DNA from: a virus
Reading direction: 5' to 3' (one strand)
Length of the DNA: 64,000 bases
IMG/VR virus record: IMGVR_UViG_3300034418_006037
Location: 25,218-89,217 of that record
The position numbers were made by a program, and so were the translations under genes. The notes under the pieces are model-generated. The model searched no databases. It was not told the DNA's origin and worked only from the letters and a program-made list of their open reading frames with translations. Numbering within the stretch: the first letter of the stretch is position 1; every line of letters starts with the position of its first letter. Below are positions 1 through 64,000 of this stretch, in pieces.

Positions 1-1
1 C

Positions 2-700
2 TATGATTACTTGATAGGTCCTTACTACAGTGGTAATATCAATCCTAGCTTGTCCAACAATGACAGCTTTACTGATAGATACTTCGATACTGTAGCTACT
101 GACTCTCCCCCAGCTGATGGAAACGAGCTATATCTAGAGAGAGTGTTTCAGGTTGAGGGTCAAGGATTTAACCAGTTTGACGGAGGTGCTATGTCAAACA
201 ATGATCCAGATGTAGACGGTAACATTTACAACGGAGCTTACGCTATAGTAACCTGGGTAAATCCAAGCACGCTGGAAACTTTGGAGCAGGTAAATAATCT
301 AGATCCAACAACAACAACTATCGAGACTAGAGTTGCTAACTATGGATTCCCAGCACCACCTCAAATAAGGATCTCAAGAACTAACTGTAAGTTCTCTCAA
401 CAAGATGATATTTACGCAATTCTTGATGACCCATTTAATAGCACTTCTCCGTCAGGAATATTGTATACAGTTCAAGAAACTTTCTTAGATTTGTATACTA
501 ATAATACTTTTGTACCGAACTCGGTTCAAATTAAATACATACGTAAACCCGCAACGATCTCTCGTAGGTTTGGTGTGGGATGCGAACTACCAGAACATAC
601 ACATCATGAAGTTGTGGAAATGGCAGTGAAAAGCATCTTGGAAGGCTTCGAGTCTCCGAGATATCAAACGCAATCTAGGGAAGTCCTGGAGAGCGAGTAA
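2..700 (+). CDS. Virion connector/ring-like protein, 5' end missing
   Basis: The reading frame is open to the left edge (codons from base 2 read Y-D-Y-L-I-G), so the true start lies outside the window and the TTG at base 11 is not a convincing start. About 232 C-terminal residues are visible. The segment VQIKYIRKP is followed by CELPEHTHHEVVEMAV and a final helix, an arrangement I know from conserved virion proteins in phages of Bacteroidota. The same overall plan (a beta strand, a short LP segment, then a helix) recurs in the proteins at 13309 and 26956, which may be head-tail ring or connector paralogues. That family link is inferred from pattern only. It ends 29 bases before the next gene and has no membrane segment or catalytic motif. 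Confidence 0.6.
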   Translation, partial: YDYLIGPYYSGNINPSLSNNDSFTDRYFDTVATDSPPADGNELYLERVFQVEGQGFNQFDGGAMSNNDPDVDGNIYNGAYAIVTWVNPSTLETLEQVNNLDPTTTTIETRVANYGFPAPPQIRISRTNCKFSQQDDIYAILDDPFNSTSPSGILYTVQETFLDLYTNNTFVPNSVQIKYIRKPATISRRFGVGCELPEHTHHEVVEMAVKSILEGFESPRYQTQSREVLESE

Positions 701-712
701 TTTTTGTATAAT
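698..712 (+). promoter_or_regulatory. Possible promoter ahead of the structural protein at 730
   Basis: The 29-base gap between two virion genes contains TATAAT (707-712) directly after a T-run ending in TTTTTG. The sequence TAATTTTTG differs by one extra T from the Bacteroidota -7 box TAnnTTTG. The site lies about 20 bases before the ATG at 730, and the gene is followed by a hairpin, so it could be a separately transcribed unit. No clear -33 or -35 element is visible. Confidence 0.25.
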
Positions 713-729
713 AGTCTTAAAAATATATC

Positions 730-1788
730 ATGAGACAAGTTTTTTTCAAGACCGTGGACGCTTTGGAAGCTGCGGCAAGTACAGCAGGAGATGCTAGATT
801 CAATGACCTGGAATCAGGTAAATTGGGTTTCTGGAACCTCGATGCTGCTACTGGAGGTGATTGGTTTGCTACTGCTTTGTTTCAAGCTGCAATTGACACT
901 GATGCTGAAGCTGGCGACGACACTACAGGCTTGACCACTATTGCTAACCCAATTATGTTGAAGAGAAGTCTTCAAGTTGTACAGGGTTTTACCAGTGGTA
1001 ATCCTATTGCTACTCCGATCATCAACACAAGAGACGTAGTTCGTGTGACTGCTGAAGGTTATGTTGCTAGCACAAAGCATCAGCAAACAGTAACTTTTGC
1101 AGCTGGAGATGCTGGAGATGAAGTGCAGCTCAGATTTGTTGTACGCACTGCTCACACGGGATACCTCGACTATGTCAATGGCGAAACTGCGTTTTCCGAT
1201 TTGACCGGAGAAGGTTATCACTTCCCACTGGGTGTGTTCAACACTACTAACCACAAGGTGATCAACTTCAGCTTTACTGCAACTAATAGTGGTTCTGACA
1301 ATGGAGCTGCTGCTTGCGTAACTGCAATCGAAGGTAACGAAACGTTGAACGCAATGTTCAATGTTGCTGTGGCTAACACCAATACGGTTACGTTTGATGC
1401 TCGCCACGCTGGTGTGATCTTCGATATCATTGCTGATAACCTTACTGGTAGCACTAGCCTTACTGTTACTCAGTCAGCTAATTGGACTCCAGGTGTTGGT
1501 AATGCTTGGCAAGCTCGTACAGATGAGTTGAAGTCTCGTGCTATGGCAGGACACTACAACCGCATGTACTTCCCGATGGATTTCCAAAACTTCGTTACTG
1601 CTGCAGATACAGAGTACGACAGATACGAAATCACCTACAAAATTGATGGTGATCGTGCTGTTGTCAAAGGATCTCAGTATGGTACTGCTATTATCTACGA
1701 AGTTAATGGTCAGAACGACGTCGGCGTTGTCCTCAACGCAGGTACGGCTGATCCGGTTGCTACCAAAACAGAGTACGTATTTGCTTAA
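730..1788 (+). CDS. Putative abundant virion structural protein
   Basis: A 352-residue protein with no signal peptide or membrane helix, rich in Thr, Ala, Val and Gly. The predicted character is mostly beta strand, typical of tail, decoration or capsid-surface proteins. The C-terminal part (EYDRYEITYKIDGDRAVV) looks like a compact beta domain. Between a possible promoter and a strong hairpin it could be made at a high level as its own transcript. Codon choice is richer in GCT and GTT than in the neighbouring adhesin, which fits high expression, though I have not calculated this. It is too short and unlike the crAss-like HK97 major capsid proteins I know (around 490 residues), so I do not call it the major capsid protein. 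Its exact role is unknown. Confidence 0.55.
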   Translation: MRQVFFKTVDALEAAASTAGDARFNDLESGKLGFWNLDAATGGDWFATALFQAAIDTDAEAGDDTTGLTTIANPIMLKRSLQVVQGFTSGNPIATPIINTRDVVRVTAEGYVASTKHQQTVTFAAGDAGDEVQLRFVVRTAHTGYLDYVNGETAFSDLTGEGYHFPLGVFNTTNHKVINFSFTATNSGSDNGAAACVTAIEGNETLNAMFNVAVANTNTVTFDARHAGVIFDIIADNLTGSTSLTVTQSANWTPGVGNAWQARTDELKSRAMAGHYNRMYFPMDFQNFVTAADTEYDRYEITYKIDGDRAVVKGSQYGTAIIYEVNGQNDVGVVLNAGTADPVATKTEYVFA

Positions 1789-1790
1789 TT

Positions 1791-1831
1791 AATATGGGGG
1801 GCATCACACTAGTGGTGCTCCCCTATATTTC
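1791..1831 (+). terminator. Hairpin, probable terminator or mRNA 3'-end structure
   Basis: Two bases after the TAA at 1788, the sequence AATATGGGGGGCATCAC is followed by GTGGTGCTCCCCTATATT. The arms pair over most of their length with G-U wobbles and one bulge, around a short loop. A T-rich stretch (TATATTTCTATC) follows the right arm. It could end transcription, or protect the 3' end of an abundant message while allowing read-through into 1840. Confidence 0.55.
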
Positions 1832-1839
1832 TATCAATC

Positions 1840-2301
1840 ATGGGTCTTAAGCATCTAGCAGCAAATACTAAGTTGAAGGTAACCAGCAAAGGAGTTCAAC
1901 CAAACTCCACTTTTGTTATTACCGTAAATAATCTTAGCTCTGGAAAACAATTTGTTTCTAGATCTAAAAGCAGATCCAGTACGTTTATCTCAACAGTTAC
2001 TGCAGACACTAGAGGTGTAAATAAAGTAACTGTTACTGATAAAAATCAAACGATAGTTAAAAGCTACGTTACTGTAGGTAGCGCTGAAATAGATTGCTGC
2101 ATTGCCAAGCTGGTTCATGACGCAATCAATTGCACATGCAAGTGTAATAAGTGCAAAGAAGATCTTGAAAGAGCACAAACTATTAGGCTTTTGCTTCAAG
2201 CTGCAAAGTATGAAGCTACACTTGGACTGACTGATAGTGTTCAGGACAAGTACAACAAAGCAAAAGAGTTGTGCACTGAAGTATGCGCTTGTGGCTGCTA
2301 A
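1840..2301 (+). CDS. Small virion-associated protein with C-terminal cysteine cluster
   Basis: A 153-residue protein in two parts. Residues 1 to about 80 are Ser/Thr/Val-rich, probably a small beta domain (a KLKVTSKG segment at the start). Residues 85-153 are helical with a dense cysteine pattern: CC, then CTCKC-NKC, and a final CTEVCACGC. The second part belongs by eye to a family of small phage proteins found beside fibre genes, with the form CCIAKL...CxCxCxKC...A.YNKAKELC. The cysteines could bind metal or form disulfides outside the cell. The gene starts 9 bases after the hairpin and ends 10 bases before the giant adhesin, so it may belong to the same tail appendage. Its function is unknown. 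Confidence 0.6.
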   Translation: MGLKHLAANTKLKVTSKGVQPNSTFVITVNNLSSGKQFVSRSKSRSSTFISTVTADTRGVNKVTVTDKNQTIVKSYVTVGSAEIDCCIAKLVHDAINCTCKCNKCKEDLERAQTIRLLLQAAKYEATLGLTDSVQDKYNKAKELCTEVCACGC

Positions 2302-2311
2302 CAAGTGACAT

Positions 2312-5300
2312 ATGAAAGGCAAACATTCTAACAATAAGCTGGTATTTGTATACCAAGACAAGACTGAAAGAGCAGCTGCAAGTAATCCATCACTGAATGC
2401 AGCTGAAAGCGGATCTTGTGTAATTAGAGTTGTACAAAATTGCATAGACCCTGCAAACAATATTCAGACGCATCACGACTACGTTAGCAGCGGTGCGACA
2501 CAGCTTGCCCAAATAGGAATAGATTCACTGGTAAGTGCTAGTGTGTCAGGGATAATAAGAACTAGTCAAACAGGAGCTAGTTCATTTGAGTCTACGTCTG
2601 ATATAGTACAATCTATTAGTCACTTCCAAATAGGAGGGGCTAAAGTGATAGATATAGTCATATCGCAAACCTTGCAGAGTATTATCAATACTCAGTCAAA
2701 TCTGTACAAGGCAGTAGTAGAACTCAACTTTATTTCTGGGGATGTAGAAGATGTGGTGCTTAACCTTAAGCCTGCCGATGGCTGTGCTTTAATCATAAGT
2801 CCAGATCAATTAACCATACACGGACCTATCTCTGTCACGGCCGGCAATGAAGATCCTGATCTTCCACCTGGTATGACAGGCAGTAGAGTAGCCTACTCGT
2901 TTTCAAAGATTTACAGAAGACTAAACGAAAGGTCAAACGCTTCGACTAGTACAAACAATACTACAAGAAAGCAATATGGTATAGGCTACAAAGGGCATGC
3001 AACTTTTACGATGCCTTGGGGAGGTATTTTTGATGATCTATCGTCAAAGACTTTGTTCGGTACATTTCCAGCTGGAAATCAAAGCTGGCTTTCTGAGAGC
3101 GGATACGCTACTGCAAAAACTACTTATGTAAATTGGTTTACAGGTATTAATGATGTAACTAATGTTAGATTCCCTAACCCTGATATTTTTCAGATAGGAA
3201 ATGGCCAAGGGCAATCACCACCAGCATTAGCACTCAGCACCCAAGGAGTTAATTTCAGTAACTTCTTCGGATCAAAAATAATTGTAGACAGAACAACCAG
3301 CGATAGCTCAACTCTAGCGTTTTTGGTAAAGCCGGAGGGAAAACTGTCTTTTGGTAAACAGTTTGGGTGGTTTTCTACGTTTGTAAGCGGAGACATAGTG
3401 TCCCCGACAGGGCAAGTGATGGTATCTGAGAATAGTGAGAACTATGGTGTACCTCCTATATTCAGAGAAAGCTTTCAAGCTCCTAATAATGGCACTGGTG
3501 TAGATAGACCTGGACATTTTTGGTGTGCGTTCTCTGACACTATTCCTGCAGCTGATGGAACAGCAATAGCTAATGATTTTGGTCTTACATCTCTTAGCAC
3601 AACTTTCGGACCAAATCCACAGAATCAAAGTACAGACCCAACAGAGTCTAGGTACAGCAAATTATTCTACGGAGGGAGCAACACAGATTGGCATCTTCCA
3701 GGACATACAAATGTGAGTACAGGCAGCGTAGTAAACACTAATTTTAGTACTGCTTATATAAACTCATATCTAGCTGACTACGCGCCTGAGACTATAAGAC
3801 CTTACTATGCACTAATAGTTGTAGAAGATACAAAGCTTTCAGGTACAGCATTAAATAGTAAAATAAGACTAGGATCTCTAGACCAAATAACTAGTAATTA
3901 TGGGGCAAGCTTTTTCTACCCAGGAAGTGCTGGAACAAGCAGTGACCCATATGTACCTGTGTTCAAAGGCATTGCTAGAATATGCACAGTAACAAGATAT
4001 ACTTTAACAAGTGACACAACTCTTGGGCTAAGCTTGTCTAATAGCCTCAGGTTGGGAGGACTGGATGATAATTCTCTAGCAGATGTACATGGAATATATG
4101 CATCGCTTGTTCCGCATACAAATCTGAATATCAACGAAAGTCCAACTCAAGGCTTGGGACCTGATGACGAATTGTTTTACAGCCTCTTGTTTGCAGGTCA
4201 CACTTATCCAAGACAGTTAACTGGGTCTCTGCAGGATACTATGTGTGGACATATGCCGCAGGTAAATGCTGCTGCTTTTCAAACCTGGAGGCTAGGTCTT
4301 GACTGTTTGCGTACCGATGGAGCAAACATACTAGTAGGACAAGGAGAAATTCAAGTTAGTGCACAGGACATAGTAGTACTTAATAGTGGAATAGTTCCAG
4401 ACCCGTACAACGGTTTTAGTCCAAGTGATCAAGATAGCACTGACTCAAGAGGTAGGGCAATATCAAGGAACCATCCAGTAGGATGGGCAGGAAACAAGGA
4501 CCAACAGGTAATAACTCCATCCTATGAGCACTTCATAAACTCACAGTTTGGAGTACGTCCGTACCCAATTACATCTCGGTCATACCATACTGACTTGGGA
4601 GAAGATGCAACATCTCCTGTACCTCCGTACCCGTATGCCCCAACTATGTTCCTGACTCAAACTTTGGGTAAACCTGGATATGCAAATTTTGTAGGACCAG
4701 AGTCAGGGACTACTGGCTATTTCCACCCCCAAGTAAGCGACAGTAATGATGGTGAAACATTTTTAACTAGCGCTGGGCAGCAGGGAATAGTAATACCCAC
4801 ATCAGCTAACACTGGGTTTAATGAGTCATTTTTCACAGGAACTGACCAATGTTTTACTGGTCAAGCAAGCACTGTGACTTTAACTGGAGTATCAGGATCT
4901 CTCTCGAGTGCTATAGGTACAGGAGAGCTAAAAATCAGATACGAGTTTTTCTATACAAACAACTGTAGCGGAGAATTTGAAACTGATGCAGGATCAAAGA
5001 TAGTTCTAGAAAACAGCGACACTCTAGCTAATAGAATAACTAAGGTTAGGCAGATATTCCCACATATAGAATATCGACCACTAGCTATGGACAATGCGCT
5101 CAATGAAAGCCCATTGGCATACAAACTGATTGTAGAAGACAACAATGATGTCGATAATATATTTATTGACAGTATAGGGTCAAACTCATATAGGCTAGTT
5201 GTAGAGATAACAGCAGACTCCGATGACGTAGCATTTTTGGAGGGCGCTGACGTAAACTTCCCTTATGGAGATATATGGCCAGATACTCCCTACCCATCAG

Positions 5301-8300
5301 CACCTTCTACTGATAGTGAAGAGCTGCCTGACTTCTCTAAAAGATATATATCTGTAGAAGGAAACGTAGACTACAGCAGGTTTAAAGGGAGCTTTATAAC
5401 CATAGCTAGTGCAAGTAACTGGAATACGTTCCCAGGCAACACATCAATTATTCAAAGTACGAATGCTGATCTCACAAGATTTGCTTACCATACTCCGTTT
5501 ATTACATATGGTAATCTTGTAGATCCTCCTGATGGAGTATTCGATATCCCGGGATGTACGGATGAGAATGCTATCAACTATGATTCTACTGCAACAGTAG
5601 ATAACGGTACATGTCTGGAGTGTAATAGTGTAGCAGAAGCTCAGGGATGGGACATAGCTAATATAGGATTGAACAACGGCACTACCGGTATGCGCTTGGG
5701 TGTATACGAAGGACCTAGTGCTGTAAACTCTTACTTGTGCGGACTAACGGGTGATGCACAAACATCGCTAGAGACATATTTCAATGTGCAAGGTCAGGCT
5801 TATGGTCAGCTTTATAATTCTACCGGAGCACAATATGGTGGTGCAGTAGTTTGCAACAATGACTTTGCAGATAACACAGGCGTAGCTAATCTATCCATAC
5901 GAGGAGTAAACCAAGGCTCTACAGCCTTTACAAACTTACTCAACTGGATGGCTACAACGTACAATGAAACGTACACAGCTTGGAAGCTACACATCAGGCC
6001 TCTTACAGACCAGCTTGCAAATATCATTGATCTAGAGCAGTCATACAGCGAGTCTAATCCACCGCCTACACAGCTTATCCCAGGTGCTTTTAACTACGTA
6101 ACTCCTGATTACACAGCTACTGCTACCGGAGGAACTATCACAGAACCTACTTGGGATGAGATTGTAACTATTGCAGCTACTCAAAATTGGTTCAGAGCAG
6201 GCAGAGTTTATCTGATAGAACTTGAGCTTGATCCACAAGAGCTTCCTGCAGAATGCACGCTGTTAAACTCTAACTACAATAGAGTTCTTGGATTGATGTG
6301 GACCACGTTCTGTTCATGTGCAGATATAACTAATGATTACTTCAGCTTGGCAATGTCAGGCTTCCAGTATCCATGGCAGCAGAACATTGCATATCCTATA
6401 CTTCCATATCAACCTGCTTCAAACTGTCCAGATATAGTCCCGTCCAACAATTTGTTGGGAGACGGAGCTTATCCAAACAGCATATGCTTCACTCAAGACG
6501 AAGCTACAACTAACTGTGATCAGTACTGGTTGTGGTGTATTGCACAGACTACTACAGTATGTGACAATGGAAACCTTGACAATACAATTGACATAGGTAC
6601 TACTACCTATTTTAATTACGTATCTGGAAGCATAACAGTTAGCATTGAAGGGGTGTATGATCCTGCAAGCAATGGATTTATATTTAGCCCAGACATAGAG
6701 TATACGGTAGTTGTTACAGGTCCCCAAGGATACTTACAGACTCAGACTCAATCTGACAATGTCACACCTAACATACCTCAGTTTACAAATGAGTTCTTAG
6801 GAACTATATATCCTGGGACATACACAGTAACTGTCACGTTTACAAGTCCTTACGTAAGTTACTTTAGCGGAGATGCTCCTTGCGAGTTTGTGGACACAGT
6901 ATACATCCCATCTCCAGATGAGCAGGGGTGTGATACTTTGGTTGGGGGATGTACCGATCCCACTGCGGACACCTTTGATCCTAATGCTACGTTCGATGAC
7001 GGAAGCTGCGAGAACACTGACCCTTGCCAAGAAACGCTTAACAATGCAGCGTTTACTACAACTATTACGTCAGTAAACTCTACGTCAAATTGTGTTACAA
7101 ACACCACCGTAGTAGAAGGGGTATCCTTTGAAGGTCAAGTTATCACTCCAAATAACAATGGTCAGGTAACTGTAAATATATCGTACAATTCTGCAGGGAC
7201 TGAAGGAGTTAACATAAATACGTTTGCAGTTCTACTTGTTGCTCAAAACAGCTCTGTACCAGGAGTAACCAATATACTTGATTCAATAGCTACTATGTTT
7301 ACTAACCTTCCCACTAGTGAAGAGTTAGGTACATCTATAGCTGGGGTAGGATATTGGTCTCCTTTGAATAATACTGCTACAGGAAGTTCATTTACAGAAG
7401 TATTTACTGGTATTCCTCCCGGGTTCTACTACGTAATAGTGGCAGCTAACCCTACACCTGAATCTCTTACAAACTGCGGAGGATTAGCATTCTCACAGCT
7501 GTCTACATATTTGGATACTGTAACTGTAGGTTTGGATGCACCGCTAGACGAATGTCTTGAGCCGTGTGTAGGACCAAATTGTGAGGAATACACACTTGGG
7601 TGTACCGACCCGGAAGCAGATAATTACAATCCTGATGCTACCTACGATGATGGGACTTGTGAAGTAATATTGACTCATTGCGAGCAGAATCCAACTGACG
7701 AAGAGTGTTACGATTGTACAGATTTGTTGGAGGGAGCAGGGGCACGATTTGCTCTAGGAAGTCTTTCAGAGCCTCCTTGTGATGATTTTGCGGGAGGTGA
7801 TGGTGAGTGCACAGATCCTAATGCTTGCAACTACAACCCTGACGCACCTCTAGACGCAAGCAACAACTTGGTATGTGAATACTGTGGATGCGTTGGTTCT
7901 ATTGACCCTGACTGTGATGGAAGTGATACAGAATGCGATCCAGCTACAGACCCCAATTGTCAAGAACAAGAGCCTGAATGTCCTGATCCTAGCAACCCAA
8001 ACTGTGATCCGACTGTTTATGATCCTTGCCCTGTTGGTGATTGCGGACCTCCCGTTGACCCATGCATCATACTTGGTAACTGCACTGAAGATGGAGGTGG
8101 AGGAGATGATGAAGACGATCCGTTCGTGGATGTTGTCAATCCTGTGGAGATTACATGCGCAGTAGACATTGAATCCGCAGATGGAAGTCCTCTAAACTTC
8201 AGCGCTGTTCAACAGCAGGCTTTCCAATGTATGTCTGAGGAAGGTAAGAAGCTTCTGTTCAGAATGAAGTCTGGAGCTTACTACGATGATACTGACATAC

Positions 8301-8851
8301 TGAAGCTGTCTCTAATTGCCTACCTGTTTGCAGGAGGACTTAACAACTCAGAGCTCCCATGTCTGTTTAACTGTAACTACGAATCAGCTGATAAGAGCAA
8401 GGCATTTGACTGCTCAATCCAATGGGTAGCAAGTGGAGCAAAGTACTACAACTCTACAGACACATACTCAAAAGGTGAGACTATAATGTACTTCCACCAG
8501 AAAGGAGGAAAGGTAACTAGGAGTTACTATACAGCTACTAGGGAGATGACACCTCTGGACATACACCCAAGATTCCCTAACTCAGGATGGGCTAGATGTC
8601 AAGATGTAAAACTCAGAACTGCAGACAGAAACAACATTGCCACTGGTAATGAGGAATACCTACAAGTATTCTGGGAGTTTATGACAAGATTCTGCAACGA
8701 GTGCCAGGTATCTACAATGCCTCCTAGTGCAGAAAACGTAAACAACGTGGATCCTAAAGTTCTCAAGAACTACATAGATCCTAAAACAAACAATAACACT
8801 TCCAGCGGATCCGGTATACTTGGAGAAGATGGAGAAGAACTAATATTCTAA
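2312..8851 (+). CDS. Giant tail adhesin/fibre protein with four TSP3-like cysteine repeats
   Basis: A 2179-residue protein with no N-terminal signal peptide, as expected for a virion part assembled in the cytoplasm. Residues 1-1080 are Ser/Thr/Asn-rich and beta-like. Four related units of the form GCTDxxAxNYxPxAtxDDGTC begin at residues 1081, 1546, 1763 and 1831, separating larger domains. Residues 1850-1950 form a Pro/Cys/Asp linker ending in a Gly/Asp run. The last 230 residues include a WVASGAKYY...YSKGETIMYF...RSYYTA segment that resembles carbohydrate-binding modules of the CBM5/12 type. Such repeats are common in secreted adhesins of marine Bacteroidota, so part may have come from a host. 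The likely role is receptor or polysaccharide binding at the tail. It overlaps the next fibre gene by one base. Confidence 0.75.
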   Translation: MKGKHSNNKLVFVYQDKTERAAASNPSLNAAESGSCVIRVVQNCIDPANNIQTHHDYVSSGATQLAQIGIDSLVSASVSGIIRTSQTGASSFESTSDIVQSISHFQIGGAKVIDIVISQTLQSIINTQSNLYKAVVELNFISGDVEDVVLNLKPADGCALIISPDQLTIHGPISVTAGNEDPDLPPGMTGSRVAYSFSKIYRRLNERSNASTSTNNTTRKQYGIGYKGHATFTMPWGGIFDDLSSKTLFGTFPAGNQSWLSESGYATAKTTYVNWFTGINDVTNVRFPNPDIFQIGNGQGQSPPALALSTQGVNFSNFFGSKIIVDRTTSDSSTLAFLVKPEGKLSFGKQFGWFSTFVSGDIVSPTGQVMVSENSENYGVPPIFRESFQAPNNGTGVDRPGHFWCAFSDTIPAADGTAIANDFGLTSLSTTFGPNPQNQSTDPTESRYSKLFYGGSNTDWHLPGHTNVSTGSVVNTNFSTAYINSYLADYAPETIRPYYALIVVEDTKLSGTALNSKIRLGSLDQITSNYGASFFYPGSAGTSSDPYVPVFKGIARICTVTRYTLTSDTTLGLSLSNSLRLGGLDDNSLADVHGIYASLVPHTNLNINESPTQGLGPDDELFYSLLFAGHTYPRQLTGSLQDTMCGHMPQVNAAAFQTWRLGLDCLRTDGANILVGQGEIQVSAQDIVVLNSGIVPDPYNGFSPSDQDSTDSRGRAISRNHPVGWAGNKDQQVITPSYEHFINSQFGVRPYPITSRSYHTDLGEDATSPVPPYPYAPTMFLTQTLGKPGYANFVGPESGTTGYFHPQVSDSNDGETFLTSAGQQGIVIPTSANTGFNESFFTGTDQCFTGQASTVTLTGVSGSLSSAIGTGELKIRYEFFYTNNCSGEFETDAGSKIVLENSDTLANRITKVRQIFPHIEYRPLAMDNALNESPLAYKLIVEDNNDVDNIFIDSIGSNSYRLVVEITADSDDVAFLEGADVNFPYGDIWPDTPYPSAPSTDSEELPDFSKRYISVEGNVDYSRFKGSFITIASASNWNTFPGNTSIIQSTNADLTRFAYHTPFITYGNLVDPPDGVFDIPGCTDENAINYDSTATVDNGTCLECNSVAEAQGWDIANIGLNNGTTGMRLGVYEGPSAVNSYLCGLTGDAQTSLETYFNVQGQAYGQLYNSTGAQYGGAVVCNNDFADNTGVANLSIRGVNQGSTAFTNLLNWMATTYNETYTAWKLHIRPLTDQLANIIDLEQSYSESNPPPTQLIPGAFNYVTPDYTATATGGTITEPTWDEIVTIAATQNWFRAGRVYLIELELDPQELPAECTLLNSNYNRVLGLMWTTFCSCADITNDYFSLAMSGFQYPWQQNIAYPILPYQPASNCPDIVPSNNLLGDGAYPNSICFTQDEATTNCDQYWLWCIAQTTTVCDNGNLDNTIDIGTTTYFNYVSGSITVSIEGVYDPASNGFIFSPDIEYTVVVTGPQGYLQTQTQSDNVTPNIPQFTNEFLGTIYPGTYTVTVTFTSPYVSYFSGDAPCEFVDTVYIPSPDEQGCDTLVGGCTDPTADTFDPNATFDDGSCENTDPCQETLNNAAFTTTITSVNSTSNCVTNTTVVEGVSFEGQVITPNNNGQVTVNISYNSAGTEGVNINTFAVLLVAQNSSVPGVTNILDSIATMFTNLPTSEELGTSIAGVGYWSPLNNTATGSSFTEVFTGIPPGFYYVIVAANPTPESLTNCGGLAFSQLSTYLDTVTVGLDAPLDECLEPCVGPNCEEYTLGCTDPEADNYNPDATYDDGTCEVILTHCEQNPTDEECYDCTDLLEGAGARFALGSLSEPPCDDFAGGDGECTDPNACNYNPDAPLDASNNLVCEYCGCVGSIDPDCDGSDTECDPATDPNCQEQEPECPDPSNPNCDPTVYDPCPVGDCGPPVDPCIILGNCTEDGGGGDDEDDPFVDVVNPVEITCAVDIESADGSPLNFSAVQQQAFQCMSEEGKKLLFRMKSGAYYDDTDILKLSLIAYLFAGGLNNSELPCLFNCNYESADKSKAFDCSIQWVASGAKYYNSTDTYSKGETIMYFHQKGGKVTRSYYTATREMTPLDIHPRFPNSGWARCQDVKLRTADRNNIATGNEEYLQVFWEFMTRFCNECQVSTMPPSAENVNNVDPKVLKNYIDPKTNNNTSSGSGILGEDGEELIF
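5552..5614 (+). repeat. Cysteine/Asp repeat unit 1 in the adhesin
   Basis: Encodes residues 1081-1101 of the adhesin: a GCTD start, an NYD core and an NGTC end. The paired cysteines and spaced Asp/Asn side chains fit a small calcium-binding, disulfide-closed unit of the TSP3-like kind. Confidence 0.75.
6947..7009 (+). repeat. Cysteine/Asp repeat unit 2 in the adhesin
   Basis: Encodes residues 1546-1566 of the adhesin with the same GCTDPxA...DDGSC layout and the same 21-residue length as unit 1. It follows a domain with YTVTVTF-type beta strands. Confidence 0.75.
7598..7660 (+). repeat. Cysteine/Asp repeat unit 3 in the adhesin
   Basis: Encodes residues 1763-1783 of the adhesin. It is the copy closest to the marine Bacteroidota consensus: GCTDPEADNYNP at the start and DDGTC at the end. 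Confidence 0.75.
7802..7876 (+). repeat. Cysteine/Asp repeat unit 4 in the adhesin (longer variant)
   Basis: Encodes residues 1831-1855 of the adhesin: a GECTDPNACNYNP start, then four extra residues before the closing cysteine. It leads straight into the Pro/Cys linker. Confidence 0.65.
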
Positions 8852-10389
8852 TGTCCAAGAGAATCAGCCAACTTAGAACAGCTAATAAAGCAGCTAACAC
8901 AAGTCGTGAATACTTGTTGCTTAGTAATATAGATTCTAGTACCTCAAGTAAAATTGCACTTAATGACGTGCTTCCTACACTGCAAAGTGGTAAGGCAACT
9001 GGGGGTGTTACTCAAGGCACTGCAGGTACCACAATCCAAGATTTGTTTGTAGGAGGAGGTGTAGGCAGTACTGCAGGTAACACAGATAAGTCAGTCCTTA
9101 TATTCAAGGGGCTTGGAGTATCTGATACTACAGGTACTCTTAAAATCAGAAATGATAAGAGTACTGCAGATTCTACAAAGCAGAACTTGATGCTTGTGTT
9201 TGATCCCTCTAACATAGATTTGAATGCAGCAAGCAATACAAACTCTAAGTTTTTGTCAGAATTTGGAGGACCTAATCAACTTGATCTTGCAGATACTACG
9301 CACTACACTAACCAACTTGCTGTTGCTGGTGGTGGTACGGGAGCTTCTACGTTTACAGATGGTGCCCTACTTGTTGGTAACGGAACTAGTGCTGTAGAAA
9401 CTATAGGAACTATGGCTGCAGGTGCTCTTGTTGTTGGAACTGCAGCTGGAACAAATCCTGGAGTTCTTACGTCATCAGGCAGTAATGGGCAAGTACTGAC
9501 TGTAAATACTTCTGCTAGTAACGGTTTGGAATGGGCAACTCCAGTATTCAAGTCAACATCCTTTTCTGCTACTCTTGATACTAACGGAAATGATATAAAG
9601 CTTGGAAATGGTGTGCTTAGAGGATCAACTGCAGGAGACAACGGCATCACCCTGAATACTGCTACAGACTATGTATTTATAGGAGGAGCAAGCAAATACT
9701 ACGATTCTTTCCTAAATGTAGGCGGTGATATAACACTGGGCATACAAGATGGAACAGCAGCCACGAACATAACTGCTAGAGATTGTAGTTCAGGAACAAG
9801 TCCGCAGCTTACTATAAAAGCGTCTAGCAGTACAGCAGCAGCAGCTGGTGGAGCTATAAGAGTACAGGCAGGTGCTGGACATACCAATGGATCTGGGGGT
9901 AATACCACGATTGCTGGAGGCAGAAAGTCAGGATCTGGTACTGAAGGAAGTGTGTTTTTAGAAACAGCAGGTACGACTAGACTTACTATAGATGAAAGCG
10001 GGCACAGCACATTTGCTGATCAAGTAGTTCTGGAGTCTAGTAGAGGTATGCTTACTAGCGATTCAGGAGCTATAACGCAGGGTACTAGTCTTACTACAGC
10101 GGTATCAATAAACAAGTTTGCAGGGGTTATTACTTTGCACGCTACCGCAATTAGTGCAGCTGCTGAACATGAGTTTACTGTAACAAACTCCCTGGTAAGC
10201 ACTACGTCTATGATTATGTTGACTGTTCAATCTGCAGCAGCATCTACAGAAAACGATGGTGCTACTCTCTGTGCTAACATATCTGATGTAGCTGCAGGGT
10301 CTTTCAAGATTAGATTAACCAACCCAGGATCACAAGCTACAAGTACTTCCAATAAAATACACTTCTTGATTATAGGAGTAAATTCGTAA
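8851..10389 (+). CDS. Tail fibre protein
   Basis: A 512-residue fibre. The N-terminus (KRISQLRTANKAA...EYLLLSNID) is the kind of short domain that docks a fibre to the particle. The middle is low-complexity Gly/Thr/Ala with the GGTGASTFTDGALLVGNGT signature common in trimeric phage fibres, then a GGNTTIAGG glycine-rich stretch like beta-helical or collagen-like shafts. The last 100 residues (from about TLHATAISA to FLIIGVNS) look like a compact tip domain. The start codon overlaps the stop of the giant adhesin (TAATG), so the two are translationally coupled. The probable role is host-surface recognition. The specific receptor cannot be told. Confidence 0.75.
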   Translation: MSKRISQLRTANKAANTSREYLLLSNIDSSTSSKIALNDVLPTLQSGKATGGVTQGTAGTTIQDLFVGGGVGSTAGNTDKSVLIFKGLGVSDTTGTLKIRNDKSTADSTKQNLMLVFDPSNIDLNAASNTNSKFLSEFGGPNQLDLADTTHYTNQLAVAGGGTGASTFTDGALLVGNGTSAVETIGTMAAGALVVGTAAGTNPGVLTSSGSNGQVLTVNTSASNGLEWATPVFKSTSFSATLDTNGNDIKLGNGVLRGSTAGDNGITLNTATDYVFIGGASKYYDSFLNVGGDITLGIQDGTAATNITARDCSSGTSPQLTIKASSSTAAAAGGAIRVQAGAGHTNGSGGNTTIAGGRKSGSGTEGSVFLETAGTTRLTIDESGHSTFADQVVLESSRGMLTSDSGAITQGTSLTTAVSINKFAGVITLHATAISAAAEHEFTVTNSLVSTTSMIMLTVQSAAASTENDGATLCANISDVAAGSFKIRLTNPGSQATSTSNKIHFLIIGVNS

Positions 10390-10418
10390 CTTAGCAAAAA
10401 CCATCAAACCTATATACC

Positions 10419-10823
10419 ATGGAAAAGTTTAACGCAACTAACCGAGAGCTTCTGAACCTTTACAAAGGACTTGAAGCAGTAAAATCTATCAAAGGAGCAC
10501 GCTTTGCTGTTCTTGTTGGGAAGAATATTAAAGAACTCCGTAACATACTGGATCCGCTTGAACAGGCTGCTGTTCCTAGCATGGAGTTTCAGGAGCTGTC
10601 GGTAGAGATGCAAAAACTTATTGAGGCTGAAAATCAAGAAGCTATAGAAAATCTGGAGAAGGAAAACACTGAACTTATTGATCAGCGTAAGAGACAGCTT
10701 GCAGATGTAGAGGAGCTTCTAGATAATAAAATTGAGGTGTTTCTGCACCCCATCAGAGAAGACCAACTCCCTGATGAAATAACAGGGGAGCAAGTAGAAA
10801 AGCTCCTACAAATAATTGCCTAA
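10419..10823 (+). CDS. DUF1617-like helical protein, copy 1
   Basis: A 134-residue, almost fully helical acidic protein. The opening NATNRELLNLYKGLEAV, the middle ILDPLEQAA and a long Glu-rich coiled-coil match by eye the small phage family around DUF1617. A second member with the same size and plan is at 20704. Both lie between fibre genes, so a chaperone or fibre-assembly role is possible, but that is inference from position. No membrane segment or catalytic motif is visible. Its stop overlaps the next start (TAATG). Confidence 0.55.
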   Translation: MEKFNATNRELLNLYKGLEAVKSIKGARFAVLVGKNIKELRNILDPLEQAAVPSMEFQELSVEMQKLIEAENQEAIENLEKENTELIDQRKRQLADVEELLDNKIEVFLHPIREDQLPDEITGEQVEKLLQIIA

Positions 10824-11248
10824 TGGGTACCATCAACACAAGAATATCTATTCGCTCAAGCAATACTTTTAGAAACAGTATATCTCAACGTCACGACAGA
10901 ACATTCAATGTAGAATCTCAGATTGACTCAGCCACAAGGCTGATTAAAGCTACTACATCTGGTTCTCCGTATACTCTGTTTGACGGGGCAGATTTTTATG
11001 ACTCTGCTGAAACTGGGGCAGGTGCCAATCAGGTGTATGTGTTTATACGTAACACATCTACTACTGGGGGCAAGACTCTCACCATACAGTTCAACAAGAA
11101 CGGTGTGAGAGATGACGCCTTGCTTTTGAATGCTGGTGAGTTTGCAATGTTTCCATGGAAATGCGACGCAGCTACTGATGACATTGAAGTATTCTCCAAT
11201 GACGCCGCAGGAGTTAGAATCGAATACATTGCCTCCCCAATGCGATGA
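10823..11248 (+). CDS. Small conserved virion-associated beta protein
   Basis: A 141-residue protein. After a polar, Arg-rich N-terminus (residues 1-35, ISIRSSNTFRNSISQRHDR), a beta domain carries NQVYVFIRNTSTTGGKTLTIQF and AGEFAMFPWKCDAA, ending in RIEYIASPMR. I know similar short proteins in marine phages next to fibre and lysis genes, possibly binding the particle or its fibres. Its function is not established. It overlaps the holin-like gene by four bases (ATGA), placing it in the same cotranscribed string. Confidence 0.55.
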   Translation: MGTINTRISIRSSNTFRNSISQRHDRTFNVESQIDSATRLIKATTSGSPYTLFDGADFYDSAETGAGANQVYVFIRNTSTTGGKTLTIQFNKNGVRDDALLLNAGEFAMFPWKCDAATDDIEVFSNDAAGVRIEYIASPMR

Positions 11249-11679
11249 GCGACAAGAAGAAACTACGCGATACCAAGGTTGGAGAGTGGCTAAAAGAAAA
11301 GGCCCCATCTGTCCTCGAAGTGGTCGGAGATGTACTCCCGGACCGCGGCGTATTGGGCGTAGTTAAAAATCTTGTAGATAAAGACCCAACGCTCGATAGT
11401 GAAAGCTTTCAAGCAGTTATGGACGCAGAAATTAAAGCTCAAGAGAATGTCACACGACGATGGGAAGCGGACGCGAAATCAGACGTTAAGCTTGCTAAGC
11501 TTATACGCCCTATTATGCTTGTTCTGCTATGTGTTTTCTTTATGGTGATGATGATTTGGGAAGGTATTGATCCCAACTTCAAACCACCTAGCAGCTATAT
11601 CAGCTTACTAGAGATACTAATGCTCACTGTATTCGGAGCATACTTTGCAGGCCGCACCGTAGAAAAAGTAAAGAAATGA
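11245..11679 (+). CDS. Holin-like membrane protein
   Basis: A 144-residue protein with a soluble charged N-terminal half (residues 1-83) and two clear hydrophobic helices, about residues 86-106 (LIRPIMLVLLCVFFMVMMIW) and 117-136 (ISLLEILMLTVFGAYFAG), ending in a basic tail VEKVKK. This matches the holin family with an amphipathic N-terminal part and two or three membrane helices, as found in gene-transfer agents and marine phages. It would form the lesion in the inner membrane at lysis. The next gene is also a membrane protein, and the pair overlaps by four bases. No endolysin is recognisable nearby, which leaves the lysis assignment tentative. Confidence 0.65.
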   Translation: MSDKKKLRDTKVGEWLKEKAPSVLEVVGDVLPDRGVLGVVKNLVDKDPTLDSESFQAVMDAEIKAQENVTRRWEADAKSDVKLAKLIRPIMLVLLCVFFMVMMIWEGIDPNFKPPSSYISLLEILMLTVFGAYFAGRTVEKVKK

Positions 11680-11918
11680 AAGATCCAAAGACACTTATCA
11701 CTTCAGCTGCAGGACTTCTCGTTGTAGGTATAGGCACTTGGCTTATAGCTACTACTGCTGACAGCACCGTAGAAATGGCTACGGCAGAGAAAGACATTGA
11801 ATCCATAATCATCAAGCTTGACGAAATTGAGGAAGATGTAGAAAAGCTGCAGTCACAGGTCAGAGAGCTCAAAGCTAGTGCACATACGCACGATAAACGG
11901 GGAAATGTAGTAGAATGA
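11676..11918 (+). CDS. Small membrane/coiled-coil protein, possible spanin-like or second holin component
   Basis: An 80-residue protein with one N-terminal membrane helix (about residues 7-26, LITSAAGLLVVGIGTWLIAT) followed by a Glu/Lys heptad-like coiled coil (residues 40-67) and a short polar tail. One membrane helix plus a long helix facing the periplasm is the plan of inner-membrane spanin subunits, but also of many unrelated small phage proteins. It overlaps both the holin-like gene and the following phosphoesterase by four bases. It has the same architecture as the protein at 14665. Confidence 0.5.
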   Translation: MKDPKTLITSAAGLLVVGIGTWLIATTADSTVEMATAEKDIESIIIKLDEIEEDVEKLQSQVRELKASAHTHDKRGNVVE

Positions 11919-13042
11919 CAATTGAAGATATAAAGGACTTCATCGGGGAGAGGCCTGGTTATCTGAAGAAGAGTGCGCAAGTACTTGCAGAAAGACTTGA
12001 CGCACCGATAGAAGACTGTGAAACAGCACTATACGAAGCTAGAACGCTAGCTCGTGGGAACTCAAATGAGAGCGATAACGTTATCACTGAGTTCCAAGAG
12101 TACCTTGACAAGAATGGAATCAAAACTTCAGACGTAGCTAGCGTAAAGTTTTGGCAGACAGTATCAGGTAAGCAGAGGTTCTCTGTAGTTACAAAGAGCG
12201 AATCTGTTAGTGTGCAAGATGTAAAGCAAGAGATAGAACGCTTTGCATCTAAGTATAGCCCTGAGGTACCACTCATAGAGCGTGAGCCTAAGCTCAAGCC
12301 TATTGCATATGAGATATCTCTACCTGATTTGCACTATGGTAAAGAGCATAGTCAATCTATAGATGAGGTTGAGGCTCAGTATATAGGTGTAGTGCATGAG
12401 CTGGTACGCAAAGCTGATGGTCTAGAGATAGACAAGTTCATACTCCCTATCGGGAATGACGGTATGAACTCTGAAGGGATGAGGAGAACTACCACAAAAG
12501 GAACACCTGTTGAGGAATCAGCAAGTTGGAAAGATACATTCCGTGGTTACTGGCTGCTTATGGTCAAAGCGATTGACTACTTGAAGCAGATAGCACCTGT
12601 GGATGTAATTGTGGTTTCTGGGAATCATGACTTCGAGCGTATGTTCTACGCAGGAGATGTGCTCTCAGGGTGGTATAGGTATGACCAAAATGTTCAAGTA
12701 GACAATAGCTATGAGAGCCGTAAGTACTACCAGTACGGAAAGAATATGCTGATGTTTACGCATGGAGATAAAGAAAAAGCTGCTGACATGCCACTGATCA
12801 TGGCGACGGAACAACCGGAGATGTTTGCACGTACTACTCACAGAGAGGTACACTGCGGCCATCTTCATAAAGAGATGGTAAATGAGTACAGAGGTATTAA
12901 GGTCAGGTTCATACCATCTATTTGTCCTAACGATGACTGGCACAAGCAGATGGGGTATGAAGCTAAACGAGCAGGACAAGCATATATATGGAATAAGCAA
13001 ACTGGACTTGAAGGATATCTACAGGCAAATGTTAGACTTTGA
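11915..13042 (+). CDS. Calcineurin-like metallophosphoesterase
   Basis: A 375-residue protein with the complete metal-binding set of the family: D138-x-H140 (LPDLHYG), G180-N-D182, G236-N-H-D239 (VVSGNHD), H283 in FTHGD and G315-H-L-H318. Residues 1-125 form an extra N-terminal part that looks like a small helix-turn-helix domain (DFIGERPGYLKKSAQVLAERL) plus a linker. Such enzymes use two metal ions to cut phosphoester bonds. In phages they can act as nucleases related to SbcD/Mre11 or as phosphatases, and the sequence alone does not tell which. It lies among virion and lysis genes rather than with the replication genes on the other strand. It overlaps the next gene by 14 bases. Confidence 0.8.
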   Translation: MTIEDIKDFIGERPGYLKKSAQVLAERLDAPIEDCETALYEARTLARGNSNESDNVITEFQEYLDKNGIKTSDVASVKFWQTVSGKQRFSVVTKSESVSVQDVKQEIERFASKYSPEVPLIEREPKLKPIAYEISLPDLHYGKEHSQSIDEVEAQYIGVVHELVRKADGLEIDKFILPIGNDGMNSEGMRRTTTKGTPVEESASWKDTFRGYWLLMVKAIDYLKQIAPVDVIVVSGNHDFERMFYAGDVLSGWYRYDQNVQVDNSYESRKYYQYGKNMLMFTHGDKEKAADMPLIMATEQPEMFARTTHREVHCGHLHKEMVNEYRGIKVRFIPSICPNDDWHKQMGYEAKRAGQAYIWNKQTGLEGYLQANVRL

Positions 13043-13319
13043 CGACACAGAAGACGAAGATCTCGTAACCTCTCTAGAAGAGGAAATAGAGATATTGGAT
13101 GAAGCATATCGAAATGCTTACAAGGTGATTACTGGGGCTATGTCCATCCAGCAACTCCTTGATGATGCAGATGATATGATATTTCTTCCATTCGATCCCG
13201 GTGTGCCTGAGACTTTCATGTTGATTGCAGATGATATGATACAATACTTCGAAGATGCAGAAGAGTACGAGAAGTGCTCTGAGATCATGAAGATCAAAGA
13301 TAAGTTAGATGACGCTTGA
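13029..13319 (+). CDS. Small acidic conserved phage protein
   Basis: A 96-residue protein. I start it at the ATG at 13029 (MLDFDDTEDEDLV), since upstream codons in this frame lie inside the phosphoesterase gene and look like shadow sequence. It is strongly acidic, with a DEAYRNAYKVITGAMSIQQLLDDADDMIFLPFDP core, a pattern I associate with a small conserved gene in crAss-like phages near the head-tail connector genes. It is probably all helical. It overlaps the preceding gene by 14 bases and the next by 11. Its function is unknown. Confidence 0.6.
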   Translation: MLDFDDTEDEDLVTSLEEEIEILDEAYRNAYKVITGAMSIQQLLDDADDMIFLPFDPGVPETFMLIADDMIQYFEDAEEYEKCSEIMKIKDKLDDA

Positions 13320-13995
13320 TGAAATAGCATACAATCTACTCAACCTGGTACGTGGAGGACGTTCCAGCAATGATGAACATATATCTCTAGATCAGATAAA
13401 GTTCAACATCAAGCATTACCGTGCGATGTTTATTCGCAGGGACTATGCTCGTAATGGGTATGTATCTAAAACTCTAGAACAAGACCTTGGATGTCTAAAG
13501 CTTAAGCAAATAGATGCATCCAAGTGCTGCGACCTCCCTCCCACCTGTGTAGTATACAGGACAGTAGATAAGCTTCCCAAGACTATTAGATTTAATTTTA
13601 GGGATGCACTTACTTTTATAGGTAAACCTGATGGAACAGGTAGTATCCCAAGAGTAGAGCCTTATGAGGTAGAGTACTTGGAGTTCGAAAAATACACAAA
13701 AGGTCAGACTAGATATTACGTTATTGATGAGTATATTTACGTCTATAGACCGAAGGGTTTAGAAGCTATAAATGTTAGGGGAGTATTCGAGGACCCTGAA
13801 GAGGTATATAACTTTAATACCTGTAATGATGGTCCTTGTTATGATCCCCAATCTCCGTACCCGTTACCAGCGGATATGGTAGCTCAAATTAACCAAGGTA
13901 TCATGGCTGGAGAACTTAGAATGTTGGCAGGCTCTTTCCCTGATACTGAGAATGATAAACAGCAGGATAAGATTCCGCTTCAACAAGGACAATAA
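13309..13995 (+). CDS. Putative head-tail ring/connector protein
   Basis: A 228-residue protein. Helical N-terminus TLDEIAYNLLNLVRGG...DQIKFNIKHYRAMFIRRDY, then a beta-rich middle (RTVDKLPKTIRFN, RYYVIDEYIYVYRP), and a C-terminal helix after SPYPLPADMVAQINQGI. This layout is that of the tail adaptor or ring proteins in crAss-like and P22-like podoviruses, where several related rings stack between portal and tail muzzle. The genes at 2 and 26956 show the same order of elements. The specific ring number is not assigned, and the call rests on pattern and context. It overlaps the next gene by one base (TAATG). Confidence 0.6.
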   Translation: MTLDEIAYNLLNLVRGGRSSNDEHISLDQIKFNIKHYRAMFIRRDYARNGYVSKTLEQDLGCLKLKQIDASKCCDLPPTCVVYRTVDKLPKTIRFNFRDALTFIGKPDGTGSIPRVEPYEVEYLEFEKYTKGQTRYYVIDEYIYVYRPKGLEAINVRGVFEDPEEVYNFNTCNDGPCYDPQSPYPLPADMVAQINQGIMAGELRMLAGSFPDTENDKQQDKIPLQQGQ

Positions 13996-14270
13996 TGGCA
14001 AGTAAAAGATTCAATACACCCCAAGATCAAACAGCTGCTGTAATGAGAGAGCAGGTTGGGGGATGCGGCGCTCAGGTAATAGGAGCAAGTTCAAATATAA
14101 ACGGTGACTTTGTAGCATTTACTCTTATAGCAGGAGATGATGTTAGTACGACTGGTAGTCCAGCTATGACAAGTTTGGATATACCTCCGGGAGTTACTGT
14201 GTTTGGGGCTATGACCAACATAACCACAGGAGCTGGAACAACTGTTATTGCATATTCTTCCTGTAAGTAA
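13995..14270 (+). CDS. Small beta-rich virion-like protein
   Basis: A 91-residue protein starting SKRFNTPQDQTAAV, followed by a Gly/Ala/Thr-rich beta-like body with a GVTVFGAMTNITTGAGTTVIAY ending. Proteins like this often decorate capsid or tail surfaces, but I do not recognise a family. It is joined by one-base overlaps to both neighbours, so it must be translated with them. Confidence 0.5.
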   Translation: MASKRFNTPQDQTAAVMREQVGGCGAQVIGASSNINGDFVAFTLIAGDDVSTTGSPAMTSLDIPPGVTVFGAMTNITTGAGTTVIAYSSCK

Positions 14271-14665
14271 TGTCTTCAAAGTATCACATCCGAAAAGATG
14301 GTAAGAAGGTGCGTAAAGGCCTTTGGTACAACATCAATAAGAAGAAAAAAGCTGGTACATCTAGACCTGGAAAAGGAACTGTGTCTGATGAAGCTATAAA
14401 AAGATCACAAGCCAAGTCAGGAGCTTGGACTCGTAAAGAAGGAAAGAATCCTAGCGGAGGTCTAAATGAGAAAGGTCGTAAGTCTTATGAGCGTGAGAAT
14501 CCTGGATCAGACCTTAAAGCACCACAACCTCAAGGAGGAAAGCGAAGAGATTCCTTCTGTGCACGCATGTGCGGAATGAAAAGAAGCCGAACCGGAGCTG
14601 AAGGAAAAAGAGACCCTAATTCAAGAATTAACAAAGCTCTTAGAGCCTGGAAATGTAATTGCTAA
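14270..14665 (+). CDS. Conserved basic phage protein, DUF6321-like
   Basis: A 131-residue, very basic protein. The order KSGAWTRKEGKNPSGGLNEKGRKSYERENPGSDLKAP, then RRDSFCARMCGMK and DPNSRINKALRAWKC, is the hallmark of a widespread short protein in marine phages (the family I know as DUF6321). Its function is unknown, but the high positive charge suggests nucleic-acid or virion-interior binding. Cysteines occur in pairs near the C-terminus (CARMC, CNC). One-base overlap upstream and a TAATG junction downstream. Confidence 0.7.
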   Translation: MSSKYHIRKDGKKVRKGLWYNINKKKKAGTSRPGKGTVSDEAIKRSQAKSGAWTRKEGKNPSGGLNEKGRKSYERENPGSDLKAPQPQGGKRRDSFCARMCGMKRSRTGAEGKRDPNSRINKALRAWKCNC

Positions 14666-14877
14666 TGCCTGACTATTTATCTCACTTTGAGTTTTTGATG
14701 ATTGCTGGAGCACTTGTAGGAGTTTGGATCAAGCATCAAAATGATTACGCATCCCTTAAGAGTCGTGTTAAAACTCTTGAGTTGCGTAACGATAAAATAG
14801 ATACTGTTCTTAATCAGCTTGCTGAAGATATGGCTGAAATAAAATTATTGCTTGCTCGCAATCAAATGGATAGATGA
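14665..14877 (+). CDS. Small membrane-anchored coiled-coil protein
   Basis: A 70-residue protein. I choose the ATG at 14665, which overlaps the previous stop as TAATG, over the TTG six bases earlier. Residues 6-23 (SHFEFLMIAGALVGVWIK) form one membrane helix, followed by a coiled coil to the C-terminus (SLKSRVKTLELR...LAEDMAEIKLLLA). It has the same plan as the protein at 11676. It could be a lysis accessory or membrane anchor during injection, but the evidence is architectural only. Confidence 0.5.
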   Translation: MPDYLSHFEFLMIAGALVGVWIKHQNDYASLKSRVKTLELRNDKIDTVLNQLAEDMAEIKLLLARNQMDR

Positions 14878-16772
14878 ATTCGTTTGTATTTACAAATAGC
14901 GATACCAATTCTTTTAATGTGGGGGTAGAGTCTTTCTCCCACTCAAATTACTATGCCCCAGGAGTTATAAGCCTATTCTTTAAGATAGAGAAGAAAGGTG
15001 GGGGAGGTACTACAGAAGTACGACTAAATACTGCAGTAGGAGACGAAGTTGCTGCAATGAATGATATCAGTAGAAGAATGTTTTCTCGCGACAAAGGCAG
15101 GGAAATGGTCTACAGAGATACAGGAATAATAAGAGAAGTAAGAAATTATAGAGGTCTAAGACTCGTCAGTGTAGGATCTGAGTATGACTCCCCATTCGTG
15201 ACAGGCGTAGATTCTATAACTGATACTGATCCTACACCAGCAACTGTTGCTGCGGGCGTACCATTAGAAGGTAAACCTGGGCAAATAATAGTAAAGTCGT
15301 CAAACACTGACTACGACACTACTTGGAGATTCCTAAGTTCTACAGTAACAGGAGATCAACTTGTTGCAGCACTAGAAGCAATAACAGCAGGAGATCCTGT
15401 ATATATACATAGTGCAGATGCAGACTACATATATGTAAAGATTGCAGATGCAGATGATGCTACAGCAATGCCTTGTGTGGGAGTAGCTAACTCAACTGTT
15501 TCTTACGGAGACAGTGTAGATATTACTACTCACGGACTTCTAGACGTAGAGATATTTGGGTATACCAGTGTAAGCGTTGGGGACATCCTGTATGTAAGTG
15601 ATGCAGGTGATCTTACAACAACAAGACCTACATCTAGCACAGCTAAAGTGCAAAATGTAGGTGTTGTAACTCAGGTAAACTCAGCTGGAACTACCATAGA
15701 ACAGATAATGGTTCATCTGCAAGGGCATGAAGAAATGGTCCCGAATCTTGCAGATGGAGCTATATTCCTTGGAGGAGTGGCAAATCAGATATCCCCATAC
15801 ACATTCCCCCTGTCAGACGGTACTGCTAACCAAGTACTTACCACAGATGGATCAGGAAGTCTAAGTTTTACAAATGTCAGCGGTGGCGGTGGCGGTGGGG
15901 GAGGAACTATAGACTCTAATCTGTCAGTTACTAATAGTATAGGAGATGCTGTAGTAGGAACTACTTATAGTTCAGGTACAGACCTTGAAGATATAATTAG
16001 AGATATACTTGCTCCGTTCACTGAACCTACAATAGTATCTACAGTACCATCTAGCAGCAATACAAACCTTATAGAGGGTAACAACATTATATTCCCAACG
16101 GGGCAAACAAGTACGATAGACAGTTACACTGTAACTGTGACAGACTTTGGAAACCTTGAAGACGGAGTATCAATTGTAAATACCAGTGTTCAACCAAGCG
16201 GAGAAGACATAGAAGTTAATGCTTCCTATGTCTGGACTGGAAATTCAGCTACATTCTCTAGTCTTAGTTATAGTCCTACTGTACAAACTTCCCATGGAGC
16301 AGCTGCGACTGTAACATTTACTTTGTCTTACTTAAGTAACAATGGTGCGGGAAGTGCAGTTAATTTGACAAGCACAGCATCAATAATATTTAGAGACGAG
16401 TTCTATGTTGTAGCAAGCTCAACAGGGAACACAGTAACTGTTAGTGGTTTGCTAGGGGATTCAGTTGTGCATAACAGTTTAGGATTAGCTAACGTAGCAT
16501 CTCAGACACACGACTTCGATTGCAGTTCAGACACTGTTAATAATTCTAACTTCACATATTTGATTATTCCTGCTATCTTTACTATACAAGAAATAGCAGC
16601 AAGTGTATCAGGAAGAGGAGTAGCAGACTATACTGACAGTTTTGAACTACTTGGTAGTAGTTACAGCTATACTGCAGGAAGTGCTTCTAGGACATATAAA
16701 ATATACAAAAGCAGGCAAACAGGTGCATTTGACAGCGACGTAAGCCTACATCTAACAATCTCAAAACCATAA
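14874..16772 (+). CDS. Modular tail fibre protein with glycine hinge
   Basis: A 632-residue fibre. Residues 1-60 are a particle-binding type start (FTNSDTNSFNVGVESF). Residues 130-285 contain a beta module with GDPVYIHSADADYIYVK, DVEIFGYTSVSVGDILYVS and LTTTRPTSSTAKVQNVGVV, of the kind shared by capsid- or tail-surface fibres. A related module occurs in the protein at 22621. A run of about eight glycines near residue 340 (GGGGGGGGT) acts as a hinge before Ig-like repeats with TIVSTVPSSSNTN and YTVTVTDFG. The C-terminal domain (FYVVASSTGNTVTV... to LHLTISKP) is a probable receptor-binding tip. The start overlaps the previous stop (ATGA). Confidence 0.7.
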   Translation: MNSFVFTNSDTNSFNVGVESFSHSNYYAPGVISLFFKIEKKGGGGTTEVRLNTAVGDEVAAMNDISRRMFSRDKGREMVYRDTGIIREVRNYRGLRLVSVGSEYDSPFVTGVDSITDTDPTPATVAAGVPLEGKPGQIIVKSSNTDYDTTWRFLSSTVTGDQLVAALEAITAGDPVYIHSADADYIYVKIADADDATAMPCVGVANSTVSYGDSVDITTHGLLDVEIFGYTSVSVGDILYVSDAGDLTTTRPTSSTAKVQNVGVVTQVNSAGTTIEQIMVHLQGHEEMVPNLADGAIFLGGVANQISPYTFPLSDGTANQVLTTDGSGSLSFTNVSGGGGGGGGTIDSNLSVTNSIGDAVVGTTYSSGTDLEDIIRDILAPFTEPTIVSTVPSSSNTNLIEGNNIIFPTGQTSTIDSYTVTVTDFGNLEDGVSIVNTSVQPSGEDIEVNASYVWTGNSATFSSLSYSPTVQTSHGAAATVTFTLSYLSNNGAGSAVNLTSTASIIFRDEFYVVASSTGNTVTVSGLLGDSVVHNSLGLANVASQTHDFDCSSDTVNNSNFTYLIIPAIFTIQEIAASVSGRGVADYTDSFELLGSSYSYTAGSASRTYKIYKSRQTGAFDSDVSLHLTISKP

Positions 16773-16775
16773 GAC

Positions 16776-18473
16776 ATGGCAATTAAATTCGGAGATACTC
16801 TAGAGAATCAAAACTCAGCGTATCCTATTGTTGATGCCTCAGGCAACAACCTAAAAGGTGTTATTTTTAGTACAGGCCTACCGGCAGCTGGCGACTTCCC
16901 TAACAAACGAGCTAATGGTGCTATTCTGATTGATACTACTAATGACAAAGTCTATGTGTATCAAAACTCTGATTTAGAAAATTTGGCATGGTCAACAGCT
17001 TCAAACTGGGAGCAGATCGGAAAAGCAAGTGATGTATTTCAAACAAGTGATATTAATTACTCTATCGGCAGCAACACCTTCGGCACGCTGACTGGTAGTG
17101 GTACCATTACCGCATCTTCTGCAACACCCAAGACTGCTTTGCAAATTATAAATGAAGTGCTGGTTTCTTACCAGGAACCCACCGGAGGCTTTGCAGGCAC
17201 TGAGGGCAGCGTTGCTTATGATACTACCACTCAAACTAAAAATCATACTGTAACATTCAATGTGACAAACTTGAATCAATCAGTTGTAGACGGCAATAAC
17301 TACGCTATTAGTGAAATTAAGCTATGGAGACGCCTAGGTTCTAACGCTTACTCAGAAGTAGCTAATGCTACATCTTCAGTAAATGATTTTAATACTGGAA
17401 CATTTAGTGATTTAAATACAGCTGGAACTCCGACAGCAGAGACTTTCACATTTAATGACTCTTTTTCAGTACTATCTGGTAGTGCTGATTTCAACTACAA
17501 AGTTGAAATATACCCGTTAGACGGAAATGGGTCTGCAGCAACTACTGTCACAATAACTGGTACAGATGCTCAAAACGCTAGTGGTTATGTCAACTGCGCT
17601 GCTTATAATGCTCCACAACTTACTTCAGACTCGTTTACTCGAGAAGATACCTCGTCTCACTTTGTAGCAGGATCATCTGGTAACCAAGGAACGGAAACAG
17701 CCGTTCGCAGGGAAAAGGGAAATGTAGCTACAAAGCTGAACTTTAAGGTCCAGAACGATAGCTCCTTAGTGCCTATTACAAGCTTTGTTGTTAAGCGCAG
17801 CATTGATGGGGCAGCTGGGGTTGCTATTTATAGTGAAACTGGTTTATCAATTACAGGGACCTCATCTGAATATAAAATCTTTGACTCTATCTCAACTACT
17901 ACAGGAAACATTACTGGGTTGAACGATGTTCCAACAGGCTATACTGTAGTGACTTCAGCATTTCCAAGTGCAGATACAGATTGTGATACAGTTACGTACA
18001 CAGTAGAGATTACAGATGATGAGACAACCACTACTGATTCGCTTGCTACTGGTGAGATTAACTTTGAGTTCCCCGGTTTGATTGGGTATGGAACTACAGA
18101 CTGCGACGGATTTGATTCAACCGATAACTCTACTATGACCACCTTGCTGCATGCTATTAGAGACAATTCAGGGAATCGAGCGCAGTACGAAATCATCAGC
18201 ACTGCTGATAACCTTTCCGGAGTAGACGCAGATTTTGGAGTTGTGGCATTGTCTACAACCGCCAGTCAATTTGTATACATCGGCCACCCTGCCGCTTTAG
18301 ATACAATTGATACAATTAATGACCCTGGAGGTACACCATCTTATGGCGCTTTTGGAAGTGCCCCAAGATCTACCACGGTACCATTTACAACTCATTACGG
18401 AGTAGCAGGAACTTATGAGTTTTATGCTTCTAACTCAGCTGGATCGTTTAGTGGTAATTATACTATTAACTAA
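16776..18473 (+). CDS. Tail fibre protein with shared 'MAIKFxDxxENQN' anchor
   Basis: A 565-residue fibre. The N-terminus AIKFGDTLENQNSAYPIVD and the following NLAWSTASNWEQIG segment are nearly repeated in the protein at 21068 (AIKLADVIENQNTDYPVLD, IDWTNAANWTEIG), so both probably dock at the same site. The body has three or four Ig-like stretches (for instance FNVTNLNQSVVDG, FKVQNDSSLVPITSFVV) and ends in TYEFYASNSAGSFSGNYTIN, a classic Ig-like final strand. No enzyme motif is visible. It begins three bases after the previous gene ends. Confidence 0.7.
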   Translation: MAIKFGDTLENQNSAYPIVDASGNNLKGVIFSTGLPAAGDFPNKRANGAILIDTTNDKVYVYQNSDLENLAWSTASNWEQIGKASDVFQTSDINYSIGSNTFGTLTGSGTITASSATPKTALQIINEVLVSYQEPTGGFAGTEGSVAYDTTTQTKNHTVTFNVTNLNQSVVDGNNYAISEIKLWRRLGSNAYSEVANATSSVNDFNTGTFSDLNTAGTPTAETFTFNDSFSVLSGSADFNYKVEIYPLDGNGSAATTVTITGTDAQNASGYVNCAAYNAPQLTSDSFTREDTSSHFVAGSSGNQGTETAVRREKGNVATKLNFKVQNDSSLVPITSFVVKRSIDGAAGVAIYSETGLSITGTSSEYKIFDSISTTTGNITGLNDVPTGYTVVTSAFPSADTDCDTVTYTVEITDDETTTTDSLATGEINFEFPGLIGYGTTDCDGFDSTDNSTMTTLLHAIRDNSGNRAQYEIISTADNLSGVDADFGVVALSTTASQFVYIGHPAALDTIDTINDPGGTPSYGAFGSAPRSTTVPFTTHYGVAGTYEFYASNSAGSFSGNYTIN

Positions 18474-18488
18474 TAATACCTAGAAACT

Positions 18489-20675
18489 ATGCCAATTGGA
18501 TTTGCAGATCTACTACAAACAAACTCTCAGTATGTTAACGGCCTGAACAAAGGCATCGTCAGTACAGATGATAGCTTTGGAGGTATTCGTAGTAAAATTG
18601 ATGACTGGACAGATCTTCATCTGTCTACTAAAACTAACGACAACAACGTTACCTATTACACGTTCCAAGACGATGGAACGAATGCTGCCCCCGGCCAGTT
18701 CAAAGAGTACTCTACCATGTTCTATGTCGCTGATGGACGAGCTTTGGTGGAAGATTCAAGTGCAGGTGCTAATTTTATTAGGCTTGATGGTAGTGGTAAC
18801 TTTGTTTCATCTGGTGGTACAAAGTATGTAGTACCTTCAAGCGGTAGCGCAGAACCTGAGTTTTGGGTTTTAGATGATGCCACACAAACTGGAGGTTCCG
18901 GCATTGGAACAGATAAGCTTCCTAAGTTTACTATTACTGGTACACAAGGTAGTGATAGTTCTACAGCTATTCCAGCCGGTTACCAAAAACTGCGAGTACT
19001 AGCAAATGCAGCATCATCTGATGGAGCTGTTTCTCTTAGTGCTACTCTCGACTCTAACTTGCTGTCAAACACAGCAGGCGAGTTGGGTCTGGACACCCAG
19101 AACGCTAATATCGTTTTTGCTGGTCCTAGTAGTGGTGGTGCTGCGGCCCCATCTTTCCGTTCTTTAGTTTCAGCTGATATTCCTAACAACGCAGCGAATA
19201 CTACTGGTACTGCTGCTGGGCTGACAAACGCGGGTACCATTACGTTTACAGGAGATGTAATCGGAGGCACTACTCCAACATATACGAGCGGTGGTAACCT
19301 AAGTATTGCGATGACTATCCAGCCCAGTTCTGTGGGTCTGGGAGATTTGGTAGACATTGCAGATGAGCGCTTGCTTGGTAGAGTTGATAACGCGACTAGC
19401 TCAGTTGCTGAGTTGACTGCGACGCAAGTGCGGACGATGCTTAACGTAGCAGACGGAGCAAACAATTATGCTCACCCAACATTTGACGGTGACGATATTG
19501 ATGTAGATACAGGAGCATTAACTGGTGCTGAAGTAGTATCGGATATTGATATTAACATTACAACAGATACTAATGGTCACGTAACTGACGCAAATGGTAC
19601 TATTGCTACTAGAACCCTCACCCTTAGTGACTTAGGGTATACAGGTGCTAGTGACGCTAATAATTATGTACACCCTGACCACACTGGTGATGTAACGTCT
19701 AGTGCAGATGGTGCTACTACAATTGCGGATGAAGCAGTCACTTTGGCTAAAATGGCTCATATAGCTACTGCTAGCTTTTTGGGTAGAAATTCAGCTGGCA
19801 CTAATGATGTAGAGGTTCTAAACATGACCACCGCTAAATCCATGTTGTCTGTAGACGACTTGGTTACTTTGAGCGGTGTCAGTGACGGAGCTATAAATCT
19901 AGGGGCATTTACTGCTAGCACTGTGCTTAGCAGTAGTACACTTACAATAAAAGGTGCACTGCAAGCTCTTGCTGATCAAGTAGACAGCAACTCAAGTAAC
20001 AGTGGTACTACTAACCTTAGTGTTGGTACTAGCAATGCTACTTCGCTTATACTGAGCTCTAGCACCCAAGATAACAGTGGTGTAACTATCCCTGTGCACG
20101 CTGAGAACATAGCAGGTATCATAACTGATGCTTCTCAGACTATTTATGGTGATAAGACGTTTAACGACAACGTAACGATCACTGGAAGTCTTACAGTTAC
20201 AGATAGCACCAGCTACGTAAATATACAGGAAGAGAATGTCTATATCAAAGACGCTCTCATTACTCTTGGTATTACTGATGCAGATGGGGATGGTACTGGT
20301 ACAGTTGCAACTAGTGACGTAGGTATTGAGGCTTACGGTCAAGGTGTTTCTTCTACTTCTCCTACTCTTGTCTATGATATCTCTGCAGATTACTGGGCTA
20401 TTGACAATAAGGATCATGCTAGTAGTGCTCTTACTAGAATTGCTAGAACATACAAGGAGCAGTACACTATCGCAGCAGGTGACGTAACTGCTGGTTATTT
20501 TGAGATAACACATAACTTAAACCACGAGGACATCATAGTTCAGGTCAGAGACAACGCTACAGATCAAGGACTTGTGATATTCAAGTATCAGACAATGAAT
20601 GCTCAAACAGTTCGCATTGCAATCGGGAACGGAGTTACAGCAACCACCGTATTCAATGTAGTTATTGTAGGTTAA
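18489..20675 (+). CDS. Long tail fibre protein with repeated beta modules
   Basis: A 728-residue fibre starting PIGFADLLQTNSQYV, a variant of the anchor in 16776 and 21068. The centre carries motifs frequent in marine phage fibres: SLVSADIPNNAANTTGTA, LSDLGYTGASDANNYVHPDH and TGDVTSSADGATTIADEAV. The C-terminal 150 residues contain NIQEENVYIKDALITLG and a final domain with YFEITHNLNHEDIIVQVRDN, as seen in fibres where the last domain is the receptor-binding head. The 15-base gap before it ends in AATAATACCTA plus seven bases before the ATG, with no Shine-Dalgarno sequence. Confidence 0.75.
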   Translation: MPIGFADLLQTNSQYVNGLNKGIVSTDDSFGGIRSKIDDWTDLHLSTKTNDNNVTYYTFQDDGTNAAPGQFKEYSTMFYVADGRALVEDSSAGANFIRLDGSGNFVSSGGTKYVVPSSGSAEPEFWVLDDATQTGGSGIGTDKLPKFTITGTQGSDSSTAIPAGYQKLRVLANAASSDGAVSLSATLDSNLLSNTAGELGLDTQNANIVFAGPSSGGAAAPSFRSLVSADIPNNAANTTGTAAGLTNAGTITFTGDVIGGTTPTYTSGGNLSIAMTIQPSSVGLGDLVDIADERLLGRVDNATSSVAELTATQVRTMLNVADGANNYAHPTFDGDDIDVDTGALTGAEVVSDIDINITTDTNGHVTDANGTIATRTLTLSDLGYTGASDANNYVHPDHTGDVTSSADGATTIADEAVTLAKMAHIATASFLGRNSAGTNDVEVLNMTTAKSMLSVDDLVTLSGVSDGAINLGAFTASTVLSSSTLTIKGALQALADQVDSNSSNSGTTNLSVGTSNATSLILSSSTQDNSGVTIPVHAENIAGIITDASQTIYGDKTFNDNVTITGSLTVTDSTSYVNIQEENVYIKDALITLGITDADGDGTGTVATSDVGIEAYGQGVSSTSPTLVYDISADYWAIDNKDHASSALTRIARTYKEQYTIAAGDVTAGYFEITHNLNHEDIIVQVRDNATDQGLVIFKYQTMNAQTVRIAIGNGVTATTVFNVVIVG

Positions 20676-20703
20676 TGTATCTTGCAAACCAAACCCAAAC
20701 ATC

Positions 20704-21087
20704 ATGTTACTCAAAGAATGTATCAACGTGTACAAAGCATTTCAACAGATCAGTCAGAACACACTGCCTCTGAAGACGAGTTGGAACATTGCTCAAAATC
20801 TTTCTAAGCTGCAGCCTCTTGTAGAGTCATTCGAAGAACATCGGAAGTCCTATATAGACCAGCTAAGAGAAAAAGCTACACTTGACAGCAAAGGAGAACC
20901 TGAGGTAAGTGACGAAGCTGCTGCTTTGTTCGAGTCACAGGTTAAAGAACTTCTTGAAGAAGACCAGAAGGTTAGACTCAAGAAAGTTGAGCTCATCGAC
21001 GACGGACAGTTGTCCATTGCACCGAACATTCTGATGGCAGCTATGGACTATCTAACCCTAAAGAGCGATGGCAATCAAACTAGCTGA
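20704..21087 (+). CDS. DUF1617-like helical protein, copy 2
   Basis: A 127-residue helical acidic protein. The order LLKECINVYKAFQQISQN, LPLKTSWNIAQNLSKLQPLVESFEEHRK and a Glu/Lys helix is close to the DUF1617 pattern, more so than the copy at 10419. The two are similar in length and probable paralogues. Both stand between fibre genes. This one overlaps the next fibre by 20 bases, which suggests coupled translation and perhaps a chaperone or assembly function for that fibre. Confidence 0.6.
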   Translation: MLLKECINVYKAFQQISQNTLPLKTSWNIAQNLSKLQPLVESFEEHRKSYIDQLREKATLDSKGEPEVSDEAAALFESQVKELLEEDQKVRLKKVELIDDGQLSIAPNILMAAMDYLTLKSDGNQTS

Positions 21088-22621
21088 TGTAATAGAGAAT
21101 CAAAATACCGACTATCCTGTCCTGGATAGCTCTATTGACGCTACGTCTGGAGGCGGTATTAGAGGTTTTGGAATATTTAGAAATATTACAGGGCGCAACG
21201 GAGTACCAGAAAATAAAAGGTGCTATGGTTATGTTGCTGTAGTTTTATATGCAACTAGCAACGGAGAGGTTTCGCCAACGCATTCTAACATCGACCTTAA
21301 TAATAGCCCGACCAGTTCTCAATTAGAGTACGATGTAAATAATGATGGGACGTATTCTCCAGCAGACACGACGATAATTGCTGGTAGAGAAAACCAAATC
21401 ATAACCCCCTTATCATGGTTTGGGTTTAATACTTCCACTAGAGTATACGTATACAAGACCTATCCCCATGGATTAGATGTGAATAGTGACGGCGCGGGTG
21501 CGGTACTCACTTCCTCAGGTGGAAATACTGTCAATGTGAGCGTTACAGATGAGGATCCTACGGCTGCAATTTCAAACATAGATTGGACAAATGCTGCTAA
21601 TTGGACAGAGATTGGATTGGCAGGCAATTCATACACAAGAGTAGATATCGACGATCTCATCAGCGACGCAAATAACTATCGGCTAACAGTAAATAATATA
21701 TCGAGCAATAACCTTACTGCATTAAGCGTCAATGACCTAATGGGCTGGATACTTCAGTCAATGATTGAGGCAGTAACAGCAGCAGGTTTAGGAACAGTGA
21801 CTACGTATACAAATCCAGATACTGGACTTGTAGGCGATTTTAATGGTGATGGACTGGTAGGATCGGCAGATTTGATAATCTTCCTCCAGAATTTTGGTAG
21901 TACTATTCAAAGCGATGCTGCGCAGTTTGACGATTCTTCATATGTAATAAGTGGGTCAAGTCTAATGGATGCTAATGCCGTGAGCTATTTGATTCAGCAG
22001 GCATTGGGTGGAGATGCTTGGTCAGGCGCTCCTAATGCTTCTGAGCTGCAAAATGGGGGTACTGATTACCAATCAGGCTTTTTCTTCTCAGCAGCTCAAG
22101 GCTCTCCATTAGTGGGTGCCTGGGATGTTTTTGAGAGTATTGGTAGTACGCCTTCTAACAGAAGTTTTTTTGGTTTTGAACAATCCACAGATGCAAACGC
22201 CCCGTCTTTTCAAGATGCCGCCGCAAAAATCCGACTTACTGAATGTGCTGTTGTAGGATGGGGCAGATTTATAGCCGATTCACATAACATAGGCATAGTA
22301 TTTAGAATTCGCTTGAAGAATTCATCAGGTACAGTATTGCAAACCAAGTATCATCACTGGTCACATCAGTTTTTAAATACTACATCTGTAGCTGGATCTA
22401 CAGCAGACGCATTTTCTGTCATGCCGGGCAATGGACCATTAATGTTAGTAGATTTTAGTGACCAATCTAGTTTTGGGGCTACAGATCCCGGAGTAGCTCC
22501 CAACCAAGTTCCGGATGTTACTAGGATAGAGATAGAGTTCGACTACTATGTCCCAGATCCTTTTGGTGGGGTCTTTTATAGTCTTAGCCTTGCGCCAACA
22601 GTTACTTGTTCTAATCTGTGA
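21068..22621 (+). CDS. Tail fibre/receptor-binding protein with two dockerin-like calcium loops
   Basis: A 517-residue protein with the same anchor as 16776 (AIKLADVIENQN). Two loops have the dockerin/EF-hand spacing D-x-N-x-D-G-x6-D: D89, N91, D93, D100 and D257, N259, D261, D268 (GDFNGDGLVGSADL). The second is followed by a hydrophobic helix (IIFLQNFGS) as in dockerins. The C-terminal 200 residues (WDVFESIGSTP... to LSLAPTVTC) have a beta-sandwich feel and may bind glycans. Calcium-stabilised binding is inferred from the loops. It overlaps the helical protein upstream by 20 bases and the next gene by one base. Confidence 0.7.
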   Translation: MAIKLADVIENQNTDYPVLDSSIDATSGGGIRGFGIFRNITGRNGVPENKRCYGYVAVVLYATSNGEVSPTHSNIDLNNSPTSSQLEYDVNNDGTYSPADTTIIAGRENQIITPLSWFGFNTSTRVYVYKTYPHGLDVNSDGAGAVLTSSGGNTVNVSVTDEDPTAAISNIDWTNAANWTEIGLAGNSYTRVDIDDLISDANNYRLTVNNISSNNLTALSVNDLMGWILQSMIEAVTAAGLGTVTTYTNPDTGLVGDFNGDGLVGSADLIIFLQNFGSTIQSDAAQFDDSSYVISGSSLMDANAVSYLIQQALGGDAWSGAPNASELQNGGTDYQSGFFFSAAQGSPLVGAWDVFESIGSTPSNRSFFGFEQSTDANAPSFQDAAAKIRLTECAVVGWGRFIADSHNIGIVFRIRLKNSSGTVLQTKYHHWSHQFLNTTSVAGSTADAFSVMPGNGPLMLVDFSDQSSFGATDPGVAPNQVPDVTRIEIEFDYYVPDPFGGVFYSLSLAPTVTCSNL

Positions 22622-23808
22622 TGGATAGTATTAAAGTATATATTAAGAATGGTCTTGTGCTAATTAAGCCAAGCGCTGGGAATCCATTCGTCTATGAAGC
22701 GGGGGATATCCTGACTGCGTCAAATAATAGCACTCTGGCTGCCGGAGTAGATATTACGGACGACACAACGTCAAAAGTATTCCTTTCAGGAATAGACTAT
22801 CGCCGAATATTCGATGAGTCAGGGACTGTATTAGCTGCAAGTCGAAGTGCAACAGTAACTGCACTAAATACTATTTTTCAGCAAAGGGTATTAGATGACT
22901 TTATAGTAAAAGATGAAACTTCTGAGCTTACCGGTACTACAAAAATCCGACACAAAGAGGGCACAGGAGGAGCAGACCGAGATGAAGGTGGTACACTAGA
23001 GCTAGATTTACACAGTGCATCTATTGGACTGTACGGCAGCTACCTAAAGATTACTGAAGACGATCTGAATAATACATCCGGTAAGAACTCTGCATATGGT
23101 AGGTTGCAGGTGTATCTTGAAAATACAGGTACACCAATTGAGGTGCTGGACATGCAGATGACAAATCTGGTATCTGCCCCAATAGTAGACTTAAACACCA
23201 GCTCCTTAGATGTGTCTGGAGATGTTACATTCTCTACTGTATCAGGTACTGTAACCTTTAGTGGTGATACTAGCGGTATAGCTTATGGGGATATTACAGG
23301 TACACCTACTATACCTACTAATGTATCAGACCTGACCAATGACTCTGGGTTTATTACGTCAGCCAATGAGCTAGATGGAATTTATTTGGAGGTGTTTACT
23401 CGCTCCTCTTCGTACGGAAGTGGCTCATACGAAGGACAAATAGTGAAGTATGGAAATAACACGAACCTGAGTGCAGGCAAGGCGTATGTACTTTCAAATG
23501 ACGGTGGAAGCCCAATAGCAAACGCTACGTGGATTGAAGCAGATGCTGATTTGGAAGCGTCAACGAAGGGTTTGTTTGGAATAGCTCTTGGATCTAGCGC
23601 GACTAGTGATGGCCTTTTGGTCAGGGGTATACGTGGTCAAAACACAAGTGCAAACCCTGGAGACTTAATGTATATAAGTACAAGCTCTGGCCTTATAACT
23701 AGTGCAATACCACAAACACAAGGAGATTTCGTAAGGGTTATCGGTTACGCTTTGTCTTCTACCCTGTTGTACGTAGATCCTTCACCAGACTATATCGAGC
23801 TTGCGTAA
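22621..23808 (+). CDS. Tail fibre or surface protein with GD-VY beta module
   Basis: A 395-residue protein. I choose the ATG at 22621, which overlaps the previous stop as TGATG, over the GTG at 22618. Residues 1-35 (DSIKVYIKNGLVLIKPSAGNP) form a short beta N-terminus. The middle contains SDLTNDSGFITSANELDG, common in fibre shafts. The C-terminal part (GQIVKYGNNTNLSAGKAYVL, LLVRGIRGQNTSANPGDLMYIS, GDFVRVIGYALSS) is a beta module related to that in the fibre at 14874. Probably a fibre or fibre-base component. One-base overlap with the next gene. Confidence 0.65.
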   Translation: MDSIKVYIKNGLVLIKPSAGNPFVYEAGDILTASNNSTLAAGVDITDDTTSKVFLSGIDYRRIFDESGTVLAASRSATVTALNTIFQQRVLDDFIVKDETSELTGTTKIRHKEGTGGADRDEGGTLELDLHSASIGLYGSYLKITEDDLNNTSGKNSAYGRLQVYLENTGTPIEVLDMQMTNLVSAPIVDLNTSSLDVSGDVTFSTVSGTVTFSGDTSGIAYGDITGTPTIPTNVSDLTNDSGFITSANELDGIYLEVFTRSSSYGSGSYEGQIVKYGNNTNLSAGKAYVLSNDGGSPIANATWIEADADLEASTKGLFGIALGSSATSDGLLVRGIRGQNTSANPGDLMYISTSSGLITSAIPQTQGDFVRVIGYALSSTLLYVDPSPDYIELA

Positions 23809-24038
23809 TGTCATTCATTCGAGCAACATACAATTCTGGTACAGTTCAATCTCAAGATACCTCTACTGAACTAGCTACAAATCAAGATAAATATTGGGCA
23901 ACTGAAGAAGGAGTTTCAGATACCATAGGAGTATGGGATGATGTAAATAGAAGATTTATACCGGACGGCTGGTATGATGAAACTACAGGGTGGTTATGGC
24001 CCGTAGATTTGCAATGGGATTATGATAAAACTCAATAA
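23808..24038 (+). CDS. Small aromatic-rich protein in the fibre cassette
   Basis: A 76-residue protein with ten Trp and Tyr residues, many near the end (GWYDETTGWLWPVDLQWDYD). No family recognised. It is a one-base overlap downstream of the surface protein at 22621, so it probably forms part of the same appendage. No membrane helix. Confidence 0.5.
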   Translation: MSFIRATYNSGTVQSQDTSTELATNQDKYWATEEGVSDTIGVWDDVNRRFIPDGWYDETTGWLWPVDLQWDYDKTQ

Positions 24039-24047
24039 TACCTACCT

Positions 24048-24770
24048 ATGGCTGACACAGGAATAATAGGACCTTTAGCAAACGCCGCAGTAGGCACAGG
24101 ACTTGGCGATGGAATCAATTATGGAGCTTGGTCGTTCCCTCTAAGATTACATAGAACTGCGACAAATGCTAATGCTGCGGTTGTAACAACAGCTAATAAA
24201 GGCACTCGTTGGTACAATTGCTTTGATAACAACCAAATTCCTGCAGGCGCAACTATTACTGGAGTAGAGATTGTAGCAACAACAGATTTTGATGGGTCAG
24301 GTAATTCAAACATAGGTACCTTCGGTTCAACAGGAGCAACAGAAAGCATCACATTAAGAGCTTATCTTTATAACGGATCTAGCTATTCATCAGCACTAAC
24401 ATATGATGGATCTACCCGCGCAGGTATTACATATTCTGACAGTAATACGACAGCTACATTTTTAGGAGCTAATAGACGATACTTGGGTCTATCCACTTTA
24501 GGAACCCTGTTTGGGGGATCAAGTGATTTATCAGGTTTAACCTGGGATCCTGCAAACCAAGCTAGTTTTGGGTTTGCTTTTACTAGCACAGCAATAGTAA
24601 ACACCCCAGTAGCTGGAGCTATTAGAGGTATTGGACTAAGAATAACTTACACTGAAGGTAGCTCAGGCCCAGCAGATGTAGCCGAAATTAATGGGGTTGC
24701 TGCAGCAGACATAGATAAGTTTAGCGGGGTAACCTTTAGTGACATAAGTAAAATCAATTCTATATCTTAA
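24048..24770 (+). CDS. Tail fibre/receptor-binding domain protein
   Basis: A 240-residue protein that lacks a long shaft: ADTGIIGPLANAAVGTGLGDG leads into a beta-rich body with GTRWYNCFDNNQIPAGATITGVEIVATTDF and SFGFAFTSTAIVN. After RGIGLRITYTEG, a linker with a short repeat (ADVAEINGVAAADIDKFSG) ends the protein. It resembles a lone tip domain or structural cap. The 9-base gap before its ATG holds the end of AATAATACCTA, shared with the leader of 18489. Its exact role is uncertain. Confidence 0.6.
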   Translation: MADTGIIGPLANAAVGTGLGDGINYGAWSFPLRLHRTATNANAAVVTTANKGTRWYNCFDNNQIPAGATITGVEIVATTDFDGSGNSNIGTFGSTGATESITLRAYLYNGSSYSSALTYDGSTRAGITYSDSNTTATFLGANRRYLGLSTLGTLFGGSSDLSGLTWDPANQASFGFAFTSTAIVNTPVAGAIRGIGLRITYTEGSSGPADVAEINGVAAADIDKFSGVTFSDISKINSIS

Positions 24771-24777
24771 TGTTTAT

Positions 24778-24785
24778 TATATTTG
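24778..24785 (+). promoter_or_regulatory. Bacteroidota-type -7 promoter box ahead of the basic protein gene
   Basis: TATATTTG matches the Bacteroidota -7 consensus TAnnTTTG exactly and sits in a 49-base gap, 35 bases before the ATG at 24820. I see no TTG at the usual -33 distance, so the match is suggestive only. A similar box lies before 34301. Confidence 0.35.
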
Positions 24786-24819
24786 CAATAGCAAAGCCTC
24801 TCCATAAATCCTAACAATA

Positions 24820-26487
24820 ATGAAAAATAAATATCAAAAAGGAGGAATGCCTTCTAAAAGTAAACCCGCTGCTCTTAGATCAGGGTTTAAAACTCGTCCG
24901 AAAGGACTGAAACCTAGTACTGGTAAAACTAAGCCTGCAGTAAAACCTTCAGATATGAAAAAGAGAAAGAAAGATCTTTCTTCTATCGGCATTGAAGAGT
25001 CCAAAGAATTGAAGTTTGGGGGGCCTATTGGTGTAAAAGCAAAGAAAGGAAGAGTTAAACGTGGTAACGGCGGCGAGGACGAGCTGAGACCTGGAGATCC
25101 TGGGTATATGGTTGAGGCTTCTAAAAGAGCAGCACAATCTGAGGGACCAATAGGAGAAGCTATTAGAAGCGCCGAAGCTGCTAAAAGAGGAGCACAAAAC
25201 GCTGAGAAGAAAAGGATAGCTGATGAAGCTGCTGCAAGAAGAGGTCCTAGCAGAGAAGAAAAGCAGAACACTCGTCAAGGCGCAGGTGATGGGAAAGCTA
25301 CAGGTTCTACTATGGATAGAATAGGAGCAATGGGCCGAGGAGAAACTTCACCCAAACCTGAAGATGTTGGAGCTACTAGAGCGGGATCAAGCAAGGCTAC
25401 TCAAGACGCTAGAGCAAAGGGAGTTGCAGGACAGGCAGCTGATGATGCTAAGAGAAAAGCTGCTGCTGAACCTAAGAAGGGAACGTATGAGTACGCTAAG
25501 AAGCAAAATTCTAACATTGATGCTTTGATCAAGCGTAGACAAGGTTTGACTAAGGGCACTCCTGAGTATAACAAGATTCAAAACCAAATTAATACAGCAT
25601 ATGGTAAAGGATCTACTACTAGGAATACCACTCCTACTGCATCACTTGCAAGAAGAGATGTAAAATCTGTAGATAGTAAGCAGCCAGAACAGAAACTGCA
25701 AATTTCTAAGCCTTCGACTTCGACTTCATCGACGTCGAAAACTCCTAGCGGTTCTGTATCTGAAAAAGCAGCTGCTAGAGTTTCTAAGATTAAGGATCGT
25801 AGAGCTAAAGCAGCAGCTAGGCAGGAGAACAGAGCGGATAACAAGAATGACAGATCTGCTAATAGATCTTTCAGGAAAAACGAAAGGCAAGGTTCTCGTG
25901 ACGACAATAAGCAGAGGAGAATGGATAACCGTGAGGATCGTCAGGACAGAAGAGATAGTAGGAAAGATCAACGGAAAATTGATAGGTCGGCTATAAAGCA
26001 AGCTCGCAAAGCTCAAATGGGAGGACCTCGTAAAAAAGCTATAGCTGGTGCAATGGTTGCTGGAGGTGGTCAAGCTCTTAAAGGAGTTGGTAGCTTGGTT
26101 AATGCTATTGCAGGTAAAGAAACTAAGTTCGGAAACATAGCTAATTCTGTTGGAGAAGTTGCTGGTGGTATTGGTTCTATGATGGGACCTGGTGGTGCTG
26201 CAGTGAACAAAGTAGGCGGAGCATTGAACAACGCAGTCGCACCCGGTGCTCCTGAGGTTCAGGTTGGTGCAAATGCAGGTGCTAATGCAGGTGCTAATCC
26301 ACAGAATCCTGACATGCCTACTCAGCGCTATGGTGGCATAAAGAAGAAGAAGGGTAAGAAGGGTATGATGAAGTACAAAACAGGAGGTGCTAAGCCTGAC
26401 TATCTTGATATGGACAAGGACGGTAATAAGACTGAGTCTATGAGGTCTGCTCTTAAAGACCGTCGTAGACGTGGTGGTCGCAGATAA
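24820..26487 (+). CDS. Large very basic, low-complexity virion protein
   Basis: A 555-residue protein dominated by Lys, Arg, Ala and Gly. N-terminus KYQKGGMPSKSKPA is basic, the middle has long runs of charged residues (RRMDNREDRQDRRDSRKDQR), then a Gly/Ala hydrophobic segment near residues 405-470 (AGAMVAGGGQALKGVG) and a short ANAGANAGAN repeat. The C-terminus has KKKKGKKGMMKYKTGG, then the PDYLDMDKDGNKTESM motif and an Arg tail. The YLDxDKDGNK motif is one I know from the ends of several phage virion proteins. It may bind DNA or be ejected with it. It sits next to the ring and muzzle genes. Confidence 0.6.
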   Translation: MKNKYQKGGMPSKSKPAALRSGFKTRPKGLKPSTGKTKPAVKPSDMKKRKKDLSSIGIEESKELKFGGPIGVKAKKGRVKRGNGGEDELRPGDPGYMVEASKRAAQSEGPIGEAIRSAEAAKRGAQNAEKKRIADEAAARRGPSREEKQNTRQGAGDGKATGSTMDRIGAMGRGETSPKPEDVGATRAGSSKATQDARAKGVAGQAADDAKRKAAAEPKKGTYEYAKKQNSNIDALIKRRQGLTKGTPEYNKIQNQINTAYGKGSTTRNTTPTASLARRDVKSVDSKQPEQKLQISKPSTSTSSTSKTPSGSVSEKAAARVSKIKDRRAKAAARQENRADNKNDRSANRSFRKNERQGSRDDNKQRRMDNREDRQDRRDSRKDQRKIDRSAIKQARKAQMGGPRKKAIAGAMVAGGGQALKGVGSLVNAIAGKETKFGNIANSVGEVAGGIGSMMGPGGAAVNKVGGALNNAVAPGAPEVQVGANAGANAGANPQNPDMPTQRYGGIKKKKGKKGMMKYKTGGAKPDYLDMDKDGNKTESMRSALKDRRRRGGRR

Positions 26488-26969
26488 TGCTAACCATTAA
26501 GGATATACACAAAGACTATGTGAAGCATGTTGAAGACCCCATAGAGACTCGCTTGTTTAAGCAGATCTGTGAGGAATTCAACATGCTAATAGTCGATAGT
26601 ATTCTTGATGGTGCAGAATTCAGTATGGGTAGTAACTTGTCTACCTTATCTATACGTAGGATAGAACGCAATCCCAGCAAGCCTACAATAGACTGGTGGG
26701 AGAGTAACAAGTACAAGCAAGAGCTTCTAGCTGAAGGCAAGGAGCTCTTTGATGTATCTACAGGTCAAGGTGAAAAGTGGTTCATATACTACACTGATCC
26801 TTGGTATTGTAAGTACCATTGGCAGAAATCTAGATGTAAGATTTCTAACAAGAGTGCATATCGGTTTACCCCAACCAGAGGAATAAAGGGGAACAAAGAG
26901 AAGCTAACCAAACTACTCAGAGACGATGACCTGGCATATCTAAGATTCAGAAAGCATGGCAGTATATAA
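26487..26969 (+). CDS. Conserved crAss-like protein beside ring protein
   Basis: A 160-residue protein with LTIKDIHKDYVKHVEDPIETRLFKQICEEFN, GAEFSMGSNLSTLSIRRIERNP and a basic aromatic end (WFIYYTDPWYCKYHWQK, RFTPTRGIKG). I recognise this order from a small conserved gene just upstream of the ring and muzzle genes in crAss-like phages. It may be a head-completion or tail-assembly factor, but the function is not known. One-base overlap with the previous gene and 14-base overlap with the next. Confidence 0.6.
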   Translation: MLTIKDIHKDYVKHVEDPIETRLFKQICEEFNMLIVDSILDGAEFSMGSNLSTLSIRRIERNPSKPTIDWWESNKYKQELLAEGKELFDVSTGQGEKWFIYYTDPWYCKYHWQKSRCKISNKSAYRFTPTRGIKGNKEKLTKLLRDDDLAYLRFRKHGSI

Positions 26970-27948
26970 GACCATATCAAGCAAAATGATAGTGCGCAAA
27001 GTAATGCGCGATTTGAATCCTCATAGTCAAAATGGGGATTGGTTACATGATGCCATAGAATGGATCGGAGAAGCTCTAGAACATATAGGGAGTAGTACTC
27101 AGCTTATTACAAAAGTATGTACGGTTCAGATCAAAAATCATAAGGCCGCACTACCTGCTGACTTGTATTACCCGCAGCAGGTGTCAACAAGCGGTCATCC
27201 TGATGCTGAAACTATATATGAAGAGCTAGAAGGTCTCTCCGAAAAGATAGCTGATCTAAAAAGAACCTATGTGGATGCCAAAGAAGATATGGCTAGCCAC
27301 TTAATAAAGACACGAAGTGGTGCTGTCATATCTAATCTTGATGAGAAACTGCTAGATAAGTACAACTCAATATCTAAAAGCAGTGATTATGCTCTTAGAG
27401 ATTTGTCATCAAGAGTTGTGGTGCTTGAAAACACTTTGATGGGTGGAGATCATGGTGAACACCTTATTCCTCTGAAGTATTGTACTACTACTTTCCCTGA
27501 GTCAGAACCTTGTCCGGATTGTCATCATGATAGTCACGTAGAGTGTTACTTTATTGAAAGTGACTACATTAAAACGTCATTTGCATCAGGCACTGTATGC
27601 ATAAGTTACAAAGCATTTCCTACAGACCCTGATTGCTACCCCTTGGTGCCAGACGATATCAGCTTCAAAGAAGCTATGTTTTGGTACATATACAAGAAGA
27701 TGCTACTTGGGGGTACGGTTGATGTAAATAAGAACGGGATACAGTATGATTTTGCTGATCAGAAGTGGAAGTACTACTGCACACAAGCACGCAATGCTGC
27801 AGTGTTCCCAGACATCGACAGAATGGAAAGCTTTATGAATCAGTGGGTTAGACTTATCCCCAACATCAACAGACACGACCATGTGTTTGATGAGCTTGGG
27901 GACAGGGAAGACATATATAGAGGACGTTACAATACCTATGGTAGATGA
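26956..27948 (+). CDS. Putative tail ring/tail-tube adaptor protein
   Basis: A 330-residue protein. Helical start (SSKMIVRKVMRDLNPHSQNGDWLHDAIEWIGEALEHIG), beta segment VCTVQIKNHKAALPADLYYPQQV, a helical insert about residues 94-170, then KTSFASGTVCISYKAFPTDPDCYPLVPDDISFKEAMFWYIYK. The beta-then-LP-then-helix core is that of crAss-like ring proteins, and it directly precedes the muzzle-type gene, as in phicrAss001 where a ring protein gene comes immediately before the muzzle gene. CPDCHHDSHVEC could be a small metal site. It overlaps the muzzle gene by four bases (ATGA). Confidence 0.7.
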   Translation: MAVYKTISSKMIVRKVMRDLNPHSQNGDWLHDAIEWIGEALEHIGSSTQLITKVCTVQIKNHKAALPADLYYPQQVSTSGHPDAETIYEELEGLSEKIADLKRTYVDAKEDMASHLIKTRSGAVISNLDEKLLDKYNSISKSSDYALRDLSSRVVVLENTLMGGDHGEHLIPLKYCTTTFPESEPCPDCHHDSHVECYFIESDYIKTSFASGTVCISYKAFPTDPDCYPLVPDDISFKEAMFWYIYKKMLLGGTVDVNKNGIQYDFADQKWKYYCTQARNAAVFPDIDRMESFMNQWVRLIPNINRHDHVFDELGDREDIYRGRYNTYGR

Positions 27949-30900
27949 AGAAGCTAGGGAAAGGTATGTTCAAGGATACCGCTCGGGTAGATCAGCCCGA
28001 GGGTACAATGCGTGATGCACTAAACGCTAACCTGAACATAAAGAAAGGAAGTATCAGCAATGAGTGGGGTACTTATGAATACCCTAATAATGCTGGGTTT
28101 AGAGTACTAGGTAGAACTGTACTTGACGATGATGTCATTGTCATGTTTGGGCAGGCAGTAAATGTCGTAGATAATGAGACAGTATACACTGATCAAATAC
28201 GTACTCTGAATACTAGAAATCAAGAGGTACTAGTTCTGTACGAGAACGATCTGTTGAACTTTCAGCAAACTCATCCTATAGTAGCTACTAATAGAAAGAA
28301 CCAAGCAGGAGATTATATAGTATACTTCACCGACGGATATAAGGAAGAGGCAGAGCTTTACACGGCTTTTGAATATGTTAACACATATAATCCTCCTAGA
28401 GTAATAAATGTAACTAGACAGAGGGCATTTAGACTGCGCGGTGGACTTGTTGATCAGCTGTACAACAACACTAACTCTTTCTACAAATTAAACCTAATAC
28501 CTAGGATAGGTACTCACTCTTCGTTTGATTCAGCAAGAGTTCTGAGCGGAGGTAACTTGTACGCAGCTGCATATTATTTAGCTCTTGCGTATACAGATAG
28601 AGACGGGGTAGAAACTAATTACTTCGTACTTTCCAATCCAGTATATATAGTCCCAAACTCTGAGAATATTACTCCGACTAATAGTTTTATTGGGGCAGAG
28701 GGTGGTACTAAATGTAACAAGACTATTCAGTGGGTAGTAGATACACCTATTGATATAGACTACGAGCTGCTTCAGCCTGCAGTTATAAAGTTGCAGAAGA
28801 CTGCAATGACAGCTGAAAAGCTTAAGCCTGTTGCAATGAACAAAGGATACGAAACAATAGTGACGTATTCAGGAAACGAAGACTCTCAATCAATTGCTGT
28901 TGAAGACATCATAGTAGATGATGTAAACTACATTACTGCGGACACTATAAGTCAACTGGACAATAGGTTGTATTTAGGTAATGTCTCAAGTAACAAAGAC
29001 ATTGGTTTTCAGCCTTTTGCACAAAACATACAGCTTGAAGCTGTAGTAGAAGAAGCAGAAGCATTCAGCCCTAGGCTTTACGACACGTTTGCTTTGAACC
29101 AAGGTTATGCTGCACTTATACAAGAGTGGCATGCTGATGTGCCACAGCAATTCAAAAATGAGTACCAAGATCTGCAGACAGGCAATATTTCATATGCTCC
29201 TACAGGAAACATAAACTATCAATACCAAGAGCTCCTAAACAATCTTCTGTTAGATCCTCTTGGTAATACTCGGAAAGGGTATAGAGATCCTAATTTCTAC
29301 TTCCAAAGAAAATCTTTTAGAAGAGGTGAGGTATATGCTTTCTACATATCATTCATACTAAATGATGGTACTGAAACATATGCTTACCACATTCCCGGGA
29401 GAGAGCCTAGATGCATTCCTGTACCAGCGACACAGCAGACTACTTATGAGTATGCTCAGTATAGGAAGGTAACATTCTCTTTTGATGACTACGATTTTAG
29501 TTTTGGGGGAAGTGGAGTAGCAAGTCAGCATGAACTTGTGTTTTTGTATGTACCACCACTTGGTCAAGGAAATTCGCCTGTAGGATACCCAAACGCAGGA
29601 TACTACAGACCCGCTGGCTGGACTAATGATGCAACACTGGTAAATCAGTTTAATGCTAACTCACTACCTGAAACTATATCTGTAACTGGAGCTACGTACA
29701 TATCTCTAACTCTGAATTCTGCAGATGACTTCGGTGCTTCGTATAATCAAACTACCGTCTTCAATGCAATGGAAGCATGGTTGTTATCAAACGGACCTAC
29801 CCTTGGAGCTACAGAAGGATGGGACGAAATAGTTGGGGAAGAAATAAGTTCACAAACTCCTGCAATACTGGAGACAGAGGTTAGTATCAGTATTCTTTCA
29901 GATGATGATGTATGTGAAAACGATGCTCTTTCAAAGAACCCAGCTGCTACTAAACTAGCATTTGGATTTCTCCCAACTGAAGCACTAGAACAATATGATG
30001 ATATAAGATTGTTCAATGTTCTTGATACCGGAAACAAGATAGATCCTGAGCTATCTGGTAATATGGGGTACTGGGCTAATGAGAATGAGTTCTACCCTAG
30101 TACTAGAGACTTCACATTTGGGGATGTAACTACAGAAGGAGTTGCAGTCCTAGACGATGCGCAAGGTATTTATGGTGAAAGAGTTAGGCATCACAGAATG
30201 CCTGGTAACCTTAGTGATGAGTTCTCATACATAGAGAGGTCGTCAGAACACCCTGTAAATAACAGTAATGGGAACACTCATGGCTGGTTTGAAGAGCTAG
30301 GTTACAGGCCTCTAGAAGGGGACAGACTTCGCACGATTCGTGGCATTGGGGGCGACGGGACTATGGCGCTGGATGAAAATGTGCGCCTGTTGGGTGTGAG
30401 ACTCAACAATCTTAAAATACCTAGAGGGATTCTAGAGCAAATCCAAGGGTATAAGATATACTATGCTAAGAGAGATGAGAAAGACAAGACTATACTTGGA
30501 CAGAGTATAGCAGTGCCTGGGCATCCTAGAGCAGCTAGTGTAAATAAGCAAAGCTTAGAAGAAGCTGTAACTGGTCCTTTTACTAAAGCCTTCTATATGT
30601 ATGGGGGACTAGACCATACAGATAATACTACTGTAGAGACTTACGGTAAGTGGAAGAGCACAATTGAAGGCGAACGCAGGTATTACTCCCACCCAGTATT
30701 CAAGTTTCACGATCTGCATCAGCTGCGCAAAAGATCTGATATGTCTGCTGCTACCCACATACAATGTCAGTATGGAGTAATATTTAGAATGTACTCCGGA
30801 GGGCCTGGAGTATTTGTACCTCCATGTGCTCCTGATAAAGTTTGGGACGCAGTTATTGATTTTGATGAGAGTGAACTCTCAACCTCTTTTAATGATGGAG

Positions 30901-33900
30901 TCCCAGATTACATCATAAGGAATAGTGATAACAACTTAGATCCTTGGGATGCACACTCTACTACTTTCCCTTCTTTAGGATGGGTCAGTCCTGAGATGCA
31001 GAACACAGTAGACTTCTACTGGCACGATCCTAAAAATCAGTTGGGTAAAAAAAGCATCGATAAAAAGATGTTTGGGGAAACTCGCATACTTGACATAAGT
31101 GATGTCCAGGAAGGAGTAATAAACTATGGGTTTATTGGAGACGATGATGGCGAGATAGTAGGTCAAGGTGTTGATGGAGGCGCTAACGACAATACTGGAG
31201 TTAGTATTGCAAAACGTGCTAGAAAATACAGACGCGGAGAAGATTTGTCACAGCCTGCAAATGGTGATTTTGAGGGTAAAGCAGAGCAATTCCTAGCTAT
31301 TAAAGCTAAGGAGGCTAGAGTGCGTGCTTGGTACACTTCGGCTATGATAGGAACTGCATACATATCACCTAGCATAGCTTTATCCTCCCCAACTGTAGTC
31401 AAGGGTGGAAGCTATAAAGCAGTAAGTGCTTTTCTAGATGGGGATTACTTAGTTACATCAGGCGCTTCTGCACTTAATAGGTTTTACCAAGAAGGTAATT
31501 TTGATGATAACCAGCTTACTCTTATGCTGGATCCGAACAGCAAGATACTGCTGCACGGGCGTGAGAATCATGAGACTAGTGACAGCACCTCATTTAAAGG
31601 AGCACAGATTCTATACAACTTAGCAGGTGAAACTGCTCATGCGTTTGGGTTGGTAAGCGGCCTTCCCGCTCTTAGAGGACATGCTCCTTTTGATAACCTT
31701 ACTCAGGTTGGGTCTAATGGAGACCGAGCAGGTCTTGTAAGGTGGGGAGAAGCTCTCAATTGGTTGTACCCTGATGCTTTTAAAGACACAGTTCCATATG
31801 AATACCAGCTCTATGGGTTTAATACAGGATCTCAATTCCACTACCTAGCTAATGCTTCTGGGCAGGACGGAGAGATGTATGCCCCAAGAAATTATCAAGG
31901 TCTCAGGTATAGAATGTCTCCTACAAACCACATTATGGGACTGCCTATGGCGTGGCTTCTTAACGTGTGTGCTATACGTAGAAACGTCTTCTCTCCGTTT
32001 GATCAGCAGAACCTAGTATGGACTGGTTACTTTAACAGAATAAGAAACGCAAACCTTACTACTGGAGAAGCAGATGATGGATACTACACAAGAAATTACT
32101 ACGAGGGAGCACAGTCTAGAGAGATCTTTGGGGGAGATACTTACATAACTAAAACTAGCTTCCGCTCTACTTCTCAAAGCTATGGGCATAGCTATTGGAG
32201 AGCCAACAGGTGGTATGGAGATCCTGTGGGAGCAAGTGAAGAGTACACGCAGGGAGGTGTAGTTATAGAAAATGCATCTAACCTTATAAACATAGCGTTT
32301 AATACTACAGATTTCTTTGGGCGTAGAAGATTTCAATCTGACTTACCGGCAAACCTAGACCCTCTATCTGCTGGTTTGTACATAGCGGATAGATTTGGAA
32401 CTACTCAAGGAGCCCCAATATGGAATGCTACCCCAGACTATCTTCAGATAGGAGTAAATTCAGGTGCTGCTGATAGTAGGTATGACATGGCTCAAAAGTT
32501 TGTCAACGTTGTAGCAGATAGCCACAACTGGGTAAAGGGCAATGTCAATCCTGTATCTACTGTATTCTCTTTCTATGTAGAGTCTGATGACTTGCTAGAG
32601 TGGAGGCACGTAGATGATGTAGAGCGCGGAGAAAAGACTAAAGTGTTTGACTATCATACAGGACATTCTGTAATATTCAATCCTCCCTACGACGACTTCA
32701 CCAAACCTGATAAGATACTTTACGAGGATCACCTATCTGCACTGCAGAACGTAAAGGTAACCTCACCTTTGAATGTATTCGGAGAGCTATCTAAGGTTCA
32801 GACATTCCCTAACAGAGTAGTACGTTCTGATGTAGACTCAGGCAGTATTTCTGATGGGTATAGGAAGTTTAGAGCGCTGGAATACAAAGACATACCTACT
32901 CATAGAGGTCAGATTAAAAATCTATTTGATCTGAACGGGAACCTGTACATACATACAGAGCGCTCACTGTTTGTGACAAAGGGTAAAGAGGAACTTCAAC
33001 TGGATGCTGTCACTGCATTCATAGGTAGCGGTAACATCTTTGTGCAAGATCCTGATGAAGCTATGCAAGCTGATGCAGGCTATGCTGGTACTGCTTCTAG
33101 ACATGCACACATAACTACTGTGTATGGACACTTTTACGTCAACTACAGAGACAGAAAAGTGTACAGCGTGAGTGGGCAAGGTGTGGCAGACATAACTAGT
33201 GGTATGGAAACATGGTTGAGAGACAACATGCCATTTGCTCTAGAGCAGTTTGGGATAAACCTAGACAGTGACAATGCTAGGGAGAATGGCTTCTTTGTGG
33301 ATGCTACAACTGGGGTCAACGTACCAATAGGATTTACCCTTGGGTATGACCCACTGTTTAAGCGCATACTTATTACAAAGCATGAGCCCATACCTACACA
33401 GCAGTTTTTCGAAGACTTCTACGCAGGTAACATAGTAGTTATCAATGACATACCAGAGCTTATATCTGGATGTGCAGACTTAGATGTCATACAAACTAAT
33501 GCTAGAGTACCCATCCCAGAGCAGGTAAACTTTAAAGCTAACAACCCAGTTTATTGCGGACCTATATGGTTTGGTAACCCTGTATACTTTACACAAAGCT
33601 CTTGGACCATTTCATACTACCCTGAACTTAAAGTGTGGGGCAGTAGACACAGCTATGCACCTAACCTGTACACGAATACCTCAGAGTACTTGGTAAGCTT
33701 TGCGGGTGATCGTAGCTGGGAGCACACTAACAAGAACAACCCTGGTAGATTCTACGGAGAGCTATACAACTTCGAAGTAGAGTTCATAGACAATACAGCT
33801 GCTGCAGAAGCTAAGCTGTTCTCGAATATGTTCTACTGGGCTGAGTCCTTCCTTCCTGATCAAAACAGTATCTCTGAGCAATTCAGAGTATCTAATCCTG

Positions 33901-34301
33901 TGTTTGATGAGTTCTATGCATACAATAGCACTCAGATTACAGGTCTACCTATAACAATCAACTACTTGAATAATGCTAGGTTGGTAGATAGGATATGGTA
34001 TGTCAACGAGATACGAGATCTTTCAATCCAACAACAACTTACTGAGGGTGAGCTTATTACTGGAACAGAGAATGTTGCAGGAAATATAACAACAGAAGTT
34101 ACTGTGCACCCTCAAGCTACAACTATGTTCACTGAAGAGGGTGTAGTAAATAACAACTATGTAAATCTCAATAAAGAATGGTTTAATCGCAGAAAGATGA
34201 TTGACCACTATCTAGGAGTGAGACTTATAAAAGATAATACTAACAGAAATTTAGTACATTTGTATGCAGTTGGTACTAAGTTCCGTAAATCATTCAGATA
34301 A
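27945..34301 (+). CDS. Tail muzzle-type protein (P22 gp10-like tail stabilisation protein)
   Basis: A 2118-residue virion protein. The start MKKLGKGMFKDTARVDQPEGTMRDALNA is the signature opening of crAss-like muzzle proteins related to the P22 tail hub. Many Gly/Tyr/Asn-rich beta stretches follow (for example YVVYFTDGYKEE-type strands), consistent with a beta-propeller body. A late part (DVQRG..KVFDYHTGHSVIF, IPTHRGQIKNLFDLNGNLYIHTERSLFVTKG) resembles the region that closes the tail tube. The muzzle forms the distal end of the short tail and carries fibres. It overlaps its upstream neighbour by four bases and its downstream neighbour by one base (TAATG). It seems larger than most relatives, so extra domains are possible. 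Confidence 0.8.
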   Translation: MKKLGKGMFKDTARVDQPEGTMRDALNANLNIKKGSISNEWGTYEYPNNAGFRVLGRTVLDDDVIVMFGQAVNVVDNETVYTDQIRTLNTRNQEVLVLYENDLLNFQQTHPIVATNRKNQAGDYIVYFTDGYKEEAELYTAFEYVNTYNPPRVINVTRQRAFRLRGGLVDQLYNNTNSFYKLNLIPRIGTHSSFDSARVLSGGNLYAAAYYLALAYTDRDGVETNYFVLSNPVYIVPNSENITPTNSFIGAEGGTKCNKTIQWVVDTPIDIDYELLQPAVIKLQKTAMTAEKLKPVAMNKGYETIVTYSGNEDSQSIAVEDIIVDDVNYITADTISQLDNRLYLGNVSSNKDIGFQPFAQNIQLEAVVEEAEAFSPRLYDTFALNQGYAALIQEWHADVPQQFKNEYQDLQTGNISYAPTGNINYQYQELLNNLLLDPLGNTRKGYRDPNFYFQRKSFRRGEVYAFYISFILNDGTETYAYHIPGREPRCIPVPATQQTTYEYAQYRKVTFSFDDYDFSFGGSGVASQHELVFLYVPPLGQGNSPVGYPNAGYYRPAGWTNDATLVNQFNANSLPETISVTGATYISLTLNSADDFGASYNQTTVFNAMEAWLLSNGPTLGATEGWDEIVGEEISSQTPAILETEVSISILSDDDVCENDALSKNPAATKLAFGFLPTEALEQYDDIRLFNVLDTGNKIDPELSGNMGYWANENEFYPSTRDFTFGDVTTEGVAVLDDAQGIYGERVRHHRMPGNLSDEFSYIERSSEHPVNNSNGNTHGWFEELGYRPLEGDRLRTIRGIGGDGTMALDENVRLLGVRLNNLKIPRGILEQIQGYKIYYAKRDEKDKTILGQSIAVPGHPRAASVNKQSLEEAVTGPFTKAFYMYGGLDHTDNTTVETYGKWKSTIEGERRYYSHPVFKFHDLHQLRKRSDMSAATHIQCQYGVIFRMYSGGPGVFVPPCAPDKVWDAVIDFDESELSTSFNDGVPDYIIRNSDNNLDPWDAHSTTFPSLGWVSPEMQNTVDFYWHDPKNQLGKKSIDKKMFGETRILDISDVQEGVINYGFIGDDDGEIVGQGVDGGANDNTGVSIAKRARKYRRGEDLSQPANGDFEGKAEQFLAIKAKEARVRAWYTSAMIGTAYISPSIALSSPTVVKGGSYKAVSAFLDGDYLVTSGASALNRFYQEGNFDDNQLTLMLDPNSKILLHGRENHETSDSTSFKGAQILYNLAGETAHAFGLVSGLPALRGHAPFDNLTQVGSNGDRAGLVRWGEALNWLYPDAFKDTVPYEYQLYGFNTGSQFHYLANASGQDGEMYAPRNYQGLRYRMSPTNHIMGLPMAWLLNVCAIRRNVFSPFDQQNLVWTGYFNRIRNANLTTGEADDGYYTRNYYEGAQSREIFGGDTYITKTSFRSTSQSYGHSYWRANRWYGDPVGASEEYTQGGVVIENASNLINIAFNTTDFFGRRRFQSDLPANLDPLSAGLYIADRFGTTQGAPIWNATPDYLQIGVNSGAADSRYDMAQKFVNVVADSHNWVKGNVNPVSTVFSFYVESDDLLEWRHVDDVERGEKTKVFDYHTGHSVIFNPPYDDFTKPDKILYEDHLSALQNVKVTSPLNVFGELSKVQTFPNRVVRSDVDSGSISDGYRKFRALEYKDIPTHRGQIKNLFDLNGNLYIHTERSLFVTKGKEELQLDAVTAFIGSGNIFVQDPDEAMQADAGYAGTASRHAHITTVYGHFYVNYRDRKVYSVSGQGVADITSGMETWLRDNMPFALEQFGINLDSDNARENGFFVDATTGVNVPIGFTLGYDPLFKRILITKHEPIPTQQFFEDFYAGNIVVINDIPELISGCADLDVIQTNARVPIPEQVNFKANNPVYCGPIWFGNPVYFTQSSWTISYYPELKVWGSRHSYAPNLYTNTSEYLVSFAGDRSWEHTNKNNPGRFYGELYNFEVEFIDNTAAAEAKLFSNMFYWAESFLPDQNSISEQFRVSNPVFDEFYAYNSTQITGLPITINYLNNARLVDRIWYVNEIRDLSIQQQLTEGELITGTENVAGNITTEVTVHPQATTMFTEEGVVNNNYVNLNKEWFNRRKMIDHYLGVRLIKDNTNRNLVHLYAVGTKFRKSFR
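34255..34262 (+). promoter_or_regulatory. Bacteroidota-type -7 promoter box ahead of cargo gene
   Basis: TACATTTG matches TAnnTTTG, lies inside the end of the muzzle gene and 39 bases before the ATG at 34301, a spacing close to that of the box before 24820. No clear -33 element is present, and one such 6-base match is expected by chance every few kilobases. Confidence 0.25.
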
Positions 34302-36340
34302 TGGCAAACAGAAAGCAAGGATATTTGGACAAAGCTAAGCGCCAAATGAAAAAGAAAGGAACTGTCGGCGCATTCACAGAATACTGCGGTGGTAAAGTTA
34401 CAGATAAGTGTATAGAACGTGCACTAAATAGTAACGACGATACTTTACGCAAGCGTGCACAATTTGCTAAGAACGTTAGAGCAAAAGACGGGGGAGCAAA
34501 ACCTCTGCCTGGGGGTATTATGCAGCCCATAGGGTACGGTGCATTCAAGTTCCATGGCAACAAGCATGATGAAGCAGGTATGGGTTCTGACAGCGGTATC
34601 ATACTTGAAGAGGGTGGTAAGAAGAAGCCAGGCCTTGAAGTAGAAGATGGTGAGCTGCAAGTAGATGTTAATACCAAAGATGGTAAGAAGGAATACATAG
34701 TGTCGGATTACATCAAAAATCCTGCTACTGGTAACACACTTGCCGAAGATCTAGAAAAGGAACTAGCAAAAGCTAAGAACAACCAAGAAGCAGCTAAGAT
34801 TACTGCACGCTACGTAAGACTGAATGAAAAGCTTCGCGGAGAAGAAGGGGAACCTGAATCAGTAGAGAAGCCCAGAGAAAAAGCACAACTGGGTAAGAGA
34901 CGCAAGCAAAAGAAACAGTACGAGCAGGACATGGCAGACTACGAAGAAAGCTTGTCTGAATTTGAGGAAAAGCAATCTGCTTATGAAGATGAAAAGAAAG
35001 CTGTTGAAGAAAGAAACAAGAAGATACGAGAGGAGAATAAAAAAGCTAAAGAGGACTACGAGGCTAAAGAAGCTAAGAGGAAGGAGATTATAGAGAGGAA
35101 CGAGAAGCTTAGGAGTGAGCGTGGAGCTGCTGGAGCAATTCAAGAAACAGATCCTAATACGGGAGAGCGTATATACGGTGAGACTGTGGTTAACAGCGGT
35201 AACCGGGCAGATAAAATGAGGGACTGGTATAACAGGATGACTGAAGAGCAAGGTTCGCTGCCAGAAGACGTAGATAGATTTGACTTCTCAGAATATATGA
35301 CTGATGGAGAGTTTGATCCTTCTAAATTTGATACTACAGAAGCTAAGGACTCTTTTAGAAGTTGGTACAATGAGCTAGACGATGACCTGGTTACAGGTAA
35401 AATAGCGTCTGACAATCAGGGTAGAGACCTGATATTCGGTGATCAATGGTATAGCAGGCATCTATTGGAAAGACCTGGTGCTCCAGAAGCAGAGCCAGAG
35501 TACAAGCCGGAGGAGGATTTGGAGGCTCCTACATTTGAAGGTGAAAGACCCGATAAGCCAGCAGATCTACCTAATCAGTTTAGGCCTCGAATGCCGGGAA
35601 CCATGTTACAAATGGCTGGTCCTATAGCTGCTTTACAGTCTATGCAAGCTGCGAATCTTATGAAGCCGGAGTATGCTAGGGAAGTACGTATGGGTCGTAC
35701 AAACTTAGATCCAGAACGTGCAGCAGCAGCTCAACAATCTCAAGGAGCAGCAGCTGGTATAACATCTTCTATGTCTGGTCCCGGAGCACTAGCTATGCAG
35801 CAAAAGAATTTGGCTGCAGGTCAACAAGCTCAACGTAATATTAATGACCAGGAAAGCAGAGCCAACTTACAAATAGCCAACACGGAAAAAGGTATCAATG
35901 CAGGTATTAGACAACAGAATGCTTCTAATGCTATGAAGGCTAGTGAATACAATGCTTCTGCTAAAACTAGAACAGCGGAACAGAATAGAGCAGTAAAGCT
36001 AGCTGCTATCAATCAGATGGGTAAGATTGGTACACAGACAGTTAAGGATTACAACCAGCAGTATGCTAACTTTGGGAGTGACATGATGCAATATGGTCCT
36101 GTTGCAGCAGACTACTATGCTAATGTGTACAAAGGCAATACTCCCTTTAATATGGGTGCTAGAGATATAAATGTATCTGGAGCCGGAGCGGAAGAGCAGG
36201 TTGCTGATATTATGCAGAATCAGCAAGCATCTGAAATATTACCTGACTCAAACGACACCAATGAAGGTGGTAGGAAAGGCAGGTATGTGAAAAAGCCTGG
36301 GAAGATTCGTCGTAAGACTACAAGAAAGAGAAGAAGATGA
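34301..36340 (+). CDS. Putative ejected cargo protein 1 with long coiled coil
   Basis: A 679-residue protein in the place of the crAss-like cargo genes just after the muzzle. Residues 1-75: basic start with KGTVGAFTEYCGGKVTDKCIERALNS...LRKRAQFAKN, a pattern shared with other marine phage virion proteins. Residues 85-125: AFKFHGNKHDEAGMGSDSGIILEEGG...LEVEDGELQVDV, a HDExG/VEGGE-type motif I know from several phage internal proteins. Residues 200-275 form a long charged coiled coil. The C-terminal 230 residues are Gln/Asn/Ala-rich (AAAAQQSQGAAAGI), then a very basic tail. It may travel in the capsid with DNA. One-base overlap upstream and four-base overlap downstream. Confidence 0.65.
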   Translation: MANRKQGYLDKAKRQMKKKGTVGAFTEYCGGKVTDKCIERALNSNDDTLRKRAQFAKNVRAKDGGAKPLPGGIMQPIGYGAFKFHGNKHDEAGMGSDSGIILEEGGKKKPGLEVEDGELQVDVNTKDGKKEYIVSDYIKNPATGNTLAEDLEKELAKAKNNQEAAKITARYVRLNEKLRGEEGEPESVEKPREKAQLGKRRKQKKQYEQDMADYEESLSEFEEKQSAYEDEKKAVEERNKKIREENKKAKEDYEAKEAKRKEIIERNEKLRSERGAAGAIQETDPNTGERIYGETVVNSGNRADKMRDWYNRMTEEQGSLPEDVDRFDFSEYMTDGEFDPSKFDTTEAKDSFRSWYNELDDDLVTGKIASDNQGRDLIFGDQWYSRHLLERPGAPEAEPEYKPEEDLEAPTFEGERPDKPADLPNQFRPRMPGTMLQMAGPIAALQSMQAANLMKPEYAREVRMGRTNLDPERAAAAQQSQGAAAGITSSMSGPGALAMQQKNLAAGQQAQRNINDQESRANLQIANTEKGINAGIRQQNASNAMKASEYNASAKTRTAEQNRAVKLAAINQMGKIGTQTVKDYNQQYANFGSDMMQYGPVAADYYANVYKGNTPFNMGARDINVSGAGAEEQVADIMQNQQASEILPDSNDTNEGGRKGRYVKKPGKIRRKTTRKRRR

Positions 36341-38514
36341 GAAGAAAAAGAGCACAATTTGGTCAGGTCGTAAGTGGGTACGTAGATCCTACTCCAGAAG
36401 GTCTTGATAAAGCGTATGATAGACATATGGATAACCTCCTTATGAATGCAGCTATTAGAACAGAAGCTAACCAATTGAATTCTGCTCCTTTTGAAGGAGA
36501 CAGAGAAGCTCGTAGGCAGCTCTTGGATAATACTGACAGAGCTCTTACTTCAATAACAGACAGTGCATCTTCTAATTATGGTAACCTGTCTAATATGACA
36601 GCTGCTGTCACTAGAGCTTCTGCTGAGTATCAAAAAGGTTCTCAACCTATAAAGCAGAACTTAGAAAACTATACTGCTTATAAGAGCGAGCTAGATGAGC
36701 TGCTAAAAAACAAGAGGATAGACGCAGAAGACTACGAAGGTAGTTTAGATCTATCTACGCTCGGATACAATGGATTCTCCTACGACGAAGCAGGTAACGC
36801 AATCAATATGTTTGAGGGTGTAAAAGCTTGGCAAATACCTGACATACAAAATCGTATCCGCCAGGCTTTGCAAGGGCTTAAGCCTGACTCTGTAATAACG
36901 TCGAATACTATACTTGGAGGTGAACAAGATGGTATGGTTACACTTAAGACTGCCTCAGGCACTACACAAGTAAGTGAAGAGAAAGTAAGAGCAGCTCTTC
37001 AGGGAGTCATGAACGATCCTGAGGTTCTTGGATACTACGGAAGGAAAGGAGAAATTAAAGCGGCTCGTATGGATGAGCCAAACCTTAGACAGGAAATTGC
37101 TAGGATGATGGATGATGAGTCTAAGTCTTCCAATCCTGATCCGGAGAAAGTTGGTAGACTTTCTCAAGCTTTAGAGGCAGGAAATATAGAGGAGATGCGG
37201 CAAATTGTTTCAGATGACATTAGAGACAATATACTTGGGACAATAACTGATGGAGCAGTAGAAGGAAACTCCTTCAGACAAACATCAAACACCACAGACA
37301 GATCTTATGATGAGTTGTGGATGACAAACTACAAGCAGAAACTTGCAGATGAGTCTTGGAAAATGCGTCAAGATTATGAAGCTGCACAAGCTGCAAAAAC
37401 TGCAAAGACAACTGAGCCTGTAACGCCTAGTCAGCCCGGATTTGTAATCACAGAGGATGGAATAGTATATAGAAGAAGAGGAGGTGAATATGCTGGAGAG
37501 CTGCATAATGAAATAACTGCAGTTGAGGCAGAGCTTGAAGAGCTTCTTACTCTGTACGAAAATCCTCAGAATCAATTATCAGCTGAGGGAAGGGAATCTC
37601 TGGAGAGGCAAATAGAAGATAAAGCTACAGAAGCCAGGATGTTAAACATTACATTCCAAGATTTGTACAAGGACACACCACAAAATTTGCTAGACAATGA
37701 TTCAGAGTGGGAAGCATTGCAGGAAGATGAACCATTTTCGTTTACTGGAGTAGGTGCTGCGGGTGGAGTTGGGATTTTACAGACATTGCGCCGTCAAAAC
37801 AAACAAAAACGGGAAAAAAGAGACTTCTTGATGCAAGAAGAATATGCATCACCTGTGGGTGAAAGCACTGTCATATCAACTACATACGTAGATCCTATGA
37901 GCCTTGGTTTGACTAAAGCGCAAGCTGATCAAATGGATGCTTTCTTTGAGGCAGGTATCAAGCCTACTCAAATGGTTTTAGATCCTGTTACAGGCCAAAC
38001 TATAACATATAAAGAATGGAAGGCCGGCAAAGATGCAAATGGTGATCGTAGACCTCAAGACCTTGTAGTTAAAGATGTTGCAGTATCTTACTCTGCACCT
38101 ATAGGAGGTCAACCTACAGTAAGACTTTCTATGGCAAATAAAGATGGTCAAAGTGCATCACTTCTTGTTCCTGTAGGAAAAGGAAGTTACTTCGACATCC
38201 CTGGACTAAGCCAGTATTATGATAATCCAGGAGCTAAACTGGTAAGCGAGTTGCTTACTTATAAGCATGAGGGTCTTACAGACATAGATATGAACGATGG
38301 TCTAAAATGGGTGGGAGAATTCACAACAAATCCCAGCGATCCAGCTGCTCCAAAAGTTCAGCAAGGCGGCTATATAACTGCTGATCTTACTACATCAGAA
38401 GGAGGGACTATAAGCATATACAACGCGCAAGGAGAACTTATTAATACTGTAGGCTTGCTTGATCCTAGATTACAGACCTTTGCAAAACTCTACAACATAA
38501 AACTTACTATATAA
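36337..38514 (+). CDS. Putative ejected cargo protein 2
   Basis: A 725-residue, largely helical protein. N-terminus RRKRAQFGQVVSGYVDPTPEGLDKAYDRHMDNLL echoes other crAss-like cargo proteins with a basic RAQFG-like start. Residues 30-130 are helical (NAAIRTEANQL...YTAYKSELDELLKN). A later stretch near residues 480-510 (GVGAAGGVGILQTLRRQNKQKREKRD) has a short hydrophobic patch and a basic cluster. The C-terminal 180 residues (STTYVDPMSLGLTKAQADQM... to AKLYNIKLTI) are mixed. It is joined to both neighbours by one- and four-base overlaps, so it forms an operon with 34301 and the giant gene. Confidence 0.6.
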   Translation: MRRKRAQFGQVVSGYVDPTPEGLDKAYDRHMDNLLMNAAIRTEANQLNSAPFEGDREARRQLLDNTDRALTSITDSASSNYGNLSNMTAAVTRASAEYQKGSQPIKQNLENYTAYKSELDELLKNKRIDAEDYEGSLDLSTLGYNGFSYDEAGNAINMFEGVKAWQIPDIQNRIRQALQGLKPDSVITSNTILGGEQDGMVTLKTASGTTQVSEEKVRAALQGVMNDPEVLGYYGRKGEIKAARMDEPNLRQEIARMMDDESKSSNPDPEKVGRLSQALEAGNIEEMRQIVSDDIRDNILGTITDGAVEGNSFRQTSNTTDRSYDELWMTNYKQKLADESWKMRQDYEAAQAAKTAKTTEPVTPSQPGFVITEDGIVYRRRGGEYAGELHNEITAVEAELEELLTLYENPQNQLSAEGRESLERQIEDKATEARMLNITFQDLYKDTPQNLLDNDSEWEALQEDEPFSFTGVGAAGGVGILQTLRRQNKQKREKRDFLMQEEYASPVGESTVISTTYVDPMSLGLTKAQADQMDAFFEAGIKPTQMVLDPVTGQTITYKEWKAGKDANGDRRPQDLVVKDVAVSYSAPIGGQPTVRLSMANKDGQSASLLVPVGKGSYFDIPGLSQYYDNPGAKLVSELLTYKHEGLTDIDMNDGLKWVGEFTTNPSDPAAPKVQQGGYITADLTTSEGGTISIYNAQGELINTVGLLDPRLQTFAKLYNIKLTI

Positions 38515-41500
38515 TGTCTGAAAAGGTTATAGATCCTTTCACAGGGCTAGAGGTTGTCAAGTCTGGTGTTGTAGACCCTTTCACAGGGCTTAGCTATGAC
38601 ACTGCACCTGTTAAAGATGATACTCCTATCATGCCATCATCTACTGAGATGTTTCTTGATGGGGATCCAAATAGTTATCTAAGCTATGGTGTGCCTGTTC
38701 TTCCTGGGTTAGACATTGATGAGATGCGTGCTCAGCGTCAGTCTCGTGCAGAGAAGTGGGGCAGAGGATTGATGAAAGCTGGTGTTACTACCGCAATGGC
38801 TTTTACTGAAAACACTCTTGGAGCGCTCAACGGTATAGGTGAAGCTATTTATTACAGGGACTGGACAAAGCTTGCAGACAATACTACAGGTAGAGCAGTA
38901 GACAGCGTTAACGCTTGGATGCAAGACAACTTTAGAAACTATTACACCAAAGAAGAACAGGAAGCGATAGGACTTGAGAATCTTGGATACGCAAACTTCT
39001 GGGGAGATAAAGCTGCTAACGGTCTTGGGTATGCTGTAGCTAGTGTAGCAAGTCTATATGCTACTGGTGGAGTAGGAATAGTTACTAGAGGATTAGGATT
39101 GGCTGCAAAAGGAGCTAAGGCTGCTGTAGGTGCTGCAGCTGCTACAAAGGCCGGGAGTAGAGCAGCTGGTATTTATAGAGCTTCTAAAGCTATTGCTACT
39201 GCTGAAAAGCTGTACAAAACTGCTTCAAGTTCAGCTAAAGTTAGGAGGGGTATAAGTGCTGCTAAGCAAGCTGAGGTAGGTATAAGTATGTCTCATGCAG
39301 AAGCTGCAGTAGAAGCCAGAGAAGCACTGAAGCACGCAGAAGAAACAATGCTAGATCAGATAGCTGCGGAGAAAGGAGTTGACCGTATGCAGCTGAGTCA
39401 GAGCGATAGAGAAAGAGCTAGAGAAGAAGCCAGCAAGATTGGTAATGCTGTGTATGCTTCTAACATGGCGGTACTTGCACCTACAAATCTTGCCATGTTT
39501 GGGGGGCTGTTTAAATCTAAATTCAAAGCATCAAGATCTAGTCTTAGTGGCTTTACTAAAGATGCAAAGTCTAAGCAGTGGTTGGACATGTGGTCTGCTG
39601 ACAATGCAAAAGCTTGGCAAAGAACTGCTTCTAGGTATTTGCAGAATCCTGCAAAAGACGCAGTTACTGAGGCTTTTCAGGAAGGAACCCAATTTGCAAT
39701 TGGACAGGCTGCGGGCGCCGCTGCAGAAGGTGAAGGCTATAGCAGTGTTCTTGATTGGTTAGGTGCTATAGGTGAAGGAGGTAACGAGATACTCAAAGGA
39801 GATAAAGAAGGTATCGAATCCGTTCTGCTTGGTGCTATTATCGGGGGATTCATGGGTGGTGTTCAATCCGGGATATCTCGTTATGGAAAAACAGAGGAAG
39901 ATGCTCAGCGTAAAAAAGTACTGGATAGACTCAACAGCCCTACCCTATATAAGGTTGTGGATAACGCTGAGTTTGCTAAGAACCAGGAGACTATTCTAAA
40001 AAAGATGCAAGACTCATTGGAGTCTGGGGATCACAAAGGTTACAGAGATGCTCAGCTAGAGCTGATCCAAGAGAACGTTCTTTTCCATGAACGCAATGGT
40101 AGCATAGACATGTTCATGGAAAGAATAGATGATGCTAAGTATATGGAGAAAGAGGAGTTTGCAAAGGCTTTTGGGCTTCCTGAGAACTCTGACTTTGACC
40201 ATAAACAGATAGTTTCTGATCTAACGCAGGACGTTAAAAACCTAGTCCAGATAAAAAGAGAGCTTGATGCTATTGCTCCAGGTCAAGAAACAACTGGTCT
40301 TCCTAGGCTACTTACATCTAAGGATGTACTTGAAGAGGAAAAGGACAGACTAACTGAAGAGTACCATATGAAAGACTTCCTTGTCAGGAATAAGAGCAGA
40401 TTGCTTGATGCTGACGGAAGGATATCTAAGATGCGTGCTGAGCTTATGGATCTGTTCAATCCTTTGAGCAAGGAAGAAAGAGCAGTTGCAGAGAGAACTA
40501 TTAAGAGGCTTACGTACAACTCTAGTAAAATTCGTAGACTCCAGAAGAAAGAAAGGGAGCAAGGACTTTCCGAGGGGGAGAAGGAACAGCTAGCTTCTTT
40601 GCTTGCAGAAGTAGACCGTAATGAAGCTGCACTAGAGGCGGAAGAAGTAACCGATGATCAATTAGGAGCAGACAAGCAGAGCTATAAAGAAAGGCTTATA
40701 AAGCCCAAGGAAGAGAGGGAGGATAAAGTAGAGCCGCTTTCTCCTGAACTTAGAGAAGCTCTTAATAATATAACTAAGAGTATATCAGATCCTTCTGACA
40801 GGCTAAAGGCAGAAGAACTAGCTAGGGATATATCTAGACTGGCAGGAGACAGAACGCAAGCAGCGTATGCACTGAACGAACTTCTTAGCAATCCGGAAAG
40901 AAGAGCGGGTTACATAAGAAGGCAGATGAAAACTAAAGAAGAGGCTGCTCAGAAGGAAATTGATAAGTACGCTGATAATTCTATTGCTAGCACTACAACT
41001 TCTGCAGAGCTCTACGATCTTGGGATACTAGCTAAAGATAAAGGCGTATCTCCTGCTGCTCGAAAGAAGCTAAACGACGAGTACAAGAGGAGGCAAGAAA
41101 ACGAAGAGGTTGTAGCTGTAAGACTAAACCTTGAAGACCTACCTGTTCTTAAGAAGAAAAAACAAGAACTTGAGGCTAAGAAAGAGAAGGAGGAACTTAC
41201 ACCTGAAGAGAAAATAGAACTATTTGTACTAGATACTATAATACCTAGTAGAGAAGCTCTAGGAGAGCAAGGTATAGAAGGCAATAGAAGTAGGCAGAAA
41301 AAGGCTCAGGAAGCAGCTAGGAAGAAAGCGGAGGAGGAAGCAGCGGCAAGGGCTGCTGCGGATGCAAAAAAAGAAGCAGACAAAGCCAATCAAACTAACG
41401 ACTCTTCTACAAACAACACTACTAATCCAGATAATGATGGGTCAAGAAATCCTAGATCCCCATCACCATTTCAAAGTGAACTGTACATCGTAAATGGTGA

Positions 41501-44500
41501 GTTCCAACTTAAAGACATAACCACTGATAAGAACGGTAATACCATAAGACGTAAAGCGGTTGTCTTTAAAAATGGTGAGCCAGTACCGGGTACTGATGTT
41601 GATCCTGCACATCCAAGAACGATAGATAGAGGCTTCTTAAAGACAGAGGAGGGGTACAAGGAAGTCATGGAAAAGGGCGTGGAGTTTGAACACGTTCGCA
41701 GCACTAAGGACAATAAGAACCTAGAGTATATATATGTAAAGCTTGCGGGCACAAATACATACTTGGGCTTCCTTCCCAATCCTATGAGCCAAGGTTCTAA
41801 AACTAGTAACCTGCTTATGGAACTTATTGCTGGTAATAAGGTAACAGCTAAAGTAAACACCATAGAGTATGCTGGAAAAGGCAACTTCCTTGCTGAGACT
41901 AATGATCAAGGAGAGCCTGTCTTTAAGCCTGTCTCTGAGGTACTAGGTGAAGACGTTCCTCCTAGTTTTGTAGGGTTAGGTATTGTACAAAAAGACAATA
42001 TCACTGTAATAGCTCAGAACAAGTCTGATCAGGAAATAAACGAAGCTCAGGAGAATCTCAATTTGAGAAGAGATTCAATGGAACTTACTGCAGGACAAGT
42101 TGTTATGGTAGTAAAGCTCCCTAACGGAGATTACACTGCTCTTACTACTAGTACTAAAACTCTAGGTGAAGAGGGCTACGGAAGACTTGTAGATATAATT
42201 GCCAAGAAAGGTGAGGGCAATACCGTGTCTGAGATTAAGGCTCTTCTTGGTATACCTAATAACTGGATACAAGGTAAGACTTCATTCTTTGTAACACAGC
42301 TTAAGAACTCAGGAAAAGTAATATTCAATTTTGAGCATAAAGGTGCAATCATAGGCATGTCTTATGATGAAGTATCTGGTATGCTTGAAAGTGGGGCACC
42401 TAAGTTTTTCAGCTATGGTAAGATGGTTGAAGAAACAACTGATGAGGGTGATGTTGTAACTGTATTTGAGAGAGAAAAGCCTAAGAAGGAAGGGGGCAAT
42501 GCGTCAACTGCTGAATATCAGAGACTTAAGGAGGGGATGCTAGAGTCTTTCAAAGCTGCTGCTATGAACTCAAGAGTTCAGGTTAGCAAAAAGGCACTGC
42601 AAGAACTAGAGGGGGCGTATACAGATCCTGTAACAGGAAAGACTTATGCTTCCTACCAAGAATTTGCTATTAAGGAACTGCTTACTACAAGTAATAGGTT
42701 TCACAAAGGGCTTCCAACGTACGACCACAGAGTTTCTATGTCTGTTAATGTGCAGGAAGGAGCTAATACTTCGGAGACTACCGGTAGCAGCGGCAGGGTA
42801 AAACCCGAAAACACCGAAGGTAAAAAGAAGAATACCACTAAGAAAAGAAAAGGTGGAGCTGGAACAAAGCACAACTTCGGAGAGCCTACCAACACAGAAC
42901 CTACTAGTAACGAAACAAAATTTAATCCTAGTAATGCTGTAGCTCTGACTCCTGAAGAGGAAGCAGAACTTATGGCTTCTATAACAGGTGAGGGGACTAC
43001 TGCAGAACCACCAAGCAAAGATGACACCAGTGGTGCCGACCGGCAAACTCGAGATCATCGGCTACGGCAAGAGCGTGAGGCAGTGTTACAGCAAAGTGAC
43101 ACTATTCCGGAGGGTGATTACATCAAGGGTAAGACAGGAGAGAAGACCAAGGATGTACTCACGCGCTATGTCAGAGGTTATCTGGAAGAGGTACTTACAC
43201 TAGACATCAAAACAGCTAGTTATGATGCTATGTCGAAGAATTTAGTTTTGACTTTGCAGCCGGGGGACACAGAACTGGAAGTGCGCGTGCCCATGCATGG
43301 TATGGTCTTGGGCGGTTCCGTAATATTAGACGTTGACACCAAGCAGGTAATCAATGCATATTTTGATGCAATTGAAAAGGCTGGAGGAGCCGACGTTGCT
43401 GGTATAGTAAGTGAAGAAGAAGCTCGGCAACTAGAGGAGGGCATAAAGAATGCTTATGAACTTCTAAATGAAGCAATAGAAGTTGCAGACTATGAGGGTA
43501 TCAAGTATCAAAAAGAATATATAGAAGCTGCCAAGGCTAAATGGCAAAAGCTTTTTAATACTCCTTATGATGAGTATGTCAAGTCTAACACAAGTAGACA
43601 AAGTTTAGCTGGAGAGACTGACGCAGCGTTTGCAGCTGAGGAAGCCGGAATGGGTGCCGTTGAAGATGCCTTCGTAGATGGATTCCAGCCAGATGAAGAA
43701 GCTGGTGTACCTTTTGTATGGGAAGGAAATGAGTTTAGAATCTTTACTGCAGACGAGATTGAAATTGTATCAGCTACTAAAGAGTTTGTAGCAGATCAAG
43801 GCAAGCTCGGTGTGGATATATACAATGGTCGTAGCTTCTCTTTTGCATCGTCATTTAAAACCTTTCCTCAAGGTCTTAAAGACGAGATAAAGAGAATAGG
43901 AGACCAGAACGCAAGCGATGTTAGCGATGTTCCTTTTAGTCTTAAGGATTCTACTACAGGAGAAGTAAGTATTGACACTTTCTTCTTTGTAAGCGGGCTA
44001 CACCCAAATGGGGAAGTTGGGTACGCCGTTGCCAACTATGATTCATCAAAATTAAGTGAAGACAATCGTAGGTTCCTAGCACAATATTTGACTACTGAGA
44101 CGAATATACCTGATGGTAAGAATATGGCGGTTAAGCAACTAAGGGAAAATATGCACGCCGTATACATAGCAAATGAAATTCCATTTGCAGAGTTGATGAA
44201 AGCCCCTAATGGAGGCGTAAGGACTGGTAGAGGTGGAAGAATGGGTGTAACATTCCTTATGAAATCCAGTCCTACACCGGAGACATTAGATGCTTTAAAG
44301 AAAAGAGCTGATCTTCTGTTTACCAGGTCTATAGAAAACATAAACAACAAACAATACGTCGAAGACCTTCGTATTAAGGTAAACGGAAAAATACAGGTAG
44401 GACCTCCTAGCTATAGCCTTAAGTCTCCAAGTACTCCTAAGAGGGGTAAAATGGAACAAACTCAAGCTGTGTCATGGCTCAGAGCGAGGTTTGGTAAAGA

Positions 44501-47500
44501 CTCAGTGAGTATTTACACCAACATGAAAAAGGTTGGTAGCGCTGTTGTCCATGGATATATGGAGAATGCAGCTGTTCACTTGTGGTCTAATGCTGAAGTA
44601 GGTACTGAGTACCATGAAGGATATCACTTGTTCTTTAGAACATTGCTTAACGATAAGCAGAGAGAAGCCATATACCTGGACGCACTTGCAGAGTTTGGTG
44701 AACCTACAGCTGAAGATATAGAAAAAGCTAAAAGAGGCCAACTTAATATTACCAACAAGGAGGCGCGTCTGCTTGCCTTGGAGGAGAAAATGGCTGACGC
44801 TTTCCGTGACTATGTTTTGTCTCAGAAAGCCCCTAAGAGTTTTGGGCAAAGACTGGTTAAGTTCTTCAAAGATCTGTATGCATACATAAAAGCATTTGCA
44901 GGTAAGCCTGTTGCTATGAGGCAAGCGTTTAGGCTTATAGAGTCTAACCGCATACCGGCATCTTATAGTAGAACTGCACAGGCGTTTTCACCGGGAGCTG
45001 CGTTCATGATGAAGCAGTATGCTGCTGACCCTCAAACTTTTAGAGAGCTTAGAGATATAGCTATATACAAAGCTCTAAATGAAGTCAGTGCAAGTGGGGC
45101 AAACATGCAAGACTTGCTAGGTAGCCCTGAGACAGCAAATGTCAAGGGTGGAGATTCTACTATACGTAACTGGTTCTTGAGATCTGCTTTTCATAAAGAC
45201 AGCCCGGATATTATGACGGGTGGTAGAACTAGAGAACCAATTTCAGATAGGGAGTTCGGAGCATTGCAGAGAGCATATGATGATCCTCAGCAGTTCCAAG
45301 CTGTACTCAGTGACTATAATATTAAACTGGGTGCTCCAGAGTTTACCCATGATGGGGAAGTTATGCCTTCACAGATGATTGGGGAAGAAGCTGCAGATAA
45401 TGCACAGCTTTTCCTAGAGGTCTATGAGCATTGGCATGACAAACGCGGAGAGCTCGGAGGTGTCAATGTAAGAGGATTCCGTACAGACATAAGAGATCGT
45501 CTTCGTGATTACGGTTTCAAAATTTATGACTCCGAACAAGCTAGAGAAAGAGGAGAAGTAAATGACAAGGAAGAAGGAGCTGACAGAAACTACTCTGTGT
45601 CTTACGCTCAAACTGACCCAGCCGCTGCTCTTGGGGATAAGGCTAGGAGAGTACTGTCCAGAATACCTGTGAAATCAACATCTGAATCTTACTTCGGGTT
45701 TGAAACTTATATGCCTATAGAGGACATATATCATGAGATACAAACTGCTGTAGTTGGAAGTGAAAGCTATGTAGATATGATGGAGAAGCTCAAGAGCAGA
45801 TCTTCCAATATCAGTAGCCTTACTGCAGTTTATGACTTTATCCAAAATCTGTCTACTCCGGAGAAAGCCCTTCTGTATAGTGTATTTTCACAAGCTATGA
45901 CACCGTACAAAATGATTGTCGTAGAGAGCAGCTCATCCTCACAGCCTGGTAAACCTAGGAAAGTAGTCAAGATTATAGACAGTAGTTCTAAGAGTATTGA
46001 GAGATATTTTACTGCTAAGTGGGCAGAACAAGCTACTTCTGTGGCAGGAATATATAAGGTGAGCGTTAGTGAGGACGGAGACATTCTAGATATACAAGCA
46101 AACCAAGCAAGGTTGGGTAAAGCTCTTAAGCACTACAAGAATATTGTAGACTTAAAAGGTACCGGAGATAGATCCTATGAGGAGCTGGCTGACATGTTGT
46201 TAGCTCTTGGAATTAATATAGCAAAGGACCGAGAAACTGCTGCTAGGAGAGTTAAAGAAGCCTTGCAGATGGAAGGCATATCGGTAAGCAACTTCATCAA
46301 AAGGCCAAACACAAACCTCAAGGATATTATGGAGAACCCCAACAAGCTAGGTAAGCTGGGGAAAGCCAACTATCCTAACATATTCCAGACGGAGAGTACC
46401 ACTATGGCTACTATATCCAAGGTTATAATGTCTAAGTTCGAAGCTCCTGTGGCAGCATCGTTCTTTAACGGCCTTGGTAATTTGATATTCCCAATCAATC
46501 TTAAGAACGATATGAACATCACGTCTGAGATGGTAAAAGACGTGAGCAGTGAAGGCCTTCAGGCTATCATGGAAGGTGAAGAAGGTAGCAAAGGAACCGT
46601 TGGAAGTTACATAAGAGGTAAAGATCGTCAGGGTAATGAGGTAGTTTACAACAGCTTGGCGCATATGATGATATCTACTAAAGCTGGTAAGGAAAGCTTT
46701 GAGATAGTAGACATAGACTCTAAGCGTGAGGGAGATGAGAGAGCTGTAGAATATGACAACTTTGACTATAACGAGGGTCTTTCAGTAGACCTTATAATGT
46801 TTGGGTCTAGCAAAGACAAGAAGTATATAGCTATTGATACTCAGGGAGATAGAAGCAAGTTGTCTTATATGGCCATAGACAACATTCTTAATTCTAGTGT
46901 ACGATCAAGCACTGGTTTCCAAGTCTTAGGTGATAACCCTTTAGAAGCTGCTATTGAAAGGACTTATTTGCTTGATCTGCACAGAATACGAGTAGCAGAG
47001 AAAACTATAGAAAGTACGCCTGACAAAGACCTCATAGCAGGTTACCATGATGGTAGATACAAAGCTCTGCAATTTGGGGGAGAGTATAGAGATACAACTA
47101 ACATAGCACATGATGCTTACCTCCATATGGAGATGGGCAAGCCTATGACAAAAGAACTTAAAAAAGCTGTCAAAGAATATGTAGCTGAGGTAGTTAATAG
47201 GATGGAAACCACCTACTTAGAGGAGATACTTAAAGAAGTTGGGGGAGAAGAGAGGCTAAGGCTTCTGGTTGCTAACAGTGTACAGCCAGGTAATGGTTAT
47301 GTTGTAGGTAAGGAAATAGAATTTGTCAAGGACTACATAAAGATGAATGTAGTTGGACGAGTTATTAGTAGAGAGCTTCTGCGGAATGGTGTGCACTTTA
47401 CAAGTGGTGGCGCTAACTACAATAAACGTTCGCATTTGTCTGGTACCCCTGGTAGACAGTTCTTCACTTTGAGCATGAATATGGATGGTACAGACTATGG

Positions 47501-50500
47501 TATGCTAGATGAGTTCCGAGAGATAACTATAGCAGATAATATATCCAACATGGAGGAGGAAAATCCGGAAGCTTACAAGAGACTGCGCGACGCAATAGCA
47601 GCGCAAAGCACTGAGGAAGCTGCAGATATATTCATGCAGGGTTATAAAAAGTCTAACGGTACCGACGCTCAGGGTATGATAACTATTCATTTCCACAGGC
47701 GTTTGGGACAGGGTCTTGGTTTGTGGACTGCAGTAGATGAGCAGGTATACAAAGAGTACATGTCTAAACCCAAGGGGCAAAGAATTTGGGACGGGGAGAG
47801 ATCACCTATCAGACCTTGGAAAACCTCTTATGACTTTAGAGTTCTCGAAGAGTTTGGAGGATACAATCACCTTATGGCTGTATCTCATAAGAACTCTTAC
47901 GTTGTAATGACAGATGAGCTAGTTGAGGGTGTACCTCAGATGAAAAAGCTCAATGATTGGATGGAATCCAATAACGTACATGTTGCTAACAGTGTGGAAG
48001 CTAAGAAGCTGGGATCGTTCAGAGCGGTCACTGCTGCTAATCTGGAAGAAGCTAGAATACAAACTTTGCCTTCAAGGGGGTTGAAAGTTCCTCAGATTCT
48101 ACCAGAAAAGAATACGCAGAAAACCACCTTTGGTAGACAGCCCCGTAAAAATATGATTGCTAACATCAATCCTACGGAGACTTACTACCTGCGAGATTCC
48201 AACAAGCTTGTAACAGGTAGAGAGCTTATTGATATCTACCAGAAAGCTGTTGTTGCTAAGCTCAACCAAGGGCATGACAAGGTTGTACAAGACTTGGGGT
48301 ACGATGAGGTGATGAATGCTACTACTGAAGCTGAGCAAGTAGCAGCACTTAATAAAATGATACCCAAGCTTAGAGAGCTTCTTACTGAGATAGGTGTTGA
48401 AAAAGATCTGCCTCAGAATATAATGGATGCTCTGGATGTAGTGGCTGATGAGAATGGGGTCGTTACAACTTTGTTGCCAGCGTCTTTCCCCAGCATACAG
48501 CTTAAGCTTGACTCAATAGTTATGAACCTGTTCCGTAAGAACGCCTATCTGATGAAGATGACAGGTGTGGAAATGGTTCAGTTTGGTGAGTACGGAGGAC
48601 ATGAAAAAGATGGGACTCTGAAGTTCTATGATATAGATAATTCCTCAGGTACAGACGTTGTAGTAGGAGCAGAAGTGGACATACGATATGATGTGCTTCA
48701 GGACTTAGGGATAGACCCAGAAGATCCTAACGTTGATATTGATGCAGCTCTTAATAGACTACTTGGCTATCGTGTTCCTCAGCAAGGTAAGTCTTCTACT
48801 CTTATGATGAGGGTTAGGAAGATATTACCTAAGTCTCACCCAGCTGCTGTTAAAGTTCCTCCTGGTGTTACTACCATGATGGGTTCTGACTTCGACGTTG
48901 ACAAGATGTTCGTCATCTTCCCAGAGCTTGAGGTTCAAGAATCTAACCAAAAAGTAAAAGTAACTAAGGTCAGACCTGACTATAACAAACTTACGGGTGC
49001 ATCTCAGGAAGACTTTAATTCTCTGGATTCTAAGGTGATAAACAATATCATCTTTGACACCTTCGAAGCAATTGGTGGGAACATTAATCACATCCATGAG
49101 ACTCTTGCTCCTTTGGACTTACCTGCGGAGCATGACCCAGTAGCTCTTGGACTTCTGAGTATTAGATTCGATCAGCAGACTTTGGATTCTATGACTGTGG
49201 CTGAGAAAAGAGCCGAATCTAAAGTAAAGATTGACATCAATAGTACTTCTGGACGTATTCGAAGTAGTGCGGACAACCAATTGTCAGCTGCACTGCGTGG
49301 TATTTATGCTAACGCCATCGCAGGTCGTAACGTAGCTATTGCTGCTCAGGAAATGAGTGGTGGTCAGCTCTCATGGAAGCCTGATGAATCCGAGTACTTT
49401 GAAGTAGATGGTGTTAGAGTAGGAGAGCTTACTGAAAAAGCTAAGTTCCAAGACTCTATGGGAGTGTTTAGGTTTACAGACTACTACATGTCAAACTACC
49501 TGAGCAAAGCTGTTGACTCTGTTAAGAACCCAATACAAGGACTGATTAACGACAACAGAATAACTGCAGCTCTGACAACCTACATGTTGTCAATAGGCAT
49601 GACTCCAGAACAGGCTATACTGTTCTTGAACGTACCAGTTATTAGGAACAAAGTACAAGAGGCACTTTCTAAAGGTCTTAGCTTGAAGCAGGTAGTTAAG
49701 ATAGGGGCAACTAGAAAAGATCCTGTGAAGCCTGTTCCTATGAAGCTTTCATCTGAAGAAATGAAAGAGATCATACATTCGGATAAGCCTTACGGAGAAA
49801 AAAATTATCTAGACATGCTGATGTTTATGTCTCAGCAAAGCACTAAGCTAGATACTTTGTACAAACTTCTTAGTCCAGATAAGATTGATAAAATTGGAGG
49901 AACAACACAAGCTCACTTGGCACTAATAGATGCTGCATCTAACCAAGATGCTGAAGTCTTTGGGGGTCTAGAATCTCTAAAGATGGTAACTGAAGGAGAT
50001 GCATACCCTATAGTTAGAGCTATGTATGCAGCAATGGAGCGCAGCTTGGATGTAACTACAGCTCTAGGATTTATATCAAGACAGCCTTCAGTGCAGAAGT
50101 TTAAGAAGGACATTAAAAAGATAACCAATAAGGAAGTCTTCAATGCTAACACGCACAGAGACATAAACAAAGCAATACTGCATCATCTAGTGACTAAGCC
50201 TGGGTCGCCTCTCTTTGAGAAAGGACATTTAGATGTGGAGTTTATCTTTCCCACCTTTGTTAGAGGTGATGTAGCTAAGCTTTTAAAAGCTATGCAAGAT
50301 ATTACAGGAGGTACTTCCAACCCTGTAGTAGATGCTTTTAGTATAGCTGAAGAACCTATGCCTAATGGTCAAAAGTTTACTTACCTGCAGGTAGACAAAA
50401 CACAACTTTCTACCAAAGAGCAGAAGGATCAGTTCACCATGACTCTCCAAGGTATGATTGATGACCTTGGTTTGTACGGTGAGGAAAACATTCCTTTCGT

Positions 50501-53500
50501 TAGAATGTTTGTCAAAACTGTTATAACAAACAGTATACTTACTACAGGCTTTTCTCCTGGTTTGAAGAGTTACTTTGAGCTTATACCCGTTGGATATTTA
50601 TCTGACTTGGGTGTAAGGGAGCATCTTAATCAGGAGATGCTCAAGCTGGGAACTGATGAGAATGCTCTTGAGGATTTTAAAGCAGAGTTCTTATCTAGCT
50701 ATGGGACTCATTATTTCAGAGGTGGTGGTGGAGGATACCTGTTTAATAGATCTAAACTAGCAGGTAATATAGGAAGTGTTGAACAATCCCCTGGAGATTC
50801 AGAGTGGGTTATTAAAACAAAAGGCAAGCACAAGTTCCTTTACAAAAGGATAAATCAAGGAGACACTAACTATGGAAGTAACATGTCTACGTATGGACCT
50901 GTTATTACTAAGGGTAAGCAACATGTCTTCTACGAAGCTAACCTGAGATTTAAAGGCGAAAAGTATAATAGAAGCTTGTTCCAAGCTGAAGATCAGATAC
51001 TTGAGCCACCGTCTAGAGCATACACAAGTGTGTTCCGTACTACGGATACTCAGCAAAGTAGAAACCTGGATAGCTTTGGGTTTGTTCGTGACACACCTCG
51101 AGGGGCTAGAGAGAAAATAGCAAGACTTAGAACTTCTTTTGCTAAAGCCGGAGTCACAGTAAGTGTTGTTGAAGCTTCTCTTCCTTTAGGAGTGAAGGGT
51201 GAGGTTAGAAATGGAGTAGTCTACGTAGACCCTGCCCAGATTACTGAGGACACTACGTATCATGAGTTTGGGCACATACTTATAGATATGCTCCCACAGG
51301 ATCAGGTTGATAGGTACATTGAGGAAGTCAAAAAATCTGACCCAGGATTAGCTGAAATAGTTGCTGCATCTTACCCAGAGCTGGAAGGCCGTGATCTTGG
51401 AAAGGAGATACTGGTAACAGCTATAGGTATACAAGGCGCTAAAATTGAGAGGAAGAATCCTAGTAAACTGCAGATACTGATTAACAGGATACTGCGTGCT
51501 ATCGGCAAGCTGTTTGGGATTAAGCCAAGTATTGCAGCTGTTCTTGCAGAAGAAATGTTTGCCGGAGATATCAAAAGAGAGTTGTCTGGAGAGTTCAACC
51601 CTAGTGTACAGAAATCTAAAAGGCTACAGAACAAACTTAATAAGGTATACAATCAAGTTAGAGATAGCTTGGAGAGGCAACGTATAAGACTCAAAGGCTT
51701 GCCAGAGAGTAAGTCTAAGGACGGGAAGATGCGAGACGTCAGCGCTCTTATAAACAACATCGATCAGATGAAAGAGAAGCTGGATTCAAATACTGCAGAT
51801 CTAAACGAGTTTTTTGACTTCCATCAATACGTTGTAGGCAGAGTTACCATCCTAGAAAATATGATGGATGATATCAGATCTACGGAAAATGAATCTGTAG
51901 ACCTTGATACTATGTACGACAGGCTCAATAAAATTGAGGAGCTTCGTAAGACTTTGGAGAGTTTGTACAACGAAGAGGAGAGCTCTTCCACAGTCACTCT
52001 TGTAAAAGATCTTCTATCTACTATGCGTCAGGAGGGTCTGCTGGATCAATTCCCAGATGAAACTAGAGACCTACTAGTTGATCTAGACTCTAGTCTTACT
52101 AGGCTTAGAGAGCTCAATGAGGACTACTACAAGGACATTCTCCCGATGACTACTAAGACATTGTTGCAATATGCTAGCCCAGAGGCAGCAGCAGCAATTG
52201 AACAGGAGAAAAGCAGAGTTGAAGAAAGTGGGGATCTGTCAGGATTTAGGCCGTTTACTCTTATAGAAAGAAAAACAGGTCGGTACGGCAATAAGATGCC
52301 TGAGTTCATACAGCTTAACAATGAGTACTTCTCTGATGAAAGTACTATGACTAGAGAAGAGTTTGATGAAGAAGCTATGAAGCTGAAGCTCAAGTATTTA
52401 GATAGCAAGCTTGTAGGTAAAGCTCAGCTAGATACAGAGCTCACAGAAGCAATGAGATCTAAAAGCTACTTCTCTTATATGCTTGATCCTATTGTATATT
52501 CTAGACAGCAGAATCTGCAACTGTTTGCACTTGCATTGAAGGATGCATTGAATAAAGCTAACGATGAATCTCTTGACTTCATATATAATATGGAGGACAA
52601 GTTTGAGAAGTTCAAGGAGTGGAAAGGGGGCTCAGAACTAAATGCAGCTAATCTTTATGAGGATCTTCTAACCAATATTAAAATTCGAGTAGGAGACAAA
52701 ACTATAAATGCTCTTAGCTTAGTACAGCAGTTCAACGTAGATGATTACTATGGTAAGTATTATAATTACATAGATGCTATATCTAAGAAGTATAACAAAC
52801 CTGCTTATGACTCAGATCCTGAGTTAAAAGAGGAGTGGTTCAAAAGTGAAGAGGCACTACTCTATAATCAAGCCAAGCTAAAATGGTTTAGAGACAATAC
52901 TGAGCCTGTAGAAAAAGCTGCTGAAAAGTACAAGGCTGCCCTGAAGGAAGCTAATGCTCTGGAGGACAGGATGAAAATGCTTAGTAAAGAAGATAACCCT
53001 GCTAATAGAGAGCAAATACTTCTCCTACAAGCGGACTATTACAAGGCACAGAATAGACTTAAGAAGATGGGCAAGTTCGACCAAGAGTCTGGGCGTATGG
53101 TGTATATGGGTGAACTTGCTAAGCCGAACAAAAGCTATGAGAGTGACAAGTGGAAGAAGATACAGGCCACTCCTGAGATGAAAGAGTTCTATGATTACAT
53201 AGTATCTAACTACGCTAGATCCCAAAAGATTATAGGGGAAAGTGGTCTCAGAGTCAATAGTTGGGATGAGTTCTCATATGTGATGCCATCTGTTCGTAAG
53301 GATGGTTTGGGCACACTTGTGGAAGATGGATGGAAAGAGTTTAAGAATGAGATAGGAAGAGATTTCCGTAGACTTGACACAGATACAGAGTTTGGTATGA
53401 TGACCTCTAATGACGGTCAAGAAATACGAGGTATACCTAAGTACTATACTAACCCTGTTGATGAAAAAAATATCTCCAGAGACGTTGCTGCTAGTATGTC

Positions 53501-55061
53501 TCAGTTTGTACATATGGCAAACACATACAAGGAAAAGTCTAAAATAGCTGGTCTGGTTGCTAGCATGCTTGCATTGCATGAACGCAAGGGAGTTATTAAA
53601 TATCAGAGTGGTGTTCCAGTTATGGACCAGGTGGCTAATATTGCCAGAAAAGCTGCAGAGCATGTTACTAAGAGAGGCTCTGAGGACAACTTAGATCTTA
53701 AGCACCTTAAGGATTTTGTTGACTCTGTATTCTATGGAGTTGTAGATGTTCCAGACATAAGTGCAGATGCTCAAAAAACTATGAGCAAAATAATAGGTTT
53801 TACGGCTGTTGTAGGATTGGCGGGTAACGTATTGCAGATAGGTAACCAGGCTATTCTTGATAATAACATGACAGCTCGGGAAGCTTTTACTAAGCAGTTC
53901 TTTAAACCTGACGTTTACGCAGATGCTGTTAAAACCTACTTGTTTGAGCAAGGTTTAGCTCTTCAAGACGTGGGTGCATTCAGACCTAAGGGGAAGCTAG
54001 CTAGAGCACTGCAAAGTTTCGACGGACTGGTAGATGTGGAAAACGTATTTGCTAATGTGGGATCTAACAAAGTAAAGAAGCTGATAAACAAAAAGAATCT
54101 TTACTTCGCACAGGGTGGAGTAGAGCATCAAACTGCTTCAGTTCGTATGTTGGCTGTATTGAAGTCTACTGTTGCTAAAGACAAAGACGGCAACGTTATC
54201 ATGAAAGATGGTAAGGAAGCCAACATATGGGATATGCTCATAGAAAGTGAATCCGGTAGGCTTGTCATAGACCCTAAAGTAGCTAACGTAACCAAGTCAC
54301 AGTTAATAGCTCGTATACACGGACTAAGCAAAAGAACTAACCAAGTAAAAGGTAGCTTTGACCGAGCTATGGCTCAGCGTACTGCAACAGGTAAGTTCTT
54401 GCTTCTGTTCCGCAACTACCTTATACCAGGCCTACGTGCAAGATTTGGTCATGGTGATATGCTCCAAGTAGATCATGAGCTAGGAGCAATAACTAGAGGT
54501 AGCTACAAGACAGGATTCGATTTCTTGAGATCCATGATCGAAAATAAATTGAATTACACCAAGGTAATGAGTATGATGAGTGAGGTAGACAAGCAGAACA
54601 TGCGTAGAAATCTTTACGATGTGATGACAGTTACTCTCACTATGATGATGTATAACCTCCTAAAAGGAATAGCGGATGACGATGATGAAAATTACCTTGC
54701 AGCGTTTGGTGCCTACCAAGCTAGGAGATTGTATACAGAAACTACTGCATTCCTAAATCCAATGGAAGGTGTGAGAATGCTTATGAGGCCTGTAGCATCT
54801 GTGAATTTGGTGGAGGACGCATTTATGCTAGCTTATACTGGATTTAGGACTGCTCAGTATGAAATAGGTGCTTACTCTGATGAGGAAGAAATACTCAAGG
54901 ATATACAGTACCAAAGAAGATCAGGAGCAAATCAGAAAGGAGACTCGAAGTTCATAGGAAGAATGAAGAAGGTGTTCCCGTTCCTTAGAACATGGGATAC
55001 AGTTCCATGGGTTGATGGCTCTCCGGAAAGAGTTATGGCCAAGCTTAAGTTCTTCGAATAA
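38514..55061 (+). CDS. Giant virion protein with RNA polymerase motif and two zinc-protease motifs
   Basis: One uninterrupted 5515-residue frame. Residues 166-215 and about 437-449 are hydrophobic (ASVASLYATGGVGI, LGAIIGGFMGG), suited to membrane contact during ejection. Low-complexity linkers lie near 923-983 and 1418-1475. First HExxH: H2034-E-G-Y-H2038, with LEEKMADAF (E2090/E2091) as probable third ligand. RNA polymerase-type loop: GSD3459-F-D3461-V-D3463-K-M, preceded by a YRVPQQGKSS segment, as in crAss-like virion polymerases where DxDGD has become DxDxD. Second HExxH: H4250-E-F-G-H4254, with GKEILVTAIG downstream. Coiled coils occupy about 4370-4560, and two more membrane-like helices lie at 5094-5115 and 5370-5388. 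In known crAss-like phages these functions are spread over several large genes, so this looks like a fusion or a polyprotein cut after synthesis. Start overlaps the previous stop. Confidence 0.85.
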   Translation: MSEKVIDPFTGLEVVKSGVVDPFTGLSYDTAPVKDDTPIMPSSTEMFLDGDPNSYLSYGVPVLPGLDIDEMRAQRQSRAEKWGRGLMKAGVTTAMAFTENTLGALNGIGEAIYYRDWTKLADNTTGRAVDSVNAWMQDNFRNYYTKEEQEAIGLENLGYANFWGDKAANGLGYAVASVASLYATGGVGIVTRGLGLAAKGAKAAVGAAAATKAGSRAAGIYRASKAIATAEKLYKTASSSAKVRRGISAAKQAEVGISMSHAEAAVEAREALKHAEETMLDQIAAEKGVDRMQLSQSDRERAREEASKIGNAVYASNMAVLAPTNLAMFGGLFKSKFKASRSSLSGFTKDAKSKQWLDMWSADNAKAWQRTASRYLQNPAKDAVTEAFQEGTQFAIGQAAGAAAEGEGYSSVLDWLGAIGEGGNEILKGDKEGIESVLLGAIIGGFMGGVQSGISRYGKTEEDAQRKKVLDRLNSPTLYKVVDNAEFAKNQETILKKMQDSLESGDHKGYRDAQLELIQENVLFHERNGSIDMFMERIDDAKYMEKEEFAKAFGLPENSDFDHKQIVSDLTQDVKNLVQIKRELDAIAPGQETTGLPRLLTSKDVLEEEKDRLTEEYHMKDFLVRNKSRLLDADGRISKMRAELMDLFNPLSKEERAVAERTIKRLTYNSSKIRRLQKKEREQGLSEGEKEQLASLLAEVDRNEAALEAEEVTDDQLGADKQSYKERLIKPKEEREDKVEPLSPELREALNNITKSISDPSDRLKAEELARDISRLAGDRTQAAYALNELLSNPERRAGYIRRQMKTKEEAAQKEIDKYADNSIASTTTSAELYDLGILAKDKGVSPAARKKLNDEYKRRQENEEVVAVRLNLEDLPVLKKKKQELEAKKEKEELTPEEKIELFVLDTIIPSREALGEQGIEGNRSRQKKAQEAARKKAEEEAAARAAADAKKEADKANQTNDSSTNNTTNPDNDGSRNPRSPSPFQSELYIVNGEFQLKDITTDKNGNTIRRKAVVFKNGEPVPGTDVDPAHPRTIDRGFLKTEEGYKEVMEKGVEFEHVRSTKDNKNLEYIYVKLAGTNTYLGFLPNPMSQGSKTSNLLMELIAGNKVTAKVNTIEYAGKGNFLAETNDQGEPVFKPVSEVLGEDVPPSFVGLGIVQKDNITVIAQNKSDQEINEAQENLNLRRDSMELTAGQVVMVVKLPNGDYTALTTSTKTLGEEGYGRLVDIIAKKGEGNTVSEIKALLGIPNNWIQGKTSFFVTQLKNSGKVIFNFEHKGAIIGMSYDEVSGMLESGAPKFFSYGKMVEETTDEGDVVTVFEREKPKKEGGNASTAEYQRLKEGMLESFKAAAMNSRVQVSKKALQELEGAYTDPVTGKTYASYQEFAIKELLTTSNRFHKGLPTYDHRVSMSVNVQEGANTSETTGSSGRVKPENTEGKKKNTTKKRKGGAGTKHNFGEPTNTEPTSNETKFNPSNAVALTPEEEAELMASITGEGTTAEPPSKDDTSGADRQTRDHRLRQEREAVLQQSDTIPEGDYIKGKTGEKTKDVLTRYVRGYLEEVLTLDIKTASYDAMSKNLVLTLQPGDTELEVRVPMHGMVLGGSVILDVDTKQVINAYFDAIEKAGGADVAGIVSEEEARQLEEGIKNAYELLNEAIEVADYEGIKYQKEYIEAAKAKWQKLFNTPYDEYVKSNTSRQSLAGETDAAFAAEEAGMGAVEDAFVDGFQPDEEAGVPFVWEGNEFRIFTADEIEIVSATKEFVADQGKLGVDIYNGRSFSFASSFKTFPQGLKDEIKRIGDQNASDVSDVPFSLKDSTTGEVSIDTFFFVSGLHPNGEVGYAVANYDSSKLSEDNRRFLAQYLTTETNIPDGKNMAVKQLRENMHAVYIANEIPFAELMKAPNGGVRTGRGGRMGVTFLMKSSPTPETLDALKKRADLLFTRSIENINNKQYVEDLRIKVNGKIQVGPPSYSLKSPSTPKRGKMEQTQAVSWLRARFGKDSVSIYTNMKKVGSAVVHGYMENAAVHLWSNAEVGTEYHEGYHLFFRTLLNDKQREAIYLDALAEFGEPTAEDIEKAKRGQLNITNKEARLLALEEKMADAFRDYVLSQKAPKSFGQRLVKFFKDLYAYIKAFAGKPVAMRQAFRLIESNRIPASYSRTAQAFSPGAAFMMKQYAADPQTFRELRDIAIYKALNEVSASGANMQDLLGSPETANVKGGDSTIRNWFLRSAFHKDSPDIMTGGRTREPISDREFGALQRAYDDPQQFQAVLSDYNIKLGAPEFTHDGEVMPSQMIGEEAADNAQLFLEVYEHWHDKRGELGGVNVRGFRTDIRDRLRDYGFKIYDSEQARERGEVNDKEEGADRNYSVSYAQTDPAAALGDKARRVLSRIPVKSTSESYFGFETYMPIEDIYHEIQTAVVGSESYVDMMEKLKSRSSNISSLTAVYDFIQNLSTPEKALLYSVFSQAMTPYKMIVVESSSSSQPGKPRKVVKIIDSSSKSIERYFTAKWAEQATSVAGIYKVSVSEDGDILDIQANQARLGKALKHYKNIVDLKGTGDRSYEELADMLLALGINIAKDRETAARRVKEALQMEGISVSNFIKRPNTNLKDIMENPNKLGKLGKANYPNIFQTESTTMATISKVIMSKFEAPVAASFFNGLGNLIFPINLKNDMNITSEMVKDVSSEGLQAIMEGEEGSKGTVGSYIRGKDRQGNEVVYNSLAHMMISTKAGKESFEIVDIDSKREGDERAVEYDNFDYNEGLSVDLIMFGSSKDKKYIAIDTQGDRSKLSYMAIDNILNSSVRSSTGFQVLGDNPLEAAIERTYLLDLHRIRVAEKTIESTPDKDLIAGYHDGRYKALQFGGEYRDTTNIAHDAYLHMEMGKPMTKELKKAVKEYVAEVVNRMETTYLEEILKEVGGEERLRLLVANSVQPGNGYVVGKEIEFVKDYIKMNVVGRVISRELLRNGVHFTSGGANYNKRSHLSGTPGRQFFTLSMNMDGTDYGMLDEFREITIADNISNMEEENPEAYKRLRDAIAAQSTEEAADIFMQGYKKSNGTDAQGMITIHFHRRLGQGLGLWTAVDEQVYKEYMSKPKGQRIWDGERSPIRPWKTSYDFRVLEEFGGYNHLMAVSHKNSYVVMTDELVEGVPQMKKLNDWMESNNVHVANSVEAKKLGSFRAVTAANLEEARIQTLPSRGLKVPQILPEKNTQKTTFGRQPRKNMIANINPTETYYLRDSNKLVTGRELIDIYQKAVVAKLNQGHDKVVQDLGYDEVMNATTEAEQVAALNKMIPKLRELLTEIGVEKDLPQNIMDALDVVADENGVVTTLLPASFPSIQLKLDSIVMNLFRKNAYLMKMTGVEMVQFGEYGGHEKDGTLKFYDIDNSSGTDVVVGAEVDIRYDVLQDLGIDPEDPNVDIDAALNRLLGYRVPQQGKSSTLMMRVRKILPKSHPAAVKVPPGVTTMMGSDFDVDKMFVIFPELEVQESNQKVKVTKVRPDYNKLTGASQEDFNSLDSKVINNIIFDTFEAIGGNINHIHETLAPLDLPAEHDPVALGLLSIRFDQQTLDSMTVAEKRAESKVKIDINSTSGRIRSSADNQLSAALRGIYANAIAGRNVAIAAQEMSGGQLSWKPDESEYFEVDGVRVGELTEKAKFQDSMGVFRFTDYYMSNYLSKAVDSVKNPIQGLINDNRITAALTTYMLSIGMTPEQAILFLNVPVIRNKVQEALSKGLSLKQVVKIGATRKDPVKPVPMKLSSEEMKEIIHSDKPYGEKNYLDMLMFMSQQSTKLDTLYKLLSPDKIDKIGGTTQAHLALIDAASNQDAEVFGGLESLKMVTEGDAYPIVRAMYAAMERSLDVTTALGFISRQPSVQKFKKDIKKITNKEVFNANTHRDINKAILHHLVTKPGSPLFEKGHLDVEFIFPTFVRGDVAKLLKAMQDITGGTSNPVVDAFSIAEEPMPNGQKFTYLQVDKTQLSTKEQKDQFTMTLQGMIDDLGLYGEENIPFVRMFVKTVITNSILTTGFSPGLKSYFELIPVGYLSDLGVREHLNQEMLKLGTDENALEDFKAEFLSSYGTHYFRGGGGGYLFNRSKLAGNIGSVEQSPGDSEWVIKTKGKHKFLYKRINQGDTNYGSNMSTYGPVITKGKQHVFYEANLRFKGEKYNRSLFQAEDQILEPPSRAYTSVFRTTDTQQSRNLDSFGFVRDTPRGAREKIARLRTSFAKAGVTVSVVEASLPLGVKGEVRNGVVYVDPAQITEDTTYHEFGHILIDMLPQDQVDRYIEEVKKSDPGLAEIVAASYPELEGRDLGKEILVTAIGIQGAKIERKNPSKLQILINRILRAIGKLFGIKPSIAAVLAEEMFAGDIKRELSGEFNPSVQKSKRLQNKLNKVYNQVRDSLERQRIRLKGLPESKSKDGKMRDVSALINNIDQMKEKLDSNTADLNEFFDFHQYVVGRVTILENMMDDIRSTENESVDLDTMYDRLNKIEELRKTLESLYNEEESSSTVTLVKDLLSTMRQEGLLDQFPDETRDLLVDLDSSLTRLRELNEDYYKDILPMTTKTLLQYASPEAAAAIEQEKSRVEESGDLSGFRPFTLIERKTGRYGNKMPEFIQLNNEYFSDESTMTREEFDEEAMKLKLKYLDSKLVGKAQLDTELTEAMRSKSYFSYMLDPIVYSRQQNLQLFALALKDALNKANDESLDFIYNMEDKFEKFKEWKGGSELNAANLYEDLLTNIKIRVGDKTINALSLVQQFNVDDYYGKYYNYIDAISKKYNKPAYDSDPELKEEWFKSEEALLYNQAKLKWFRDNTEPVEKAAEKYKAALKEANALEDRMKMLSKEDNPANREQILLLQADYYKAQNRLKKMGKFDQESGRMVYMGELAKPNKSYESDKWKKIQATPEMKEFYDYIVSNYARSQKIIGESGLRVNSWDEFSYVMPSVRKDGLGTLVEDGWKEFKNEIGRDFRRLDTDTEFGMMTSNDGQEIRGIPKYYTNPVDEKNISRDVAASMSQFVHMANTYKEKSKIAGLVASMLALHERKGVIKYQSGVPVMDQVANIARKAAEHVTKRGSEDNLDLKHLKDFVDSVFYGVVDVPDISADAQKTMSKIIGFTAVVGLAGNVLQIGNQAILDNNMTAREAFTKQFFKPDVYADAVKTYLFEQGLALQDVGAFRPKGKLARALQSFDGLVDVENVFANVGSNKVKKLINKKNLYFAQGGVEHQTASVRMLAVLKSTVAKDKDGNVIMKDGKEANIWDMLIESESGRLVIDPKVANVTKSQLIARIHGLSKRTNQVKGSFDRAMAQRTATGKFLLLFRNYLIPGLRARFGHGDMLQVDHELGAITRGSYKTGFDFLRSMIENKLNYTKVMSMMSEVDKQNMRRNLYDVMTVTLTMMMYNLLKGIADDDDENYLAAFGAYQARRLYTETTAFLNPMEGVRMLMRPVASVNLVEDAFMLAYTGFRTAQYEIGAYSDEEEILKDIQYQRRSGANQKGDSKFIGRMKKVFPFLRTWDTVPWVDGSPERVMAKLKFFE
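38526..38609 (+). repeat. Tandem 42-base repeat coding twice for 'V(I/V)DPFTGL'
   Basis: At the N-terminus of the giant protein, residues 5-14 (VIDPFTGLEV) and 19-28 (VVDPFTGLSY) form two copies with a 14-residue period. The core CCTTTCACAGGGCT is identical in both at the DNA level. It may be a sorting or packaging tag; this is unproven. Confidence 0.7.
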
Positions 55062-55080
55062 ACTTGTAGGGGGCGCAAAA

Positions 55081-55106
55081 AAAGGGGGGCTTCAGCGCCC
55101 CCCTTT
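55081..55106. terminator. Bidirectional intrinsic terminator between convergent blocks
   Basis: AAAGGGGGGC (55081-55090), loop TTCAGC, GCCCCCCTTT (55097-55106): a perfect 10-bp stem. The plus strand continues TTTCCTTTCTTT, and the minus-strand transcript gets a U run from the A7 at 55077-55083, so it can stop both blocks. It lies 20 bases after the stop of the giant gene. Its right arm also encodes the last codons of the minus-strand gene at 55092-55436. Confidence 0.85.
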
Positions 55107-55436
55107 CCTTTCTTTAGCTATTTGCAATAGTATTAGATATCCAATAAGATCTTTTATTGTATCCTCAGCTTTGTCATCGATACCCATGGTACTGATTCTG
55201 CTGAGTTTATCATCTATACGCACGCATATAGCGTCGATAGCGTCGCTTCGAGAGAACAATCTAATCGGGTTCAATGCTGAATCTCCGTAGGCTGTATTCT
55301 TCTCCCTGAGCATAACCTTTATCTCGTCGAGAAGATAATAAGCCCTGCGCAAAGTATGAATCTCTTGCTCTTCTATTTTTAGTTTATCCACTGTAGTGGA
55401 AGTATTCTGCTCCTGGAACCAAATGCCGTCGCTCAT
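55092..55436 (-). CDS. DUF1599-like nucleotide-modification-associated protein
   Basis: A 114-residue protein, starting at the ATG at 55436 (MSDGIWFQEQNTS), since the frame upstream lies inside the glycosylase gene. The core MLREKNTAYGDSALNPIRLFSRSDAIDAICVRIDDKLSRI...EDTIKDLIGYLILLQIA is typical of the family known as DUF1599 or nucleotide modification associated domain 1, an all-helical fold found in phages with altered nucleotides. It may handle a modified nucleotide or act like a MazG-type pyrophosphohydrolase. It overlaps the upstream glycosylase gene by 53 bases, and its stop codon sits in the terminator. Confidence 0.75.
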   Translation of the reverse strand: MSDGIWFQEQNTSTTVDKLKIEEQEIHTLRRAYYLLDEIKVMLREKNTAYGDSALNPIRLFSRSDAIDAICVRIDDKLSRISTMGIDDKAEDTIKDLIGYLILLQIAKERKGGR

Positions 55437-56157
55437 CTTCTGGGTATTTGAAAAAGTCAATAGGGCTTTCAAGATACTCATTAATCTTGACAAAGTGGTT
55501 ACAACCAAAGAACCCAGCTGTACCCCCAGAGTAAGATTCAGCAGCCGGGTGGGGTGCAGTTAACACCCAATGACTACCTTCTTCTTCTGGGAATAAAGAC
55601 AGAGTTTCTTCAGTATCAGTTACTTGTATTTGCTCAATCAGTGACTGCGCATCCTTACCCCACCCCACAAACACAATGTTATTATGTTTGGCGCGGATAC
55701 GCTTGAGCACTTCTACAGTAAAGCCTTCCCATATTTTCTTATGGGAGTTAGGTTCCTTCTCTCTAACAGTCAATGACGTGTTGATGAGAAGTACACCTTG
55801 TCTAGCCCAGTGCTCAAGGCTTGTATCGAAATTAGGGTTCACATCCCTACCATGACTTTCATGTAATTCCTTTACAATATTCCTAAGACTGGGACTGAGC
55901 CTACCGTTGTTGGTTGCAAATGCAAGTCCAGTAGCTATTCCGTTATGATACGGGTCTTGACCGATGATGACTACACGGAGATCACGAAACTGAGTCCAGT
56001 CAAAAGCTCTGAATACATTACTCACTGCAGGGTAGCAAGTGTAGTTCCTGTACTCTTCGCTTAAGTCCTTCTTCAGTTTCGCAAATCTCTGTGAGTCAAA
56101 GATCGGTGCGAGGATTGGTGCCCAATCCCCTAACTGTTCTTTGATTTTGTCGTTCAT
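55384..56157 (-). CDS. ung: Uracil-DNA glycosylase, family 1
   Basis: A 257-residue protein that cuts uracil from DNA, leaving an abasic site for repair. The two active-site motifs are present: G66-Q-D68-P-Y-H71 with catalytic Asp68, and A201-P-H203-P with catalytic His203, plus N126 in LLINTSLTV and GFFGCNHF. Bacterial enzymes have a very similar length (about 229) without the extra end. The last 25 residues (FFKYPEDERRHLVPGAEYFHYSG) form a tail that overlaps the next gene. It guards phage DNA against cytosine deamination and dUTP use. It sits in a replication block and overlaps the preceding gene by four bases (ATGA). All catalytic residues are intact, so I expect it to be active. Confidence 0.95.
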   Translation of the reverse strand: MNDKIKEQLGDWAPILAPIFDSQRFAKLKKDLSEEYRNYTCYPAVSNVFRAFDWTQFRDLRVVIIGQDPYHNGIATGLAFATNNGRLSPSLRNIVKELHESHGRDVNPNFDTSLEHWARQGVLLINTSLTVREKEPNSHKKIWEGFTVEVLKRIRAKHNNIVFVGWGKDAQSLIEQIQVTDTEETLSLFPEEEGSHWVLTAPHPAAESYSGGTAGFFGCNHFVKINEYLESPIDFFKYPEDERRHLVPGAEYFHYSG

Positions 56158-56930
56158 AATATTGGTTTACTGGGAGAATAGAACTCTTGATTGAATACCT
56201 CGAGATCGAAACTAGGCTTGCTGTGCAGCTCTGCATCTGCAGGTAGCGTTACATCAAGCTGTCTCTCAATATGAGATCTTAATCCAGGGTCCTTAAAGAG
56301 AATCTTCCCAGTGTGTCCGTCGAAGTCAAAGCCATGAAACTCCAATATTCTCAGCTTCCAATCATCATCTATCTCAGAAAATCTTCCATCTACAAATGCT
56401 GCATATGAAGACTTAGCTTCCTCCGGAACATCGAACACAAATAATACATGATACGGATCAGGGTCGATACGTATCTTAAAATTCCTGAACGAACACAAAG
56501 CAGATTCGAACTTAGTAAACAAGGGATCGCCTGAAAACCGATATAGTAATGCAACACATTCAGGGTATTCAGGGGTACCCATGAACGCATTGACAAACAG
56601 TGAATGCCACAGCATCAGCTTTCTATTCCCACCCATCATCGGGAGAAGGAATATGCTCGAATCTGTGAGTCTATCCACTGACAAGTCATAGCACACTACT
56701 TGGTTGCGCTCACCAGTGCACGGTGTGATCACGTTGATGCGATAGGGGGACTTGGGTCTAGCCCTAATAGTCCCCCCTATCTTAATCTCAAACGTACAAT
56801 CGTCGAGCTTGCAATCAATTCCTATGATTACATCTTGAATCTTCTTTGTTTCACACTTAGAGAGATTCCCAGTCAGACGTACAGTTCTCCCATTGATAGG
56901 GGTGAATTGTAGGTCCGGACATCTCACCAT
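56154..56930 (-). CDS. Unknown conserved protein in the replication block
   Basis: A 258-residue protein with no named domain that I recognise. It has an N-terminal beta half (LQFTPINGRTVRLTGNLSKC, CTFEIKIGGTIRA, YRINVITPC) and a C-terminal part with FHGFDFDGHTGKILFKDPGLRSHIERQLDVTLP and ELHSKPSFDLEVF. I have seen similar proteins between exonuclease and glycosylase-type genes in marine phages. It is joined by overlaps to ung (four bases) and to the exonuclease (seven bases). Its function is unknown. Confidence 0.6.
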   Translation of the reverse strand: MVRCPDLQFTPINGRTVRLTGNLSKCETKKIQDVIIGIDCKLDDCTFEIKIGGTIRARPKSPYRINVITPCTGERNQVVCYDLSVDRLTDSSIFLLPMMGGNRKLMLWHSLFVNAFMGTPEYPECVALLYRFSGDPLFTKFESALCSFRNFKIRIDPDPYHVLFVFDVPEEAKSSYAAFVDGRFSEIDDDWKLRILEFHGFDFDGHTGKILFKDPGLRSHIERQLDVTLPADAELHSKPSFDLEVFNQEFYSPSKPIL

Positions 56931-57685
56931 GGCTCTTCCTCTTCTATTAGTTGAGTAAGTTGCAGAGGTAGTAATGACCTTCCAGTCTCCCTACGCACGT
57001 CTTCTTCTGTCTTCAACAGATAGACGAGCCTAAAGGTTTCATGGAACTTCATCACACCCTCCACCATACCGAACTTCTCCACGAACTTCTTCAGCGCAAA
57101 TGCTTCGTAGTCCTTGGTTCTGTCCTTCAACCAATTGTCAGCGGTTTTAACACCGACACCGGGAATGCCTGGGATATTGTCCGTACTATCACCCATGAGC
57201 ACTTGCTTCCAAAGGAACTTAAGTGCTTCATCAGGTGAAGTATGCAGGAACTCTGCCTTACCATAGTTGTAATGCATCCCAACACACTGGTACAGAACGT
57301 CCTTGTCTGGGGAGCAGATAATCGTACTACGGTTATCCGTATACGAGTAATAGCTCACAAGGTCGTCTGCCTCCAGCTCCTTGATACCCCACATGTTATA
57401 CTTCTGCTTGAGATGCTCACGCAGTGCATAGAACACAGGAGGTTTAGGTCGTCCTTTACGATTCCCTTTGTAGTTATCAGTCACTTCATACCTGAAGCAA
57501 CGTCCTTCTGTAAGGAACCCAACGAACTTGGAAGTGTTACACTCTGATAGCATTGTTGCAATCCTCTGGTCTATTCCATAGATAGCATCCTCTAGGGTAG
57601 GCTTATCCATTTCATAGTACAACAGAGAATCAGCATCAATGAGACAGATGTTCCCATCTCTGGGTAGTCTCTCGATACTGCTCAT
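56924..57685 (-). CDS. 5'-3' exonuclease / flap endonuclease (PIN-like, FEN family)
   Basis: A 253-residue nuclease that removes RNA primers and flaps during replication. Metal-binding acids are in place: D17 and D19 (LIDADS), E105, D107, D108 (ELEADDLV), D127 and D129 (SPDKD), D166 and D169 (MGDSTDNIPG). The helix-3-turn-helix DNA-binding element is residues 164-183, ending GVGVKTA. It resembles T5/T7-type phage exonucleases and the N-terminal domain of Pol I. It lies next to an rII pair and ung. No DNA polymerase gene is recognisable in the window. Confidence 0.9.
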   Translation of the reverse strand: MSSIERLPRDGNICLIDADSLLYYEMDKPTLEDAIYGIDQRIATMLSECNTSKFVGFLTEGRCFRYEVTDNYKGNRKGRPKPPVFYALREHLKQKYNMWGIKELEADDLVSYYSYTDNRSTIICSPDKDVLYQCVGMHYNYGKAEFLHTSPDEALKFLWKQVLMGDSTDNIPGIPGVGVKTADNWLKDRTKDYEAFALKKFVEKFGMVEGVMKFHETFRLVYLLKTEEDVRRETGRSLLPLQLTQLIEEEEPW

Positions 57686-57686
57686 G

Positions 57687-58853
57687 TCACAGTACCTTTA
57701 TCTCCGCCGTCTCATCTGCAATCTTGTTGTATTCTGCAATGATATCTTCCTTCATCTCTTCCCACTGCTCATCAGTTAGAGCAGCGTAAGACGAAGAATG
57801 ATACATACTACCGTTCACCCCAACAAGGCTGGAGTGTACGAAGTATTGCAAACAACGAATGGCACCATCCAAGGAATCAGGGATAGCACCAATATGCATT
57901 GGGTCAACGAATATATTGTGAATCTCACCAGTGTACCATGCGATGTACTTAAGGCCACCGACATGCAAACCTTCTACACAAGATCGTGAGTCGTCTGTAT
58001 TCACATTACTCCATGATGGGAGTCTGTGTGTACAACCAACTTTAATAAAGTGTTGAGGTTCTGCATATCCGTTAGCACCTTCACAGTAGAAAGCATCACC
58101 ACTACTACCCATCACTGAAGGTTCGAACAGTCTATCCTCCACAATATCTGGGAAGCCTTCACTGTCAATCTCCCCAGTATCAGGGTTGAAGGTACGCTGA
58201 TAGCGAGGAATCTCTTCCCCAGTCTCAGTGTCATACTTGTGCAGTATCTCACGAGATACTTTGAAAGCATTGACAAGACCCTCTTTGGTGATCTTAACTT
58301 GGTACATGGTAGCACGCTGTTCTGCAAGCTCTTCACTCAGACCGTGATCCTCCATCAGCTCACGCTTCAGGGTAGGATGCACATACTTCATGTCTACGAA
58401 CTCACAGAATCGCTTGGTGAAATCTTCACCTTTACCGCTCCGCAATTTCTCACGGAGTATAGGATTGCGGCACCACCGCATCCAGAGCTTAAAGAGCGGA
58501 GTAACATCAGCACCCAATGCTTCTGACTCATAGATTCTATCTACGAATGTCTTAGGCATTGCAATGTCAATGATTCCCCCGTCTTTGAACTGAACGAAGT
58601 AACGTCCCGCAGGATCCTTGTAGAGAGTAGCACCGACAAAGTCAGCTTCTATACTTCTCTCACTTAGATCCTCAGTACACAACAAAGAAAACTCAGAGAG
58701 TATCTTGTTGTATTCTTCCACAGAATCAGCAGCGTCCGCTTGATTAGCAAGCGAAACCATCTGCTCGTAGATATCCTTCTCGAATGAACGAGAGTACGGG
58801 GTGTTGCCGTAGCTGCCGGATATCAATTCACCTATCACGTTGATGCTGATCAT
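57687..58853 (-). CDS. rIIB-like protein
   Basis: A 388-residue protein. The C-terminal third has the signature of T4 rIIB and its relatives: SCVEGLHVGGLKYIAWYTG, then NIFVDPMHIGAIPDSLDGAIRCLQYFV. It follows directly on the rIIA-like gene with a four-base overlap, as rIIA and rIIB do in T4. In T4 the pair guards against exclusion by lambda rex and is tied to the membrane; the function in other phages is not well known. The N-terminal half (DPAGRYFVQFKDGGIIDIAMPK) has no clear domain. The start is the ATG at 58853. Confidence 0.8.
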   Translation of the reverse strand: MISINVIGELISGSYGNTPYSRSFEKDIYEQMVSLANQADAADSVEEYNKILSEFSLLCTEDLSERSIEADFVGATLYKDPAGRYFVQFKDGGIIDIAMPKTFVDRIYESEALGADVTPLFKLWMRWCRNPILREKLRSGKGEDFTKRFCEFVDMKYVHPTLKRELMEDHGLSEELAEQRATMYQVKITKEGLVNAFKVSREILHKYDTETGEEIPRYQRTFNPDTGEIDSEGFPDIVEDRLFEPSVMGSSGDAFYCEGANGYAEPQHFIKVGCTHRLPSWSNVNTDDSRSCVEGLHVGGLKYIAWYTGEIHNIFVDPMHIGAIPDSLDGAIRCLQYFVHSSLVGVNGSMYHSSSYAALTDEQWEEMKEDIIAEYNKIADETAEIKVL

Positions 58854-61546
58854 AATGGTGGGTTAAAGTTATTTCTGTCTTTCAGTTTCATATATGCTTC
58901 TACTTCATCCCAGAACTCAGTTCCACGATTAGGGTAGAAGTGCACAGAATCAAACAATGCTCTGAGTGGCTCGAGGTACTCCTCCATATACATACTCAGT
59001 TGTAAGATCTCATCGTTAAAGATAGTGCAATCGATGTCAGCTACCTTAAACAGTTCCAATGACTTAGCCTTTATTTGCTCAGGGTCATCTGTTGATTCCA
59101 AGAAGACTTGCATCTCATGCATCTTCTTCATCAACCTGATGATATCCTGTGCTGCTTCAGACTCAGGTGTTAAACTGTTCTTGTAGTACTGATACTTATC
59201 GTATTGCCTAAGCTTATCGTAGACATCCCCAAACTGTGGGTCGATATGACGAAGATGACCTACCCACTCAGGTAGATTGACGAGAGATGTTCCCGTCAGC
59301 CATTGTCTAGCTTTACTGTGCATTGTCCATTTATCGTTTTCAATGATAGAGAAGAACTCGCTAATGTGCTTGGCATTGCTACCGTTTAACACTTTAGCTG
59401 TCTTTTGGGAAACTCTGAAGATTTGTATATCTGTTTGCTTTACAGCATCTACAGGAGACAATCCTTGTGGCCAACCTCCAGCCCATTTGTGGAAGCGCAC
59501 AGGATTGAATTGACTAAAGCATGGATGCCCGTCAACTGCAGTATCATTACGATACGTCATATCCCACGGTGATGCTGCTGAGTAGATATCTTCCCACCTA
59601 GGAACTTGCGGAGCACATATGGTAGCAGCTAACTTGAGCAGCGCCTCATCTTCCTTAGTACCGTAGAAAGTTTCTATGGAAGAATTCTTGATGCTGTTCA
59701 GAGGTGCTTCTACCTTATCGAATACCCAAGCCTCTACAAACGTTGAGTATTTCTCGTCTCCAGCGTGTGGCCTCCGAAGTGTGTACAGCACATCGGTACC
59801 AGCTAGCTTCCTTCTCTCTTCTGCAGACATATTAGCAAAGTGTAAGTTTGCTATAGCTGCTTCTTCCATCGCTTCTAGATTCTCTTCGAAGTCCTTGGGT
59901 ACTTCCATCTCATCGTAGTCCCACTTGATAACCTTAGAGTCTTTAATCAATTCCCAGTTGCTGTCTCTAGCCATATCAATGGCATCGAATGCAGCAAGCT
60001 GAGTCTTGGTTGCAAACTCTGGGATTACAGGGTGGTGCTCGCTGATGATGGATAATGTACCATTCTGCAGTAGGTACATGTCTTTCACCTTGGACGCATT
60101 CCCAGATACGAAGTACAGGTTATCGAAATTAACCTGACTCCATCCAGCTTCTTCTCTCTCTATCGTAACCTTCCCTCCTTTAACTACTTTGCGCACGTTA
60201 CGAACCTTGTAACCTTTGAGCAATACACTAGGTGCACCATATGCAATGTTCTTGTCACCAGGAAAACGTGGGCGCAGCTTCTCTTTATCAACGATACGAC
60301 CTAGATTAGATAGTGCGGAATTGTTATGTTGCCCTGTATAGAGAACATCTCTGCACTTTCTGACCCATGTCATAAAGTCTTTCTCATCTAACGATTCCTC
60401 GATCATATTAGTAGCGTCTTGAGCTGCCCTCTCAATAGCTTCTTGTATGAACTTCTTCGTATGGTCATTCCATATAACTTTCTCCCTCGAAGGTGTGACA
60501 TCAACGCCCTCTTGGACGATGACCTCCTCACCTGTTTCGCTGTCTTTGTACACCTGACGAGCCGGACACTTGATAGCGACCGAACCCCACAGCTGTTCCA
60601 TCTCCAGCTCTCTAAAATCCACATAGCCGTAGTTAATCCCCGTAGTGGCTCCTTGGTTCTTAACTAGCAGTATATGTGGTTTAGACCATGCATAAGATTC
60701 ACCTAGTATGAGGTTGTCAGAGTTGTACAAGACACTGTTTCCTAGTGTCTTATTACTCGTATGACCGTCCTCATACGTATAGTAAAACTTAACGTTTGGG
60801 ATGTAGCATAGCTGATCCTGTACTGCGTCAACAAACTTCATACGATTGTGACGCTTGACACCGAAGGAAACTTCAGTGTAGTTCAGCATTGCTGCATCCT
60901 GGTAGTAAACGATAGTACCATCTGATAGTACCACACTCCCGTCTGCTTCCCACTTACTGATCAGAAAGTCAGTCTTGTAGGCATAGCAGTTAAACTTGAA
61001 TAGCTTACCGTTATGTACGGTAGTTACAGTGTAGAAGTCTACTCCTGTTGAGAGTGGGACTTTTGCCCCAAGTCCGAAGGCTCCGAAGTTTTCTGCTGTG
61101 TTCCTCTTTGTCGAGAAACCCAGTTCGAGGTAACCTTCGAGTCTATTAGCGCCAATACCCACGCCATGGTCCATAACGCTAAACCGATCGCAATAACCTG
61201 TACCGTCTCGTTCATAATAGTTTACTTCGACTAGATTTTCAGAGCTAAGGTACTCTTTGTTATAATAACTAGGATTAAAGTTTGAGTCACGATACTCGTC
61301 TTCTGTACGTGTGATGTAATAGTCTTCAACTTTCTTCTCCCCGTTAATAATCTCTATAGCAATCTCCTTCTCGCGTTGTGAATCGCAGGCGTTAGTTACT
61401 AACTCACGCACAGTTGAAGCAATAGGTGTAGAGTATTGTGTGGATTGAAGAACATCAAAGACCAATTTCTCAGCGGCTTTATTGATCCGCTTTTTGACCC
61501 CCTCGGTGTTACTAACGACCGAGGTCCCAATTGTTTTGATACTCAT
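58850..61546 (-). CDS. rIIA-like GHKL ATPase
   Basis: An 898-residue protein with an N-terminal GHKL ATP-binding fold: E48 and N52 in the N box (VRELVTNACDSQ), D126-x-G128-x-G130 in the G1 box (MDHGVGIG), and G155-AF-G158-L-G160 in the G2 box. Such folds are in gyrase B, Hsp90, MutL and histidine kinases, and in T4 rIIA. The rest (about 380-898) is a long mixed region with no second named domain that I can see. It is followed by the rIIB-like gene. A short hairpin lies a few bases before its start codon on the transcript. Confidence 0.85.
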   Translation of the reverse strand: MSIKTIGTSVVSNTEGVKKRINKAAEKLVFDVLQSTQYSTPIASTVRELVTNACDSQREKEIAIEIINGEKKVEDYYITRTEDEYRDSNFNPSYYNKEYLSSENLVEVNYYERDGTGYCDRFSVMDHGVGIGANRLEGYLELGFSTKRNTAENFGAFGLGAKVPLSTGVDFYTVTTVHNGKLFKFNCYAYKTDFLISKWEADGSVVLSDGTIVYYQDAAMLNYTEVSFGVKRHNRMKFVDAVQDQLCYIPNVKFYYTYEDGHTSNKTLGNSVLYNSDNLILGESYAWSKPHILLVKNQGATTGINYGYVDFRELEMEQLWGSVAIKCPARQVYKDSETGEEVIVQEGVDVTPSREKVIWNDHTKKFIQEAIERAAQDATNMIEESLDEKDFMTWVRKCRDVLYTGQHNNSALSNLGRIVDKEKLRPRFPGDKNIAYGAPSVLLKGYKVRNVRKVVKGGKVTIEREEAGWSQVNFDNLYFVSGNASKVKDMYLLQNGTLSIISEHHPVIPEFATKTQLAAFDAIDMARDSNWELIKDSKVIKWDYDEMEVPKDFEENLEAMEEAAIANLHFANMSAEERRKLAGTDVLYTLRRPHAGDEKYSTFVEAWVFDKVEAPLNSIKNSSIETFYGTKEDEALLKLAATICAPQVPRWEDIYSAASPWDMTYRNDTAVDGHPCFSQFNPVRFHKWAGGWPQGLSPVDAVKQTDIQIFRVSQKTAKVLNGSNAKHISEFFSIIENDKWTMHSKARQWLTGTSLVNLPEWVGHLRHIDPQFGDVYDKLRQYDKYQYYKNSLTPESEAAQDIIRLMKKMHEMQVFLESTDDPEQIKAKSLELFKVADIDCTIFNDEILQLSMYMEEYLEPLRALFDSVHFYPNRGTEFWDEVEAYMKLKDRNNFNPPL

Positions 61547-61553
61547 AATGAAA

Positions 61554-61574
61554 AGCCCCTAACTAGTAGGGGCT
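61554..61574 (-). terminator. Hairpin at the nuclease/rIIA junction, attenuator-like
   Basis: In the minus-strand transcript AGCCCCTA, loop CTAGT, TAGGGGCT form a perfect 8-bp stem followed by UUUUCAUUAUG, ending at the rIIA start. The left arm contains the last codons of the nuclease gene and its TAG stop lies at the edge of the loop. The short U run makes it a weak terminator that could lower rIIA/rIIB output; ribosomes finishing the nuclease would melt it. Confidence 0.6.
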
Positions 61575-62032
61575 ATAATTTCTAGGATTTTCTGTACTGT
61601 CTCGATGTTCTGCTTCTGATTCCTCGGTACAAATAGCACCGGAGGATTCTCGCGTTCCATCAACAACTTCTTGAACATCTTCCACTTAAGTGGGAAACGC
61701 TCGTTAGCATAGCCCTTACACTCTATTATCCATCGACCTTGTGGGTCAACAAAGTCAGGAGTGTAAGTAATGTCTCGGACTTTATACTTCTGTTTGTCCA
61801 AGTATCCAGTTTTACCGTTGTCCTCATAAGAAGCAGCTTCATAGTAAAAGCCTTCGAGCAGCACAAACTTGTGCTTCTCGTAGTCAGACTTGATGCCTGC
61901 TTCTTTGAGTTGTCTGTAACAGTGGGCTTCTAGCTGAGAACGAAACTTTATTCCGTCAACCTCTTTCGCTTTCGCGTTCCGTACTCTGCTCCTTGAATTC
62001 CGTGCTCCGGTTCTCCTTCCCCGTGATGACAT
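61559..62032 (-). CDS. DUF1064-type PD-(D/E)XK nuclease
   Basis: A 157-residue protein. A basic start (SSRGRRTGARNSRSRVRNAKAKE) leads into DGIKFRSQLEAHCYRQLKEAGI with E35, and the nuclease core Y-T-P92-D93 and I-I-E104-C-K106. This is the layout of the DUF1064 family of phage endonucleases, which may cut branched or non-host DNA. The long KWKMFKKLL helix follows as in the family. The start overlaps the primase gene by 77 bases, since no other good start lies between residue 1 and the core. Confidence 0.8.
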   Translation of the reverse strand: MSSRGRRTGARNSRSRVRNAKAKEVDGIKFRSQLEAHCYRQLKEAGIKSDYEKHKFVLLEGFYYEAASYEDNGKTGYLDKQKYKVRDITYTPDFVDPQGRWIIECKGYANERFPLKWKMFKKLLMERENPPVLFVPRNQKQNIETVQKILEIIAPTS

Positions 62033-62987
62033 TCCTTGCTGTATCTAGTCCATGATCTCTAACTAGGTCAGAGATATCCTTACTGCGATAATACGAAGGA
62101 ATAACTAGATTAGTAAGGTTGTACTCACGACAGATTTTCTCCCCCATCTCTTGCCCTGCATTACGCTTCTTATCGAAGTCGTTATCATACAGTACAATTA
62201 CTTCTTTGAAGCGGGCTTTCGCTTCGGTGATAGTTTCTTGTAACGGCATGAGCATCTCCGACTGAAGAGCGAAGGCGGGGAAGTCAAGCACTCGAAGGCA
62301 CATGATATCCTTAAGGGAACTTGTGAGAAATACAGTCTCACCACTCCTAGGTAACTGTTGATACCCCTGCAAGCAGTGAGCACCCACGTTAGAAGCCCAT
62401 TTAAAATCTGTTTCAAGAGGACGGTAAATCTTATAACCGCAGTCAAACCTGTAACGATAACTGATACTAGTGCACGAAAAACGCTGTTCATTAATCCAAT
62501 AGTGTGTGATAGGGAGCACATCAAATTTAGACAGAACAGATTTATCAATAGCAAACTGTGACCAGAAATCCAAGTCAGACTTTTCCCAGTCTCTTGTACG
62601 AACTTTTATCTTCGCCGGTCTTTTCTCTCTGATCTCCTTCTCCAGCTTTCTAACAGGAACGCGCATGCGACTGCCAGCGCTGAGCCCGAGACCAAAGTTC
62701 CGATCAATATGTCGTAGGGTATCATAAAAACTAAGGTTGTATTTGTATCCAATATAGCTGAAACAATCGAAGCTGTGTTCAGGACAACCAAAGTCTTTAT
62801 ACCAGAGTCTACCCCCGTACTGAGTGATAGAGACTGTAGGGTTGTTATCTTCACGAAGGTCGCTCTTAAACTTCTTGTTTGGTTCTTCGAAGTGAGAGCA
62901 GAAATACTGAAAGATCTGATACTCAGAGACTTTCTCTAGTATCGTATCCTTATTAAGTACATCTTCGCTTTTTCTTGACTGTATCAT
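61956..62987 (-). CDS. Toprim primase-like protein
   Basis: A 343-residue protein that should start DNA strands by making short primers. Residues 38-100 (KFKSDLREDNNPTVSITQYGGRLWYKDFG...FDCFSYIGYKYNLSF) match the start of phage DNA primases. The Toprim part has Y267-D-N-D270 (IVLYDND), and the later KDISDL (303-308). The usual Glu of the first Toprim motif is not present: the matching segment is LTSSLKDIM (221-229), as in a phage branch of these enzymes with KD in place. A CHC2 zinc finger with four ligands is not visible (only C68, H71 and C75). The basic, low-complexity C-terminus is where the nuclease gene overlaps. Confidence 0.75.
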   Translation of the reverse strand: MIQSRKSEDVLNKDTILEKVSEYQIFQYFCSHFEEPNKKFKSDLREDNNPTVSITQYGGRLWYKDFGCPEHSFDCFSYIGYKYNLSFYDTLRHIDRNFGLGLSAGSRMRVPVRKLEKEIREKRPAKIKVRTRDWEKSDLDFWSQFAIDKSVLSKFDVLPITHYWINEQRFSCTSISYRYRFDCGYKIYRPLETDFKWASNVGAHCLQGYQQLPRSGETVFLTSSLKDIMCLRVLDFPAFALQSEMLMPLQETITEAKARFKEVIVLYDNDFDKKRNAGQEMGEKICREYNLTNLVIPSYYRSKDISDLVRDHGLDTARNVITGKENRSTEFKEQSTERESERG

Positions 62988-62997
62988 GATGAGTATT

Positions 62998-63027
62998 GGG
63001 GGAGAGCATCTTGTCCTACTCTCCCCC
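62998..63027 (-). other. GC-rich hairpin between SSB-like and primase genes
   Basis: GGGGGAGAG (62998-63006) and CTCTCCCCC (63019-63027) form a perfect 9-bp stem with a 12-base loop, in the 46-base gap that ends at the primase ATG. On the minus transcript no U run follows, so it is more likely an mRNA 3'-end shield, an RNA-processing site or a translation control for primase than a terminator. Confidence 0.6.
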
Positions 63028-63033
63028 TCATCA

Positions 63034-63789
63034 TCAACTCCAAGGATCGTCAGCCTCTACGGCTGCCGGCTCCTCTTCGTTGGGTGCTACTACATTAGGT
63101 GTGTACCGTTGCAACTGAAGGTCAGAGTTGTACTCAGCGTTAAAGGTACCATATTCATCGTTCAATCTTCTGACGAAGATATCATCACGCTTTGGCTTGA
63201 GTCTTCCGAAGCACTTGTTGTACACCTGCTGGTACTTACCGTCTTTGACACCGAGCATGACTCGGAGCTTGTTGTCGGAAAGAGAGGTAACAAGCTTCTT
63301 GAGTTCCTCAACCTTACCACTGAAGATATCATCAACGGTATCGAAAGCACACTCACCATCGTTAGGTATGTTAGCCCACGCTTTGACGAAGTCAATGAGA
63401 ACTTCCTCACCCGGATAAGTACGACGTACACCTTCAGATTTGAACCAGTCCGGAGCTGAACTAGGGTCTTTTGCCCAAGTAACCTGACCGTAATTGTTGG
63501 TGATTTGGAACTTACCTGTTGCTGATTCCTTACGATGCTTGTCACCGATGAGGATCTCGAGTCTGGTGGTGAAGTTATGTTCGTCATTGTGCAGCCAGAA
63601 TGCAAGCTTACCCGTCTTATCACCCATATCGACAGAGTATGTAGGCTCTGTCTTCATGTTGACACCGATGGAAGCTAGCTCACCCAAGTTAGGGTTGACT
63701 GCCACAACACGCACAGGTGCGATACCAGTAAACAGTGGGATACCCCCACCAGCTACTTGTACGTCAGAGGAGTTTGATTGAATTGCCAT
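63034..63789 (-). CDS. Single-stranded DNA-binding protein (SSB-like)
   Basis: A 251-residue protein. A beta-rich centre (APVRVVAVNPNLGEL, GKLAFWLHNDEHNFTTRLEILIG, FQITNNYGQVTWAK) is followed by a helical part and an acidic tail ending EADDPWS, like the C-terminal tip of bacterial SSB that recruits other replication proteins. I recognise it as a phage SSB family, not the bacterial SSB fold by sequence. It lies upstream of primase in the same operon, which fits replication. Its start overlaps the stop of the partial gene upstream (TAATG). Confidence 0.75.
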   Translation of the reverse strand: MAIQSNSSDVQVAGGGIPLFTGIAPVRVVAVNPNLGELASIGVNMKTEPTYSVDMGDKTGKLAFWLHNDEHNFTTRLEILIGDKHRKESATGKFQITNNYGQVTWAKDPSSAPDWFKSEGVRRTYPGEEVLIDFVKAWANIPNDGECAFDTVDDIFSGKVEELKKLVTSLSDNKLRVMLGVKDGKYQQVYNKCFGRLKPKRDDIFVRRLNDEYGTFNAEYNSDLQLQRYTPNVVAPNEEEPAAVEADDPWS

Positions 63790-64000
63790 TAGTCTTGTAT
63801 TTCAGATTGGTTGTCTTCAGTTTTTGGATCTTGAGTATCGTCAATCAAGGTAACACGGATAGTCTTGTACGTCTTCACACGTAGACCTTTCAGCTTCGGG
63901 TGAGAGAATATATCCTTCGCCTCTGCTATTGTCAGTCCATACTTCTTCCTGATTTCATCACGAGTCATCCCATCCTCTTTGAGGTGCTTGATGAGCTGCG
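63789..64000 (-). CDS. Small helix-turn-helix-like protein, 5' end outside window
   Basis: The minus-strand frame is open from the right edge to a TAA at 63789-63791. About 70 residues are visible: a helical start (QLIKHLKEDGMTRDEIRKKYGL), TIAEAKDIFSHPKLKGLRVKT, a beta strand YKTIRVTLIDD and an acidic tail ending EIQD. The first part looks like a small helix-turn-helix (GMTRDEIRKKYGLT). It lies just before the SSB-like gene. Its start is not in the window, so its length and role are unknown. Confidence 0.6.
   Translation of the reverse strand, partial: QLIKHLKEDGMTRDEIRKKYGLTIAEAKDIFSHPKLKGLRVKTYKTIRVTLIDDTQDPKTEDNQSEIQD

Follow-up and report, generated by a model that had tools for sequence, protein, structure and literature searches.

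A single open reading frame of 5515 residues in a crassvirus contig joins, in one predicted chain, a virion RNA polymerase and the two large partner proteins that are encoded separately in phages such as phi14:2, and comparison with relatives indicates that complete fusion of this kind arose at least twice. The window, meaning the whole 64,000-nucleotide stretch that was analysed, spans 25218-89217 of a virus contig that is 89,217 bp long. First-pass annotation had described a frame open from 38514 to 55061 that holds HEGYH, DFDVD and HEFGH, and the frame and all three motifs are found exactly where it placed them. The frame starts with ATG and encodes 5515 amino acids followed by a stop (616 kDa), with no HExxH or D-x-D-x-D besides these three motifs; given the composition of the protein, 0.064 HExxH and 0.056 DFDxD would be expected by chance, and the probability of an open frame this long is ~1e-147 under the base composition. 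The features to which the text refers are, in window coordinates and with residue numbers of the giant protein:

13309..13995, + strand, crassvirus tail ring protein 2 (PF25702, E 6e-44)
26956..27948, + strand, crassvirus tail ring protein 1 (PF24228, E 5e-56)
27945..34301, + strand, muzzle-like virion protein (PF25729, E 3.5e-4, below the cut-off; phi14:2 g071 weakly matched)
34301..36340, + strand, cargo protein C1 homologue (crAss001 gp45, 7qog_M, E 4.6e-8)
36337..38514, + strand, 725-aa candidate cargo protein C2, assigned by position (synteny; weak T7_gp14 Pfam match, below the cut-off)
38514..55061, + strand, fused crassvirus virion RNA polymerase in a single frame (N part, Zn1, RNAP, Zn2, C part)
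38697..39926, + strand, N domain, residues 62-471, homologous to the N-terminal regions of crAss001 gp47 and phi4:1 gp038
44181..44462, + strand, junction 1 linker, residues ~1890-1983, poorly conserved; boundary at ~1933 in the split relatives L005-L015
44463..44945, + strand, Zn1 zincin-like domain, residues 1984-2144
44613..44627, + strand, HEGYH, residues 2034-2038, putative zinc site with a conserved LEExxA..F downstream
47490..49340, + strand, RNA polymerase core, residues 2993-3609, homologous to phi14:2 gp66 (PDB 6VR4)
48888..48902, + strand, DFDVD, residues 3459-3463, catalytic metal motif by homology
49473..50243, + strand, downstream RNAP region, residues 3654-3910, conserved in relatives
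50811..51107, + strand, junction 2 linker, residues ~4100-4198, poorly conserved; boundary at ~4153 in split relatives
51108..51704, + strand, Zn2 zincin-like domain, residues 4199-4397, homologous to Zn1
51261..51275, + strand, HEFGH, residues 4250-4254
53121..54923, + strand, C domain, residues 4870-5470, homologous to crAss001 gp49 and phi14:2 g065

By the matches of its portal, two tail ring proteins and cargo protein C1 to crAss001 or to crassvirus families, the contig is a crassvirus (order Crassvirales), in keeping with its earlier description as crAss-like; the portal (L023:16929-19130) matches crAss001 gp20 (7qog) with an E-value of 1.2e-75. The giant gene follows C1 and the frame at the C2 position, the site occupied by the RNAP-associated genes in phi14:2 and crAss001, and the C2-position frame overlaps it stop to start, its last base being the first base of the giant frame (TAATG). 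Elsewhere in the window, adjoining rIIB-like (PHROG, E 2e-6) and rIIA-like (E 7e-22) genes were observed on the minus strand of this crassvirus contig (57687-61546), and a plus-strand frame of 2179 aa (2312-8851), upstream of the ring and muzzle genes, was without any match in a PHROG search.

Homology to known crassvirus proteins is present in the N-terminal, polymerase and C-terminal regions of the chain. Domain limits were set by domain profiles, whose E-values are inflated for the sequences used in building them, and the E-values quoted here are from single-sequence searches where they matter. Residues 3017-3495 matched phi14:2 gp66 (6VR4) with an E-value of 3.7e-15 in an alignment that spans DFDVD and places it on the DFDID of gp66 (GSDFDIDKM), bearing out the comparison with gp66 drawn in the first-pass annotation, and a tblastn search against gp66 agreed (8e-15). 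Among 14 diverse polymerase sequences, GxDFDxDK was essentially invariant, with D467, F468, D469 and D471 of the aligned core identical in 14/14, and the alignment to 6VR4 suggests that the window polymerase would contain two double-psi barrels. The N part matched phi4:1 gp038 (E 5e-18) as well as crAss001 gp47, and the C-terminal 600 residues matched crAss001 gp49 (4e-23); a homologue of the crassvirus C domain was also observed in a cyanobacterial phage (Leptolyngbya phage Lbo-JY46, PP438436.1, 62492-63871, E 3e-16). The N domain contains a hydrophobic Gly/Ala-rich stretch near residues 165-215, and the hydrophobicity cut-off applied was exceeded in a fused relative (L031) and in phi14:2 g067, but by no segment of the window protein. 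Pfam and PHROG scans of the giant protein gave phrog_32390, on the N part, as the sole assignment, and residues ~500-1930 and ~2200-2950 had no detectable match to phi14:2 g067 or g066.

Both of the zinc-protease motifs that had been reported lie in conserved zincin-like domains. In a single hhalign comparison these two domains aligned HExxH on HExxH (probability 96.3, E 1.8e-9); they are thus homologues and represent a duplicated module. In nearly all crassvirus lineages where Zn1 was found, it displayed HEx[FYW]H together with a downstream LEExxAxxF, as in crAss001 gp47, which carries it as HEAFH. Zn2 has an invariant Glu, second His and distal Glu in 48/48 aligned sequences, but crAss001 and a large number of other clades have lost the first His. 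AlphaFold models of the two domains, built on alignments of 43 and 46 sequences, predict a glutamate-zincin layout for both, with confident cores, strands, a helix bearing HExxH and a helix bearing the conserved Glu. For residues 1934-2244 the AF2 model reached a pLDDT of ~82-95 over the Zn1 core, with strands at 65-91, a helix at 98-111 holding HEGYH and a helix at 148-170 holding EExxA; in the Zn2 model, a helix at 97-109 holds HEFGH and a helix at 142-159 holds the invariant Glu. A Foldseek search of PDB structures returned nothing significant (best for Zn1, MATCAP, E 0.21; best for Zn2, 6cz6, E 0.022), and PDB and Pfam profile searches with Zn1 and Zn2 gave chance-level matches only. Against predicted viral structures (BFVD), the matches of Zn2 were to giant structural proteins of phages (1e-7) and to a SprT-like protein (E 0.021, probability 0.98). 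Support for the zincin label thus comes from motif, conservation and predicted topology, and not from a significant fold match. In a large set of three-gene crassviruses (L041, L042, L050, L055, L061, L065 and relatives), the Zn1 domain was not detected.

We surveyed ~100 IMG/VR loci together with reference phages. Domain order was largely kept, but the string of domains was divided differently, over one, two or three genes: N|Zn1-RNAP|Zn2-C, N-Zn1-RNAP|C and all parts in one frame were each observed, as were arrangements with N-Zn1 on the opposite strand (the crAss001 type) and with RNAP and C fused and N separate (Intestiviridae). Relatives at ~32% identity (L005-L012, L014 and L015) have three adjacent genes, cut at positions equivalent to window residues ~1933 and ~4153. 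Complete fusions fell into two groups. Clade A comprises the window, L031 (5347 aa; 56% identity to the window in the polymerase core), L032/L033 (5557 aa; 47%) and L037/L038 (5331 aa; 33%), along with the partial contigs L034 and L036, while clade B comprises L075, L080, L082, L091 and L092, with 5.5-5.7 thousand residues and an N-terminus whose homology to the N part has an hhalign probability of 98.7%. In one of the clade A relatives, L034, a long insertion resembling an extra domain is present at junction 2, just upstream of Zn2. Trees of RNAP plus C placed clades A and B apart, each with 100% SH-aLRT support, and counted three state changes at junction 2 and six at junction 1. A single origin of complete fusion, with A and B as one clade, was rejected by the AU test (p-AU 1.3e-6), for which the tree came from a quick maximum-likelihood search and the A+B group was defined once that tree had been inspected. 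Because the two clades stand apart on the trees and joining them is rejected, fusion of all the parts is, on this reconstruction, an event that occurred at least twice.

A close counterpart among known phages is the g067-g066-g065 set of phi14:2 (1797, 2180 and 1421 aa, a sum of 5398 vs 5515 in the window), in which the parts have the same order, are adjacent and on one strand, and the polymerase is homologous across DFDxD; all three proteins are annotated from virion MS/MS. What are three genes in phi14:2 form one gene in the window, as the first-pass annotation had recognized, and Zn1 and Zn2 were not detected in phi14:2. In crAss001, homologues of the window parts are gp47 (N plus Zn1), gp50 (RNAP) and gp49 (C), all present in virions, but these are encoded by three genes on two strands and Zn2 is without its first His. 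The further statement that known crAss-like phages carry separate giant proteins holds for phi14:2 but not as a rule, since two-of-three fusions or giant genes are annotated in Carjivirus, other Intestiviridae and Suoliviridae. Carjivirus and other Intestiviridae resemble the window in that the polymerase and C part are fused (4091-4620 aa) and a zincin accompanies the N part, but two genes are involved and the N part is separate; GenBank names in Carjivirus MW067002 are 'RNAP catalytic subunit fused to unknown RNAP subunit' and 'RNAP associated protein fused to zincin protease'. The giant polymerase genes of Suoliviridae are of similar or larger size (cr113_1, 4329 aa; cr130_1, 5801 aa; cr272_1, 6386 aa), but there a separate downstream gene is taken, by position, as the C part. 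These are possibly the crassvirus RNAP genes of up to ~6000 aa mentioned in a review (PMC10136315), and cr113_1 is fragmented when read with the standard code. The polymerase genes of cr271_1, cr113_1, cr130_1 and cr6_1 (L113, L116, L118 and L119) were deposited as 'nuclear pore complex-like protein' or 'DprA-like DNA recombination-mediator protein'.

Two systems outside the crassviruses also bear comparison. The N4-type virion polymerases of Schitoviridae are giant single chains with an NTD-RNAP-CTD layout that are ejected into the host, a likeness to the window protein in working; none of the tests run in this analysis indicated homology. According to the literature they contain a single-subunit polymerase of another fold class (PMC12633501; PMC10925440); the window polymerase is of the gp66 type. 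Thermus phage P23-45 gp96, a virion protein of 5,002 residues, combines a two-barrel polymerase (DFDGD) with a metallopeptidase and membrane segments (PMC10770324), but its polymerase lies at the N terminus of the tape-measure protein of a long-tailed phage.

Based on these comparisons, we consider it likely that the giant frame encodes a virion RNA polymerase and two large partners in one chain that is packaged, ejected and put to transcribing early genes. The proteins gp47, gp49 and gp50 of crAss001 are virion proteins (PMC10172136; PMC6235969) and packaged cargo, with ~six copies of each allowed, for which ejection before the DNA in a partly unfolded state has been proposed (PMC10172136). 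The phi14:2 RNAP enters the cell with the DNA and then transcribes early genes (PMC7886860; PMC10136315). The N4 polymerase is an ejected single chain of 383 kDa with a likely membrane NTD, a polymerase and a regulatory CTD (PMC12633501), and the virion polymerase of phage DEV is an ejection protein (PMC10925440). From these analogies we infer packaging, ejection and transcription for the window protein, as well as a chain that stays uncut, and it is most likely one ejected chain. Three adjacent late genes, the equivalents of phi14:2 g067, g066 and g065, would have been fused in line; chains of ~616 kDa would be packaged near the portal with cargo proteins C1 and C2, leave through the tail partly unfolded and refold in the host, where transcription of early phage genes would fall to the polymerase part. 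As in the N4 enzyme, the N and C parts may serve as modules for ejection, for membrane contact or for regulation. In phi4:1 (L027), the homologues of the N part (gp038) and C part (gp035) are giant virion proteins, and the whole genome gave no match to the crassvirus polymerase profile, which suggests that N and C have a function beyond transcription and are themselves ejection modules between which the polymerase is carried. Fusion would fix a 1:1:1 stoichiometry and joint delivery, and the zincin-like pair may be a duplicated module that accompanies the parts, rather than one that is there to cut the fusion.

What the zincins act on was considered alongside this scheme. A plausible account, to which we give somewhat less than even weight, is that they act on another target after ejection (a host protein, peptidoglycan or other cargo), with fusion only ensuring joint delivery. 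This account is compatible with a single ejected chain. The HExxH of Zn1 is retained in split forms across the order, including the HEAFH of crAss001 gp47, and its use is therefore independent of fusion, but the loss of both sites in clade B indicates that the activity is dispensable there.

The first-pass annotation had raised the alternative of a polyprotein cut by its own proteases, in which Zn1 and Zn2 would separate the N, polymerase and C proteins from one another, either ahead of packaging or later, and we consider this unlikely. Both HExxH motifs are intact in 4/4 full-length clade A rows of the tree, leaving room for processing in that clade, and the junction linkers are long and variable. 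Against this, clade B has WEAFR or a close variant in Zn1, with both His gone, and EExxH in Zn2, and one of its members (L082) has no HExxH, HExxxH or HxxxH motif anywhere. Counted over tree rows, which are related sequences and not independent events, four full fusions keep both HExxH motifs and six, the fused clade B rows, have lost that of Zn1, with the Zn2 motif also lost in the five of these where Zn2 was found, whereas split rows in which Zn1 was found keep its HExxH in 38/38. The motif is thus not needed for a fused existence, since clade B lost it, and is kept where there is nothing to cut, since split forms retain it; judged from this distribution, self-cleavage is neither needed for fusion nor tied to it. 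Moreover, the placement of the two domains, Zn1 ahead of the polymerase and Zn2 within the C part, is the same in fused and unfused genes, and the clade A junctions are variable with no shared motif, although motif-free cleavage is still conceivable. Candidate ATGs for internal translation starts were not conserved at both junctions. A narrower version, in which clade A is a true polyprotein whose zincin pair frees N, polymerase and C at maturation or after ejection and clade B, its zincins dead, has lost the processing and uses the uncut chain, appears quite improbable as well. Because the second fused branch has lost its protease sites, the giant chain probably works whole and is not cut by its own proteases; cutting by other proteases is possible. 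Finally, although split relatives exist, an assembly or annotation artefact joining separate genes is refuted by a contig from another sample (L002) with the same uninterrupted frame at 99.955% DNA identity and no gaps, and by independent fused relatives at 56%, 47% and 33% polymerase-core identity.

Giant and partly fused crassvirus polymerases were already known, and the complete fusion adds a further form to them. Among ~15 annotated records inspected, no gene combined N, RNAP and C, and even the largest, cr272_1 (6386 aa), is followed by a separate giant gene. The literature consulted mentioned neither complete fusion and its two origins, nor a homology between Zn1 and Zn2, nor a fused clade in which both sites are lost. 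With one-, two- and three-gene forms of the string occurring in nature, and protease domains both live and dead among them, it becomes testable whether the polymerase of crassviruses acts with its two partners as a fixed 1:1:1 unit, and what the virion zincin is for. For work on structure and on ejection, a complete single chain is also a simpler target than systems of several proteins, and it offers a parallel to the giant N4 enzyme from a different class of polymerase.
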